From an uncultured Spartobacteria bacterium (GTDB taxonomy: Bacteria > Verrucomicrobiota > Verrucomicrobiia > Chthoniobacterales > Chthoniobacteraceae): DNA of 45,680 nt. The stretch spans positions 1 to 45,680 of the forward strand of contig CAIWVL010000257.1 in NCBI GenBank assembly GCA_903916085.1, read 5' to 3'. The position numbers were made by a program, and so were the translations under genes. The notes under the pieces are model-generated. The model was not told where the DNA came from and did not search any database. It saw only the letters and a list, made by a program, of their open reading frames with translations. Positions 1 to 45,680 of this stretch are shown here, piece by piece. Position 1 is the first letter of the stretch; each line of letters starts with the position of its first letter.

Positions 1-256
1 TGCGTAACTCTTGGGGAATACACTGGGGACAAGAAGGCTATTTTACCATGCCATACGCGTATTTGCTCAGTGCGGGGTTGTCTTCAGACTTTTGGACGAT
101 CCGGTCTATTGAGTAAAGGAAGGGGAATGCCCAGCTCTGCATCGACGTTGGGCGCGGGCAAAACGTCCGTGCGGGGCTGGGGCGCTGCTAGCTGCTTTTG
201 AGTGTTTCCGCGTGGAGTGTTGGCATTTGCCTGAGGGTGTGCCACAAACAGCGGTC
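1..256. other. Leader region, no gene recognised
   Basis: No convincing coding sequence is visible before the radical SAM gene. A short AT-richer stretch lies within the first 60 bases, but I could not define a promoter with both boxes. It presumably holds the promoter of the plus-strand group that follows. Confidence 0.4.
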
Positions 257-1525
257 ATGCTCCCCGAACTGGTCGCCCGCATCGTTTCCACAACGCACCC
301 GCGTTGTCTTGGCAAGTTTCTGTGGAATTTTGGGGCGAAAACCCTGGTCAGCGTGGAGCGCTTCAAGGCCAGAGTTCGGCGGGGAGAATACTTTCCGGCC
401 TTCCTGTACATATCTATTCTGAACTCGTGCAATCTCCGCTGTCAGGGATGTTGGGTAGACGTGGAAGCCGAGCGTTCCCAATTAGATGTGGAAGCTGTAA
501 GTCGACTCATTGAAGACGCAAAAACACAAGGCAACCGCTTCTTTGGACTCCTGGGTGGCGAGCCGTTTTTACATCCGGGTTTACTAGAAATTTTAGAGCG
601 CCATCCCGATTGCTACTTTCAGATTTTCACGAACGGCCAGTGCATTACGTCCAAGATTGCAAAGCGTCTAGTAGAATTAGGCAACGCTACGCCGCTTATT
701 TCCATTGAAGGCCGCGAGGTGGTCAGTAACCAGCGCCGGGGCAATGTGGATGTGCTCAACCGGACTTTGCGCGGTCTGGATGCGTGCATTGAAGCGGGCC
801 TTCTGACGGGCGTAGCGACTTCCGTGTGCCAAACGAACATTGACGATTTGCTATCGGAACACTGGTTGCGAGAACTCATCGCACGCGGTGTGCACTACGT
901 GTGGTTTCACACCTACAGGCCCGTAGGTCCAAAGATGAACCCGCAGCTAGGGCTTACGCCTGAGCAACTGATTCAAGTACGCCGCTTCATTGTTGAAATG
1001 CGCGCAAGCATGCCCATTGGTATTGTGGACGCCTATTATGGCCACGACGGCAAGGCATTGTGCCCGATGTCTACCGGTATCTCTCACCACGTCAGCCCCT
1101 ATGGCGACATCGAGCCCTGTCCCATTATTCAGTTTGCCAAAGAAGATATTCGCGACAATCGCGGCATCGTCGCCACGCTGCGAGACTCCGCTTTCCTCAA
1201 GGACTTCCGCGAGCTAAGTGCGCAAGCGACGAGGGGTTGTGTGGTGCTCGAGCGCCCCGACTTGGTGCGCGACTTGGTGCACAAACATGGCGCCAAGGAC
1301 ACCACGGTGCGTGGCACTGCCCTCGCGGAATTAGAGGCGATGACGCCGCGGTTCAGTCAATGGTTGCCGGGCGAAGAAATTCCCGAAAAACATTGGATGT
1401 ATCGCCTCGCGAAACGCTTTTGGTTTAGTGATTTCGGTGCCTACGGACGCATGGCATCCGACAGTCGACCCAGAGCCGAGGCCCTTGCCAAAACCACGTC
1501 TCATCCTCCGCGAAAACCAAACTAA
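257..1525 (+). CDS. Radical SAM protein, SPASM-like C-terminus
   Basis: The protein carries the radical SAM signature CxxxCxxC (SCNLRCQGCW, cysteines near residues 58, 62 and 65 from this start), followed by a glycine-rich LLGGEPFLHPG segment that contacts SAM in this superfamily. A later group of cysteines (ALCP, IEPCP, TRGC, roughly residues 265-350) resembles an auxiliary-cluster SPASM-like tail. An in-frame ATG at 212 would add 15 residues (MECWHLPEGV...) that do not look conserved; I prefer the ATG at 257 because similarity to radical SAM folds begins soon after it. It is the first gene of a plus-strand group with a DUF116/prenyl synthase fusion, a transporter and an enolase-superfamily enzyme, which suggests an isoprenoid-linked or small-molecule pathway. 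The substrate is unknown. Confidence 0.85.
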   Translation: MLPELVARIVSTTHPRCLGKFLWNFGAKTLVSVERFKARVRRGEYFPAFLYISILNSCNLRCQGCWVDVEAERSQLDVEAVSRLIEDAKTQGNRFFGLLGGEPFLHPGLLEILERHPDCYFQIFTNGQCITSKIAKRLVELGNATPLISIEGREVVSNQRRGNVDVLNRTLRGLDACIEAGLLTGVATSVCQTNIDDLLSEHWLRELIARGVHYVWFHTYRPVGPKMNPQLGLTPEQLIQVRRFIVEMRASMPIGIVDAYYGHDGKALCPMSTGISHHVSPYGDIEPCPIIQFAKEDIRDNRGIVATLRDSAFLKDFRELSAQATRGCVVLERPDLVRDLVHKHGAKDTTVRGTALAELEAMTPRFSQWLPGEEIPEKHWMYRLAKRFWFSDFGAYGRMASDSRPRAEALAKTTSHPPRKPN

Positions 1526-1691
1526 GCGGCGGCCTCCTGCGCAACGGCTGAGGCCGACCCCAAAGTACGCCTCTCTCTTTCGCGTCGTTTACTGTACGCA
1601 ACCTTTGTTTTTTGCTCTAACTCCATGAACAGAGCCTAGGAATTACCCTAATTCCACGCACCGTTCGGCATCCTCTTTTTTAACCGATCTT

Positions 1692-3422
1692 ATGTCCGCC
1701 CCAGCGACACTTTCTACTCCCCCCATTTCCCTGAGTTTGCCGCCGCCCGTGCCGATCCAGCGCATTCGCAAGCCCAAGAAAAACATCCCGCAGACCCCCC
1801 AAGAGCGCAACAGCATCCTGCTGTCGGCGCGGGCGTATGTGGAAAAGGAGAGACCGGTACCTCCGCTGCCAGCGGATCAACTGGCCGTCCACGCCGATAA
1901 ACTGGTCGCTGATTTACAACTGGACCCGATTTACCGCGATTATGTCGGAGTTTTAATCAACAACGAACTCTGGCGTGAAACGCTGGCCGCAGTGCCCTAC
2001 GAACGCCGACTTCTCCTGATTCCCAAATGTTTGCGTGTCGAAAGCAAATGCCCTGCCCCCTTCGACGAGTTCGGGTTGCTGTGCAAACAGTGCGGGCTTT
2101 GCTCCATTCAGGACCTCCAAAACGAAGCGGAACGACTCGGGTACGCCGTGCTGGTGGCGGAAGGTTCGGCGATTGTGATGTCGCTGATTCAGACCGGCAA
2201 AATTGAGGCAATCGTCGGCGTAAGCTGCCTGAGCGTGCTCGAGCGTGCTTTTCCTTACATGGAAGCCGCTGCCGTACCAGGCGTCGCCGTACCGCTCTTA
2301 CAGGATGATTGCATCGACACCACCGTGGATCTGGACTGGGTTTGGGACTACATTCACCTCACCAGCGACGACCGCACCCGCCGCCTCGACCTCGGTGCGC
2401 TGCGCGAAGACGTCGATTTTTGGTTCACGCCGCTCGCTTTAGACACCGTCATGGGCCCAGCTCAAGGCGAAACTGAACGGATTTCCCGGGAGTGGCTACA
2501 GCGGGCAGGCAAGCGTTGGCGCCCCTTTCTGAGCGTCGCGGTGTTCCAGGCACTCCAGGCCGAACCCGGCAGCAAGCCGCCGGAGTCGCTCAAAAAAATC
2601 GCAATCGCGGTCGAGTGTTTTCACAAGGCGTCGCTGATTCACGACGACATTGAGGACGGCGACGCCGAGCGCTACGGCGAGCCGACACTGCACGCCGAAC
2701 ACGGCATTCCGGTGGCCTTAAACGTAGGCGACCTGCTTATCGGTGAGGGCTACCGTCTCCTAGCTGAGAGTGGGTTTAGTGCCGAACAACGGGCCGCCAT
2801 GATGCACGTTGCAGCCCAGGGCCAGCGCGAACTCTGTCGTGGTCAGGGTGCGGAACTGGCCTGGACCCGTTCACCCCGCCCGATGACCTCAGTGGAAGTG
2901 CTCGGCATTTTCGAAAAGAAAACCGCGCCTGCATTCGCCGTAGCCCTGCATTTGGGTGCCCTGGCAGGGGGCATCGAAGCGCACGAAGAAGTCTCTGAAA
3001 CCCTAGAGGCATACAGCCGCGCGCTGGGAATCGCTTACCAGATTCGTGACGATCTGGAGGATTACACAGTTGGCGGTGCCGGTGCACCGACTGATTTGGA
3101 GGCGATGCGGCCCGGAGTTGTGTTGTCGGCAGGTTGGGAGCGGGCTCAAAACGCGGCAAAAGAAGTGCTGAGCTCGCGTTGGAAGCGGGAAAGTGTGCAC
3201 GACGCTGCGAGCGTGCGCGCGGCGTGCACCGAGGCAGGGGCGTTGGACCGATGCCAAGACTTGCTGGAGCGTTACAAGGAAGAGGCCATTCGTTCCTTGG
3301 GAGGACTCGAGAACGCGAGCCTTAAGGGACTACTGCGCAGAGTGATGGGCAAGATTTTTAATGACACCGAAATCAAAGGCTGGTGCAAAGAATTTGAGCA
3401 GGCCAACGGCGTGCAATCCTGA
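1692..3422 (+). CDS. DUF116-polyprenyl synthase fusion
   Basis: A 576-residue two-domain protein. Residues about 70-235 match DUF116: a cysteine-rich run (C113, C120, C131, C134, C137, including CKQCGLC) and a following segment about an unchanging cysteine-containing loop (IVGVSCLSVLERAF). Residues about 255-575 are a trans-type polyprenyl diphosphate synthase with both aspartate-rich motifs, LIHDDIEDGD and YQIRDDLEDY, which bind the magnesium-diphosphates of the allylic substrate and isopentenyl diphosphate. Typical prenyl synthases are 300-350 residues, so the N-terminal half is a genuine fusion. The first 60 residues are proline-rich and probably unstructured. The DUF116 cysteines may bind a metal or iron-sulfur cluster (inference). 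Neighbouring radical SAM gene suggests both act on the same prenyl product or on each other. Chain length of the product cannot be told. Confidence 0.85.
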   Translation: MSAPATLSTPPISLSLPPPVPIQRIRKPKKNIPQTPQERNSILLSARAYVEKERPVPPLPADQLAVHADKLVADLQLDPIYRDYVGVLINNELWRETLAAVPYERRLLLIPKCLRVESKCPAPFDEFGLLCKQCGLCSIQDLQNEAERLGYAVLVAEGSAIVMSLIQTGKIEAIVGVSCLSVLERAFPYMEAAAVPGVAVPLLQDDCIDTTVDLDWVWDYIHLTSDDRTRRLDLGALREDVDFWFTPLALDTVMGPAQGETERISREWLQRAGKRWRPFLSVAVFQALQAEPGSKPPESLKKIAIAVECFHKASLIHDDIEDGDAERYGEPTLHAEHGIPVALNVGDLLIGEGYRLLAESGFSAEQRAAMMHVAAQGQRELCRGQGAELAWTRSPRPMTSVEVLGIFEKKTAPAFAVALHLGALAGGIEAHEEVSETLEAYSRALGIAYQIRDDLEDYTVGGAGAPTDLEAMRPGVVLSAGWERAQNAAKEVLSSRWKRESVHDAASVRAACTEAGALDRCQDLLERYKEEAIRSLGGLENASLKGLLRRVMGKIFNDTEIKGWCKEFEQANGVQS

Positions 3423-3449
3423 CCCCTTTTTCTTCCCTCCCCCCCGTTC

Positions 3450-4712
3450 ATGCCCCTCGCTTCGTCCTCTCAGACCAAAACATCGCCCCTTCAAAAGGGC
3501 GTCGCCCTTACCCTGCTCGCCGCCGTCTTAGGCTGGTTGCTGGATGGATTTGAACTCGGGCTCTTCCCCGTCGTAGCCCGGCCTGCGCTCCAAGACATGC
3601 TCGGACGCGGCATCGAAGGCGGCGTAGGTCTGTGGATGGGGCGCATCACCGCCGCGTTTCTGGTGGGCGCTGCCTTCGGCGGGATCGTATTCGGTTGGTT
3701 GGGCGACCGCATTGGCCGAGTCAAGGCCATGTCCTGGAGCATTCTGTGCTACTCGCTCTTTAGCGCCGCCGGTTATTTTGCGCACGAGCCCTGGCACTTG
3801 GCGGTTTTCAGATTTATCGCGGCCCTTGGGATGGGCGGGGAATGGGCTCTGGGCGTGGCGCTTGTCATGGAAACCTGGCCGGATAAGTACCGTCCTTGGC
3901 TAGCCGCCGCCATCGGGGCGGCCGCCAACATCGGGATGCTGCTGGTGGGCGTCGTGGCCCGGTTCTTCCCCGTCACTCCCGAATCTTGGCGCTGGCTCTT
4001 TCTTGTAGGTGCTTCCCCGGCATTGCTCACGCTGCTCATCCGGGTATGGGTTCCAGAATCCGAAAAATGGAAGGCTGCGGCCGCGACCTCCCAACACAGG
4101 GAATCGGAGCTAGCCACGGTATTCCGTCCACCGCTGCTTTCGGCAACGCTCCTCGGCATTTTGATGTCGGCCGTGGCGCTTATTGGCACCTGGGGAAGCG
4201 TGCAGTGGATTCCCCTATGGGCAGATCAGCTTACTGGCGGCAATCAGCCCGACGCCAAAGCCACCGTGCAAATGGTGTCTTCCCTAGCTGCCGCTTTTGG
4301 GGCGATGCTCGGGCCCGTTCTTCTAGCGACTATTCCGCGTCGGATCGCCTACGGGGTTTTGTGCGGTTCAGCTCTCGCGTTTAGCATCTGGTTGTTTCGT
4401 GTCCCCGCAGAATGGGGGCCCCTCTTCCTGATAAAAGTTGCGGGAATCGCCTTCACCTCGGCCTCGTTCTACGGCTTTTTCCCACTCTATTTCCCAGAAC
4501 TCTTCCCCACACGCGTACGCGCCACCGGCCAAGGTATTTGCTACAACGCTGGACGTATCATTGCAGCGTTTGGAGCCATGGCTAGCGGGCAATTGGTGGC
4601 CCACTTCGGCGGCTATGCTCAAATGGGTGGAGTCATCACCCTAGTGTACGTGCTGGGGATCGCCCTATCCTTCGTAGCTCCCGAGACCCGTGGTAAACCG
4701 CTTCCTGAGTAA
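3450..4712 (+). CDS. MFS transporter, sugar/organic-acid type
   Basis: A 420-residue integral membrane protein with about 12 hydrophobic segments. The major facilitator signature is visible after the second helix (FGWLGDRIGRVKAM), and the equivalent half-way motif and a C-terminal PETRGKPLPE ending are typical of the sugar-porter and aromatic-acid/proton symporter branches. It starts 27 bases after the prenyl synthase gene and 33 bases before the enolase-superfamily gene, so it is likely co-transcribed. By context it may import the acid or sugar acid used by the enolase-superfamily enzyme. Substrate is inferred only. Confidence 0.85.
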   Translation: MPLASSSQTKTSPLQKGVALTLLAAVLGWLLDGFELGLFPVVARPALQDMLGRGIEGGVGLWMGRITAAFLVGAAFGGIVFGWLGDRIGRVKAMSWSILCYSLFSAAGYFAHEPWHLAVFRFIAALGMGGEWALGVALVMETWPDKYRPWLAAAIGAAANIGMLLVGVVARFFPVTPESWRWLFLVGASPALLTLLIRVWVPESEKWKAAAATSQHRESELATVFRPPLLSATLLGILMSAVALIGTWGSVQWIPLWADQLTGGNQPDAKATVQMVSSLAAAFGAMLGPVLLATIPRRIAYGVLCGSALAFSIWLFRVPAEWGPLFLIKVAGIAFTSASFYGFFPLYFPELFPTRVRATGQGICYNAGRIIAAFGAMASGQLVAHFGGYAQMGGVITLVYVLGIALSFVAPETRGKPLPE

Positions 4713-4745
4713 AAAGCACTCAAGCGCTCTAGATTCTTCCTCTTC

Positions 4746-6158
4746 ATGAGCCCCACAGATGTCCGTATTCTTGCCGTACGCTGGCACGCCGTTCCCGTTC
4801 AAACTCGGGTACCACTCAAGTTTGGGGCCGAGACGGTTACGGAAGTCGTTTGTGCTCGCGTGCGCATGGAAGTTGAACGAACCGATGGCACGCGCGCCAC
4901 AGGCTGGGGAGAAACGCCATTGAGCGTTCAATGGGTGTGGCCCTCGGCATTGCTCTATTTAGAGCGCCTCGCGGCCCTTACCCATTTCTGTAATTTACTT
5001 ACAGAAGCCTACGCGGCCTTCAAAGCCACCGGCCATGCACTGGAAATCGGTCACCGCTTTCTGGAAGAGGAACTCCCTAGCCTACGCGAGAAAAGCAATG
5101 CCACACTAGCCCAAGGCACCGTCATCCCAACTCTCGCCGCGCTCGTTTGCGCGTCCCCCTTTGACATTGCGCTTCACGATGCCTATGGCATTGCGAACGG
5201 CGTTCCCACCTACTCCACCTACGCGGCACCCTGGTTGAGCAAAGATCTATCTGCCTACCTTACCCCGGCCGCCGACTCGCCCAACGTCTCCTTCAAGGGC
5301 CTTTTCCCCGCCGACTTCTTCCGCTCCAACCCCGAAAAGCGACTCCTCGCCTGGCATCTCGTGGGCGGTCTGGACCCTCTCACAGACGCCGATCCTGGGG
5401 CCGACTCCGTCCAAGATGGCTACCCCAACACACTCGTCGAATGGATGAAACGGGACGGGTTGCTTGCGCTCAAAATCAAACTCCGAGGCAACGATGCCAC
5501 TTGGGACTTCGAGCGTCTTCAGCGCGTCGGTGCCCTCGGACTGGCGGCAGGCGTGCGCCTTTTTACGGCGGACTTCAACTGCACAGTCACCGACCCCGTC
5601 TACGTCACGAAGATTTTAGACCGCATCCGTGCCGAGGAACCGACGCTATGGGAGCATCTGGCCTACGTCGAACAGCCCTTCCCCTACGACCTGGAAGAAC
5701 ATCCCATCCCAGTGCAATCCGTGAGCCAACGCGTGCCCTTGTTCCTAGACGAAAGCGCCCACGACTGGCGCATCGTGCGTCTCGGACGCGAACTGGGCTG
5801 GAGCGGCGTGGCACTCAAAACGTGTAAAACCCAGACAGGCGCCCTGTTGAGCCTCTGCTGGGCCCGCGCCCATCAGATGCAGCTCATGGTGCAGGACTTG
5901 ACTAATCCGATGCTTGCCCAGATTCCGCACCTCCTTTTGGCGGCGCACGCGCCGACGCTGGCGGGAGTCGAGACGAACGCGATGCAGTTTTACCCAGAGG
6001 CATCCGCGCCGGAGGCGGTGGTACATCCGGGTCTATACCGTCGGAACGCCGGTCATGTAGATTTAGGAACGCTGAGCGGTGCCGGGTTTGGTTATCGGCT
6101 AGACGCAATAAAACGGGACCTTCCCGCGTGCTCCTTTGAGGCGCGCAAATCCGTCTGA
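4746..6158 (+). CDS. Enolase-superfamily (MLE/MR-like) enzyme
   Basis: The protein has the (beta/alpha)7-beta barrel signature of mandelate racemase/muconate lactonizing enzymes. Visible catalytic positions are a KxK motif (LALKIKL), metal ligands in TADFN, VEQPF and LFLDES, and a second lysine region (GVALKTCK) on the opposite face. The KxK plus later Lys arrangement is that of the muconate lactonizing subgroup, which includes racemases, dipeptide epimerases and acid-sugar dehydratases. At 470 residues it is longer than the usual 350-400; extra sequence sits near residues 80-125 and 165-220. The reaction cannot be assigned. Last intact gene of the plus-strand group. Confidence 0.8.
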   Translation: MSPTDVRILAVRWHAVPVQTRVPLKFGAETVTEVVCARVRMEVERTDGTRATGWGETPLSVQWVWPSALLYLERLAALTHFCNLLTEAYAAFKATGHALEIGHRFLEEELPSLREKSNATLAQGTVIPTLAALVCASPFDIALHDAYGIANGVPTYSTYAAPWLSKDLSAYLTPAADSPNVSFKGLFPADFFRSNPEKRLLAWHLVGGLDPLTDADPGADSVQDGYPNTLVEWMKRDGLLALKIKLRGNDATWDFERLQRVGALGLAAGVRLFTADFNCTVTDPVYVTKILDRIRAEEPTLWEHLAYVEQPFPYDLEEHPIPVQSVSQRVPLFLDESAHDWRIVRLGRELGWSGVALKTCKTQTGALLSLCWARAHQMQLMVQDLTNPMLAQIPHLLLAAHAPTLAGVETNAMQFYPEASAPEAVVHPGLYRRNAGHVDLGTLSGAGFGYRLDAIKRDLPACSFEARKSV

Positions 6159-6193
6159 GTGGTGTTTGCGCATTATGGATGCTTTAGGCAGGC

Positions 6194-6565
6194 TTGAACG
6201 CGAGGCTCAAACGCCTCATTCTAGATCTGCAAAAGCTTGATCGGGATTTACTTGAAGCTTTCCGACAAAAGCTGCGCGTGCGCTGGACGCATTCTGCTAC
6301 GGCGCTGGAAAGCAACACTCTGGATGAGGGAGAAACCCTAGGGGTCCTCCACTACGGGCTAACAATTTCAGGAAAACCGCTCAGTCATCACAATGAAGTG
6401 CTCGGCCACAGCCGGGCGCTAGATTTAATCCTAAAAACGGCAATAGAGGAACGCTCAGAAGGTGGGTACTGGCCATGCGAACGTGAGCTGGTCTACAGGA
6501 AATTTGAACTCACCCGCCGGGTGAGCCTGAATCAACGGATTTTCAGGATGCATCTTGCTTCATAG
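6194..6565 (+). pseudogene. Fic/DOC-family N-terminal remnant
   Basis: About 80 residues match the N-terminal part of Fic-domain proteins: WTHSATALESNTL, EGETLGVLHYGLTISGKPL and HHNEVLGHSRALDLI, the helix and inhibitory-type segments that precede the Fic core. The catalytic HxFxxGNGR loop is absent. After residue 85 the sequence becomes unrelated and ends at a stop. Only a TTG start is available in frame. Fic proteins usually AMPylate targets; this piece cannot do so. It is a truncated relic between two gene groups of opposite strand. Confidence 0.65.
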
Positions 6566-6835
6566 CAAAGCATTACGTTTCATCCAGCATTCTTTCATCG
6601 CCGCATTTAAGCAATCACCAGCGCTCCTAGAGGATGCCACAGAACTCCAGCGCACCCGTGACGTAAAATAGAAAACCCACCGGTCTGTTTCGTGCATGCC
6701 TCCGAGCCACCAAACGTTATTGCCGTTTGCGAAACTACGATTAGCCGCAAAAAGTCTCCTACGCACTTTCGAAAATCCTCACACCTTGTGAACTCCGTGT
6801 GAACTGGCTCGGGAAAAGGATCAGGTCTCGATCAA

Positions 6836-6874
6836 AGAAAAAGCCCCGCACCTTTTCAGGCCGGGGCTTTCTTT
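6836..6874 (-). terminator. Rho-independent terminator of tal
   Basis: A strong GC-rich stem pairs 6840-6848 (AAAGCCCCG) with 6862-6870 (CGGGGCTTT). Read on the minus strand it is followed by a run of T, placing it just downstream of the transaldolase stop. An A-rich left flank means it could also end transcription on the plus strand. Confidence 0.85.
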
Positions 6875-6899
6875 AACGCTCCGAAGCGTTACTTACCGA

Positions 6900-7862
6900 C
6901 TACAGGTGAGACGCCACCACCTGTTCGAGCTTCACAATGTCCGCCGCGAACTTGCGAATGCCTTCCGCCGTCTTTTCAGTGGCCATGGCGTCTTCATTGA
7001 AGTGAAAACGGAACGCCTTCTCATCAAGATGCAATTTCTCAATGTGCGCAGCCTTGGCCACTGCAGGATCCAGCTTCAGGCTGATGGGATCGTGCGAGGC
7101 AGCGAGTTTTGCCAGCAAGTCAGGAGAAATCGTAAGCAAATCGCTCCCAGCGAGTTCCACAATCTGCGAAACATTTCGGAAGCTTGCACCCATGACTTCC
7201 GTCTGATGGCCGTAGTGCTTGTAGTAATTGAAGATAGTCGTCACCGACTGCACGCCGGGATCCTCTGCGCCTGTGTACTCGCGCTTGTTGGCGGCCTTGT
7301 ACCAATCGTAAATGCGTCCCACGAAAGGAGAAATCAACTGCACCTTGGCATCCGCACAAGCCACCGCCTGGGAGAGCGAGAAAAGAAGCGTCAGGTTACA
7401 GTGAATGCCTTCTTTCTGAACGATTTCCGCCGCCTTAATACCTTCCCAAGTGGAGGCAATCTTGATGAGCACGCGGTCACGGGAAATCCCGGCCTTTTCG
7501 TACAGAGCAATCAGATCACGCGCCTTGGCCACAGTGCCGTTCACATCAAAAGAAAGACGGGCGTCGGTTTCGGTGGAAACGCGGCCTGGGACGATCTTCA
7601 GAATCTCCAGACCGAAAGCGATGAGGACATGATCCATGATGTCATCAATCTGCTTAGCGCCCGTGAGGCCGCTATGCTTGCGGTCAGCAATCGCCTTTTC
7701 GAGAATAGGCGCGTACTGAGGCTTGGTAGCCGCCTGAAGGATAAGGGACGGGTTGGTCGTGGCATCCTGCGGTTTGAACTCGCGCATGGACTCAAAGTCG
7801 CCCGTATCGGCTACGACTTTGGTAAACTGCTTGAGCTGTTCGAGCTGAGATAAGTTACTCAT
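6900..7862 (-). CDS. tal: Transaldolase
   Basis: Full-length class 1 transaldolase (320 residues, close to E. coli TalB at 317). It moves a dihydroxyacetone unit between sedoheptulose 7-phosphate and glyceraldehyde 3-phosphate in the cytosolic pentose phosphate pathway. The Schiff-base lysine is K134 in [11 protein letters not shown], and the early active-site aspartate and the DATTNPSL segment are present. Starts at ATG 7862, 34 bases after the lpdA stop, so it is probably the second gene of an lpdA-tal transcript ending at the terminator just downstream. A normal housekeeping gene with no sign of damage. Confidence 0.97.
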
Positions 7863-7896
7863 GGGTTTAGGGATAAATTTTCTTGGGGCCGGGTTA

Positions 7897-9285
7897 TTAG
7901 ATGTGAATAGCCTGGCCGTGGGCCTGGGCAGTGGCTTCGTGAATCATTTCACTCAGCGTCGGATGCGCGTGGATGGTGCCCTCGATTTCATCGATGGTCG
8001 CCTCAAGGTTGATCGCCAGCCCGAGCTCGGCAATCAGTTCGGTAGCCTCGGAACCAATAATGTGCGCCCCAAGTACTTCACCGTGCGGTTCGCCCAAAAT
8101 CAGTTTCACAAAGCCCTCGATTTCACCGATTGCACGCGCCTTGCCGCTTGCGGCATACGGGAACTTGCCGACCTTAAATTTAAGGCCCTTTTCCTTGGCG
8201 GCGCGTTCCGTCAGCCCCACGCTTGCGACCTGAGGTTGCGCATAAGTGCAGCCAGGGAAAGTGCCTACCTTCTTGGGCTTGAACCCTGGCTGGAACATCC
8301 CGTTCACGGCCTGAATTGCCTCAAAACTAGCCACATGCGCGAGCCAAGGTGGCCCTATGATGTCGCCCGCAGCGTACACTCCGGGAACGTTCGTTTCGTA
8401 ACGATCATTCGTCTGAATGTAGCCACGCTCGTTGAGCGCCAGACGCAGTGCCCCTCCGGGCAACAGTGGTTGAACGCCAATAGCGACCAAGCAGACGTCT
8501 GCCTCAATTTCTTGAGTCTTGCCCTTCGCGTCTTCCACCGTAATGCGGACGCCTTTATCGGACGCCTCGGTCTTCACAGTCTTGTGCGAGGTAAGTACCT
8601 TGATACCTTGCTTTTGGAACGATTTCTCCAGAGCCTGCGACACCTCGGTGTCTTCCACAGGAAGAATGTTTGGCAACATTTCGACTACCGTCACTTTCGT
8701 GCCGAAAGCGTTATAGAAGTACGCAAACTCCACGCCAATTGCCCCTGCCCCGATTACAATCAGGCTCTTAGGCTGTTCAGGCAGGATCATCGCCTCCTTA
8801 CTGGAGATCACCGTCTTGCCGTTGAAGGCAAAGCTTGGCATCGGGCGGGGGAGACACCCTGTGGCCACGAGAATCTTCGGAGAACTGAGCTGCTGGGTCG
8901 TGCCATCCGCCGCTTTGACAGTGACAGAGCCCGCCTTTTCCAAGGCAGCTTCGCCCTTGATGTAGTCGACCTTGTTCTTCTTAAACAAAAACTCGATGCC
9001 ACCGGCGTTCTTGTCTGAGACATCTCGGGAGCGCCCAATGATCTTGGACCAATCAAAGGACACGTTGTCTGCCTTGATGCCAAACTCCGCAGCGCGATGT
9101 GCGAAAATGTGGTACAGTTCAGCGTTGCGCAGGAGAGACTTAGTGGGAATACAGCCCCAGTTGAGGCAAGTGCCACCTGGACGCTCTTTTTCCACGCAGG
9201 CCACTTTTTTACCCAACTGTGCTGCGCGGATAGCAGCGACATAACCAGCGGGTCCGCCGCCGATGACGATTAAGTCGTAGTTCAT
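7897..9285 (-). CDS. lpdA: Dihydrolipoyl dehydrogenase
   Basis: E3 component of the 2-oxoacid dehydrogenase complexes: a flavoprotein that reoxidises dihydrolipoamide with NAD+. The N-terminal FAD dinucleotide fold ([10 protein letters not shown]), redox-active disulfide C40/C45 in [14 protein letters not shown], a second NAD-binding fold ([12 protein letters not shown]) and C-terminal active-site HAHPTLSE are all present. I use the ATG at 9285 ([11 protein letters not shown]) rather than an upstream one at 9309, since the FAD motif normally begins right at the N-terminus. Gives 462 residues, standard for the family. No E1/E2 genes are adjacent. Confidence 0.97.
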
Positions 9286-9589
9286 ATGCGCCAAAACATG
9301 GCGTCCCAAGTGTAAAGGGTCAACATCGCAGCCTTAGAACGGTGAAGTCTGCGCAGGCGTCTTGGCAGGGCGTGAGAAGTCTGCTGGCATTTAGAGGGGA
9401 TGCAGCGCAATAAAGAGCGGGCCATCAGGCGGGTAAAGTTGAGATTAAGCGAGGCCCGAATGGATTCCCGCTTGCTGGAGAGAAAAAGTAGGTCTAGGTT
9501 GCTACGTGTAAGGCAGTGCTGGCCAACATTGGTGACGAGATCCGTTAGGACCGTTCGTTGGTATTGTTGAGTGCCAACTGCTTTGTGAA

Positions 9590-9666
9590 CGGGGTGTAGC
9601 TTAGCTTGGTAGAGCGCCTGGTTTGGGACCAGGAGGTCGTAGGTTCGAATCCTATCGCCCCGACCA
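9590..9666 (+). tRNA. tRNA-Pro (anticodon TGG)
   Basis: A complete 77-base cloverleaf. The acceptor stem CGGGGTG (9590-9596) pairs with CGCCCCG (9656-9662); the anticodon stem CCTGG/CCAGG (9617-9621 / 9629-9633) encloses loop TTTGGGA with anticodon TGG; the T loop contains GTTCGAATC. The CCA end is encoded (9664-9666). Confidence 0.97.
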
Positions 9667-10036
9667 CATTGATTTTGAAGGTTTTACGTCAGAGAACCAA
9701 CCCAATCGGCGTTGTTCTGACGCCCGGATCCTTCACCTCATTCATCGCTCTTGGGAGGGCGGCTTGTCCCGCAGCGACTTTGCCTGGAATAAGGGCAGCT
9801 GCCTCGCCTCCCCCGCCGTGATCTGCAAATCGCCTCCGTGGCCCAATTCCGTGGCCCAATGCCAAGCCACATTCCCAAAAACGCGCTTTCTCAAAATCGA
9901 TCAATCCTAGAGCTCGCCCCAAGAGCCCAAACGCTGAGAGCCTCCCCCGCAAAGCCAGGAAACTACCTGTTCGAGATTTATTAACTTTTACGAACGGGCT
10001 TTACGGGAGAAAATCGAAGAGCTTCAGCTGCAATGA
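9667..10036. other. Gap between tRNA-Pro and rfbH, nothing recognised
   Basis: About 370 bases without a convincing gene. tRNA genes are common integration sites and this one stands directly before the polysaccharide locus, but I found no integrase and no repeat of the tRNA 3' end elsewhere in the window by eye. No clear terminator of rfbH was seen. Confidence 0.4.
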
Positions 10037-11818
10037 TTAGTGGCCTTGGGCATTAACGAATTCCTTAATGGTCTGAATCTCGTACTGGAGCATTGCTTCG
10101 GTGAGTCCGGGGTAGGTGCCAAGGAAGAGAGCCGTATTCATAATGGAATCTGCCCCAGGCGTTTCACCCACCACACGGAATGAGTCAGGGCGATCCTTTT
10201 TGAGCTGCACGAAAACGGGCTGCCTTAGGAGATTGCCCCCGAAGAGCATGCGGTTCCCGATTTTACGTTCGTCCAAATGGCGGCCGAGTTGGCTGTGAGT
10301 GAAGGAGGCTTCGGGCCGAACTCTGAGCATAAACCCGAACCACGAGCAGTCCGTCTGGCAACCGGTTGAATCCCACTCAAAGCCTGCCGGGGTCCATGCC
10401 TTGGCGTGGGTGGGAAGGGAAAAGTCGAGGACGTGCTCCAATTCGGCGAGGCCCGCGCGTAGAAACTCCCAATTGCGCTTGCGGGCTTCAATGAAGGCGG
10501 GAAGTTTGCGCAACTGGCAGCGACCGATGGCAGCTTGCGGGTCGAGCGGCTTCAGGTTGTAGCCGAGATGGCTGTAGATGTATTTGTGGTCGTATCCCTC
10601 AGGAAGTTCCCCCAACTGCCAGCAGAAGCGCTTATTGCAGGTATTATCCTTTCCTGATGGACACCAACAATCCCGGCCCCAGTCCCGGAAGCTTTCGGCG
10701 TAGGATTTGAGCGGCGGACGGTGGACAATATTGACCGCGCCTCCCTCGCCCATGGTGAGATGATGCGGGGGGTAGAATGATTGGGTGGAAATGTCCCCCC
10801 AAGTTCCCGTGTAGCGCGTGATGTGCGTGCCGTTAGACGGGATGCCGGGAGAGTTCTCTGTGAACCCCAAAGCCCGGGCCCGTTCTATCGGCATTGAATA
10901 AGTACACCCTAGGGCATCGCAATTGTCTTCGATGAGCCAAAGATCGTATTTGCGGCAAAACTCTAAGACGGCCCCCATGTCGAACGGATTACCAAGTGCG
11001 TGCGCGAGCATGACTGCCTTGGTTTTTCCTGGGACAAAAGCCGCCTCGAATTGCTCTACAATCGCGTTCGCCGTGATCGGGTTGTTATCGACAAAGACTG
11101 GGATTGCTCCGTTTTGGAGGATGGGTGCTACTGTTGTGGGAAACCCGGCGGCGCAGGTAATGATTTCGTCACCTGGCTGGATACGCTTATGCGCGGGCAG
11201 TTTGTGGGTCGTCAGCGCCGAGAGCGCGACAAGATTGGCTGAGGAGCCAGAGTTTACTAGAAGCGAATGCTTTACACCCAAGAGCGCGGCGAGTTCGCGC
11301 TCGAAGGCCTCACCCTCAGGGCCTAGGGTGAGCCAAAAGTCGAGCGTCGCACCCACTGCGGCTTCGACTTCCTCCTCTGTAAAGACGCGTCCTGCGTAGG
11401 GCACCGTCGTCGTGCCAGGAACGAATGGAGCGCTCGCTTCTTCAGCAGGTTTCTGAGCCGCATGATATTGCCGACTAAACGTGCGCACGGAAACGGCGTT
11501 CCAGCGTTTAAGAACCTCGCGCAGTTTGGACTCGGAGAGGCGAGCCAGGGGGCTAAGGGCCAAGGCGTCAGCGGGGAGCGTGTTCAGCAAATCCACTCGG
11601 AGGACAGCGTTCGGAGGGACCTCACCGGACGCGAGTTCGGCGGTGCTGAGGGGAATAAACGCGCCTGTTCCTGTGGAAGAAGCACCCGTTTCTGTGAGGG
11701 ACGCCAGTAGGAAGTGGCTGGGTTCTTCAGTTTCAGTAAGAACAACGGCGGTGTCTCCAAGGTGCGACGCCGTACGGAGTCGCACGATGTCTCCGGGATG
11801 AAAGGAATGTGAGTTCAC
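10037..11818 (-). CDS. rfbH: CDP-4-keto-6-deoxyglucose 3-dehydrase with PemK-like N-domain
   Basis: The C-terminal 450 residues are RfbH/DdhC (E1), a PMP-dependent [2Fe-2S] enzyme that with a reductase removes the C3 hydroxyl of CDP-6-deoxy-hexulose. As in that family the PLP lysine is replaced by His (PPHHLTMGEGG, H352/H353), and the cluster cysteines are C300 (EDNC), C384, C386 and C394 with CxC and Cx7C spacing. Relative to typical 437-residue E1 there is an insert of about 26 residues at 306-333. Residues 1-110 are an extra domain resembling PemK/MazF proteins (GDIV start; VLRVDLLNTL; ARLSESKLREVLKRW end) but without the usual RRPALV arginines. GTG start at 11818, 16 bases after rfbG. No E3 reductase (RfbI) gene is visible in the window. 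Confidence 0.9.
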   Translation of the reverse strand: MNSHSFHPGDIVRLRTASHLGDTAVVLTETEEPSHFLLASLTETGASSTGTGAFIPLSTAELASGEVPPNAVLRVDLLNTLPADALALSPLARLSESKLREVLKRWNAVSVRTFSRQYHAAQKPAEEASAPFVPGTTTVPYAGRVFTEEEVEAAVGATLDFWLTLGPEGEAFERELAALLGVKHSLLVNSGSSANLVALSALTTHKLPAHKRIQPGDEIITCAAGFPTTVAPILQNGAIPVFVDNNPITANAIVEQFEAAFVPGKTKAVMLAHALGNPFDMGAVLEFCRKYDLWLIEDNCDALGCTYSMPIERARALGFTENSPGIPSNGTHITRYTGTWGDISTQSFYPPHHLTMGEGGAVNIVHRPPLKSYAESFRDWGRDCWCPSGKDNTCNKRFCWQLGELPEGYDHKYIYSHLGYNLKPLDPQAAIGRCQLRKLPAFIEARKRNWEFLRAGLAELEHVLDFSLPTHAKAWTPAGFEWDSTGCQTDCSWFGFMLRVRPEASFTHSQLGRHLDERKIGNRMLFGGNLLRQPVFVQLKKDRPDSFRVVGETPGADSIMNTALFLGTYPGLTEAMLQYEIQTIKEFVNAQGH

Positions 11819-11834
11819 AGAGGGTCAATGGGTT

Positions 11835-12947
11835 TTAGAGGGCACAATAGGCCCGGATTTGTGAGAGAGTTAACGCCTGAAATTGATGGGCGTCTCGGAG
11901 TGTGACGGCATCGCGGTACCAAGAAACGGTTTTGTCAATCGTTTGCTTGAAGTCCCAGCGGGGACTCCAACCAAGAAGATGGTGTGCTTTGTCCGTGGCA
12001 AGATTAAGTTTAACCGCCTCGTGGAGGGCATGGGGATCGGACTTGTCTTCCCAAAGGCCGGGCCAGTGCAGAAGAATTTCCTGAACGAGCTCTGCCACAG
12101 TCCGGTTAGAAGCTAAGGCGGGGCCAAAGTTAAAGCCGCTGGCATAAGTTTCTGGAGGAAAATCAAGATTCCCAGAATGAGCTAAGGCCGCTCCAAGATG
12201 AAGATAGCCACTGAGCGGCTCCAAAACATGTTGCCATGGACGAGTGGCCACTTTGTTGCGTACGGGAATCGGCTCGTCACGTTGTAGAGCACGGATGCAG
12301 TCGGGCACGATGCGGTCCAAGGCCCAGTCGCCCCCACCGATAACATTTCCGGCGCGGGCTGAGGCGAGTCGAATGCAGGTGGCATCTTGGAAAAAGGAAC
12401 GGCGGTAAGCACTGACCACGAGTTCTGCGGCGCCTTTGGAAGAGCTGTAGGGATCGTGTCCGCCCATGGCATCCTCCTCGCGGTAGGCGTGAAGCCACTC
12501 CCGATTTTCATAGCATTTGTCGGTCGTGACCGCGACGACTACGCAGGGGCGCGCAGCGAGGCGCACGGCTTCAAGCACATGGGCAGTGCCCATGACGTTT
12601 GTAGCGTAGGTTTCCACCGGCTGGGCGTAGGAGAGGCGCACCAGAGGTTGGGCTGCTAGGTGGAAAATGAACTCGGGGTTTACCTCTTCGACGGCGGCGC
12701 GTACAGCGGCCAGGTCGCGTACATCTCCAAATCGGTGGCGGGCGATGCGTGCGCCAAGATCCAGCTGCTCAAACAGGGCAGGCTGCGTGGGAGGAGGCAA
12801 GGCGAAGCCAGACACCTCCGCCCCCAAGGCAAGGAGCCATTCGCAGAGCCAGCTGCCCTTGAATCCAGTGTGGCCTGTCACCAGAACGCGTTTGCCTTGG
12901 TAGGCCTGAGGGAGAGTGGCGGTATGCATTGGGGCGTCGAATTGCAT
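11835..12947 (-). CDS. rfbG: CDP-glucose 4,6-dehydratase
   Basis: Extended short-chain dehydrogenase of 370 residues converting CDP-D-glucose to CDP-4-keto-6-deoxy-D-glucose in the cytosol. The NAD-binding glycine motif (VLVTGHTGFKGSW) and the catalytic Tyr-x-x-x-Lys (DPYSSSKGAAE) are present; VTTDKCYENREW is a family hallmark for CDP-glucose dehydratases. It begins 3 bases after the rfbF stop and is followed by rfbH, a translationally tight rfbFGH operon. Start at ATG 12947; an ATG six codons later is also possible. Confidence 0.95.
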   Translation of the reverse strand: MQFDAPMHTATLPQAYQGKRVLVTGHTGFKGSWLCEWLLALGAEVSGFALPPPTQPALFEQLDLGARIARHRFGDVRDLAAVRAAVEEVNPEFIFHLAAQPLVRLSYAQPVETYATNVMGTAHVLEAVRLAARPCVVVAVTTDKCYENREWLHAYREEDAMGGHDPYSSSKGAAELVVSAYRRSFFQDATCIRLASARAGNVIGGGDWALDRIVPDCIRALQRDEPIPVRNKVATRPWQHVLEPLSGYLHLGAALAHSGNLDFPPETYASGFNFGPALASNRTVAELVQEILLHWPGLWEDKSDPHALHEAVKLNLATDKAHHLLGWSPRWDFKQTIDKTVSWYRDAVTLRDAHQFQALTLSQIRAYCAL

Positions 12948-12950
12948 TGG

Positions 12951-13736
12951 TTACTGCCAAACTTTCCACGGCGCTTTGCCTGAATCCCAGAGTTGATTGA
13001 GATACTGGGCTTCTTGATAGGTATCCATGGGCTGCCAGAAGCCTTCGTGCCTGTAGGCATTCAACTGACTGTCCCGCACGAGGGCGTCCATTGGGGCGCG
13101 CTCCAGCATCACCCGGGGATCGTTGGGCAGGTAGTCAAACATGCGGTGCTCGCACACCATGTAGCCACCGTTGACGAAGGCCTCTTCAAACTGGGGTTTT
13201 TCGGAGAAGGTGTGGATTTGGCCATCCTCCTCAATACGAAGTGCTCCAAAGCGGCCCGCCGGATGAACTGCAGAAATCGTGCAGACTTTTCCGCTTTGGC
13301 GGTGGGATTCAATCGATGCCCGGATGTCGATGGTGGAGAGCCCATCCCCGTACGTGAGTAAAAACGGTTCACCCTCCGGCACATAGCCTTGCACCTGTTT
13401 CACGCGGTAGGCGGTCATGGAAGCCTCGCCGGTGTTCGCCAAGGTGACGGTCCAGTCCTCTTCGGCGTGGGTGTTGTGAAATTGGATGGGAGCATTGTGG
13501 CCCAGTCCCAGGGTGACGTCGCACGTATTCCAAAGGTACTTCTGGAAATAGTCACGAATAATGTCTCCCTTGTAACCGAGGCACAGGATGAATTCCTTAA
13601 TCCCATAGTGGGCGTAGAACTTCATGATGTGCCACAAGATGGGGCGTCCACCAATCGGGACCATGGGCTTGGGGCGGAACTCTGTTTCTTCGCGTAAACG
13701 CGTGCCTTGGCCTCCGCAGAGAATGATGACTTTCAT
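12951..13736 (-). CDS. rfbF: Glucose-1-phosphate cytidylyltransferase
   Basis: 261 residues, standard length. Makes CDP-D-glucose from CTP and glucose 1-phosphate, the first step of CDP-deoxyhexose synthesis. Signature nucleotidyltransferase motif LCGGQGTRL at the N-terminus with PKPMVPIGGRPILWH, the sugar-binding FLLTYGDGLS and FVNGGYMV segments are visible. First gene of the minus-strand rfbFGH operon. Upstream lies an AT-rich 200-base stretch and then an IS relic, so the promoter probably lies in 13740-13950. Confidence 0.96.
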   Translation of the reverse strand: MKVIILCGGQGTRLREETEFRPKPMVPIGGRPILWHIMKFYAHYGIKEFILCLGYKGDIIRDYFQKYLWNTCDVTLGLGHNAPIQFHNTHAEEDWTVTLANTGEASMTAYRVKQVQGYVPEGEPFLLTYGDGLSTIDIRASIESHRQSGKVCTISAVHPAGRFGALRIEEDGQIHTFSEKPQFEEAFVNGGYMVCEHRMFDYLPNDPRVMLERAPMDALVRDSQLNAYRHEGFWQPMDTYQEAQYLNQLWDSGKAPWKVWQ

Positions 13737-13954
13737 GGGTAGTTATGGTGGGTGTGTAGCAGTACAGCCGTTTTTGTTCGAATGCCACAAGGTGAACCTC
13801 ACAAACTGAAGCATTGCTTGTGGTGCCAGAAGACAGCCACGCAATTCCCTCAACTCAAAACCCCAAGCCTTGGGCACTCAAAACTACCGCAAATTATTGC
13901 ATATAAGCTACTTCTATATACCCTTCGATTTTCGCTTTGCTCTGTGAATAGGTT

Positions 13955-14175
13955 CTAACCCACTCCGAGACTGGAGATTTCGACGAGCCCCAAAGCGAAA
14001 CGACCGCGAAACGCCCCTCCGCCCAACCTGATTTCTTTCAAATCAGACTCACGTCTATCAGCAGCTTGACCATCTTTTGAAAAAGGTTTCGGCTCAAATG
14101 CCCTTGGGAGCCGTTTGATCAACAACTTGATCCAACCTACACCCCTGTCACTGAAGTCACTGGAACCAACACTCG
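13955..14175 (+). mobile_element. IS5-type element relic, left copy
   Basis: The plus strand carries the start of an IS5-family transposase gene with frameshifts. Frame one reads QQLDHLLKKVSAQMP and the next reads PFDQQLDPTYTPVT then TNTR before similarity is lost. The same residues occur in the minus-strand relic at 30596-31170 (FDHQLDPTYAPATG, INTR). The DNA CCTCCGCCCAACCTGATTTC at about 14017-14036 is also shared. Only the 5' part of the element remains; it points inward toward the polysaccharide genes. Confidence 0.75.
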
Positions 14176-15003
14176 ACAACGTCCTCTACTGGCTGTTTGA
14201 TTCATTCAACACGTCAGTTTATCCCATCCTCACCCAACAGTGGACTCTAGATGCGGATCGCAGATTCAAGCTTTTTATGGGCATCCGCGGGACACAGCGG
14301 CTAGATGTAACCCACAGGAACTCGCCCAACCAAGTTACGCTTACAGCAGCTATCCCATTCATCACACAAGATCGTGCCTGGGAGTGTAAGGGCCTACCCC
14401 CTGTGAGGAGAAAGTAAATGACACAAAAGAGAATTCAGAACGTGAAGTTGTTGGTTTAGCTGAAAGACGTTCAGCACCCCCCTTTCAGTTCTCAGTTCGA
14501 CCTTACGAGCTGCGTCCACATCCGAGCCGCCCAGCAATCGCCCCCTCGGGGTAGCCGGCTTTCCGTTTCGGCGTTCGCCCCTCGCTCCCTCGCTGCTCTT
14601 TTCTTGCCGTTTTGCGGAGGACAGCAAGCCGTTGTGCCTCAGCTCCTGGCTCGCTTGATTGAGCACGTTGATTGGTTCCGCAAGTTGCGGCACCCCCCCA
14701 GTCGTTCGCATCTGAGTCACTGCCACCCAGGGGACCAGTTCTTCTACTCCACGTGGCCGTTGTCGTCTTTCTTTAGAGCCGCGGACGAGTGAACCCAACC
14801 GCCTCGGAGCAATCTTGAACGTAGCGCAGCACATGCCTGTACAGGAACGCAGCCCCCTTTGTCCGTGTTGCTTTCCCCCTTTTATTCCGTTGACGACTCC
14901 CGTCAGAGTTTTTAAGGTAACAAACGGCTTTGTCTAATACACCGCAGCAGGTCTCTCGGAAAAATGCGGACGGCTAGGCTTCAAAGGAATCTTTCACAAG
15001 AAA
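14176..15003. other. Gap with no recognised gene
   Basis: About 830 bases between the IS relic and the epimerase gene. Open frames exist on both strands (for example minus-strand 14394-14834, 146 codons) but their products are arginine- and serine-rich, have no recognisable domain and look like chance frames. The stretch 14520-14720 has homopolymer C runs and is locally GC-rich. A TTGACG box at 14890-14895 with a weak TAAGGT 17 bases on could be part of the promoter for the plus-strand genes; this is weak. Confidence 0.4.
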
Positions 15004-16068
15004 TTGCATTTGAAAAAGCGAAAGTCGGTCATTGAAAATGATCTTGCTTGGATCGCCTCAGCTAACTTGCCGTGGGAAAAGCTGGCCGGGAAAACCGTAT
15101 TCGTGAGTGGAGGTTCTGGTTTCTTGCCCGCGTATTTAGTGGAGACCATTTTATTCCTGAACGAAACTGTAAACAGTGGCTGCCCCTCAAAAGTGATCGC
15201 GTTGGTTCGAAACGAAGGCCGGGCTCGAGATCGGTTTGCTGCGTATGAGGGTCGAGAGGAACTTTCGTTTCTCGTCCAGGATGTTTGCTCAGCTCTCAAT
15301 GTGAGCGACACCGTGGATTTCATCATTCATGCAGCGAGTCAAGCTAGCCCAAAGTACTACGGCATCGACCCAGTTGGAACTCTTTCGGCAAACGTTTTTG
15401 GGACTCAAAATTTGTTGAACTTGGCGAAAGACAAAAAAGTTGAATCCTTTCTCTTTTTCAGCAGCGGAGAAATCTACGGGAACCTTGACTCCAGTCAGGT
15501 GCCCACACGCGAGGATGTTTATGGGGTTGTAGACCCGATGAACGTTCGATCGTGCTATGCAGAGAGTAAACGGTTAGGTGAAACGATGTGCGTTACGTGG
15601 GCTCAACAATTTGGGGTTCCGGCTCGAGTTGTCCGTCCATTTCACACCTTCGGCCCAGGGATGACGCTTGATGATGGGCGTGTTTTCGCTGATTTCGTTT
15701 CAGATGTGGTGCATCGTCGAAACATTGTGATGAAAAGCGATGGTTCAGCCAGAAGACCCTTCTGCTACCTTGCGGATGCGACCGTTGGTTTTTTGACTGT
15801 GCTCCTCAAAGGCCAAACCGGCGAAGCATATAACGTAGGCAACGACCTCGGTGAGTTAAGCATCCTTGAGTTCGCCCACATGGCTGCGAATCTTGACCCG
15901 AGCCGCCAACTCAAGGTTGTGCTCAACGAGTCCGCAGCAGCCCCGGAGTATCTGAAAAGTCCAATCATTCGCAACTGTCCTGACATCTCAAAAATCCGCC
16001 AACTTGGTTGGGAGCCAATCACCGCAGTTGATGAGGGCCTCAGACGAACCATTCAGTACTACCTATGA
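15004..16068 (+). CDS. NAD-dependent epimerase/dehydratase (SDR)
   Basis: Extended SDR enzyme of about 354 residues acting on nucleotide sugars. The NAD-binding motif (VFVSGGSGFLPAYLVE) sits near residue 32, the downstream FIIHAASQASP segment is a family mark, and the catalytic Tyr-Lys pair is in CYAESKRLGE. FSSGEIYG supplies the catalytic serine region. It resembles UDP-glucuronate decarboxylase / dTDP-glucose dehydratase relatives, but which epimerisation or dehydration it does cannot be told. Only TTG starts (15004 or 15010) are available in frame before conserved sequence. The stop overlaps the ATG of the next reading frame (ATGA). Confidence 0.85.
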   Translation: MHLKKRKSVIENDLAWIASANLPWEKLAGKTVFVSGGSGFLPAYLVETILFLNETVNSGCPSKVIALVRNEGRARDRFAAYEGREELSFLVQDVCSALNVSDTVDFIIHAASQASPKYYGIDPVGTLSANVFGTQNLLNLAKDKKVESFLFFSSGEIYGNLDSSQVPTREDVYGVVDPMNVRSCYAESKRLGETMCVTWAQQFGVPARVVRPFHTFGPGMTLDDGRVFADFVSDVVHRRNIVMKSDGSARRPFCYLADATVGFLTVLLKGQTGEAYNVGNDLGELSILEFAHMAANLDPSRQLKVVLNESAAAPEYLKSPIIRNCPDISKIRQLGWEPITAVDEGLRRTIQYYL

Positions 16069-16342
16069 ACCGTCTCGACGTTTCCACGGCGTGTGAATCT
16101 GGGGCATTAGCGAATCAAGCGCGCGCCCACGTAATACGCAAAGGTCATCCCCTGCCACTTGATGCTGTTGATCCCTTAAAAGCAACCCTTCGGACATCGA
16201 AATTCTCAAAGTCGCATATATTTTCAAGGCCCTTGAAACGGAGATAAGTACTCTTCGCGAAAGGAACAACAAGAGCATCGCGTGGATTGAGATTCTGAGT
16301 TGTGCTCCTTCTGAAAAAGCCGATTCGCGATTGATGTTTTAG
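16065..16342 (+). pseudogene. Frameshifted small gene of unknown family
   Basis: An ATG at 16065 overlaps the epimerase stop, as expected for a co-translated next gene. The first frame reads for about 37 codons to LPLDAVDPL; a shift near 16170-16180 moves the coding-like signal to a second frame (SNPSDIEILKVAYIFKALE ... SIAWIEILSCAPSEK) ending at a TAG at about 16342. The composition of the second part is protein-like. I do not recognise the family. It could equally be two chance frames. Confidence 0.4.
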
Positions 16343-16475
16343 CTTTTAGATTTTGGTCGCAATGAACGGTTCGTCGGAAAAGACAAACTTCATTTTTCTA
16401 CACCGAAAGACCCATTCGTAAAAATTTCAACCTTGAAATAGCCTTGTCCCGCCTGGCCAATCCTTACTTGCTAAC

Positions 16476-17255
16476 ATGAAAGTTATTATTCTCTGTGGAG
16501 GGCGTGGAGTGATTGATCCGGAAACGCGTCAACGCATTCCAAAAGCCCTAATGCGGATTGGAGACAGGCCAGTCATTTGGCATGTCATGAAGACATTTGC
16601 CACCGCTGGTCATCACGATTTTATCTTAGCTTTGGGGGAGGGTGGAGATGCCATCCGTCGCTATTTTTTCAACCAGCATCTCAACGACGGGGACGTCGAA
16701 TTTCAGATTGGTTCTGGCCGCGTGGAGTACCTCACCCCCGCCCCAGATTGTCACTGGACGGTGAAGTGCGTAGACACGGGACTGCATGCTCAGACGGGAA
16801 GCCGGATTGCGAGATGCCTCCGCTACGTGGAAGGTGAGGTCTTTCTCACGTCCTACAGCGACTGCCTGTGTGATGTGAGCTTAAAAAAACTTGTGGCGCA
16901 TCACCAGAGTTCCGGGAAGGTTTTAACGGTCACGGGAGTGCAGCCGAGCAGCAGATTTGGGATGTTTGTCTTACAACCTGACGGTTCTTTAAGCTACACT
17001 CAAGACACAAAGCTAGGCGGCAACAATACGTACATCAACGGCGGCTTCATGGTCATGAGTCCCGAGATATTCGAGCACTTGAATGTCTTTAATGAATGCA
17101 ACTTGGAGCAGGATACTTTCTCCAAGCTCTCCGCTTGCTCGAAGATGGGTATTTACCCGCATGACGGCTATTGGCAGGCGATTGACACAGAGCGAGACAT
17201 CCAGCTCGTGACCCAACTTTATTTAGAAAACAAAAGACCTTGGCTAAGCGTGTAA
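16476..17255 (+). CDS. RfbF-like sugar nucleotidyltransferase, variant
   Basis: 259 residues, same size and fold as RfbF and starting with MKVIILCGGRG, but the usual GTRL turn is replaced by VIDPETRQRIPKAL. Other features are kept: PVIWHVMKTF, FLTSYSDCLCD (the YGDG site reads YSDC), TGVQPSSRFG and YINGGFMVM. By family it joins a sugar or other phosphate to a nucleotide, probably CTP. The changed signature and metal-site residues suggest a different substrate from the RfbF encoded at 12951-13736. First intact gene of a tight plus-strand operon running to 22841. Confidence 0.8.
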   Translation: MKVIILCGGRGVIDPETRQRIPKALMRIGDRPVIWHVMKTFATAGHHDFILALGEGGDAIRRYFFNQHLNDGDVEFQIGSGRVEYLTPAPDCHWTVKCVDTGLHAQTGSRIARCLRYVEGEVFLTSYSDCLCDVSLKKLVAHHQSSGKVLTVTGVQPSSRFGMFVLQPDGSLSYTQDTKLGGNNTYINGGFMVMSPEIFEHLNVFNECNLEQDTFSKLSACSKMGIYPHDGYWQAIDTERDIQLVTQLYLENKRPWLSV

Positions 17256-17277
17256 GTTTTTTCGCCACCTTAAAATC

Positions 17278-17802
17278 ATGAAAAAAGCAATCATCTTCGT
17301 TGATCAAGGAGTCGAGGATACTGAGTTCGCCTATCCATACTACCGACTCCAAGAAGCAGGCTTCCACGTCGACACTGCGACCAAAGGGAAGCGGGACATA
17401 ACCGGGAAATGGGGGTTGCCAATCGTGGCGACGGTGGATGCGGACAAAGCGAAAGACTCCGACTACCAACTTGCAATAGTACCTGGAGGGTACGAATCGC
17501 CGGACCGTGTAAGGCAGATCGTGAATGTTCTTGAGTTTCTCCGGGCGTTCGATCGGCAGGGTAAGGTCATTTCCAGCGTTTGCCATGGACCTTGGGTCAT
17601 GGTTTCTGCAGGGATCGTCCAAGGACGACACATGACCTGTTATCCCGGCTGCAAGGACGACCTTATTAATGCCGGAGCAATCTATGAGGCCAAAGCAGTC
17701 GTGACAGACAGAAACTTGGTGACCGCACCCCATTTCCGCAACAACCCCGAGTGGATGGCTGCCACGATCGCGGCTTACACCGCATGTTCATCAACGGAAT
17801 AA
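17278..17802 (+). CDS. DJ-1/PfpI family protein
   Basis: 174 residues of the type-1 glutamine amidotransferase-like fold. The nucleophile elbow is SVCHGPW with Cys102, preceded by acidic Glu13 (GVEDTEF), which together form the active centre in PfpI/YhbO proteins. Members act as glyoxalases, deglycases or stress proteases. Its place between a nucleotidyltransferase and a cupin in a sugar operon suggests handling of a reactive aldehyde or keto intermediate (inference). It follows the previous gene by 22 bases. Confidence 0.85.
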   Translation: MKKAIIFVDQGVEDTEFAYPYYRLQEAGFHVDTATKGKRDITGKWGLPIVATVDADKAKDSDYQLAIVPGGYESPDRVRQIVNVLEFLRAFDRQGKVISSVCHGPWVMVSAGIVQGRHMTCYPGCKDDLINAGAIYEAKAVVTDRNLVTAPHFRNNPEWMAATIAAYTACSSTE

Positions 17803-17821
17803 GGCACCCATTCTCCCACCC

Positions 17822-18589
17822 ATGGTTCACCGTATCTTTCCAGCCACGTCAGATTTCGAAAACCTTTCGAAGTTTAAGGTAGATTCGGCTGCGGAAGCCA
17901 ACACGTTTGACTATTCAGGGGTCGTTGTTCGGAAGCCGTGGGGTTATGAGTACCTTTGGTTCCAAAACTCCTCCATTTCAGCCTGGATACTTCATGTCAC
18001 GAATGGTTCGGCAACCTCTACGCATTGTCATAGCCGTAAGAGAACGTCCTTAATTGTAATGTCAGGCGAGGTGGTTTGTTCGACCATCGACAGCAGGCAT
18101 AGGCTCACGCCTGGAGACGCAGTAGTTCTCGAGCCCTGCGTCTTTCACTCCTCAATGGCCACCTCCGAGGGCGGTGCGTTCGTTATGGAAATTGAAACGC
18201 CACCATTGAAAGGCGATCTGGTCAGGCTTCGCGACCAGTTCGGTCGGGAGGGTAAAACCTATGAGAATGCCCGACACTACTCCACGGATTTAGACGAGTT
18301 TGACTACCAGCCCTTGGATCGACTGCAAACAGGAGAAAGTACTTTTGCTTTCAAAGAAATTCAGATGTGTCTAGGCACCTTCCGGACCGCAGCAGACATT
18401 GAAAGCAAGTTACTGCCCGGCGGCATCGCTGTCCCCCTTCTGGGCCGGCTTGTCTTTGGAAGAACCTTAATCGCCGACATCGGAGAAACGATACTGAGCG
18501 ATGAACTTCTTTCCAAGCCCTGCCCAGCGGCCTTCCCCCCAGTCGAACTCTTGCAGATGGTTCCTTTTCAAAAACTGACCAACAGATAA
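17822..18589 (+). CDS. Cupin-domain protein
   Basis: 255 residues with a clear cupin barrel at about 35-120. Metal-binding histidines are in STHCHSRKR and in the second motif (LTPGDAVVLEP, VFHSS). The opening RKPWGYEYLW is like the mannose-6-phosphate isomerase/cupin group that binds sugar phosphates. The C-terminal half looks like a second, less conserved domain. Probably a sugar isomerase or epimerase of the pathway. The next gene begins 7 bases after its stop. Confidence 0.75.
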   Translation: MVHRIFPATSDFENLSKFKVDSAAEANTFDYSGVVVRKPWGYEYLWFQNSSISAWILHVTNGSATSTHCHSRKRTSLIVMSGEVVCSTIDSRHRLTPGDAVVLEPCVFHSSMATSEGGAFVMEIETPPLKGDLVRLRDQFGREGKTYENARHYSTDLDEFDYQPLDRLQTGESTFAFKEIQMCLGTFRTAADIESKLLPGGIAVPLLGRLVFGRTLIADIGETILSDELLSKPCPAAFPPVELLQMVPFQKLTNR

Positions 18590-18596
18590 TCCCAGA

Positions 18597-20399
18597 ATGA
18601 AAGTTAGTGACTACATCACCAGTTTCCTATCAGGAAGAAACGCCCGACACATCTTTGCAATTTCGGGTGCGGGAAATGTCCACCTCCTCGACAGCATGAC
18701 AGCCGACCCTCGGCTGAAAATTGTCTGTAATCATCACGAGCAGGCTTCTGTGATGTCCGCTATCGCCTACGCAAGACTCAGTCCGTTCATCGGTGTTGCC
18801 TTAACCACTGGGGGGCCGGGCGCCATCAACGCTTTCAGCGGAGCATTGGATGCATGGGCGGATTCCATTCCTATCTTGATCATAAGCGGTCAGGAAAAAT
18901 CTGTTTTCACACGGAAGGAAAATCCTCTTCGCATGTGGGGAGTGCAGGGTTTCGACGTCCCACGCGCAGTGAGCGGGTTCACGAAATACGCCGTCACCAT
19001 TCTTGATCCTCTCTCCATCAAATACCATTTAGAGAAAGCGCTGTTTTTAGCATTCTCCGGGCGTCCAGGCCCCGTCTGGTTAGACATCCCGATGGACATT
19101 CAGTCGGCACAAGTCGATCCTGAAAAATTGGAGGGTTATCATGCCGAGCCGATGCCGCATACCGCCCAAAAAGGGGACGTCGAAAAGGTTTTGGAACTCC
19201 TCTCGAACTCCCAGCGCCCCGTCATCTTGTTGGGACACGGAGTGCGTTTGTCTGGCGCACTTGATCTCGTTCCCGCACTGCTCGAAAAATTTCCTACAGC
19301 TGTTCTAACTTCATGGGCCGCCGCCGATATGGTCTCAAGTGACTTTCCGAGATTTTTCGGCCATGCTGGAGTTTACGGACAGCGGTGCGCAAATTTTGTA
19401 CTCCAAAACAGCGATTTTTTCCTCTCGATTGGGTCACGCTTGGCCATCCCGCAAGTGGGGTATGTAGCGGATGAATTTGCGAGAGATGCAAAGAAAATCA
19501 TGGTGGACATCGACCCGACTGAGTTGGACAAACATTCGGAGTCCTTTGATCTGTGCGTCGAGTCCGATGCAGGCGATTTTATCAAGGAACTCATCTCCGC
19601 CTCTGAGCACACCACATTTCCCACGCCTCACTCTTGGCTCGCTCGCTGCGAGGAATGGAGGCGGAGTTACCCGCTCCTCGATCCTGAAATCCACGCGAGC
19701 CAACCTGGCTACGTAAATTCTTACGAGTTTATCGATTGCTTATCCAATCATTTTAACTCCGATGAGGTAGTGGTCACGGACATGGGAACGGCACTGACCT
19801 GCACGCACCAAGCGATCAAGTTGTCGGGCACGCAGCGCCTCGTTACTTCCACGGGAATGGGTGAGATGGGCTTCGGACTACCGGGAGCCATTGGCGCCTG
19901 TTTTGCGAATCCTGGTAAAAGGGTGATCTTGATTGTGGGCGACGGTTCATTTATGATGAATCTTCAGGAGCTACAAACTATCATTCATCACAAATTGCCG
20001 TTGAAGATCTTTTTGTACAGCAACGATGCCTACTTGACGATCAAGCACACACAAACAGCACTTTTCGAGGGCAGACTTGCGGCAAGCGACGCCGAAAGTG
20101 GAGTATCCTGTCCGAATTTCGAGAAAGTCGCGCTTGCATTCGGCTTTCGCGTTACGGAACTAAATTCCAGTGTCTCAATGGACGACGCAATTTCCAAAAC
20201 ACTCGAAGGGGAGGATCCCGTCCTCTGTAACATTCACATGCACCCCATGCAGCCGCTCGTCCCTAAAGTCTCCTTTACCATGAAGCATGACGGCAGCCTT
20301 CTTTCACCTCCTCTCGAGGATCTGTTTCCTTTTCTCCCACGAGAAACTCTGCGCCATGAAATGATGATTGGCATGCACCCTAAGAGCGAAAACCTATGA
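18597..20399 (+). CDS. ThDP-dependent acetolactate synthase-like enzyme
   Basis: 600 residues with the three-domain layout of the acetohydroxyacid synthase/pyruvate oxidase family: N-terminal pyrimidine-binding domain with catalytic Glu48 (NHHEQAS), a central Rossmann domain (about 190-330), and a C-terminal diphosphate-binding domain with the GDGSFMMNLQEL motif ending in YSND for magnesium-ThDP. Such enzymes decarboxylate a 2-keto acid and add the acyl carbanion to a second molecule. YerE, a relative in Yersinia, attaches a two-carbon branch to CDP-4-keto-3,6-dideoxyglucose, exactly the rfbFGH product; that role is plausible here but unproven. The gene overlaps the aldolase gene (ATGA). Confidence 0.85.
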   Translation: MKVSDYITSFLSGRNARHIFAISGAGNVHLLDSMTADPRLKIVCNHHEQASVMSAIAYARLSPFIGVALTTGGPGAINAFSGALDAWADSIPILIISGQEKSVFTRKENPLRMWGVQGFDVPRAVSGFTKYAVTILDPLSIKYHLEKALFLAFSGRPGPVWLDIPMDIQSAQVDPEKLEGYHAEPMPHTAQKGDVEKVLELLSNSQRPVILLGHGVRLSGALDLVPALLEKFPTAVLTSWAAADMVSSDFPRFFGHAGVYGQRCANFVLQNSDFFLSIGSRLAIPQVGYVADEFARDAKKIMVDIDPTELDKHSESFDLCVESDAGDFIKELISASEHTTFPTPHSWLARCEEWRRSYPLLDPEIHASQPGYVNSYEFIDCLSNHFNSDEVVVTDMGTALTCTHQAIKLSGTQRLVTSTGMGEMGFGLPGAIGACFANPGKRVILIVGDGSFMMNLQELQTIIHHKLPLKIFLYSNDAYLTIKHTQTALFEGRLAASDAESGVSCPNFEKVALAFGFRVTELNSSVSMDDAISKTLEGEDPVLCNIHMHPMQPLVPKVSFTMKHDGSLLSPPLEDLFPFLPRETLRHEMMIGMHPKSENL

Positions 20400-21160
20400 A
20401 AAGCGCACTTTTGTCCTCTCCTCACGCCCTCTTAGGTCCTCTCATCCGGATTCCCCGTGCCGAGATTGTGGAACTTCTCGCTCTTGGTGGCTTTGACTTT
20501 GGGGTCGTGGATTTGGAGCACGGCCCGATCGGACACCATGAAGTTTACCCAATGCTTCTAGCGGCTGAGCGTCGAAATTTTCCTCTTTTAGCGCGCATCC
20601 CCGGTCTTCAGGAGAGCTATGTAAAGTGGCTTTTAGATATTGGTATTTCTGGTCTGCAAATCCCTCACATCAAAACGGCAGATGATGCAAGGGCGGCTGT
20701 CGCAATGAGCAAATTTGCTCCAGAAGGTGAACGCGGATTGTGTCGTTTTACAAGGGCAGCCGGTTTTTCAGACACACCGCGCGATGAATACGTTCGAACG
20801 GCCAATGAAAGGTGTATTCTCGTGCTTCAAATCGAAGGCAAAGAAGGAGTCGATAACATTGAAGAGATTTGCAGCGTCCCGGGGATTGACATCATTTTTG
20901 TGGGTCCGTACGACTTGAGCCAATCGTTGGGTTTGATTGGACAAATCTGGCATGAGAAGGTAGTGGAAAAGGTAACCCACGTCGTGCAGACCTGTGCCGC
21001 CGCAGGTATTCGCACAGGCGTTTTCACAGACAGCCCAGAGGGACTGGCTCACTGGCACAAACTAGGCATCCACTACCTGAACTACCGGATTGAGGTAGAG
21101 ATTTTCTTGTCTGGTATCCGGCAATGCGTCGCCGATGCCAAAAAAGCGATTGTACGATAA
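20396..21160 (+). CDS. HpcH/HpaI-family aldolase
   Basis: 254 residues of the pyruvate-dependent class II aldolase family (2-dehydro-3-deoxyglucarate or 2,4-dihydroxyhept-2-enedioate aldolase type). Visible marks: FGVVDLEHGPIG, LARIPG with catalytic arginine, GISGLQIPHIKT, GLCRFTRAAGF, VLQIEGKEGVDNI (metal-binding Glu) and DIIFVGPYDLSQSLG (metal-binding Asp). Joins or cleaves pyruvate and an aldehyde. ATG overlaps the preceding stop and its TAA overlaps the following ATG, so translation is coupled. Confidence 0.88.
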   Translation: MKSALLSSPHALLGPLIRIPRAEIVELLALGGFDFGVVDLEHGPIGHHEVYPMLLAAERRNFPLLARIPGLQESYVKWLLDIGISGLQIPHIKTADDARAAVAMSKFAPEGERGLCRFTRAAGFSDTPRDEYVRTANERCILVLQIEGKEGVDNIEEICSVPGIDIIFVGPYDLSQSLGLIGQIWHEKVVEKVTHVVQTCAAAGIRTGVFTDSPEGLAHWHKLGIHYLNYRIEVEIFLSGIRQCVADAKKAIVR

Positions 21161-22197
21161 TGCACCAAATCTCTAGGCAAACCCTCTCAAATTGGATCTT
21201 CGATGCGCTGGTCTCCTCGGGGGTTACCGCTCCCGACGCCCAGACTGTATCTGACTCGCTAGTCCAGACGAGCCTCTGGGGCATTGACTCCCACGGCGTA
21301 GCACGGATTACGCACTACCTCGAGCGTCTACGTACGGGTTCTATTTGCGCCGCTCCACAACTCCAATTCCAGAAGACCGGAGCAGCCACCGGGAATTTGG
21401 ACGGCGGCCATGGACTCGGGTTTGTCGTATGCCATCGTGCGATGCAAGAGGCCATCGCTCTCGCGAAAGACTCGGGCGCTGGAGTCGTCGGCGTGAGAAA
21501 CTCGAGTCATTGCGGGGCGATTGGACTCTACACTCGGCAGGCAAGCCAAGAAGACTTGATCGGGATTGCGTTCACGCATTCGGATTCGTTCGTCGTTCCT
21601 CATTTGGGAAGGCAGGCGTTTTTCGGTACAAACCCGATTTCCATTGCTATCCCCTCCAAGGATCCCGAGCGGCCGCTCTGTTTAGACATGGCGACCAGCA
21701 ATGTTCCCTGGAATCTTATTATGAATGCCCGGCGCGAGAACCGGCCCGTTGCGCCAGGACTTGGCGTGGATAAAGAGGGAAATGATACAACGGACCCCCA
21801 CGCCGTCGTTGCATTGAAACCGATGGCGGGCCATAAAGGCTACGCCATGGCGTTCCTGATAGACATGCTTTGCGGTCCCCTCAATGGCATGGCCTTCGGG
21901 CCAGGGCTCACCAAGATGTACTCGCAGCTTGATGAGCACCGACGACTCGGTTCCTTAATGATAGCCATCGATCCAGCACGATTTGCGGGTGGGATTAATT
22001 TAGCCGCGGTCGTGACCGAGGCCATTTCCGGAATGACTGAGCTTGGAGACCAAGTCCTGTACCCTGGCCAGCCGGAATATGAATCCGCTGAAAAAAGGAA
22101 GGTTTCGGGAATTCCCGTGGAACCAAACTTGATGAAATCATTTCAAGAGTGGTCAGCAAAGCTTGGCATTTCTTGCCCGTCTGAAGGTGCCCAATGA
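21160..22197 (+). CDS. Ldh-family (malate/lactate type) dehydrogenase
   Basis: 345 residues of the NAD(P)-dependent 2-hydroxyacid dehydrogenase family that includes sulfolactate, ureidoglycolate and ComC-type enzymes. Conserved marks: GIDSHGVAR (catalytic His), GHGLGFVV, NSSHCGAIG, FGTNPISIAIP, LDMATS and GHKGYAMAFLID. Would reduce a 2-keto acid, a natural partner for the aldolase upstream. I chose the ATG at 21160 overlapping the aldolase TAA rather than an upstream in-frame start at 21124 that lies inside the aldolase gene. Confidence 0.88.
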   Translation: MHQISRQTLSNWIFDALVSSGVTAPDAQTVSDSLVQTSLWGIDSHGVARITHYLERLRTGSICAAPQLQFQKTGAATGNLDGGHGLGFVVCHRAMQEAIALAKDSGAGVVGVRNSSHCGAIGLYTRQASQEDLIGIAFTHSDSFVVPHLGRQAFFGTNPISIAIPSKDPERPLCLDMATSNVPWNLIMNARRENRPVAPGLGVDKEGNDTTDPHAVVALKPMAGHKGYAMAFLIDMLCGPLNGMAFGPGLTKMYSQLDEHRRLGSLMIAIDPARFAGGINLAAVVTEAISGMTELGDQVLYPGQPEYESAEKRKVSGIPVEPNLMKSFQEWSAKLGISCPSEGAQ

Positions 22198-22841
22198 TCA
22201 AAGCCTTTTTGTTTGATTTCGATGGCGTCGTCGCAGACTCCCCCCACCTCAATTTTCGCTCTTGGCAGCAGGCGTTTTCGGAGCAGGCGCTAGCGATCTC
22301 TGAGCTGGAGTATTTCCGCATGGAAGGAATGGGACCCCGAGGTATAGCAAAGCATTTTTGTCTTCAAAATGGGATCGACCCTTTGCGTGATGAGGAGTTT
22401 GTCGTCCGGAAGGAAGCATTCATGGTGTCCCTCGGAAACCCTTCGATTTATGAAGGCATCTACAGTTTGCTTAAATCTCTTAACTCGCAAGGAATAAAAC
22501 TAGCGCTGGTGACGGGAGCCTCAAAACAGAGGATCACGAGAAGTTTGCCGGAAACACTGGCTCTTCTTTTTGACGCTATCGTAACGAGTGATGACGTCAC
22601 TCATACAAAGCCTCATCCCGAGCCCTATTTGAACGCGGCGGACGCTCTCGGCATCACGCCTGAGGAAGCGGTTGTGATAGAGAATGCACCCCTTGGGATA
22701 GAAGCAGCAAAGAAAGGCGGCTTCTTCTGTATCGCTATCACGACGACTTTGCCGGTCTCAGAACTACAATCAGCTGATGAAGTTGTTTTAAACCATGCGA
22801 CCCTCGCAGAAGCAGTTTTCCGACAGGCGAGGAGTGCTTAG
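22194..22841 (+). CDS. HAD-superfamily phosphatase/phosphoglucomutase-like
   Basis: 215 residues of the HAD subfamily IA, with the nucleophile and acid Asp8/Asp10 in FLFDFDGVVADS, motif II threonine (LALVTGAS), motif III lysine (TKPHPEPYL) and motif IV (VVIENAPLGIEAA). The ENAPxGIxAA form is typical of beta-phosphoglucomutases and sugar phosphatases. Its start overlaps the Ldh stop (ATGA). Probably removes a phosphate from a pathway intermediate before or after activation. The operon ends here, 3 bases from the convergent ketoisomerase gene. Confidence 0.88.
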   Translation: MIKAFLFDFDGVVADSPHLNFRSWQQAFSEQALAISELEYFRMEGMGPRGIAKHFCLQNGIDPLRDEEFVVRKEAFMVSLGNPSIYEGIYSLLKSLNSQGIKLALVTGASKQRITRSLPETLALLFDAIVTSDDVTHTKPHPEPYLNAADALGITPEEAVVIENAPLGIEAAKKGGFFCIAITTTLPVSELQSADEVVLNHATLAEAVFRQARSA

Positions 22842-22844
22842 ATT

Positions 22845-23420
22845 TTAGGGCACCTCGGCATAGCGAGGCATTTCGAGAGGTGCGTCAGTTTGAGAGTGAG
22901 CGTGTTTCCGAAAGCGTGGCTCGGCATTGGGCATGACTGGCGATCTGGAGAAAACGGCTGAGCGTAGGAAGGCAGATCCCGGCATTCTGAGAAGTCCGTC
23001 TTTGGCCTCCTTCGCGGCGCGGATGAACTCGTCGTAGTCGCGGTAGTAGTCCGCCTCGTCGTAGAGATTGGAGGCCAGCACCATGCACACCGCGCCGGAC
23101 GAGAAGTTGTCGATCTCGCGCCAGATCATCGGGCACACATAAAGGCCATGATACGAGCGATTCAGGTGGCTGCGCTTCTTTTCAATGCCGTCGTCGAGGA
23201 CGATGTCAAAACTGCCTGACATGGCGATGATGAGCTGGTGCAGCTCCTTGTGCGCGTGGCCGCCGCGCTGTGAGCCGCCGGGCACGTCGTAGAGGTAATA
23301 GACGCGCTTGATGTCAAAAGGGATGTGCCCCTTGCCGTCCGGACCTTCGATGAAGGTGAGATTTCCCCGAGGATCACGGATGACGGGCAGATCGACCAAA
23401 TGAAAACGCTCGATGTTCAT
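22845..23420 (-). CDS. FdtA/QdtA-type sugar 3,4-ketoisomerase, long tail
   Basis: The first 140 residues are a cupin-type dTDP-4-keto-6-deoxyglucose 3,4-ketoisomerase: [35 protein letters not shown] with active-site His residues, and [18 protein letters not shown]. The product feeds a 3-aminotransferase to make Fuc3N or Qui3N. Compared with the 140-residue paralogue at 35425-35847, this copy has about 50 extra C-terminal residues rich in Arg and Pro (from GLLRMPGSAF) that look like read-through of non-native sequence. Start is ATG 23420 (MNIERF); the upstream 27 codons overlap the divergent neighbour's leader. Fdt or Qdt specificity cannot be decided. Confidence 0.85.
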   Translation of the reverse strand: MNIERFHLVDLPVIRDPRGNLTFIEGPDGKGHIPFDIKRVYYLYDVPGGSQRGGHAHKELHQLIIAMSGSFDIVLDDGIEKKRSHLNRSYHGLYVCPMIWREIDNFSSGAVCMVLASNLYDEADYYRDYDEFIRAAKEAKDGLLRMPGSAFLRSAVFSRSPVMPNAEPRFRKHAHSQTDAPLEMPRYAEVP

Positions 23421-23485
23421 GGTGTTCGAAGGTTTTGAAGAGGAAGAGGTTGCAGCCGCGATACCGTGCGTCCTATCTTGACGGT

Positions 23486-24166
23486 ATGAATTCGATCTCA
23501 CCCCTGGCCCACATTGATCCCACCGCGAAACTGGGGGAAGGCATTGTCATCGAGGCGGGGGCTTGGGTAGGGCCGGGAACAGAAATCGGCGACAAAACCA
23601 TCGTGCAGGCAAATGCGGTGGTCGGTCGCGGACATGTGCCAGGCAGCAATGGACCCACGATCCTCGGGCGTGACTGCATCATTGCCAGCGGCGTGGTGGT
23701 TTATCACGACGTGATGCTGCATGACGGAGCCAAAGTGTGGCACAACGCGGTGATCATGCGGCATGTGACGATCGGTGCGGGCACTTCGATCGGAGTGCAT
23801 ACCTGCATCGTGAACGACGTCATCATCGGGCGCGACTGCTCGATCCACGGTCACTGCCAGGTTGGCGACTTTTCCCAGATCGGTGACTTTGTCTTCATCG
23901 GTCCCGGTTTCCTGTCGGTGAGTGATCACAACATGGTTTTCCGTCGTCCGCAGCTCACAAAGCATTTCCAGGGCATCATCGTGCATGACAAGGCGCGCAT
24001 CGGGGGGCGTGTGTTAGCTCTTCCTGGCAGTGTGGTGGGCGAAGAGGCAGTCGTGGGCGCGGGAAGTGTCATCAAAGGTGAATTGGTCGCACGAGTTATC
24101 TATATGGGCGATCCGATCCGCCCGGTCCGCAAAGTGAAGCCCGAGGAATTTCTGCCCGATTCGTGA
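23486..24166 (+). CDS. Left-handed beta-helix acyltransferase (LpxA-like)
   Basis: About 226 residues made of hexapeptide repeats ([LIV]GxxxxI pattern: LGEGIVIEAGAWVGPGTEIG, VTIGAGTSIGVHTCI, IIGRDCSIHG, IGDFVFIG), forming a left-handed beta helix that usually transfers an acyl group from CoA or ACP to an amino sugar. HNAVIMRH may hold the catalytic histidine. Starts at ATG 23486; an upstream in-frame start at 23435 would run into the divergent gene's leader. It lies next to a ketoisomerase for 3-amino sugars and faces an operon with its own acyl carrier protein, so it may N-acylate that sugar (inference). Confidence 0.82.
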   Translation: MNSISPLAHIDPTAKLGEGIVIEAGAWVGPGTEIGDKTIVQANAVVGRGHVPGSNGPTILGRDCIIASGVVVYHDVMLHDGAKVWHNAVIMRHVTIGAGTSIGVHTCIVNDVIIGRDCSIHGHCQVGDFSQIGDFVFIGPGFLSVSDHNMVFRRPQLTKHFQGIIVHDKARIGGRVLALPGSVVGEEAVVGAGSVIKGELVARVIYMGDPIRPVRKVKPEEFLPDS

Positions 24167-24183
24167 TGGAGCGAGCTGGATCA

Positions 24184-26730
24184 TCAAAACGGCCCTCCGA
24201 TGGAAATCCAGCGCACCATGCGGTCCATCGGCCACATGCCGTCCCACGGTGAGTCAAAATAGGTCATGCGGCCGATGTCCGGGAAGCGCTCAGCGCCGAG
24301 GGAGCTGGCGCGTTTCGCGAACGCCAGCTTGCGAGCGCCATCCATCGCCAAACCGACAGTCTGGATGCCTTTGTGAGCGAATTCAGCCGCCTGACGCACA
24401 TCATCGACCGCACGCACGGTGATGACGCGCGAGTAACAAGGCTCCGCCAGTCCGCGATCCGCCTCTTCGTCGTAAAGCACAGTCCAGCCTGTGCCCTGGG
24501 AGCGCCACAGCTCGCCGCTGAGCTCATAGCGCATGCGAATGGCCTCCACCTTGGCCGCGGTGCCCGCATCGACGGGTGCTTTGGGAATGCGGACGATGGC
24601 GCGTGCCATCTCGCCAGCCAGCATCTTGGCAAACTCCTGTGGAGAGGCCGCCGCGCCGCCTTTTTCGACAAAGATCGTGTGTGGCGACGCGCAGGCGTAT
24701 TGATCGAACACGGACGCGTCTGTGGCCGCATTGCGTGCCAGCCTCCGCGTGCCGCGCTCGGTGGCGAGCCCCTCGCGGCCGATGACCATGTAGGAGAGCT
24801 TGGGGCCAAAGATGATGTCCTCAGTGCCGTAGCGTTTCGGTAGATTGAGAATGGACTCGATGGCCTCACGCCCGCCCCAGGCCAGACGCACGTCCGCCGC
24901 CTGCGAAAGAGCGGTGGCGCTCGCGTGGTCGTCACGCGAGAAGTAGATCACAGCGATGGAGGCGAGGATGTCATCTCCGCAAATTTTACGACCTGCGTGT
25001 GTGATGATCTCAAGGCCACGGAAGGTCTCCAGCAATGCAGGAAGCACGGCTGCGAACGAACTGGGCGCTTTGAGGATGTTGGCGTTGCGCGTGAGGATCG
25101 CCTGCGCCACGCCGAGCATGCCTAGCAAAGGGACATTGCCAGCGAGCCAGTGCGCCACCAGCCCGCGCGGCTGCGCCATGACGAGGCGGCGGTTGATGCC
25201 ATCCACAGGACAAAACGCATCCAGGTGGCCGCGCCCCCCCGCGAGCGAGCGGTCGGCAGTTTGCCGCATGGCGGAAGATTGGCACCAACCGGCGAGGAAT
25301 TGCAGACCGATGTGGCGCAGCGGAGTCAGCGGACTGTCAGGTTCCATCCACCTACGTGCGGCGGCTCCGATTAATGCGGCGAGTTCGTCCACGGAATAGG
25401 CTTCGAGCTTCTCACGGGCGCAACGCAGGCGGCCACAGAGCGCGTCGAGATCGCCCGCATCCGGCAGGGCGGACAAATTAACCGGGAGAAGCAGATCCGG
25501 GCTGGAATACCTGCCTGCTCCATCAAACAGCAGGCGCGGACGTGAGGGTGCGCTGACGGCACTCGCCGCCGCCGCACTGTCGCGTGGCGATGCGGCCATT
25601 TTTTCGCCCATGATGTCGCCGCAGCCGCGCACCTCGGCTTTCTTGGCGCGGCCGATCACGCGGAAGTGGGTGCCTTGCTTATCACGGCGGGTGATCACGC
25701 CGAGATCGTCCGTCAGCACCGCCAGTCCGGGATACGAGTGTGGCAGCGGCGTCACAAACTCCAGAAGGCCCTCCATGCCGTCGGGCGCGGGTTCCAGCGT
25801 CTCAGGGTGCCTCACGATCACCTCGGCGAAGACAGGTGTGCATTTCTCGCCAGGGGAGAGATCGGGATAGGTGACGCCCATTTGCTCCGTGAAGCCGTAA
25901 AAGTCATGCACGTCAGCGGCCTCGACGCCGAACACCTCCTTCACACCCGCGTCAAAAACTGCGCGGGAGACACTTTGGTCCGCCAGCTTCTTCCAGCCGC
26001 CGATGTGCACCACCTTGGAGCCGGACGGCAGCGGAAAACGTACGCCTTTTTGAAGCAGCGGCGCGATCACATGGGCATAGAGCACAAAAGTAAAGCCAAA
26101 GACGACGACGGGATCGCCCGTGGCAGCGCAGTCAGACAACGCGGCGGCCAGTTCGTCCTCCCGCAACCCCAATCGACCACCAGGCAGCCCGTTCATCACA
26201 TAACGGGCCTCGCGTGCGAGATTGAGAAAGCCACGGACCGCCGCGCCGCGCGCGCCGACGGCCTCAATGCTGGCCGTGCGTGGATCGACATCCACCACGA
26301 TGAATGGTCGGCGCTTGGGGCCTAGAACAGCTGACATCACAGACGCCAGTGCTCGGACCTGACGTTTCGCGGTGATTTTGTCGATGAGCACCGTGCTTGC
26401 CACACCACTCGTGGCAGAGGAGCGCAGGCGCGTTTGGATTTGCGCGTCCTCGACGGAGCGCAGCAGCTCGCCGTTGTCTTTAAAGGCGTGTACGGGCAGG
26501 AAGGGCAGATCCTCGATCTTCTCAAAGACATGCTCCGCGCCGATGTCACGCCGCGTGCAAAAACGGCGGTAAGCCGGGCAGGAGTGCCAATGATGGCGGA
26601 ACTCCTCGTTGAGCGCCTTTAAGAGCGCATCACGTTTGTCCGGCTGCGAAACGGCGAATGGCGGCAGCGCCACCAATTCGTCGAACGACGCGCTGTTGGA
26701 CATCAGGCTGCTGGATTCGTCAGATGGCAT
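24184..26730 (-). CDS. LuxE-LuxC fusion (acyl-protein synthetase/acyl reductase)
   Basis: 848 residues. The N-terminal 370 match LuxE acyl-protein synthetases (SCPAYRRF; DLPFLPVHAFK; SSATSGVAST, the adenylate loop; DFYGFTEQMGVTYPD). A low-complexity Ala/Ser linker follows at about 370-400. The C-terminal 440 match LuxC, the NADPH-dependent acyl reductase of aldehyde-dehydrogenase type, with GLVAHWLAGNVPLLG and catalytic Cys680 in FDQYACASPHT. In bioluminescent bacteria the two are separate and reduce fatty acid to aldehyde; luxAB genes are absent, so light production is unlikely. Start overlaps the Fe-ADH gene end by 11 bases. Lies last in an ACP-ligase-ADH-LuxEC operon. Confidence 0.88.
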   Translation of the reverse strand: MPSDESSSLMSNSASFDELVALPPFAVSQPDKRDALLKALNEEFRHHWHSCPAYRRFCTRRDIGAEHVFEKIEDLPFLPVHAFKDNGELLRSVEDAQIQTRLRSSATSGVASTVLIDKITAKRQVRALASVMSAVLGPKRRPFIVVDVDPRTASIEAVGARGAAVRGFLNLAREARYVMNGLPGGRLGLREDELAAALSDCAATGDPVVVFGFTFVLYAHVIAPLLQKGVRFPLPSGSKVVHIGGWKKLADQSVSRAVFDAGVKEVFGVEAADVHDFYGFTEQMGVTYPDLSPGEKCTPVFAEVIVRHPETLEPAPDGMEGLLEFVTPLPHSYPGLAVLTDDLGVITRRDKQGTHFRVIGRAKKAEVRGCGDIMGEKMAASPRDSAAAASAVSAPSRPRLLFDGAGRYSSPDLLLPVNLSALPDAGDLDALCGRLRCAREKLEAYSVDELAALIGAAARRWMEPDSPLTPLRHIGLQFLAGWCQSSAMRQTADRSLAGGRGHLDAFCPVDGINRRLVMAQPRGLVAHWLAGNVPLLGMLGVAQAILTRNANILKAPSSFAAVLPALLETFRGLEIITHAGRKICGDDILASIAVIYFSRDDHASATALSQAADVRLAWGGREAIESILNLPKRYGTEDIIFGPKLSYMVIGREGLATERGTRRLARNAATDASVFDQYACASPHTIFVEKGGAAASPQEFAKMLAGEMARAIVRIPKAPVDAGTAAKVEAIRMRYELSGELWRSQGTGWTVLYDEEADRGLAEPCYSRVITVRAVDDVRQAAEFAHKGIQTVGLAMDGARKLAFAKRASSLGAERFPDIGRMTYFDSPWDGMWPMDRMVRWISIGGPF

Positions 26731-27871
26731 CGTTTAAAATGAGTTCCACGAGTTCGGGGGTCACAAGCACGGGATTCGCGGTGGCACAAATGTCCGCCAG
26801 CGCACCCTCGGTGATCGCAGGCAGCTCTTTTTTCAACGCGACGACCCCACCGCGTGCTTCGGCTCCCAGTTTGCCGATTCCGACGGAATCGGCGAGGCTG
26901 CGCACGGCAGAGACGAGGCCGTCCGCATCGTGCAAACCGAGTCGTAGCGCCAGTTTATCGAAAGAGGCCCTTGTCGCCGCATCAGAGCTGTTGATCTTGA
27001 TGGACGATGCCAGCAGCGCACCGCAGGCGACGCCGTGCGGCACGGCGAAGGCACCCATCTGGTGCGCGATCGCGTGACCAATGCCGGGAACTTTCAAATT
27101 TTGCACCCAGCCTGCCATGGTGGCCGCGAGCTGCACTTCGAGCACACCCTCCAGATTTGCACGATCATTAATGACGCTGGGAAGATGCTCAAAAAGCGTC
27201 GCCGCGGCTGAAATGGCGAAATGATCGGCCATCGGGTTTTTGAAGCGCGAAACAAAGCTCTCCACCGCATGCGCCAGCGCGTCCAATCCGGCGGCAGCCA
27301 TCGCGCGGGCGGGCACGTCGGCCAAAAGCTCAGGATCGAGAATCACGAGGTCAGGTAGCAACTGATGCGATACGACGGCTTGCTTCCTCTGCGAGCCGGG
27401 AAGGCTCAAAACGGCGGCGGAACTGACTTCCGATCCCGTTCCGGCTGTCGTCGGCAACGCGGCGAGGCGGGCTTTGCCACGCAGGTCTGGAAGGGTAAAA
27501 GGACGTGCCAGGCGCTCCAGATCAGCGTCTGGCTGCTCATAGAAAATCCAGATGAGCTTTGCCGCGTCGAGCACCGAACCGCCACCGACGGCCACCAGCC
27601 AGTCGGGCCGGAAGTCGGTCACCTCGGCCACGGCGGTCCGCAGGCTTTCCAGTGTGGGCTCACCCGAGGGCAGGGTGATGACACGCAGATCAAGCGTGCC
27701 GACACAGCGGCGCAGCCTTTCCATCAAGTGGCTGTTGGCCGCGATGGAGGGGGATATGAGAAGGGCGGCACGTGCAGCACCCAAAGCACGCAGAGCAGCG
27801 ATGGAACCCTTGCCCATGAGCAACTCGCCAGCGGTCAGAAACCGGGGGATGGGCAGTCGAAGTTTAAGCAT
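26720..27871 (-). CDS. Iron-containing alcohol dehydrogenase
   Basis: 383 residues of the group III, metal-dependent alcohol dehydrogenase family. NAD(P)-binding GGGSVLDAAK, PTTAGTGSEVS, and the iron ligands in DALAHAVESF (Asp/His) and GHAIAHQMGAF...PHG (two His) are visible. I place the start at ATG 27871 (MLKLRLPIPRF); the long upstream open frame lies inside the ligase gene. It overlaps that gene by 8 bases. It would interconvert an aldehyde and alcohol, and stands next to the LuxC reductase that makes aldehydes. Confidence 0.9.
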   Translation of the reverse strand: MLKLRLPIPRFLTAGELLMGKGSIAALRALGAARAALLISPSIAANSHLMERLRRCVGTLDLRVITLPSGEPTLESLRTAVAEVTDFRPDWLVAVGGGSVLDAAKLIWIFYEQPDADLERLARPFTLPDLRGKARLAALPTTAGTGSEVSSAAVLSLPGSQRKQAVVSHQLLPDLVILDPELLADVPARAMAAAGLDALAHAVESFVSRFKNPMADHFAISAAATLFEHLPSVINDRANLEGVLEVQLAATMAGWVQNLKVPGIGHAIAHQMGAFAVPHGVACGALLASSIKINSSDAATRASFDKLALRLGLHDADGLVSAVRSLADSVGIGKLGAEARGGVVALKKELPAITEGALADICATANPVLVTPELVELILNDAI

Positions 27872-29393
27872 GGTCTTCGAGGGTGAGTTCTTTGATAAGC
27901 ACGCTGCGCTGAATCTTGCCGCTGTCTGTGCGCGGGATTTTGGCGACCTGCACAAAGCGCGTGGGCACTTTGAATCTCTCCAATTGCAGCAGGCATTCGG
28001 TTTCAATGGTGGCGAAGTCCGGTGGCACCGATTGATCGGCCACGATGGCTGCGACGACGACTTCGCCATCCGGCTCCGGAACGCCTGCGACAGCGACATC
28101 CAGCACACCAGGGAACCTGCTCAGAACACGCTCGACTTCGGACGGATTGACCTTGTAGCCACCGACGTTGATCACGTCCTTCAAGCGGCCCGTGATAAAC
28201 AAATAGCCTTCTTTGTCCAGATGACCAAGATCGCCCGTGTGAAGCCAACCATCCCGTAAAAGCAGGCGGGTTTCCTTCTCGTTTTCCCAGTAGCCTGATG
28301 TCACAGCCGGTCCATGAATGACAACCTCGCCCGTTTCACCTGCATCGAGTGTTTCGCCAGCCCCGGACTTGATGGCCAGCCGCGTCGTGCCCAGACTGCG
28401 GCCCACGGAGCGATAATACTCCGGCCCCTGGCGTGTCAGCGAGATAAAAGTCGAGCGTGAGGCCTCGGTGAGTCCGTAGTAGACCATGATGTCGAGGTCG
28501 GGCAGCAAAGCCTGCAACTGCGCCGCACGCTCCGGCGGCAGCGGAGCTGAATTGATCACCGAGAACCGGAGTTTGCTGCCTCGTTTCGCCAAAATCGGCC
28601 CATACCGATCCATCAGCATGCCAAAGCCTGCAGGTGTGCCGGGAAAGCCTGTGGCCTCAAAGCTTTCCACATTCTCCAGCACGCGTCCGACACGCGTGAG
28701 GCCGCTTTCGGTGTACACCGCGCCGCCATTGAGAAGATTGCAGTAAAGATGGCCGAGTCCGAAGTTATGAGACAGCGGCAGCGTCACCACTTCGCGGTCA
28801 TCCGGTCCATATCCGACGAAATTGCAGATGTTGCGCAGCGCCTGCATCACATTGGCGTGCGTGAGGCGCACGCCTTTGGGCTGACCGGTGGTGCCGGTCG
28901 TGTACATGAGCACCGCGAGGCTGTCCGGCGTGATTTGATCGGTGAAGACGCCCGCATGCCCGAGGGACGATACTTCCTGCGCGAAGAGGGCGTCAGGTGT
29001 CTCATCAAAGGAGATGACTTTTTCGATGCCAGCCTCGCGTGCCACGGAGCCAAGCCGCTGCGCGGAAGCGGCATTTGTCAGCAAAAAACGCGGACGGCAG
29101 TTGGCCGCCATGCTGGCGAAGGATTCGGGGGCGACGCTGGCGTCAAAAGGTACGCTAACTGCTCCGGCCATCAGGTTGGCGAAATGAGCGGTGACAAATA
29201 GAATGCCGTTTGGCAACACGACGACACTGCGGTCGCCCGTTTTCAAACCCAAATGTCTCAAGCCACCTGCTAGTTCCCCAGCCTGCGTCGCGAGCAACTC
29301 ATAACTGACTGAGCCATGAATATCCTGCACCGCCAGACGCCCGGCATGGGCGTCGGCACCACTGGTCAGGATTTGCGGCAGCAATTCGATCAT
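27864..29393 (-). CDS. Adenylate-forming acyl ligase (ANL family)
   Basis: 509 residues. The AMP-binding loop is TTGTTGQPKG at 165-174, followed by YYGLTEAS (core motif), GWLHTGDLG and the hinge/lysine region TDSGKIQRSVL near the C-terminus. Class I enzymes activate a carboxylic acid as acyl-AMP and transfer it to CoA or to the phosphopantetheine of a carrier protein. The ACP gene 17 bases upstream is the likely partner. The acid itself cannot be predicted by eye. Confidence 0.92.
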   Translation of the reverse strand: MIELLPQILTSGADAHAGRLAVQDIHGSVSYELLATQAGELAGGLRHLGLKTGDRSVVVLPNGILFVTAHFANLMAGAVSVPFDASVAPESFASMAANCRPRFLLTNAASAQRLGSVAREAGIEKVISFDETPDALFAQEVSSLGHAGVFTDQITPDSLAVLMYTTGTTGQPKGVRLTHANVMQALRNICNFVGYGPDDREVVTLPLSHNFGLGHLYCNLLNGGAVYTESGLTRVGRVLENVESFEATGFPGTPAGFGMLMDRYGPILAKRGSKLRFSVINSAPLPPERAAQLQALLPDLDIMVYYGLTEASRSTFISLTRQGPEYYRSVGRSLGTTRLAIKSGAGETLDAGETGEVVIHGPAVTSGYWENEKETRLLLRDGWLHTGDLGHLDKEGYLFITGRLKDVINVGGYKVNPSEVERVLSRFPGVLDVAVAGVPEPDGEVVVAAIVADQSVPPDFATIETECLLQLERFKVPTRFVQVAKIPRTDSGKIQRSVLIKELTLEDHA

Positions 29394-29410
29394 CGAACGA
29401 GGCGAGTTCT

Positions 29411-29656
29411 TCAGGCCTGTGCGCCGCCTTGGGTGTATTTTTTCACCATGTCCACAATGTCGCCGACTGATTCGATGTCGATGGAGTCCACCACGTCAAA
29501 AGCGAAACCAAAATGCTTCTCCACCGCCATCAGCACATTCACATGCCCGAGAGAGTCCCACTGTGGGATGTCTCCGGCGGCGAGGTCTTCGGAGCAGTCT
29601 TCGGGTCGGATTTTCAAGGTCGTGCAGACGATGTTTTTGATCGTGTCTTCAATCAT
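29411..29656 (-). CDS. Acyl carrier protein
   Basis: 81 residues, acidic. The phosphopantetheine attachment serine is S35 in WDSLGHVNVLMAVE, the hallmark of ACP/PCP domains, with an acidic helix and IVCTTLKIRPEDC start. It is distinct from the fatty acid synthase ACP in sequence and sits in an operon with a ligase, so it is a dedicated carrier. It overlaps the methyltransferase fragment by 8 bases. Confidence 0.93.
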   Translation of the reverse strand: MIEDTIKNIVCTTLKIRPEDCSEDLAAGDIPQWDSLGHVNVLMAVEKHFGFAFDVVDSIDIESVGDIVDMVKKYTQGGAQA

Positions 29657-30000
29657 GTTGGTTGGTAGAAGCTTGGTTGTCCGGTTTCCACCAGATCGAG
29701 GCCCGCGTCATCACATTGCGCCTTTCGTGGACGAGCGGCCAGTCCGTTGGGACGTGGATATGCGGCGGATCATTCCAGTCGGTGTTGTCGATGAGGAGGA
29801 GGCCGCCGGGTTTAAGCTTGGGGAGCGCGGCGCGGGCGCAGATGAGGCGGTACCAGCCATCGACGACGAAGAGGTCGAGCGAGGCGTCAGGAAAATCTAG
29901 GATCGCGGATGGATTGCGGGGCAGTGGATCGTAGTCGGGCCGGTAGATGTCTGTCTCCGCTTGATCGAGCGCGATGTGGCGCAGATCGACATGGATGAGG
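29649..30000 (-). pseudogene. SAM-dependent methyltransferase, C-terminal fragment
   Basis: Residues encoded from about 29995 to the stop match the C-terminal half of class I methyltransferases of polysaccharide loci: IYRPDYDPLPR, LDLFVVDGWYRLICARAAL, LKPGGLLLIDNTDW, DWPLVHERRNVMT. The N-terminal half with the SAM-binding glycine loop is missing. An open frame extends to 30071 but the extra codons are repeat sequence. Breakpoint coincides with a perfect 11-base tandem repeat. The fragment still overlaps the ACP start. Confidence 0.75.
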
Positions 30001-30022
30001 ACTGATACTGAACTGATACTGA
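30001..30022. repeat. Perfect 11-base tandem duplication
   Basis: ACTGATACTGA occurs twice in succession (30001-30011 and 30012-30022). It sits exactly where similarity to the methyltransferase ends, suggesting slippage or an end-joining scar at the deletion point. Confidence 0.7.
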
Positions 30023-30331
30023 TAAGAAATTCCTTTTTGCGTACGCATGGGGGGATGGGCCGAATCAGCAAATTGCGGGTTAAAGCAAATCAGCATCAGC
30101 ATTGCGAGTTAATGGAGAATCGCTTTTTAACCCCTTTTGCGGCGTTCGTCCACCGGAAAACGGCCCCATCGCTACAGGCGTTCTGGTTTTGCGCCTGATT
30201 GCGTTGCGTCTACTGCACGGCTGGCCGCGAACGGACGGACCCCGGGCCTATTTGGGCAAACGCCAGCACCTCGCTGCGGAAATCCTCGGCGTTTGCGTGG
30301 AAAGAAGGTCGGCCCGGTCTTTGTTGCGACC
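30023..30331. other. Gap at transposon graveyard edge
   Basis: No gene is recognised. Downstream of the IS91-like remnant's stop, the sequence may include the original 3' end of that element, but I could not identify its border. Confidence 0.35.
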
Positions 30332-30595
30332 TTAATCCGAGAACACTTTCTCGTAGTCCGGCATGGGATCACTCGCATAGTACGGCGAGTCTTCCTGCTG
30401 TGCCAGTTTAGCGTTCGGTGGCGCACGCGAGGGCGCAACCCATGGCGTGCCACACCAAAGCCCCTTGTGTCGGAGAATCTTTTCGATCACCCCCGCTTGC
30501 TCGATCACTGCAATGACCCGCATCCGGTTTTGGCTGTGCGGACATTGCAGCAGATCGGTGTGCCATACCTTCAGGATCACATCCCGCCATTTCCT
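30332..30595 (-). mobile_element. IS91-family transposase C-terminal relic
   Basis: The minus-strand frame reads VWHTDLLQCPH, NRMRVIAVIEQAGVIEKILR and then PMPDYEKVFSD to a stop. This is the typical end of IS91-like rolling-circle transposases (DPLxCPxCGxxMRVIAFI, IEKILRHLG, DYxxPFPD). The zinc-binding cysteines are partly lost (CPHSQN for CPxCG). No N-terminal part is present; upstream it abuts the IS5-type relic near 30595. Confidence 0.7.
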
Positions 30596-31170
30596 TTGTG
30601 AGCAATTTTGACCAAACGCTCTCGAACGCGATCGCACAAGCGCGTATCCGTAGGAAAGCGAATCGCTTTGGTTTACACAGTGGTATCCACGTTCACATCG
30701 GCAAAGTCCGAAGGCTTGATGGCTTTCATTTTAAGGCCCGTTTTTAATGTTGCGCGAAGCATTGCCTCCGCTCCGTTGTCTCCTAAACGCGAGCGCCAAC
30801 GGGGCATGCTCGACGGATCGATGGGAGCTTTGTGGGAAAAGAACTGCATCCCGCTAAAAAACTGCCAGTAAGAATTTTCCACCCAGCGCGACACGACTTC
30901 TTCGTCGCTCAAATCGCACTGATACTTCACATAATGAAGCGAAACCATCAGTCGGGTATTGATGCCTGCGGCTCCAGTGGCAGGGGCATAGGTTGGATCA
31001 AGTTGATGATCAAACTGCTCACAAGAGATCTAAGCCGGAACCTTTACCAATGGATGAGTCAAGCTGATGATGGAAGCCAGTTCGATTTTAAAGAAATCAG
31101 GTTGGGCGGAGGGTGGTGTTGCTTTGGGCTTAATCGAAATTCCCAGTTTTTGAGCGCTTTGGAACCCATT
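30596..31170 (-). mobile_element. IS5-type transposase relic, right copy
   Basis: The minus-strand frame runs QPDFFKIELASIISLTHPL, then a TAG (31032-31030), FDHQLDPTYAPATG, INTRLMVSLHYVKYQCDLSD, VENSYWQFFSGMQFF, PIDPSSMPRWRSRLG and VNVDTTV, then a TAA (30675-30673), and continues in the same frame as TKAIRFPTDTRL to VKIAHK. This is the N-terminal and first catalytic region (VDTTV) of an IS5-family DDE transposase, inactivated by two in-frame stops and truncated at about 30596. It mirrors the relic at 13955-14175 in opposite orientation. Confidence 0.85.
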
Positions 31171-31250
31171 TGAACGGCAAAACTGATGCCAAAACATAGG
31201 TATAATCACTTTAACAGCAGAGTTTTGTGTGCCTTTTCAGCGCCGACTAC

Positions 31251-31373
31251 CTACCGCACAGGGATTAAAGTATCTGTCCGTTGAGGGCCCCGATTCCTTG
31301 TTGTCATCGGTCGCTCGGTAATGAGTGGGCAGATGGCTTCCCACAGTTCATCGCTCACCAATGGATGTTTCAT
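31251..31373 (-). mobile_element. DUF4096-type IS5 transposase, N-terminal relic
   Basis: An ATG at 31373 opens MKHPLVSDELWEAICPLI then GPQRTDT and LIPVR to a TAG at 31251. This resembles the beginning of IS427-group transposases (LVSDELWEAIEPLLP, GRPR). Everything after 41 codons is lost. It is a different element from the larger relic beside it. Confidence 0.6.
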
Positions 31374-31568
31374 CCTGAAACCCAATCCATTCCGCTCATT
31401 TTTCCAGTTTTTTAGGCTCTCTTAATGCTCTATCTCAAGACGGACAGCCTCTCCTTCCGACTGAGGTTCACCCTCGCGGGATACATCGGAGACGGACTTC
31501 CAAAAACGGTGCGCGCACTGCCGTGCAGCATGGGTACGCGCAAACCATCACTGGCCGACACTCCGCTA

Positions 31569-32648
31569 TCACAAGGGCTCGTTGTAGATTTCGTCGCATT
31601 CGGACTTCAGCGCCCTCTCCACCGAAGCGAAGAAGCCCGCCGCGGTTGGCTCAGCCTTGACCGACTCCTCGTCACCGCCGGTAGGGCGCGCAACGTAGAC
31701 GCGATCAAACACCGCCATCACGTGCGACACACCGCGGTCGCTCGCATCGCGAAGGTTGCCTGCCAAGTACTGGCCAAAAGACTGCGGCGCCGCGATGATC
31801 TCGTAGCTTGGGAAGTACGAAACATTGGGCTGGGACTGCTCCACCGCCCCGCACACGGCACGCAGCACGCTTTTACTGTAGGTCGACGCCACCACCACAC
31901 TGTGCTTGCTGTGCGTAGCCACGAGGTTGACCGGGCTCACGGTTATGATCCAGTTCAGGCTCGGGTTGACGGCGCGTACGGCGTCCACCACCCAGTTTAA
32001 ATCGGTCGCGATCTCGTTGTAGTCGTAGTTAACAGGCTTGTGGCGTGCCGGATCGAAGCTGCCCGCCACAGTGCCGGGGCATACGGGAAAAACGGTGCCT
32101 GTGGATTCGTCGATCCAAGCCTCAGTGAGGCCCAGAGTGAAAACGAACACCTCACATTCAAGCAACAGGCGCTTCACGCAGGCCAGATGGTAAAGCCGGT
32201 CGGCGCGAGCCTCCGCCACGCTCTCAAAACCACCGGGACGCACGTGCGGACGCAACAAGTCGAACACCTTGCCCTCAACGGACTCAAAGGCCTCGATGGG
32301 TTCGATCACTTGCAGCGCCTGCTCGACGAGTTGGCGGAACTGGCGCACAGTGTAAACGTTGCCGTAGCGAGCCGCGAACTCGCGGTAGCCATGGGCCTTG
32401 ATCTCGTCTTCCGTGAAATAGGTAGGTGGTAGCTCGGTATAGAAGGGCTGGAGACCGAGGCCGGGCAGAAACCGAAGAAGGTTGCTAGCGAAGCAACTGC
32501 CTGCGGTGGCGATTCGGGTATCGGGTCTGACGATCCGACGTGGGCCGGATTCAAACTCGACCTGCGCCCACGGCGTGTTGACGACCGACTTGTTCCAAAA
32601 GGCACGCGCTGGTTGCTGCTTGTAGGGATGCTGGCTCGACTTGCTCAT
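31569..32648 (-). CDS. GSCFA-domain protein
   Basis: 359 residues. The family motif GSCFA is at 50-54 (IATAGSCFASNLLRF). Further conserved blocks are TLGLTEAWID, HKPVNYDYNEI and ITVSPVNLVAT, with HSKHSVVVAS. GSCFA proteins are an SGNH-related group found near polysaccharide genes and thought to act as esterases or acyltransferases, but the reaction is not established. The start at ATG 32648 overlaps the stop of the SGNH-like gene upstream (ATGA), so the two are translated together. Notably GC-rich relative to genes from 33585 on. Confidence 0.82.
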   Translation of the reverse strand: MSKSSQHPYKQQPARAFWNKSVVNTPWAQVEFESGPRRIVRPDTRIATAGSCFASNLLRFLPGLGLQPFYTELPPTYFTEDEIKAHGYREFAARYGNVYTVRQFRQLVEQALQVIEPIEAFESVEGKVFDLLRPHVRPGGFESVAEARADRLYHLACVKRLLLECEVFVFTLGLTEAWIDESTGTVFPVCPGTVAGSFDPARHKPVNYDYNEIATDLNWVVDAVRAVNPSLNWIITVSPVNLVATHSKHSVVVASTYSKSVLRAVCGAVEQSQPNVSYFPSYEIIAAPQSFGQYLAGNLRDASDRGVSHVMAVFDRVYVARPTGGDEESVKAEPTAAGFFASVERALKSECDEIYNEPL

Positions 32649-33577
32649 ACGACGGCTCCAAGTTCGGTCAACAACATCTGCCCATAGCGGTGGTTTGCGT
32701 GCGTGGACTCCATCCACGAGTCTGGGCGCAGAAAACCGTCGACCTGCGACTGCGCGGGCGCAGTGATCACACGCACACCGACGGCTTGCAACTCGTCGCG
32801 AAGAATCTGCACATACAGCGAGTATACCTTCAGCCGCAGTGCTGGTGGCGCCACGCCGAAGACATCGAAGTGGTAGGCAAAGATCTCGGGATTCTTACGC
32901 AGTTGCTGCTCGTCGCCGATAGGCGGCGGCGGCATCAAATGCACGACGTCCTGGTGAGGGAACAACTGCTTGAGAATTTGGCAGTACGTCACGGTGGCGC
33001 GCGCACGAACGCTCAGCTCACGCTTGATAACCTCGAGGGGTACCACTTGGCGCGGGCCCTTAGTGGAAGGCGAGGGCGTGTCGGCGGCGTTCACGAAGAA
33101 ATCGAACGGCACAGGGTGCTCTACCATCGAGAAAATCGAATGTTCGTTGCCATGGTAGTACGAAACCACGGAGTCAAGCGGGGCGGGGAAACGCGCCGCC
33201 CCTTCTCGCAGCTCCTGCACAAACGCCTCAGAAAGCCCGAGTTGGCCTTGCGGGTTGACGTGGAAGAGCGAAGGTGCCGCGCCACCCAGCAGAATGAACA
33301 ACATACGTGCACAGCCCTCGTCGGTCACGGAGGCGAGGTTGAAGTCGTAGCGGCGAAAGGCCACCGCGCGCCAGGAAAATTCGGTCTCGAGCCGCACCTC
33401 CCCACCACCGGTGCGGCGTTTGGCGGCGTCAATAAGAGCGATAAGGTGACTATTGCCGATGAAGAGGATGTTTTTCAAAGACCTGAGCGTAGGAGCGATA
33501 GAGCTCGCGTTGGGGTAAGTGCCGAATGGCGGACCAAGCGCCTTCGTAAGTTTTCCAGATGCAGGAGACTGGATCAA
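32645..33577 (-). CDS. SGNH-hydrolase-like protein
   Basis: 310 residues. NILFIGNSHLIAL at 37-47 has the G-N-S-H form of block I, and the C-terminal ESTHANHRYGQMLL supplies the His of block V. The central SVVSYYHGNEH may be the Gly/Asn blocks. Likely an esterase or O-acyltransferase acting on a glycan. No signal peptide is obvious. It lies 7 bases after the GT2 gene and overlaps the GSCFA gene, forming a three-gene unit. Confidence 0.65.
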   Translation of the reverse strand: MIQSPASGKLTKALGPPFGTYPNASSIAPTLRSLKNILFIGNSHLIALIDAAKRRTGGGEVRLETEFSWRAVAFRRYDFNLASVTDEGCARMLFILLGGAAPSLFHVNPQGQLGLSEAFVQELREGAARFPAPLDSVVSYYHGNEHSIFSMVEHPVPFDFFVNAADTPSPSTKGPRQVVPLEVIKRELSVRARATVTYCQILKQLFPHQDVVHLMPPPPIGDEQQLRKNPEIFAYHFDVFGVAPPALRLKVYSLYVQILRDELQAVGVRVITAPAQSQVDGFLRPDSWMESTHANHRYGQMLLTELGAVV

Positions 33578-33584
33578 TCCCTGA

Positions 33585-34568
33585 CTACCCTCGGACTCGG
33601 AAGAGATTCAATCCACCGATAAACGCCAGAAATTCACGGTTCCCGATTGATTCGGGCAGTGCATTTCTAGCCCTGGTGAGAAGGTCAGCGGCAAAATGGT
33701 GATGGGACAGAGATGCTATCCGTGAACACAAAAGAGCGAGACCAACATCCACAGAACGCGTCTTCAAAAACATCGACTCGTGTTCCAGCCAGCCCCCCCA
33801 GAGACCACTAAGATCACGAAGCTCACCAAGTGATAGTCGCCGGTAGTTTTCGAGCACCTGCACGCCCTCCCATACGTCACGGATTGTCTTTTCCGGCGAC
33901 GCACTGTTAGATATGCTGTCGCGGGTTCCGCACACTCGGTACTGCACTAGGGGCTCCTCCAACACATGCAACTGGTGGCCGGAACAAAGGAATCGAAGCC
34001 AAAGATCATAGTCCTGAAGCTGATGTAAACTGGGCGCGAAGTACCCAATCTTCGCAAGGGCGGACCTCCTGATGAGCACGCTGGGGGCGCAATGGCAGTT
34101 GCCCACTAACATACGAGCCAGCCAAAGAAGGCGGGAGCGGTTTTTTGTGTCAAAAACAACCTGTTGAGGTGAAAGCAAATCACTTTCGTCAATTGTCTCA
34201 CTCCCAGTGAAGCACACATCGAACTCCCTGTGGCGGTCAAGCCAATCGACCTGAAGCGCAATCTTATCCGGATGCCATTTGTCGTCAGATCCAATAAGAG
34301 CTACGTATTCACCAGACGCTGCTTTGATCGCAGCATTTGCAGCCACGCTGACACCTTGGTTTCCCTCATTTTTTTGCACCGTAATGCGGGGGTCATTGAC
34401 ACTGCAAGCAATTTCAAAAGTTGCATCCGAGGAGTCGTCGTCAATAACGATAACCTCTAGGTCCTCAAAAGTCTGTCGCAATATCGAATGCAGACAGTCC
34501 TTGATCCACATTTGGTGGTTGTAAGCAGCAACCGCGACGGAAACCTTCGGCTTGAAGTTTTTACTCAT
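33585..34568 (-). CDS. Family 2 glycosyltransferase
   Basis: 327 residues with the GT-A fold. VSVAVAAYNHQMWIKDCLHS opens the nucleotide-binding region; VIVIDDDSSDATFEIA holds the first acidic cluster, and ALIGSDDKWHPDKI is the DxD-like metal site. The C-terminal half includes LQDYDLWLRF, typical for GT2 acceptor regions. It adds one sugar from a nucleotide donor to a growing surface glycan on the cytoplasmic side. Specificity unknown. AT-richer than the two genes that follow it. Confidence 0.9.
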   Translation of the reverse strand: MSKNFKPKVSVAVAAYNHQMWIKDCLHSILRQTFEDLEVIVIDDDSSDATFEIACSVNDPRITVQKNEGNQGVSVAANAAIKAASGEYVALIGSDDKWHPDKIALQVDWLDRHREFDVCFTGSETIDESDLLSPQQVVFDTKNRSRLLWLARMLVGNCHCAPSVLIRRSALAKIGYFAPSLHQLQDYDLWLRFLCSGHQLHVLEEPLVQYRVCGTRDSISNSASPEKTIRDVWEGVQVLENYRRLSLGELRDLSGLWGGWLEHESMFLKTRSVDVGLALLCSRIASLSHHHFAADLLTRARNALPESIGNREFLAFIGGLNLFRVRG

Positions 34569-34699
34569 ATTTTAAGTCTATTTATCTTACTTTTCAAACT
34601 CAACCATGTAGCGTACAAGAAAGAAGCTTGTTAATTTCTGGATCGAGGAAAAGTCGCCTCGGATAGCGAGTCCGGCACAACTACGGCAAAAGCTAAGTA

Positions 34700-35032
34700 T
34701 CAACTCTGAGAGGCAGAGATAAAACGCCCCGACCGTCTCAAGCGCTCACTAAAGTTCACGGCTGTAGATAGAATCAGGGCATTGATGGAATTGCAAGCCG
34801 ATTCATGGAGCCAGTTCCGCGCAAGAAGATGCTTACGTTCATGGGTACTGCGTTCATAACAATGGCCTATCGCCGCTTCATCAACCACTACACGGCACGC
34901 GAAATTTTCACCCTTCCCTGCCGCTCTGTAGTAACATGCTCGGGGCGGTCGTGCGTGTGGCAAGGATAACCCCGAGCCACCAACACGTCCGGGGAGGTGC
35001 TCTTCCATAGCCACTTTTAAGATAAAAGTCAC
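34700..35032 (-). mobile_element. IS5-type transposase C-terminal relic
   Basis: The minus-strand frame from 34876 reads AIGHCYERSTHERKHLLARN, WLHESACNSINALIL and NFSERLRR, matching the C-terminus of IS5-family transposases (AIEPVIGHxK, RNYLKGxxGDAxNAxL). The preceding residues look degraded. It ends two bases from the inverted-repeat element at 35034, which may be the original end of the same IS. Confidence 0.6.
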
Positions 35033-35033
35033 G

Positions 35034-35176
35034 AGCAGCCTGTCGGCCTTGGGCTGTTTCTGAGTAAAATCACCGTTTTATCACCATCAAAACACCTTAG
35101 CTAAAAGTTAGAGAGGCCTTGCCGGGCATTTTAGAGCGTCGATTTTAGTGCGGGCACGTAAGTCCGACAGGCTGCT
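35034..35176. repeat. 143-base inverted-repeat element (MITE-like or IS end)
   Basis: Perfect 13-base terminal inverted repeats: AGCAGCCTGTCGG at 35034-35046 and its complement at 35164-35176, matching 16 of 17 bases if extended. The interior is non-coding. It may be a miniature transposable element or the joined ends of an IS. I see no clear target duplication. Confidence 0.65.
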
Positions 35177-35424
35177 AGTTTTTGCGGGTACACCAACCCG
35201 GATTCCTTGAGCTTGAAGGGTCATCACCACGATACAGGCACCAACGCAGAGGCAGAACAACTGAGGCGATGGCATTTAAACGTTTGTGTTTGCATTAGCC
35301 TCCCCTATGGATAGAGTCGCGCCCACTCATTGGGCCCCTAGCGCAAAACGGACGCGACTTCACCCGCATTCGTCCTGACGGCCAGAAGTTATTTTAGGAG
35401 ATTTCACTCGAGTACGCCGTTTCT
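35177..35424. other. Leader region of ketoisomerase/aminotransferase operon
   Basis: About 250 bases without a gene. TAGGAG at about 35395-35400 is too far (24 bases) from the ATG to be a normal ribosome site. Nothing else recognised. Confidence 0.35.
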
Positions 35425-35847
35425 ATGAGTATCGAAAAATGCAGCATAATTGAATTACCCGCTATCCACGATCCCAGAGGGAACCTTACATTTATTGAAG
35501 GACCCGATGGCAAAGGACACATACCTTTCACCATCAAAAGAATCTATTATCTCTACGACGTACCAGGCGGGGCTGAGCGGGGCGGGCATGCTCACAAGAA
35601 TTTACACCAGTTGATTATCGCGATGTCTGGAAGTTTTGACATTGTAATCGACGATGGCTTCAACAAGAAGCGGATCCATCTAAATCGCTCATACAAAGGC
35701 CTCTACGTCTGCCCGATGATCTGGCGGGAAATAGACAACTTTTCCTCGGGCGCAGTCTGCATGGCGTTGGCATCCAACCTTTACGACGAAGATGATTACT
35801 ACCGTAATTACCAGGATTTTAGTGCCGTCGTTCACCAGAAGCTATGA
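35425..35847 (+). CDS. FdtA/QdtA-type sugar 3,4-ketoisomerase
   Basis: 140 residues, the normal family length. Single cupin with [35 protein letters not shown] (active-site His) and [18 protein letters not shown]. It moves the keto group of dTDP-4-keto-6-deoxyglucose from C4 to C3. Its stop overlaps the aminotransferase ATG (ATGA), the usual arrangement for Fuc3N or Qui3N synthesis. It is a close paralogue of the protein from 22845-23420, with the same residues through most of its length. No dTDP-glucose synthesis genes are in the window. Confidence 0.92.
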
Positions 35848-36953
35848 AAGTCCCATTCCTAGAGCTATTACCCACTTACCTTGAACTTAAAGACGAATTT
35901 GATACCGCCTACAAAAGAGTAATGGCGTCGGGCTGGTACGTGTTAGGCAAAGAGCTAGAAGCATTCGAGCTGGAGTTTGCTAATTACTGCGGAACCAAGC
36001 ACTGTATTGGTGTCGGCAATGGCCTTGATGCACTGCACATCATTCTGCGAGCCATGAACATCGGCCGAGGCGACGAGGTGATAGTTCCCTCAAATACCTA
36101 CATTGCAACGTGGCTCGCTGTCTCGCACGCGGGGGCAACTCCGATACCAGTAGAACCCGACGAGCGTACGTTCAATATAGACACTGAACGCATTGAGGCC
36201 GCCATTACTGAACGCACAAAAGCGATCATAGCAGTTCATCTTTACGGTCAAACAGCTGATATGGATCAGATCAATCACATAGCGAGTAAGTATGGACTGA
36301 GAGTAATTGAAGACGCAGCCCAGTCACAGGGAGCCCGCTACAAAGGCATCAGGTCAGGTTGCTTGGGCCATGCTGCGGGACATAGCTTTTATCCGGGAAA
36401 AAATCTTGGCGCATTCGGTGATGCTGGTGCAATTACTACGAATGACGACGAACTAGCAGATAGAATTTCTCAGCTGAGAAACTATGGGTCCAAAGTTAAG
36501 TACCGTCACGACTTCAAGGGTTTCAACTCACGTTTAGACGAAATACAAGCAGCGTTCTTGAGAGTCAAACTCGCACGACTTGATGAATGGAATAAGCGTC
36601 GCGGACAAATCGCAGCGGAATATCTCTCCGCTTGTAGCACTCTCCGAGGAATCACCCTACCTTATGTTCCACCTTGGGCGGATCCGGTCTGGCATTTGTT
36701 TGTGATCAAGCATCCTCAGCGCGAGAAGCTTCAATCTTTGCTGCTGGAATCAGGAATCGGCACGCTCATCCACTACCCGTATCCGGCGCACCGCTCCGGC
36801 GCTTACGAGGGCGAAGAAGACCTTTACGACTCCCTACCGACAGCGTTAAACCTTGCCTCCACCGTGCTGAGCCTCCCGATAGGTCCACATTTGTCGTCCG
36901 AGCAAGTCGGCGCTGTGTTACATTGCCTCGAAACCTCCCTTTGCAAGATTTAA
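35844..36953 (+). CDS. Sugar 3-aminotransferase (DegT/DnrJ/EryC1)
   Basis: 369 residues, PLP-dependent. The PLP lysine is K186 in [13 protein letters not shown], with [10 protein letters not shown] and [11 protein letters not shown] as cofactor-binding segments. Partnered with the 3,4-ketoisomerase by a 4-base overlap, it most likely aminates the C3 keto sugar to a dTDP-3-amino-3,6-dideoxyhexose (FdtB/QdtB role). The acyltransferase that would complete the pathway could be the hexapeptide protein at 23486-24166. Confidence 0.92.
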
Positions 36954-37176
36954 GAGGATTTAAGGGTACCTCTAGAAACCCAATGTTTTAGGAGAAGCTT
37001 CCATTGAGTCGCTATAGTAACATCGAACGAGGAAGGGGGGGGGAATCTCCTGCGACATCAAATACAAGCGGACTGTAGCTGCCAAGATCATCAAGCGCTT
37101 CAAACTGCGACACGTCATTTCTTGGAACGAGGTTTCTCAATCTTCTCGAATACAAAAGACTTAATTGGCGCACGCT

Positions 37177-38113
37177 CTAGTGGCAGGCGAGTTTGGATGA
37201 CAGGTTGCCGCACCCGATGCATTCTCCCGCATGTCGCAACACCTCAGCAAGCCGAACCGCAGCATGGTGCTCGTTGAGTGCGTAAAGATGCCGGGTGGCA
37301 ACGCCTTTTTTACCTTGTTGATCAAACAGTTCAACCGCTTCGCGAGCGACGGAGTCTGGTGAAATAATGTCCTCTGGTCCGTAAAATACGATTTGATCTC
37401 TCGGAATTTTTGAGACCGGAGGGAGAGATCGGAGGGAGTATGGTACGATCGGAATACCACCAGTGACCAGCGCGTCAAAAAGGCGAATTGGCACATTGTT
37501 TAAAACGGGATTGATCCAGTGCGACTTGTGCGCAGTCCATTCCACGAATCACTCCGATGTGGTGCGATTATGAAACCAACCATTGGTGAAGCCCACTAAT
37601 GGGAATGTATTCCCAATGGTTTGGACCGTTCTCATGCGAAATGAGAACGCCGAATACGGGACGTGCATTCCGAGTGGCGCATCAGATCTCCGTGCCGTTA
37701 GTATCTCAGGGAGATGGTCGGACAGAAATTCGCGCGTCCATTGCTGGGTGCCACAGTATACCGGCCCTACGGTATGGTTGTTGTATCTTGTGAGAGTAAA
37801 AAGGTTTTCGTGGTGAGCCGGCGCATAAATGTCCGTGCGCGCGGCAAGGAGAACACTTCTATCTAACCAATGGTGATTGTCCCAGTCCCAGCCTACAAAT
37901 GCTGTGTTTGGGGAGCTCCTTCAGGGGCGGAAAGATGCCTCTCGCCAATGCAGTGGCTCTCGTGGCTGTTGTATAGCCAAGGAGCTTGGCGTGCAACCGC
38001 ATTGGGGTAACGGCATGTTTCGCCCCACAAAATGCATACATCTCCGCGCACGCCGATGAAGTGCCGATTACCGTACGGTCAAAATCAGGTATGCGGACGA
38101 GGAGACAATCCAT
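37177..38113 (-). pseudogene. Decayed glycosyltransferase-like gene
   Basis: A single protein can be followed on the minus strand through several frames: an N-terminal piece from 38113 (MDCLLVRIPDFD, AKLLGY), a frame change near 37900-37920, then FVGWDWDNHHWLDRSVLL, YAPAHHENLFTLTRYN, GMHVPYSAFSFR, FHNRTTSE, a TGA at 37551-37549, and on in the same frame FVEWTAHKSHWINPVLN, IRLFDALVTGGIPIVPYSL to the stop at 37177. The RLFDALVTGGIPIV stretch is like the C-terminal donor site of glycosyltransferases. One frameshift and one stop make it non-functional. The exact family is not recognised. Confidence 0.7.
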
Positions 38114-38126
38114 CTCCTAGACCTTA

Positions 38127-38843
38127 CTACACCACAAATCTCCATCCATTCTTCAATACTGGGGTCGCCTTTATTTCCGATCGCAAGAAAAGAAACTTGT
38201 GTTCACAGAGATTAAGCTGATCCACGAGATTTGAAAAGCAGCTATCTACGCCGATAAAATAGGTGGCACCCTCCAATACCGATAACCAGTCGAATGGGTT
38301 GCTGGTGACCTGAGAAATTCGCACAACCTGAAAAGCACTCACCAAATCCTCGGGGAGGTTTATCTGAACGTTGAAGTTAGATCCGGTATCGTGAACTACT
38401 AGGTAGGGTCGTGTGATCCCGAGGGAAGTGAGCAGAGCCGTTTCGCGTTGGAGATTCCGATTGAGCTTGAGCTCCCATTTATTTGAAAATGGCACACCTG
38501 CAACTGCATATTTGTACTCATCAAACTTTAATGATCGGGCTAGACCTTCATTCACAATATCCAAGCCAGACAAATAGGAGTAGAGTGAAAAAATGCACTC
38601 ACATCCGAGTTCTGTCAATACCTGTAGAGGATGTAGATAAAAATATTCCAAAGAAGTTTTTGGAAAAGACTGCGCCTCAACTGGGATAAAGCTTACATAG
38701 GGAAAAGCTTCTTGAACAAATTCAAAGAAATCAGAGTCGACCGGCCAGAGAACAGTGTGACCGGCATCGGAAAAATGTTTTGCTATCGGCGCCGCAATAA
38801 TGATGTCACCAATGCCTCTAGTCTGAATAAGGCCAACTTTCAT
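38127..38843 (-). CDS. Family 9 glycosyltransferase-like protein, short
   Basis: 238 residues beginning MKVGLIQTRGIGDIIIAAPIAKHFSD, the N-terminal pattern of heptosyltransferase-type GT9 enzymes. YLVVHDTGSNFNVQINLP is the start of the donor domain and YFIGVDSCFSNLVDQL is the late donor-site motif (GxDSxxxHLA in relatives). GT9 proteins are usually 320-350 residues, so part of the N-terminal domain is missing or reduced. Likely adds a sugar to lipid A core or a surface glycan; donor unknown. 69 bases separate it from the DUF5672 gene upstream. Confidence 0.7.
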   Translation of the reverse strand: MKVGLIQTRGIGDIIIAAPIAKHFSDAGHTVLWPVDSDFFEFVQEAFPYVSFIPVEAQSFPKTSLEYFYLHPLQVLTELGCECIFSLYSYLSGLDIVNEGLARSLKFDEYKYAVAGVPFSNKWELKLNRNLQRETALLTSLGITRPYLVVHDTGSNFNVQINLPEDLVSAFQVVRISQVTSNPFDWLSVLEGATYFIGVDSCFSNLVDQLNLCEHKFLFLRSEIKATPVLKNGWRFVV

Positions 38844-38912
38844 TGTGATAGATTTCGACCGATGCTGTCTGTTAAATAGTAAAATTCTGAGAGCGGTTCC
38901 ACTGCACCGCGA

Positions 38913-39734
38913 TCAAGAGTTGAGGAGAGGAAGCGGCAACCGAATTCCTGCCGCAGTGAAGGCCTGTTGGATCTGCTCGACGAGTTCAGGCCGAGAATGC
39001 CAGATCCCACGCAAGACGGAGTCAATTGAAGAATGGTAGCCGACTCTAAACGCGTTAAAAACGAAAAGTGCGAGAGCGCGGGGGTTTCGAACCCGCGAGA
39101 GCAGTTCATCAACGTTCGCAACCAAAAAATCCTCCGAAAAATAGAAAGGAAAGTTAAATGAGCCATGAAATCCGAAGCTCGGAGTAGGCAGACTACCGGT
39201 TTCAAAAGAAAAATCGCAAGCGATTGATGGTGGCGCAAATTTAACTCCGGCCATCTCAAGTTGGTGACCGAAAGTCTGGCAAATCAGAACATCCTCTAAA
39301 TCACCTTTTGCGATCGTTTCAGACGTGTGGATTCCCAAAGCAGCGATGCTTTCGAGCAGATGTTTTGATCTCAAACTGAACCCCCCATTCCCAACGCTGC
39401 GGGGCTCCGGAACATCAGGCCAAGGAGCACCGATGTAGTCGTACTCGAGAAATTCAGGCTTCCAAGATGAGCGATGAACAGCAAACCCGTCCCACTGGAT
39501 TAGCAGCAGGCGGTCTTCGCTAATAAAATGGGGAAGACCGCTAAGAACAAATTCGCTATATTGTCGGATTGAGCGAATGGGATTAATTTGGACAAAGTCA
39601 GCGCCCGGAAAAAAGGCTGCATCTGAAAAGCAAACGACTCGCTTTGCCGCAACTGATGCTAGCGTAGATTCGATCGCAAGCTTTGCGAACCCTTTTAAGG
39701 GGCTTGTGTCAATGATGGCTATTGCGAGATCCAA
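38913..39734 (-). CDS. DUF5672 glycosyltransferase-like protein
   Basis: 273 residues matching DUF5672, found in polysaccharide clusters. Diagnostic blocks are LLIQWDGFAVHRSSWKPEFL, EYDYIGAPWPD and VGNGGFSLRSKHLLE, with the later LEDVLICQTFGH. The QWDGF and GNGGFS elements resemble metal and acceptor sites of GT-A enzymes. Function not established; a sugar transfer role is inferred. First gene of the minus-strand group reading toward 37177. Confidence 0.8.
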   Translation of the reverse strand: MDLAIAIIDTSPLKGFAKLAIESTLASVAAKRVVCFSDAAFFPGADFVQINPIRSIRQYSEFVLSGLPHFISEDRLLLIQWDGFAVHRSSWKPEFLEYDYIGAPWPDVPEPRSVGNGGFSLRSKHLLESIAALGIHTSETIAKGDLEDVLICQTFGHQLEMAGVKFAPPSIACDFSFETGSLPTPSFGFHGSFNFPFYFSEDFLVANVDELLSRVRNPRALALFVFNAFRVGYHSSIDSVLRGIWHSRPELVEQIQQAFTAAGIRLPLPLLNS

Positions 39735-40087
39735 GGGTAGTTTGATGAGGGGTGAGGCAGCGGTAGTTCGTACGCTATGAAGATCCGATGCCTTACACGC
39801 TAGCAGGTGTGAGGCAGAGCGAGACAGAAGTTATGTAAACAAATTTTCACTTTCACGCTGCGATGCGCTGGACAGTCCAGATCGACAAGAGATCGGCCCT
39901 TCAGATGTTTCGTGTAGATGTGAAAGGATTTGGAATGCAGCTTCTTTGACCAGCATGTAACTATCTCCATAAACAAGCGGTACTCATCGCGCACAAATTT
40001 TAGGCGAGCGCGAGACACCGAAACCAGACACGAGAGCAGAGCTATAAGTATTTGTTCTCCAAGCAAATGCCCTCGCCCCCCAGAAAA
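39735..40087. other. Gap, nothing recognised
   Basis: About 350 bases. Short open frames exist on both strands without recognisable domains. This divergent spacer marks the change from the AT-richer polysaccharide locus to GC-rich core genes and probably holds promoters for both neighbours. Confidence 0.4.
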
Positions 40088-40618
40088 ATGAAACGTCTTC
40101 TGCCTCTATTTATCGCGCTCGGTGCCGCGACTGCCGTCCCAGCACAAGACCTTCCACAGAGTCTAACGGCCCACACGCAGGCGGAGACAGAGGTGTCCTC
40201 CACGCCAACAGTCCCAGAGACGGAAGTGCTGGCCCTGCGTACAGCCGACGCCCGGCGTTTGGCGGCAACCATTGCTGCTGACGTCCAGCAACTGGCAGCT
40301 ATTTACTCAGAGGAACTCCGTTACGCGCATTCTAACGGTTTGGTGGATACGAAGGCGTCCATGCTCGAGTCGCTGGGCTCGGGTCAGACGAAGTACTCGA
40401 ATTTGGAGTATCGGGAACGGAACTGGAGTTTTCCCGCGCCCGGCGTGGCCCTGATGACGGGGCGAGTGCAGGTTAAGTTGGAGATCAAGGGAGCGGCGGC
40501 GGATGTGTTGTTGGGATATCTGGCGGTTTGGCGAAAGGAGGCTGGTCAGTGGCAGTTTCTTGCGTGGCAATCGTGTCGCCTGCCAGCGACTGAGCGGACG
40601 GTGCAGCAGGCGAAATAA
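40088..40618 (+). CDS. Secreted DUF4440/SnoaL-like protein
   Basis: 176 residues starting MKRLLPLFIALGAATAVPAQ, a clear signal peptide with AxA-type cleavage (after about residue 20). The mature part has the pattern of DUF4440/nuclear-transport-factor-2-like folds: VLALRTADARRLAATIAAD, YAHSNGLVDTKASMLESLGS, and VWRKEAGQWQFLAWQSCRLP. Members bind small ligands or act as enzymes; the role here is unknown. I use ATG 40088 rather than the upstream in-frame start at 40052 because the hydrophobic signal follows it directly. Confidence 0.75.
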   Translation: MKRLLPLFIALGAATAVPAQDLPQSLTAHTQAETEVSSTPTVPETEVLALRTADARRLAATIAADVQQLAAIYSEELRYAHSNGLVDTKASMLESLGSGQTKYSNLEYRERNWSFPAPGVALMTGRVQVKLEIKGAAADVLLGYLAVWRKEAGQWQFLAWQSCRLPATERTVQQAK

Positions 40619-40638
40619 GGGGGGAACGGATTCCCGAG

Positions 40639-40655
40639 CCATGCCGTTGGCATGG
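40639..40655. repeat. Perfect 7-base hairpin
   Basis: CCATGCC pairs with GGCATGG around a GTT loop just downstream of the DUF4440-like gene. There is no T tract, so it is not a clear intrinsic terminator. Confidence 0.4.
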
Positions 40656-40801
40656 AACACAGTCTCTGGCACCCCAGCCGGCGTGCATTTATGTGATGGT
40701 CATTTGTTCCGGTGATATCGCTGGCGCTCAACCACCGGCTCCCCGTTGGGAAACGCTCGGGTTCCAGAAGATGGGCCAATCGCCGGGTTCTACGCCTCCA
40801 C

Positions 40802-41425
40802 CTAACCCACCTTGCGCAGGACCGTCTTGTGAATCGGTAGACCTTGCGCCAGGAAACGCGCTTCGAAGTTTGTGAGCGGCAGAGGCTCGTCTTCGGGCCA
40901 GGGATGGCGCTCCCAGCCGGTGGATTCGGCGATCACTTTTTCCATCCACGTGAAGTAAGGAAGATCATCGGTTTTAAGGCGCAGTTCGCCCCCTGGCACT
41001 AGAGTTGCGCGGACGGCGGACAGGAACTCGGGCTGGACGAGGCGGCGGCTCTGATGGGCGCGTTTGGGCCAAGGGTCGGGGAAGGAAACGTAGCTGGTGG
41101 TCACTGACTCCGGAGGAAGGATGAACCGGGCGGTGTACAAGTTCTCCAACCGCAACACGCGCAGGTTCTTGAGGCCCGCCCGAGCCGCGTGTTTACATAC
41201 CTTTTCGACACGTCCGACAAGACGCTCCGTCGCGAGAAAGTTGCGTTCTGGATGTTGCTCCGCCATCGCGAGAATGAAGGCGCCTTCACCGCAACCGTAA
41301 TCGACCGTTAGAGGCGCGGGGCGGGAGAAAAGCTCAGCAGGACTCGTTGTTTGGAGGATCGAGGAGGGAATCCACTGGATGTCATCCGGGGTAAGGGCGT
41401 GGGCGGCTGGGGCAGTTGCAGACAT
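40802..41425 (-). CDS. trmB: tRNA (guanine-N7-)-methyltransferase
   Basis: 207 residues. Methylates G46 in the variable loop of tRNAs with SAM. The SAM-binding loop is VDYGCGEGAF, with NFLATERLVGRVEKV, and the family mark SFPDPWPKRAHQSRRLVQPEFL is complete; LRLKTDDLPYF follows. Slightly short but all core motifs are there. Divergent from the large cytochrome-like gene across a 140-base spacer. Confidence 0.95.
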   Translation of the reverse strand: MSATAPAAHALTPDDIQWIPSSILQTTSPAELFSRPAPLTVDYGCGEGAFILAMAEQHPERNFLATERLVGRVEKVCKHAARAGLKNLRVLRLENLYTARFILPPESVTTSYVSFPDPWPKRAHQSRRLVQPEFLSAVRATLVPGGELRLKTDDLPYFTWMEKVIAESTGWERHPWPEDEPLPLTNFEARFLAQGLPIHKTVLRKVG

Positions 41426-41565
41426 TTGGAGTCATCTAACACAAAGGTGCGAGCAAAGTGGAGCGGGAACACAGGCTGTCATGGACGGTTGCGGTGGGCT
41501 GTGAAAGTCTGTGAAACTCCGTATTTCACGTCCGTTTGCAGCTGTGTAGTGTCCGAAATTCCCCC

Positions 41566-44500
41566 ATGAAACTGCCTTACTTGCTTCCCGTTTTAGCGTG
41601 TGTAACCCCAGCGATTGTTTCAGCTCAGCCGAGCGCCCCTTTTGAAATCCAGGCCGGAGATCGGGTCCTCTTCATGGGGGACACGCTTCTGGAACGCGAA
41701 GGCTCTGCCGCCGCCCTGGAAACCCATCTTACACAACGATTTGCGGGAAAACCGTTCACTCTCCGTAACCTTTCGTTCAGTGCAGATCTCCCCACCGGCG
41801 TCTCGCGCGCGAGTTTCGATGCGGCCTCCACTGGGATGGAACGCATTCGCACACAACTCGATCTGGTCAAACCGACTGTGGCGGTTCTTGGCTACGGCAT
41901 GGCGGCCAGTCTTGAGGAAATCACCTACCGCTCAGGGGACCCCGCGCTTAACGCCGATCCGGCTAGGTACGGCACCGAGTTTTCCGCCGCCAAGTTCAAA
42001 CGCGATCTGGCTGGCTTGATGGACTCCATCACGGCGGCAGCCGGCGGGCCCGTGCGGTTCATTTTGCTGGCACCACTTCGGCACGAAGATTTGCGCGGAA
42101 CACGTCCTGAACTCCCCGACCCTGCTGCGCATAACCAGCTTCTCGCCACCTACACGCAAGCGATTCGCGAGTTGGCCACCGAACGGGGTGCGCGCTTTGT
42201 GGATCAGGCGGCCGTAGCACAGAGCGACCTCAGCAAGCCACTGTCCGAGAACGGAATTCATCCTGAAGGCGCTGGTCTGGAACGCTGGGCGGAAGCGCTT
42301 GCGACGGAATTGGGCTGGCGCACCCCCGGGACAGCGGCTGCCCCTAAGGACTCGCCACTGCGCAAAGCCCTGCAGCGCAAGAATGAACTCTTCTTTCACC
42401 GGTGGCGTCCGGCTAATTTCACGTACATTTTTGGGTTCCGCAAACGCGAACAGGGACGCAACGCCGTCGAGATGGAGCAGTTCGACGCGCTTCTGGAGGC
42501 GGCCGACGCCTCCATTGCCGCGCTAAAATTAGGCAAACCCGCTCCGCAAGAGACCGTGCTGCCGCCAGATCCAGTCGCTACGACGCCGGTGGCGGCCCCC
42601 GCGTTTGAACTTGGGGACGGTTTGGAAATCAGCCTTTGGGCAGAAAATCCGCTCCTTTCAAAACCCGTTGAAATGAACTGGGACGCCAAAGGGCGTCTGT
42701 GGGTTTCGTCTACTCCCATCTATCCTCAGATTCAGCCGGGTGCCTATCCCACGGACAAAGTCTTCATTCTGGAAGATACCAAACACAGCGGCCATGCCGA
42801 CAAGGCTACGCTATTTGCCGATGACCTCCTGATTCCCACGGGAATCGAGCCCGCACTCAACATTGCCAATGGCGGCAACGCGGCTTACGTCGGCGCCTCG
42901 ACGGAGCTGCTGCTGTTGCGCGACACCGACGGCGACGGCAAAGCGGATTCCCGGCGCGTGGTGCTGAGCGGGTTTGGCACCGAAGACACCCATCACACGA
43001 TTCACACCCTCCACTGGGGCGTGGACGGACGGCTGTATTTTAACCAAAGCGTCTACATTCACAGCCACATGGAAACGCCTTGGGGCGTGGTACGCTTAAA
43101 CTCAGGTGGAGTGCTCGCTTACGATCCCCGCACCGAACGTGTGGAGGTCTTCTCCAAGGGGCTCTGGAACACTTGGGGACATCAGACAGATGCGGAGGGA
43201 CAGTCCTTTCTCACCGACGGCGCGGGGAGCACTGGGATTAGCTGGGCTTATCCAGGGGCTACCTTCGCCCCCTCGGAAGGCGCGAAGGCCGTCATGCCCA
43301 GCGTGAGTGGCGGTGGCTACCCGAAGTTTTGCAGTCTCGAAATCATTCGTAGCCCCCTCTTCCCCGCTGCGTGGCAGGGACAAGCAATCACCTGCGACTT
43401 CCGGGCACACCGGATCGCGCGGTTCGCCTTTAACGACCTCGCGAAAGCCCCAACCGCCAAGAGCGCTTACGCGACTTCCGACCAGCCCGATGTCGTGCGC
43501 ACCCCGGATCAAGGCTTCCGGCCTATCGACGTTAAGCTCGGCCCGGATGGCGCCTTATACGTGGCCGACTGGACAAACCCCGTCATTAACCACGGCGAAG
43601 TCGATTTCCGCGATCAACGTCGCGACAAAGTCAGCGGGCGCATCTGGCGCATCAGCACAAAGGACGGCAAGCCTGTGGTTTGGGAATCGCTGTGGGACAA
43701 ATCCACACCGCAACTCCTGAACGGATTGCTTTCCGACAACCGCTGGGAACAGCAGCAGTCTCGTATTATCCTCAGCCGTCGAGTCGCTCAAGGCGCGCTG
43801 GACAATCTCAACGCTTGGCAAAAGGAAAAGGGCACGCCCGAGGCCGCACGCGAAGCGGCGTTTGTTCGCGCTGGCGCGTTTGGTCCGGAGGGTGCACTCA
43901 AGGGACTGGAGTCTAAGGACGCTGCCACAACCGCTTGGGAAGCCCGGTGGCTGGGTGCACTTGGGACAACTCCGGGTAACCTCGAACGCCTGATTGCGCT
44001 CGCCAAAGATCCGTCACCGCGCGTACGCGTGGAGGCAGTCCGCGCGCTATCACGCATTCCGACGGACGCTGCCGCTGAAGCAGTGGCCGGCGCGGTGGAA
44101 CTGCAACCCACTGGGGACGAGCAGTATGGATTTGCAGCAAAGCTCGCCATGCGCGAGGTTGGCCAGTTGTGGACGAACGCCCTCATCGACGGGCGCTGGA
44201 ACTGGAAGGGGCGCGAGGAGCAACTCGCCTCACGTCTCATCGCTCTCGAAGTGCCCGAGGCAGGACGTGCCTTGACGGCGGTGATGAAGGATTTAACGCT
44301 GCCAGCGGACGGTAGCGGCCCTTGGACAAAACTCGTTGGGTTTGCGGGCGGGCCAGCTGAGGCAGCCAAAATTTGGAGTGTGCTCACGCTGCCTGAGCAG
44401 AAAGCTAACGTTATCGCCAAAGGTCTTGAGACGTTACTCACCGCAGCCGGACGTGGAGTTCGTCCCACGGGAGACCTGTCCTCGCTGGCGGGATTTTTAG

Positions 44501-45680
44501 CGCACAAAGACGCAGCGGTTGTACGTCCCGGGCTGACGCTTGCGGGCATGTGGAAGCAGGAGGCGCTCGCCCCGCAATTGGGCGCAGCGGCTGCTGGAAC
44601 AAACCCTGCTCTGCAAAAAGCTGCGGCCGAGGGACTGCGCGCCTTGGGTGGCGAAGCAGCAGTCCACGAAGCGAGGACCTTGCTCGCCCCAGAACGTGCT
44701 CCGGCGATGCGTCACTTGGCACTTGGTATTCTCGCTAAAGTATGCCCGGAAGAGGCATTGACTGCTGCGGCTGTTCTCTTGGAAGCTGCTCAACAAGCTG
44801 AGGCAGCTCTGCCTGTATGGCGGGCCTTAGTAGGCATCGACGTGACGTTAGCGCAAAAACTAGCTGAGAATTCCAAGGACAAATTGTCCAAGGTCGCCAC
44901 GGCGGCCGGCATTCAGGCAGCCCGCGAATTGGGTCGCCGGGGCAGCGCCTTGGAGCAGGTATTGAAAGGGAAGACAGGCCCAGCTGTTGCTGATTTAACG
45001 CCCGCAGCTTGGGCTAAGCTTGTGCAGGAAAACGGCAATGCCGCGAAGGGCGAGCTGATTTACCACAGCGTAAAGATGAGCTGTGTCCAGTGCCACGCTA
45101 TTGGCGGCGCGGGTGGCAAGCTCGGACCAGACATGTCGACCATCGGAGCCAGTGCGCCGTTAGATTACATCATCGAAAGCGTACTCCAACCGGCAGCGAA
45201 GGTGAAGGAAGGCTATCATGGCGTTAATTATACGCTTACCGATGGCACCTCACTCACGGGGATTCCCTTCGAGGAAAACGAAACCGTCGTCAAGGTGCGT
45301 GTTCCTGGCGGGATGGAAATCGATGTAGCCAAGGCCAAGATCAAGGCCAACGAAGTGATTGGCTCCCTGATGCCGGCCGGGCTCGTTGAAGGGTTGTCTC
45401 AAGAAGATAAGATTAACCTCTTCGCCTTTCTGGGAGCCGTCGGGCGTCCTGGAAAGTTTGACGCTAGCAACGGCTCTGTCGCGCGTGCGTGGAAGATCAC
45501 AGCCAACGCAGAGGATGCAAAGAGCGGGCGCAACCTTGCCTCTGCCCTCCCGGCGTACAGCCTCACAGACGGTCGTCTCTTGCCTGAGCATTTGGAGATG
45601 CCGCTTGCGACGGTGACCGGAGACAATGCCTATGCCGTGACGAAGTTCCGGCTAGGAGCGGCAGGCAAAGTGACCTTAAA
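41566..45680 (+). CDS. PVC-type haem-binding CxxCH protein, partial
   Basis: Open to the right edge; 1371 codons seen. A signal peptide (cleavage after about residue 20, VSA-QP) precedes an SGNH/GDSL-like domain (FMGDTLLE at 37-43, His232 in NGIHPEG). Then a long section with propeller-like repeats (for example MNWDAKGRLWVSS, GTEDTHHTIHTLHWGVDGRL, DVKLGPDGALYVADW), a helical HEAT-like region, and a single cytochrome c site C1173-x-x-C1176-H1177 in MSCVQCHAIGG. The C-terminal part begins another sugar-binding-like fold. Such proteins are exported in planctomycetes and verrucomicrobia and are thought to degrade or oxidise glycans; the reaction is unknown. Confidence 0.85.
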   Translation, partial: MKLPYLLPVLACVTPAIVSAQPSAPFEIQAGDRVLFMGDTLLEREGSAAALETHLTQRFAGKPFTLRNLSFSADLPTGVSRASFDAASTGMERIRTQLDLVKPTVAVLGYGMAASLEEITYRSGDPALNADPARYGTEFSAAKFKRDLAGLMDSITAAAGGPVRFILLAPLRHEDLRGTRPELPDPAAHNQLLATYTQAIRELATERGARFVDQAAVAQSDLSKPLSENGIHPEGAGLERWAEALATELGWRTPGTAAAPKDSPLRKALQRKNELFFHRWRPANFTYIFGFRKREQGRNAVEMEQFDALLEAADASIAALKLGKPAPQETVLPPDPVATTPVAAPAFELGDGLEISLWAENPLLSKPVEMNWDAKGRLWVSSTPIYPQIQPGAYPTDKVFILEDTKHSGHADKATLFADDLLIPTGIEPALNIANGGNAAYVGASTELLLLRDTDGDGKADSRRVVLSGFGTEDTHHTIHTLHWGVDGRLYFNQSVYIHSHMETPWGVVRLNSGGVLAYDPRTERVEVFSKGLWNTWGHQTDAEGQSFLTDGAGSTGISWAYPGATFAPSEGAKAVMPSVSGGGYPKFCSLEIIRSPLFPAAWQGQAITCDFRAHRIARFAFNDLAKAPTAKSAYATSDQPDVVRTPDQGFRPIDVKLGPDGALYVADWTNPVINHGEVDFRDQRRDKVSGRIWRISTKDGKPVVWESLWDKSTPQLLNGLLSDNRWEQQQSRIILSRRVAQGALDNLNAWQKEKGTPEAAREAAFVRAGAFGPEGALKGLESKDAATTAWEARWLGALGTTPGNLERLIALAKDPSPRVRVEAVRALSRIPTDAAAEAVAGAVELQPTGDEQYGFAAKLAMREVGQLWTNALIDGRWNWKGREEQLASRLIALEVPEAGRALTAVMKDLTLPADGSGPWTKLVGFAGGPAEAAKIWSVLTLPEQKANVIAKGLETLLTAAGRGVRPTGDLSSLAGFLAHKDAAVVRPGLTLAGMWKQEALAPQLGAAAAGTNPALQKAAAEGLRALGGEAAVHEARTLLAPERAPAMRHLALGILAKVCPEEALTAAAVLLEAAQQAEAALPVWRALVGIDVTLAQKLAENSKDKLSKVATAAGIQAARELGRRGSALEQVLKGKTGPAVADLTPAAWAKLVQENGNAAKGELIYHSVKMSCVQCHAIGGAGGKLGPDMSTIGASAPLDYIIESVLQPAAKVKEGYHGVNYTLTDGTSLTGIPFEENETVVKVRVPGGMEIDVAKAKIKANEVIGSLMPAGLVEGLSQEDKINLFAFLGAVGRPGKFDASNGSVARAWKITANAEDAKSGRNLASALPAYSLTDGRLLPEHLEMPLATVTGDNAYAVTKFRLGAAGKVTL

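What the first reader, a model, noticed from the sequence alone, without database searches (positions are those of the whole stretch)
24184..29656. LuxE-LuxC fusion with its own ACP, ligase and Fe-ADH inside a polysaccharide locus
The minus-strand operon ACP, adenylate ligase, Fe-alcohol dehydrogenase and LuxE-LuxC fusion has overlapping or closely spaced genes, and no luxAB. Family chemistry gives acid activation, loading on a carrier, reduction to an aldehyde by the Cys680 domain and possibly reduction to an alcohol. Placed between a hexapeptide acyltransferase and a methyltransferase remnant, it could make an unusual acyl- or alcohol-derived decoration of a surface glycan. Motifs are seen directly; the pathway is inference.
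Basis: partly seen in the sequence, partly recalled or inferred. Interest (0 to 1): 0.8.

Follow-up and report, generated by a model that had tools for sequence, protein, structure and literature searches.

The report
Hydroxyacyl-making cassette for surface sugars
Four linked genes in a bacterial surface-sugar locus match, gene for gene, a cassette known from the cholera bacterium's O1 antigen that is thought to reduce one end of a small di-acid (malate) and hang the resulting hydroxy-acid on an amino sugar; this is a new, distant and widely travelled member of a known system rather than a new one.

Summary
Minus-strand ACP (29411-29656), adenylating ligase (27864-29393), Fe-alcohol dehydrogenase (26720-27871) and an 848-aa LuxE-LuxC fusion (24184-26730) form a tight operon with intact catalytic residues, in a locus for deoxy- and amino-sugars. 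Searches found 80 named loci with the LuxE-LuxC protein (nearly all as one fused chain) in Verrucomicrobiota, Pseudomonadota, Bacteroidota, Bacillota, Spirochaetota and others: 77 also hold the ligase, 68 the ACP, 49 the Fe-ADH. Of 65 loci with at least 12 kb of DNA, 54 have glycan genes nearby. The four genes co-inherit, while the neighbouring sugar genes do not. The same gene order is published for Vibrio cholerae O1 (VC0248-VC0252, rfbKLMNO/wbe), assigned to tetronate made from malate and N-linked to perosamine. So the best reading is a tetronate-type cassette: LuxE-LuxC and Fe-ADH reduce one carboxyl of a dicarboxylate, the ligase loads the hydroxy-acid on the ACP, and a hexapeptide acyltransferase transfers it to an amino sugar. 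The substrate is inferred and no O1 sequence was available to align. New member of a known kind. Most unusual side finding: a Bacteroidales-dominated clade where Fe-ADH is replaced by a split transketolase or SDR genes.

The parts
29411..29656 (-). acyl carrier protein (81 aa), Ser35 in DSL motif; probable RfbK/WbeK counterpart
   Evidence: PP-binding 6.5e-6; S35 100% conserved in 67 homologues
27864..29393 (-). AMP-forming acid ligase (ANL family, 509 aa), both half-reaction motifs incl. K493; probable RfbL/WbeL counterpart
   Evidence: AMP-binding 3e-71 + C-terminal domain; K493 100% in 75 homologues; WbeL is 471 aa
26720..27871 (-). Fe-containing alcohol dehydrogenase (383 aa); probable counterpart of VC0250
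   Evidence: Fe-ADH + ADH_Fe_C; start fixed by alignment; expected metal ligands conserved; nearest solved relatives AdhE ADH domains
24184..26730 (-). LuxE-LuxC fusion (848 aa): acyl-protein synthetase + acyl-thioester reductase; probable RfbN counterpart. Start at 26730 or 26703
   Evidence: Pfam; 7xc6 chains E and A by sequence; 7xc6_A top structural match of the model; C370 and C680 invariant
23435..24166 (+). hexapeptide (left-handed beta-helix) acyltransferase, QdtC-like; candidate transferase of the ACP-bound acyl group (convergent, 17 nt from the LuxEC stop)
   Evidence: Hexapep 7e-25; best PDB hit QdtC 2e-18; hexapeptide genes flank the cassette in about nine other loci
22845..23501 (-). 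FdtA-like dTDP-4-keto-6-deoxyhexose 3,4-ketoisomerase
   Evidence: FdtA 6e-55
35425..35847 (+). second FdtA-like ketoisomerase
   Evidence: FdtA 1.6e-56
35844..36953 (+). DegT-family sugar aminotransferase (FdtB-like): likely source of the 3-amino-3,6-dideoxyhexose to be acylated
   Evidence: DegT 1.4e-115; about 50% identical to the DegT next to cassettes L043 and L061
29649..30071 (-). 140-aa ORF overlapping the ACP start; unassigned, possibly a truncated methyltransferase
   Evidence: no Pfam hit; 8-nt overlap
30332..31400 (-). decayed IS5-type transposase remnant upstream of the operon
   Evidence: PF05598 1.9e-12 at 30673-30948; broken reading frames

Best explanation
A tetronate-type N-acyl cassette, homologous in gene content and order to Vibrio cholerae O1 rfbKLMNO (VC0248-VC0252). 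The LuxE domain activates one carboxyl of a small dicarboxylic acid (best candidate malate) as acyl-AMP and holds it on Cys370. It passes to Cys680 of the fused LuxC domain and is reduced with NAD(P)H to a semialdehyde. The Fe-ADH reduces the semialdehyde to a hydroxy-acid (malate would give 2,4-dihydroxybutyrate, i.e. 3-deoxy-tetronate). The ANL ligase activates the remaining carboxyl and loads it on the small ACP. A neighbouring hexapeptide acyltransferase moves the hydroxyacyl group to the amino group of a sugar, here probably a 3-amino-3,6-dideoxyhexose of the surface polysaccharide. Shown: gene content, order, intact catalytic residues, co-inheritance, glycan context. Inferred from families and the V. 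cholerae precedent: each reaction, the direction and the sugar. Least certain: the substrate.
For: Same four genes in the same order in G256 and G424, and recurring in 80 named loci across many phyla. Catalytic residues invariant. Inheritance of ligase, Fe-ADH and ACP correlates with LuxEC (Spearman 0.75, 0.64, 0.87, Mantel p 0.001), DegT neighbours do not (-0.09), so the four are one unit. Glycan context: 54 of 65 long loci; DegT 11/18 against about 0.3 expected. Published V. [quoted passage not shown] VC0248-VC0252 assigned to tetronate (PMC3441752); RfbN has a LuxE domain (PMC4772473); tetronate comes from malate (PMC10746206); the wbeL deletion loses O1 antigen. Malate dehydrogenase above its curated cut-off lies directly or one gene downstream of LuxEC in L083 and L074. 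Marinomonas L043 has FdtA-ACP-ligase-FeADH-LuxEC-hexapeptide-DegT in a row, the sugar modules the window also has. Acyltransferases (hexapeptide or GNAT) flank other cassettes. N-linked hydroxybutanoyl groups are known on such amino sugars (PMC8074265).
Against: No V. cholerae O1 sequence was available: 228 Vibrio genomes were searched and none could be recognised as O1, so homology to RfbN rests on published annotation and gene order. The V. cholerae pathway itself was proposed from sequence. Some cassettes have no recognised glycan gene nearby (L032, Magnetococcales L050/L053/L054/L105). In the Bacteroidales-dominated clade without Fe-ADH the chemistry must differ. Substrate specificity cannot be read from the sequence; the malate dehydrogenase link rests on two loci. 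The window hexapeptide gene is convergent, not in the operon. The upstream region is damaged by a transposase remnant, so expression is unproven.
Confidence: 0.65

Rival explanations
1. The cassette makes an alcohol (or aldehyde) that is itself attached to the glycan: ligase loads a monocarboxylic acid on the ACP, LuxEC reduces the ACP thioester to an aldehyde, Fe-ADH to an alcohol.
For: Fits all enzyme families; Deinococcus carries ACP-SDR-ligase-LuxE-LuxC-acetyltransferase in a polysaccharide locus.
Against: Leaves the LuxE activation domain redundant with the ligase although its ATP-binding motif and Cys are fully conserved; acyltransferases, not alcohol-transfer enzymes, flank the cassettes; the V. 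cholerae precedent ends in an N-acyl group.
Confidence: 0.15
2. A fatty-acid/lipid tailoring set giving a 'liposugar', as proposed for the flagellin glycosylation islands of Aeromonas and enterobacteria, or a fatty alcohol/wax pathway.
For: The authors of PMC4875605 and PMC7874193 read ACP, FabG, ligase, LuxE and LuxC in glycosylation islands this way; LuxC-LuxE in luminescent bacteria reduces long fatty acids.
Against: LuxE and LuxC equivalog models score 92 bits against cut-offs of 550 and 750; the cassette keeps company with amino-sugar and nonulosonic-acid genes; no wax-synthase gene was recognised among the neighbours that were annotated.
Confidence: 0.08
3. In this window the LuxEC aldehyde feeds carbon-branching of the CDP-dideoxysugar (aldehyde to the HpaI-type aldolase, then to the YerE-like ThDP enzyme).
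For: A YerE/JanthE-like enzyme and an HpaI-type aldolase lie 3-6 kb away; ErwE uses 4-hydroxy-2-oxo acids (PMC12247030), the class of product HpaI-type aldolases make; some related cassettes carry a transketolase pair instead of Fe-ADH.
Against: The YerE-like set was not seen beside the other cassettes; it is on the other strand with lower G+C (0.50-0.55 against 0.59-0.63 for most of the operon); Fe-ADH would remove the aldehyde.
Confidence: 0.05
4. The operon is a horizontally acquired relic that is not expressed.
For: The transposase remnant and truncated ORF sit immediately upstream; the genus is otherwise without it (0 of 11 genomes).
Against: All four frames are open and every catalytic residue is kept; an ORF in the same direction reads into the ACP start.
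Confidence: 0.07

Closest known systems
Vibrio cholerae O1 rfbKLMNO / wbe tetronate genes (VC0248-VC0252)
   Same: Ligase, Fe-ADH, LuxE-LuxC-type protein (RfbN) in the same order, with an acetyltransferase after them, inside an O-antigen locus with amino-sugar genes.
   Different: Here the host is a verrucomicrobial MAG, the sugar genes are of the 3-amino-3,6-dideoxyhexose and CDP-3,6-dideoxyhexose types instead of perosamine, and the hexapeptide acyltransferase is convergent and QdtC-like. Sequence identity to the V. cholerae proteins could not be measured.
Aeromonas group II and enterobacterial flagellin glycosylation islands: ACP, FabG-type reductase, AMP ligase, LuxE, LuxC
   Same: ACP, ligase, LuxE and LuxC together in a glycan locus; a Deinococcus example of this layout is homologous part by part (29-35% for ACP, ligase, LuxE; 24% for LuxC).
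   Different: An SDR instead of Fe-ADH; LuxE and LuxC as separate proteins.
lux operon fatty acid reductase LuxC-LuxE (7xc6)
   Same: Both folds, both catalytic cysteines, thioester reduction chemistry.
   Different: Fused; far below the LuxC and LuxE equivalog cut-offs; no luxAB or luxD seen in the window; own ACP, ligase and Fe-ADH.
QdtA/QdtB/QdtC and FdtA/FdtB/FdtC (dTDP-Qui3NAc / Fuc3NAc) pathways
   Same: FdtA-type isomerases, DegT aminotransferase and QdtC-like hexapeptide acyltransferase are in the window.
   Different: Acetyl-CoA is the donor there; here a dedicated acyl-ACP supply is proposed.

Membership tests
V. cholerae O1 tetronate (rfbKLMNO) cassette | ligase - Fe-ADH - LuxE/LuxC protein in this order, preceded by a carrier protein | tested here: met
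   Window order against the published VC0249-VC0252 list. That VC0248 is a carrier protein was recalled, not read.
V. cholerae O1 tetronate (rfbKLMNO) cassette | sequence homology of each protein to RfbK, RfbL, RfbM, RfbN | not testable with these tools
   No V. cholerae O1 locus in the collections searched.
V. cholerae O1 tetronate (rfbKLMNO) cassette | acyltransferase and amino-sugar genes alongside | tested here: met
   Hexapeptide acyltransferase 17 nt away, FdtA-like x2, DegT.
V. cholerae O1 tetronate (rfbKLMNO) cassette | product 3-deoxy-tetronyl N-linked to the sugar | not testable with these tools
   Needs chemistry; no structure of this glycan is known.
Bioluminescence LuxC/LuxE fatty acid reductase | score above NCBIfam equivalog cut-offs (LuxE 550, LuxC 750) | tested here: not met
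   92.5 and 92.1 bits.
Bioluminescence LuxC/LuxE fatty acid reductase | catalytic Cys in both domains | tested here: met
   C370 and C680, 100% in 75 sequences.
Bioluminescence LuxC/LuxE fatty acid reductase | luxAB alongside | tested here: not met
   No luciferase among the window ORFs annotated; the rest of the genome was not scanned for it.
Flagellin-island ACP/FabG/ligase/LuxE/LuxC set | SDR reductase and separate LuxE and LuxC | tested here: not met
   Fe-ADH and a fused protein here; the ACP, ligase, LuxE and LuxC parts are homologous to the Deinococcus example.

The most novel reading that the evidence does not exclude
The ACP-ligase-LuxEC core is a general, mobile 'reduce one end of a small acid' module for surface glycans whose aldehyde-consuming partner is exchangeable: Fe-ADH gives hydroxyacyl groups, while the Bacteroidales-dominated clade with a split transketolase and/or SDR makes a different, undescribed acyl or ketol group; and the window couples the hydroxyacyl group to a 3-amino-3,6-dideoxyhexose next to a C-branched CDP-dideoxysugar, a combination with no described structure.
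Probability: 0.3. Interest if true: 0.55.

Novelty: new member of a known kind. Interest (0 to 1): 0.38.

Why it matters
It shows that a cassette published for one cholera serogroup is an old, mobile module present in the surface-sugar loci of at least six phyla, including gut Bacteroidales and Lachnospiraceae. That gives a chemical prediction (hydroxyacyl amides made from small dicarboxylates) for many uncharacterised glycans. It also suggests that the LuxE/LuxC genes in Aeromonas and enterobacterial flagellin islands, so far read as fatty-acid genes, may instead make short hydroxyacyl groups.

Tried and rejected
Free-standing fatty-acid/wax reading: rejected on equivalog scores and neighbourhood. 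Alaninol-type alcohol decoration: no paper in the library joins alaninol with O-antigen. Direct comparison with V. cholerae RfbN: no O1 locus could be recognised in 228 Vibrio genomes, and Morona 1995 is not held. The ligase's nearest solved relatives (oxalate-CoA, FadD-type, malonyl-CoA ligases) do not fix its substrate. Distant LuxE/LuxC hits in most relatives of the host (25-35% identity) are other LuxE/LuxC proteins and were not pursued, apart from the loci around G059, G325, G113 and G052. Plasmid LuxE-LuxC pairs of Pantoea, Lactiplantibacillus, Azospirillum and Priestia lie with SDR and (in two) ABC-transporter genes and no recognised glycan genes, a different branch. The profile self-comparison was uninformative. 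A tool-made ORF list hid LuxEC in L031 behind a longer antisense frame; this was corrected with stop-to-stop frames. The structure model (mean pLDDT 83) supports the LuxC fold (7xc6_A top match) but adds nothing on the substrate.
Full report
WHAT IS THERE. The window is one contig (G000:C257) of a 3.7 Mb draft genome. G424, from the same class, has the match on a contig of the same length (124,087 bases) as that of Cerasicoccus arenae, so the host is most likely a verrucomicrobial bacterium (inference). On the minus strand four genes follow each other: ACP 29411-29656, AMP-forming ligase 27864-29393, Fe-ADH 26720-27871 and LuxE-LuxC fusion 24184-26730. Gaps are +17, -8 and -11 nt. Relatives show that the Fe-ADH starts at 27871. 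The LuxE half aligns to 7xc6 chain E and the LuxC half to chain A; the two cysteines are C370 and C680. They and the ligase lysine, the ACP serine and the expected Fe-ADH metal ligands are kept in 98-100% of homologues. An AlphaFold model (pLDDT 83) has LuxC 7xc6_A as its first structural match.

NEIGHBOURHOOD. Within the window lie glucose-1-phosphate cytidylyltransferase, CDP-glucose 4,6-dehydratase and RfbH, all over NCBIfam cut-offs, a YerE-like ThDP enzyme closest to JanthE, 8rph, two FdtA-like isomerases, a DegT aminotransferase, a QdtC-like hexapeptide acyltransferase and a GT2. This is a locus for deoxy- and amino-sugars of a surface polysaccharide. Upstream of the operon are a truncated ORF and a decayed transposase. 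The operon's G+C is 0.59-0.63 except for the ACP (0.53), against 0.50-0.55 for the opposite-strand operon beside it. None of 11 same-genus genomes has it, and in 388 genomes of the phylum only two others carry a close full-length fused copy. It is sporadic and probably horizontally acquired.

HOW WIDESPREAD. One scan of 84,980 named genomes with an alignment of three fused proteins returned 80 loci, the cap; 74 gave near-full-length fused LuxEC rows for the tree. They lie in Verrucomicrobiota, Pseudomonadota, Bacteroidota, Bacillota, Spirochaetota, Nitrospirota and others. Of the 80, 77 hold the ligase, 68 the ACP and 49 the Fe-ADH; several of the rest are cut by contig ends. Typical order is ACP-ligase-FeADH-LuxEC. 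Of 65 loci with at least 12 kb of DNA, 54 hold a recognisable glycan gene and 40 hold two kinds or more. As a control, DegT genes occur about 0.75 per Mb in 18 of these genomes (59 strong matches in about 78 Mb), so about 0.3 of 18 windows should contain one; 11 do. The seeds for the glycan labels came partly from these same loci, which is why the DegT control was made. Distances between LuxEC sequences correlate with those of the ligase (0.75), Fe-ADH (0.64) and ACP (0.87), not with the neighbouring DegT (-0.09) and only weakly with hexapeptide genes (0.29). The four genes travel together and are plugged into different sugar loci: legionaminic-type (NeuB, NeuC), bacillosamine-type (PglC, D, E, F) and FdtA/DegT-type.

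WHAT IT IS. After following the data I recalled that V. cholerae O1 has such a set, then tested this in the papers held. [quoted passage not shown] VC0248-VC0252 are assigned to tetronate biosynthesis, and deletion of wbeL (VC0249, 471 aa) removes O1 antigen (PMC3441752). [quoted passage not shown] Tetronate is stated to come from malate (PMC10746206). Gene content and order match the window. The match by sequence could not be tested because no O1 locus was recognised in the collections.

HOW IT PROBABLY WORKS. The pathway needs two acid activations, which the window has: LuxE for the carboxyl to be reduced and the ANL ligase for the carboxyl to be transferred. Malate reduced at C4 by LuxEC and Fe-ADH is 2,4-dihydroxybutyrate, i.e. 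3-deoxy-tetronate (established chemistry; the enzyme assignment is my inference). Ligase and ACP make the acyl-ACP, and the hexapeptide protein is the likely transferase. Independent hints: a malate dehydrogenase gene sits directly downstream of LuxEC in L083 and one gene further in L074, both above the curated cut-off. In Marinomonas L043 FdtA, the cassette, a hexapeptide acyltransferase and DegT form one run. GNAT or hexapeptide acyltransferases flank other cassettes. Hydroxybutanoyl amides on amino sugars, including 4-hydroxybutanoyl on a 3-amino-3,6-dideoxyglucose, are known (PMC8074265). Succinate to 4-hydroxybutyrate would be an equally simple substrate choice.

LIMITS. Eleven of the 65 long loci have no recognised glycan gene (L032, Magnetococcales and others); the detection used a limited seed set. 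In a Bacteroidales-dominated clade Fe-ADH is missing and a split transketolase pair and/or SDR and KAS III genes stand in the operon. There the aldehyde must go elsewhere. Expression in the window is unproven.

VERDICT. The system is a member of a known kind, found far from its described host. Novel parts are its reach and the partner swap.

Noticed in passing
window 18597-21160 (+), with 10037-13736 (-): YerE-like ThDP enzyme (588 bits to JanthE 8rph, canonical GDG motif) followed directly by an HpaI-type aldolase, in a locus with RfbF/RfbG/RfbH: looks like synthesis of a C-branched CDP-3,6-dideoxyhexose (yersiniose/erwiniose type), with the aldolase possibly making the 4-hydroxy-2-oxo acid donor.
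   Followed up: partly
L056, L062, L068, L070, L074, L078, L079, L081, L083, L084, L087, L089, L093, L097, L098, L102, L107: Bacteroidales-dominated LuxEC clade where Fe-ADH is replaced by a split transketolase pair (about 277 + 319 aa), often with KAS III and SDR genes, right before ACP-ligase-LuxEC; product unknown.
   Followed up: partly
L026, L035-L037, L041, L059, L060, L067, L073, L079, L083, L086, L098, L101: A methylmalonyl-CoA-epimerase-like VOC protein recurs next to the cassette, hinting at an epimerisable alpha carbon in the acyl thioester or aldehyde.
   Followed up: no
L072:12444-13481 and relatives in L040, L041, L044, L052, L069, L071, L086, L092, L109: A conserved protein of about 345 aa with no Pfam match and no PDB relative found by sequence sits directly beside the cassette (usually just after LuxEC) and next to a polysaccharide deacetylase in legionaminic-type loci.
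   Followed up: partly
L112, L113, L114, L123: LuxE-LuxC-SDR operons on Pantoea, Lactiplantibacillus, Azospirillum and Priestia plasmids, two of them with an ABC transporter and none in a recognised glycan setting: possible acid-to-alcohol detoxification or uptake systems.
   Followed up: no
window 15004-22841 (+): An operon-like run of epimerase, second cytidylyltransferase-like protein, DJ-1/PfpI, cupin, ThDP enzyme, aldolase, Ldh_2 dehydrogenase and HAD phosphatase, of lower G+C than its surroundings.
   Followed up: partly
phage record MT835565.1, 11743-14096: An unannotated phage-labelled record from human faeces encodes a distant LuxE-LuxC relative (23.6% identity over 86% of the query).
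   Followed up: no
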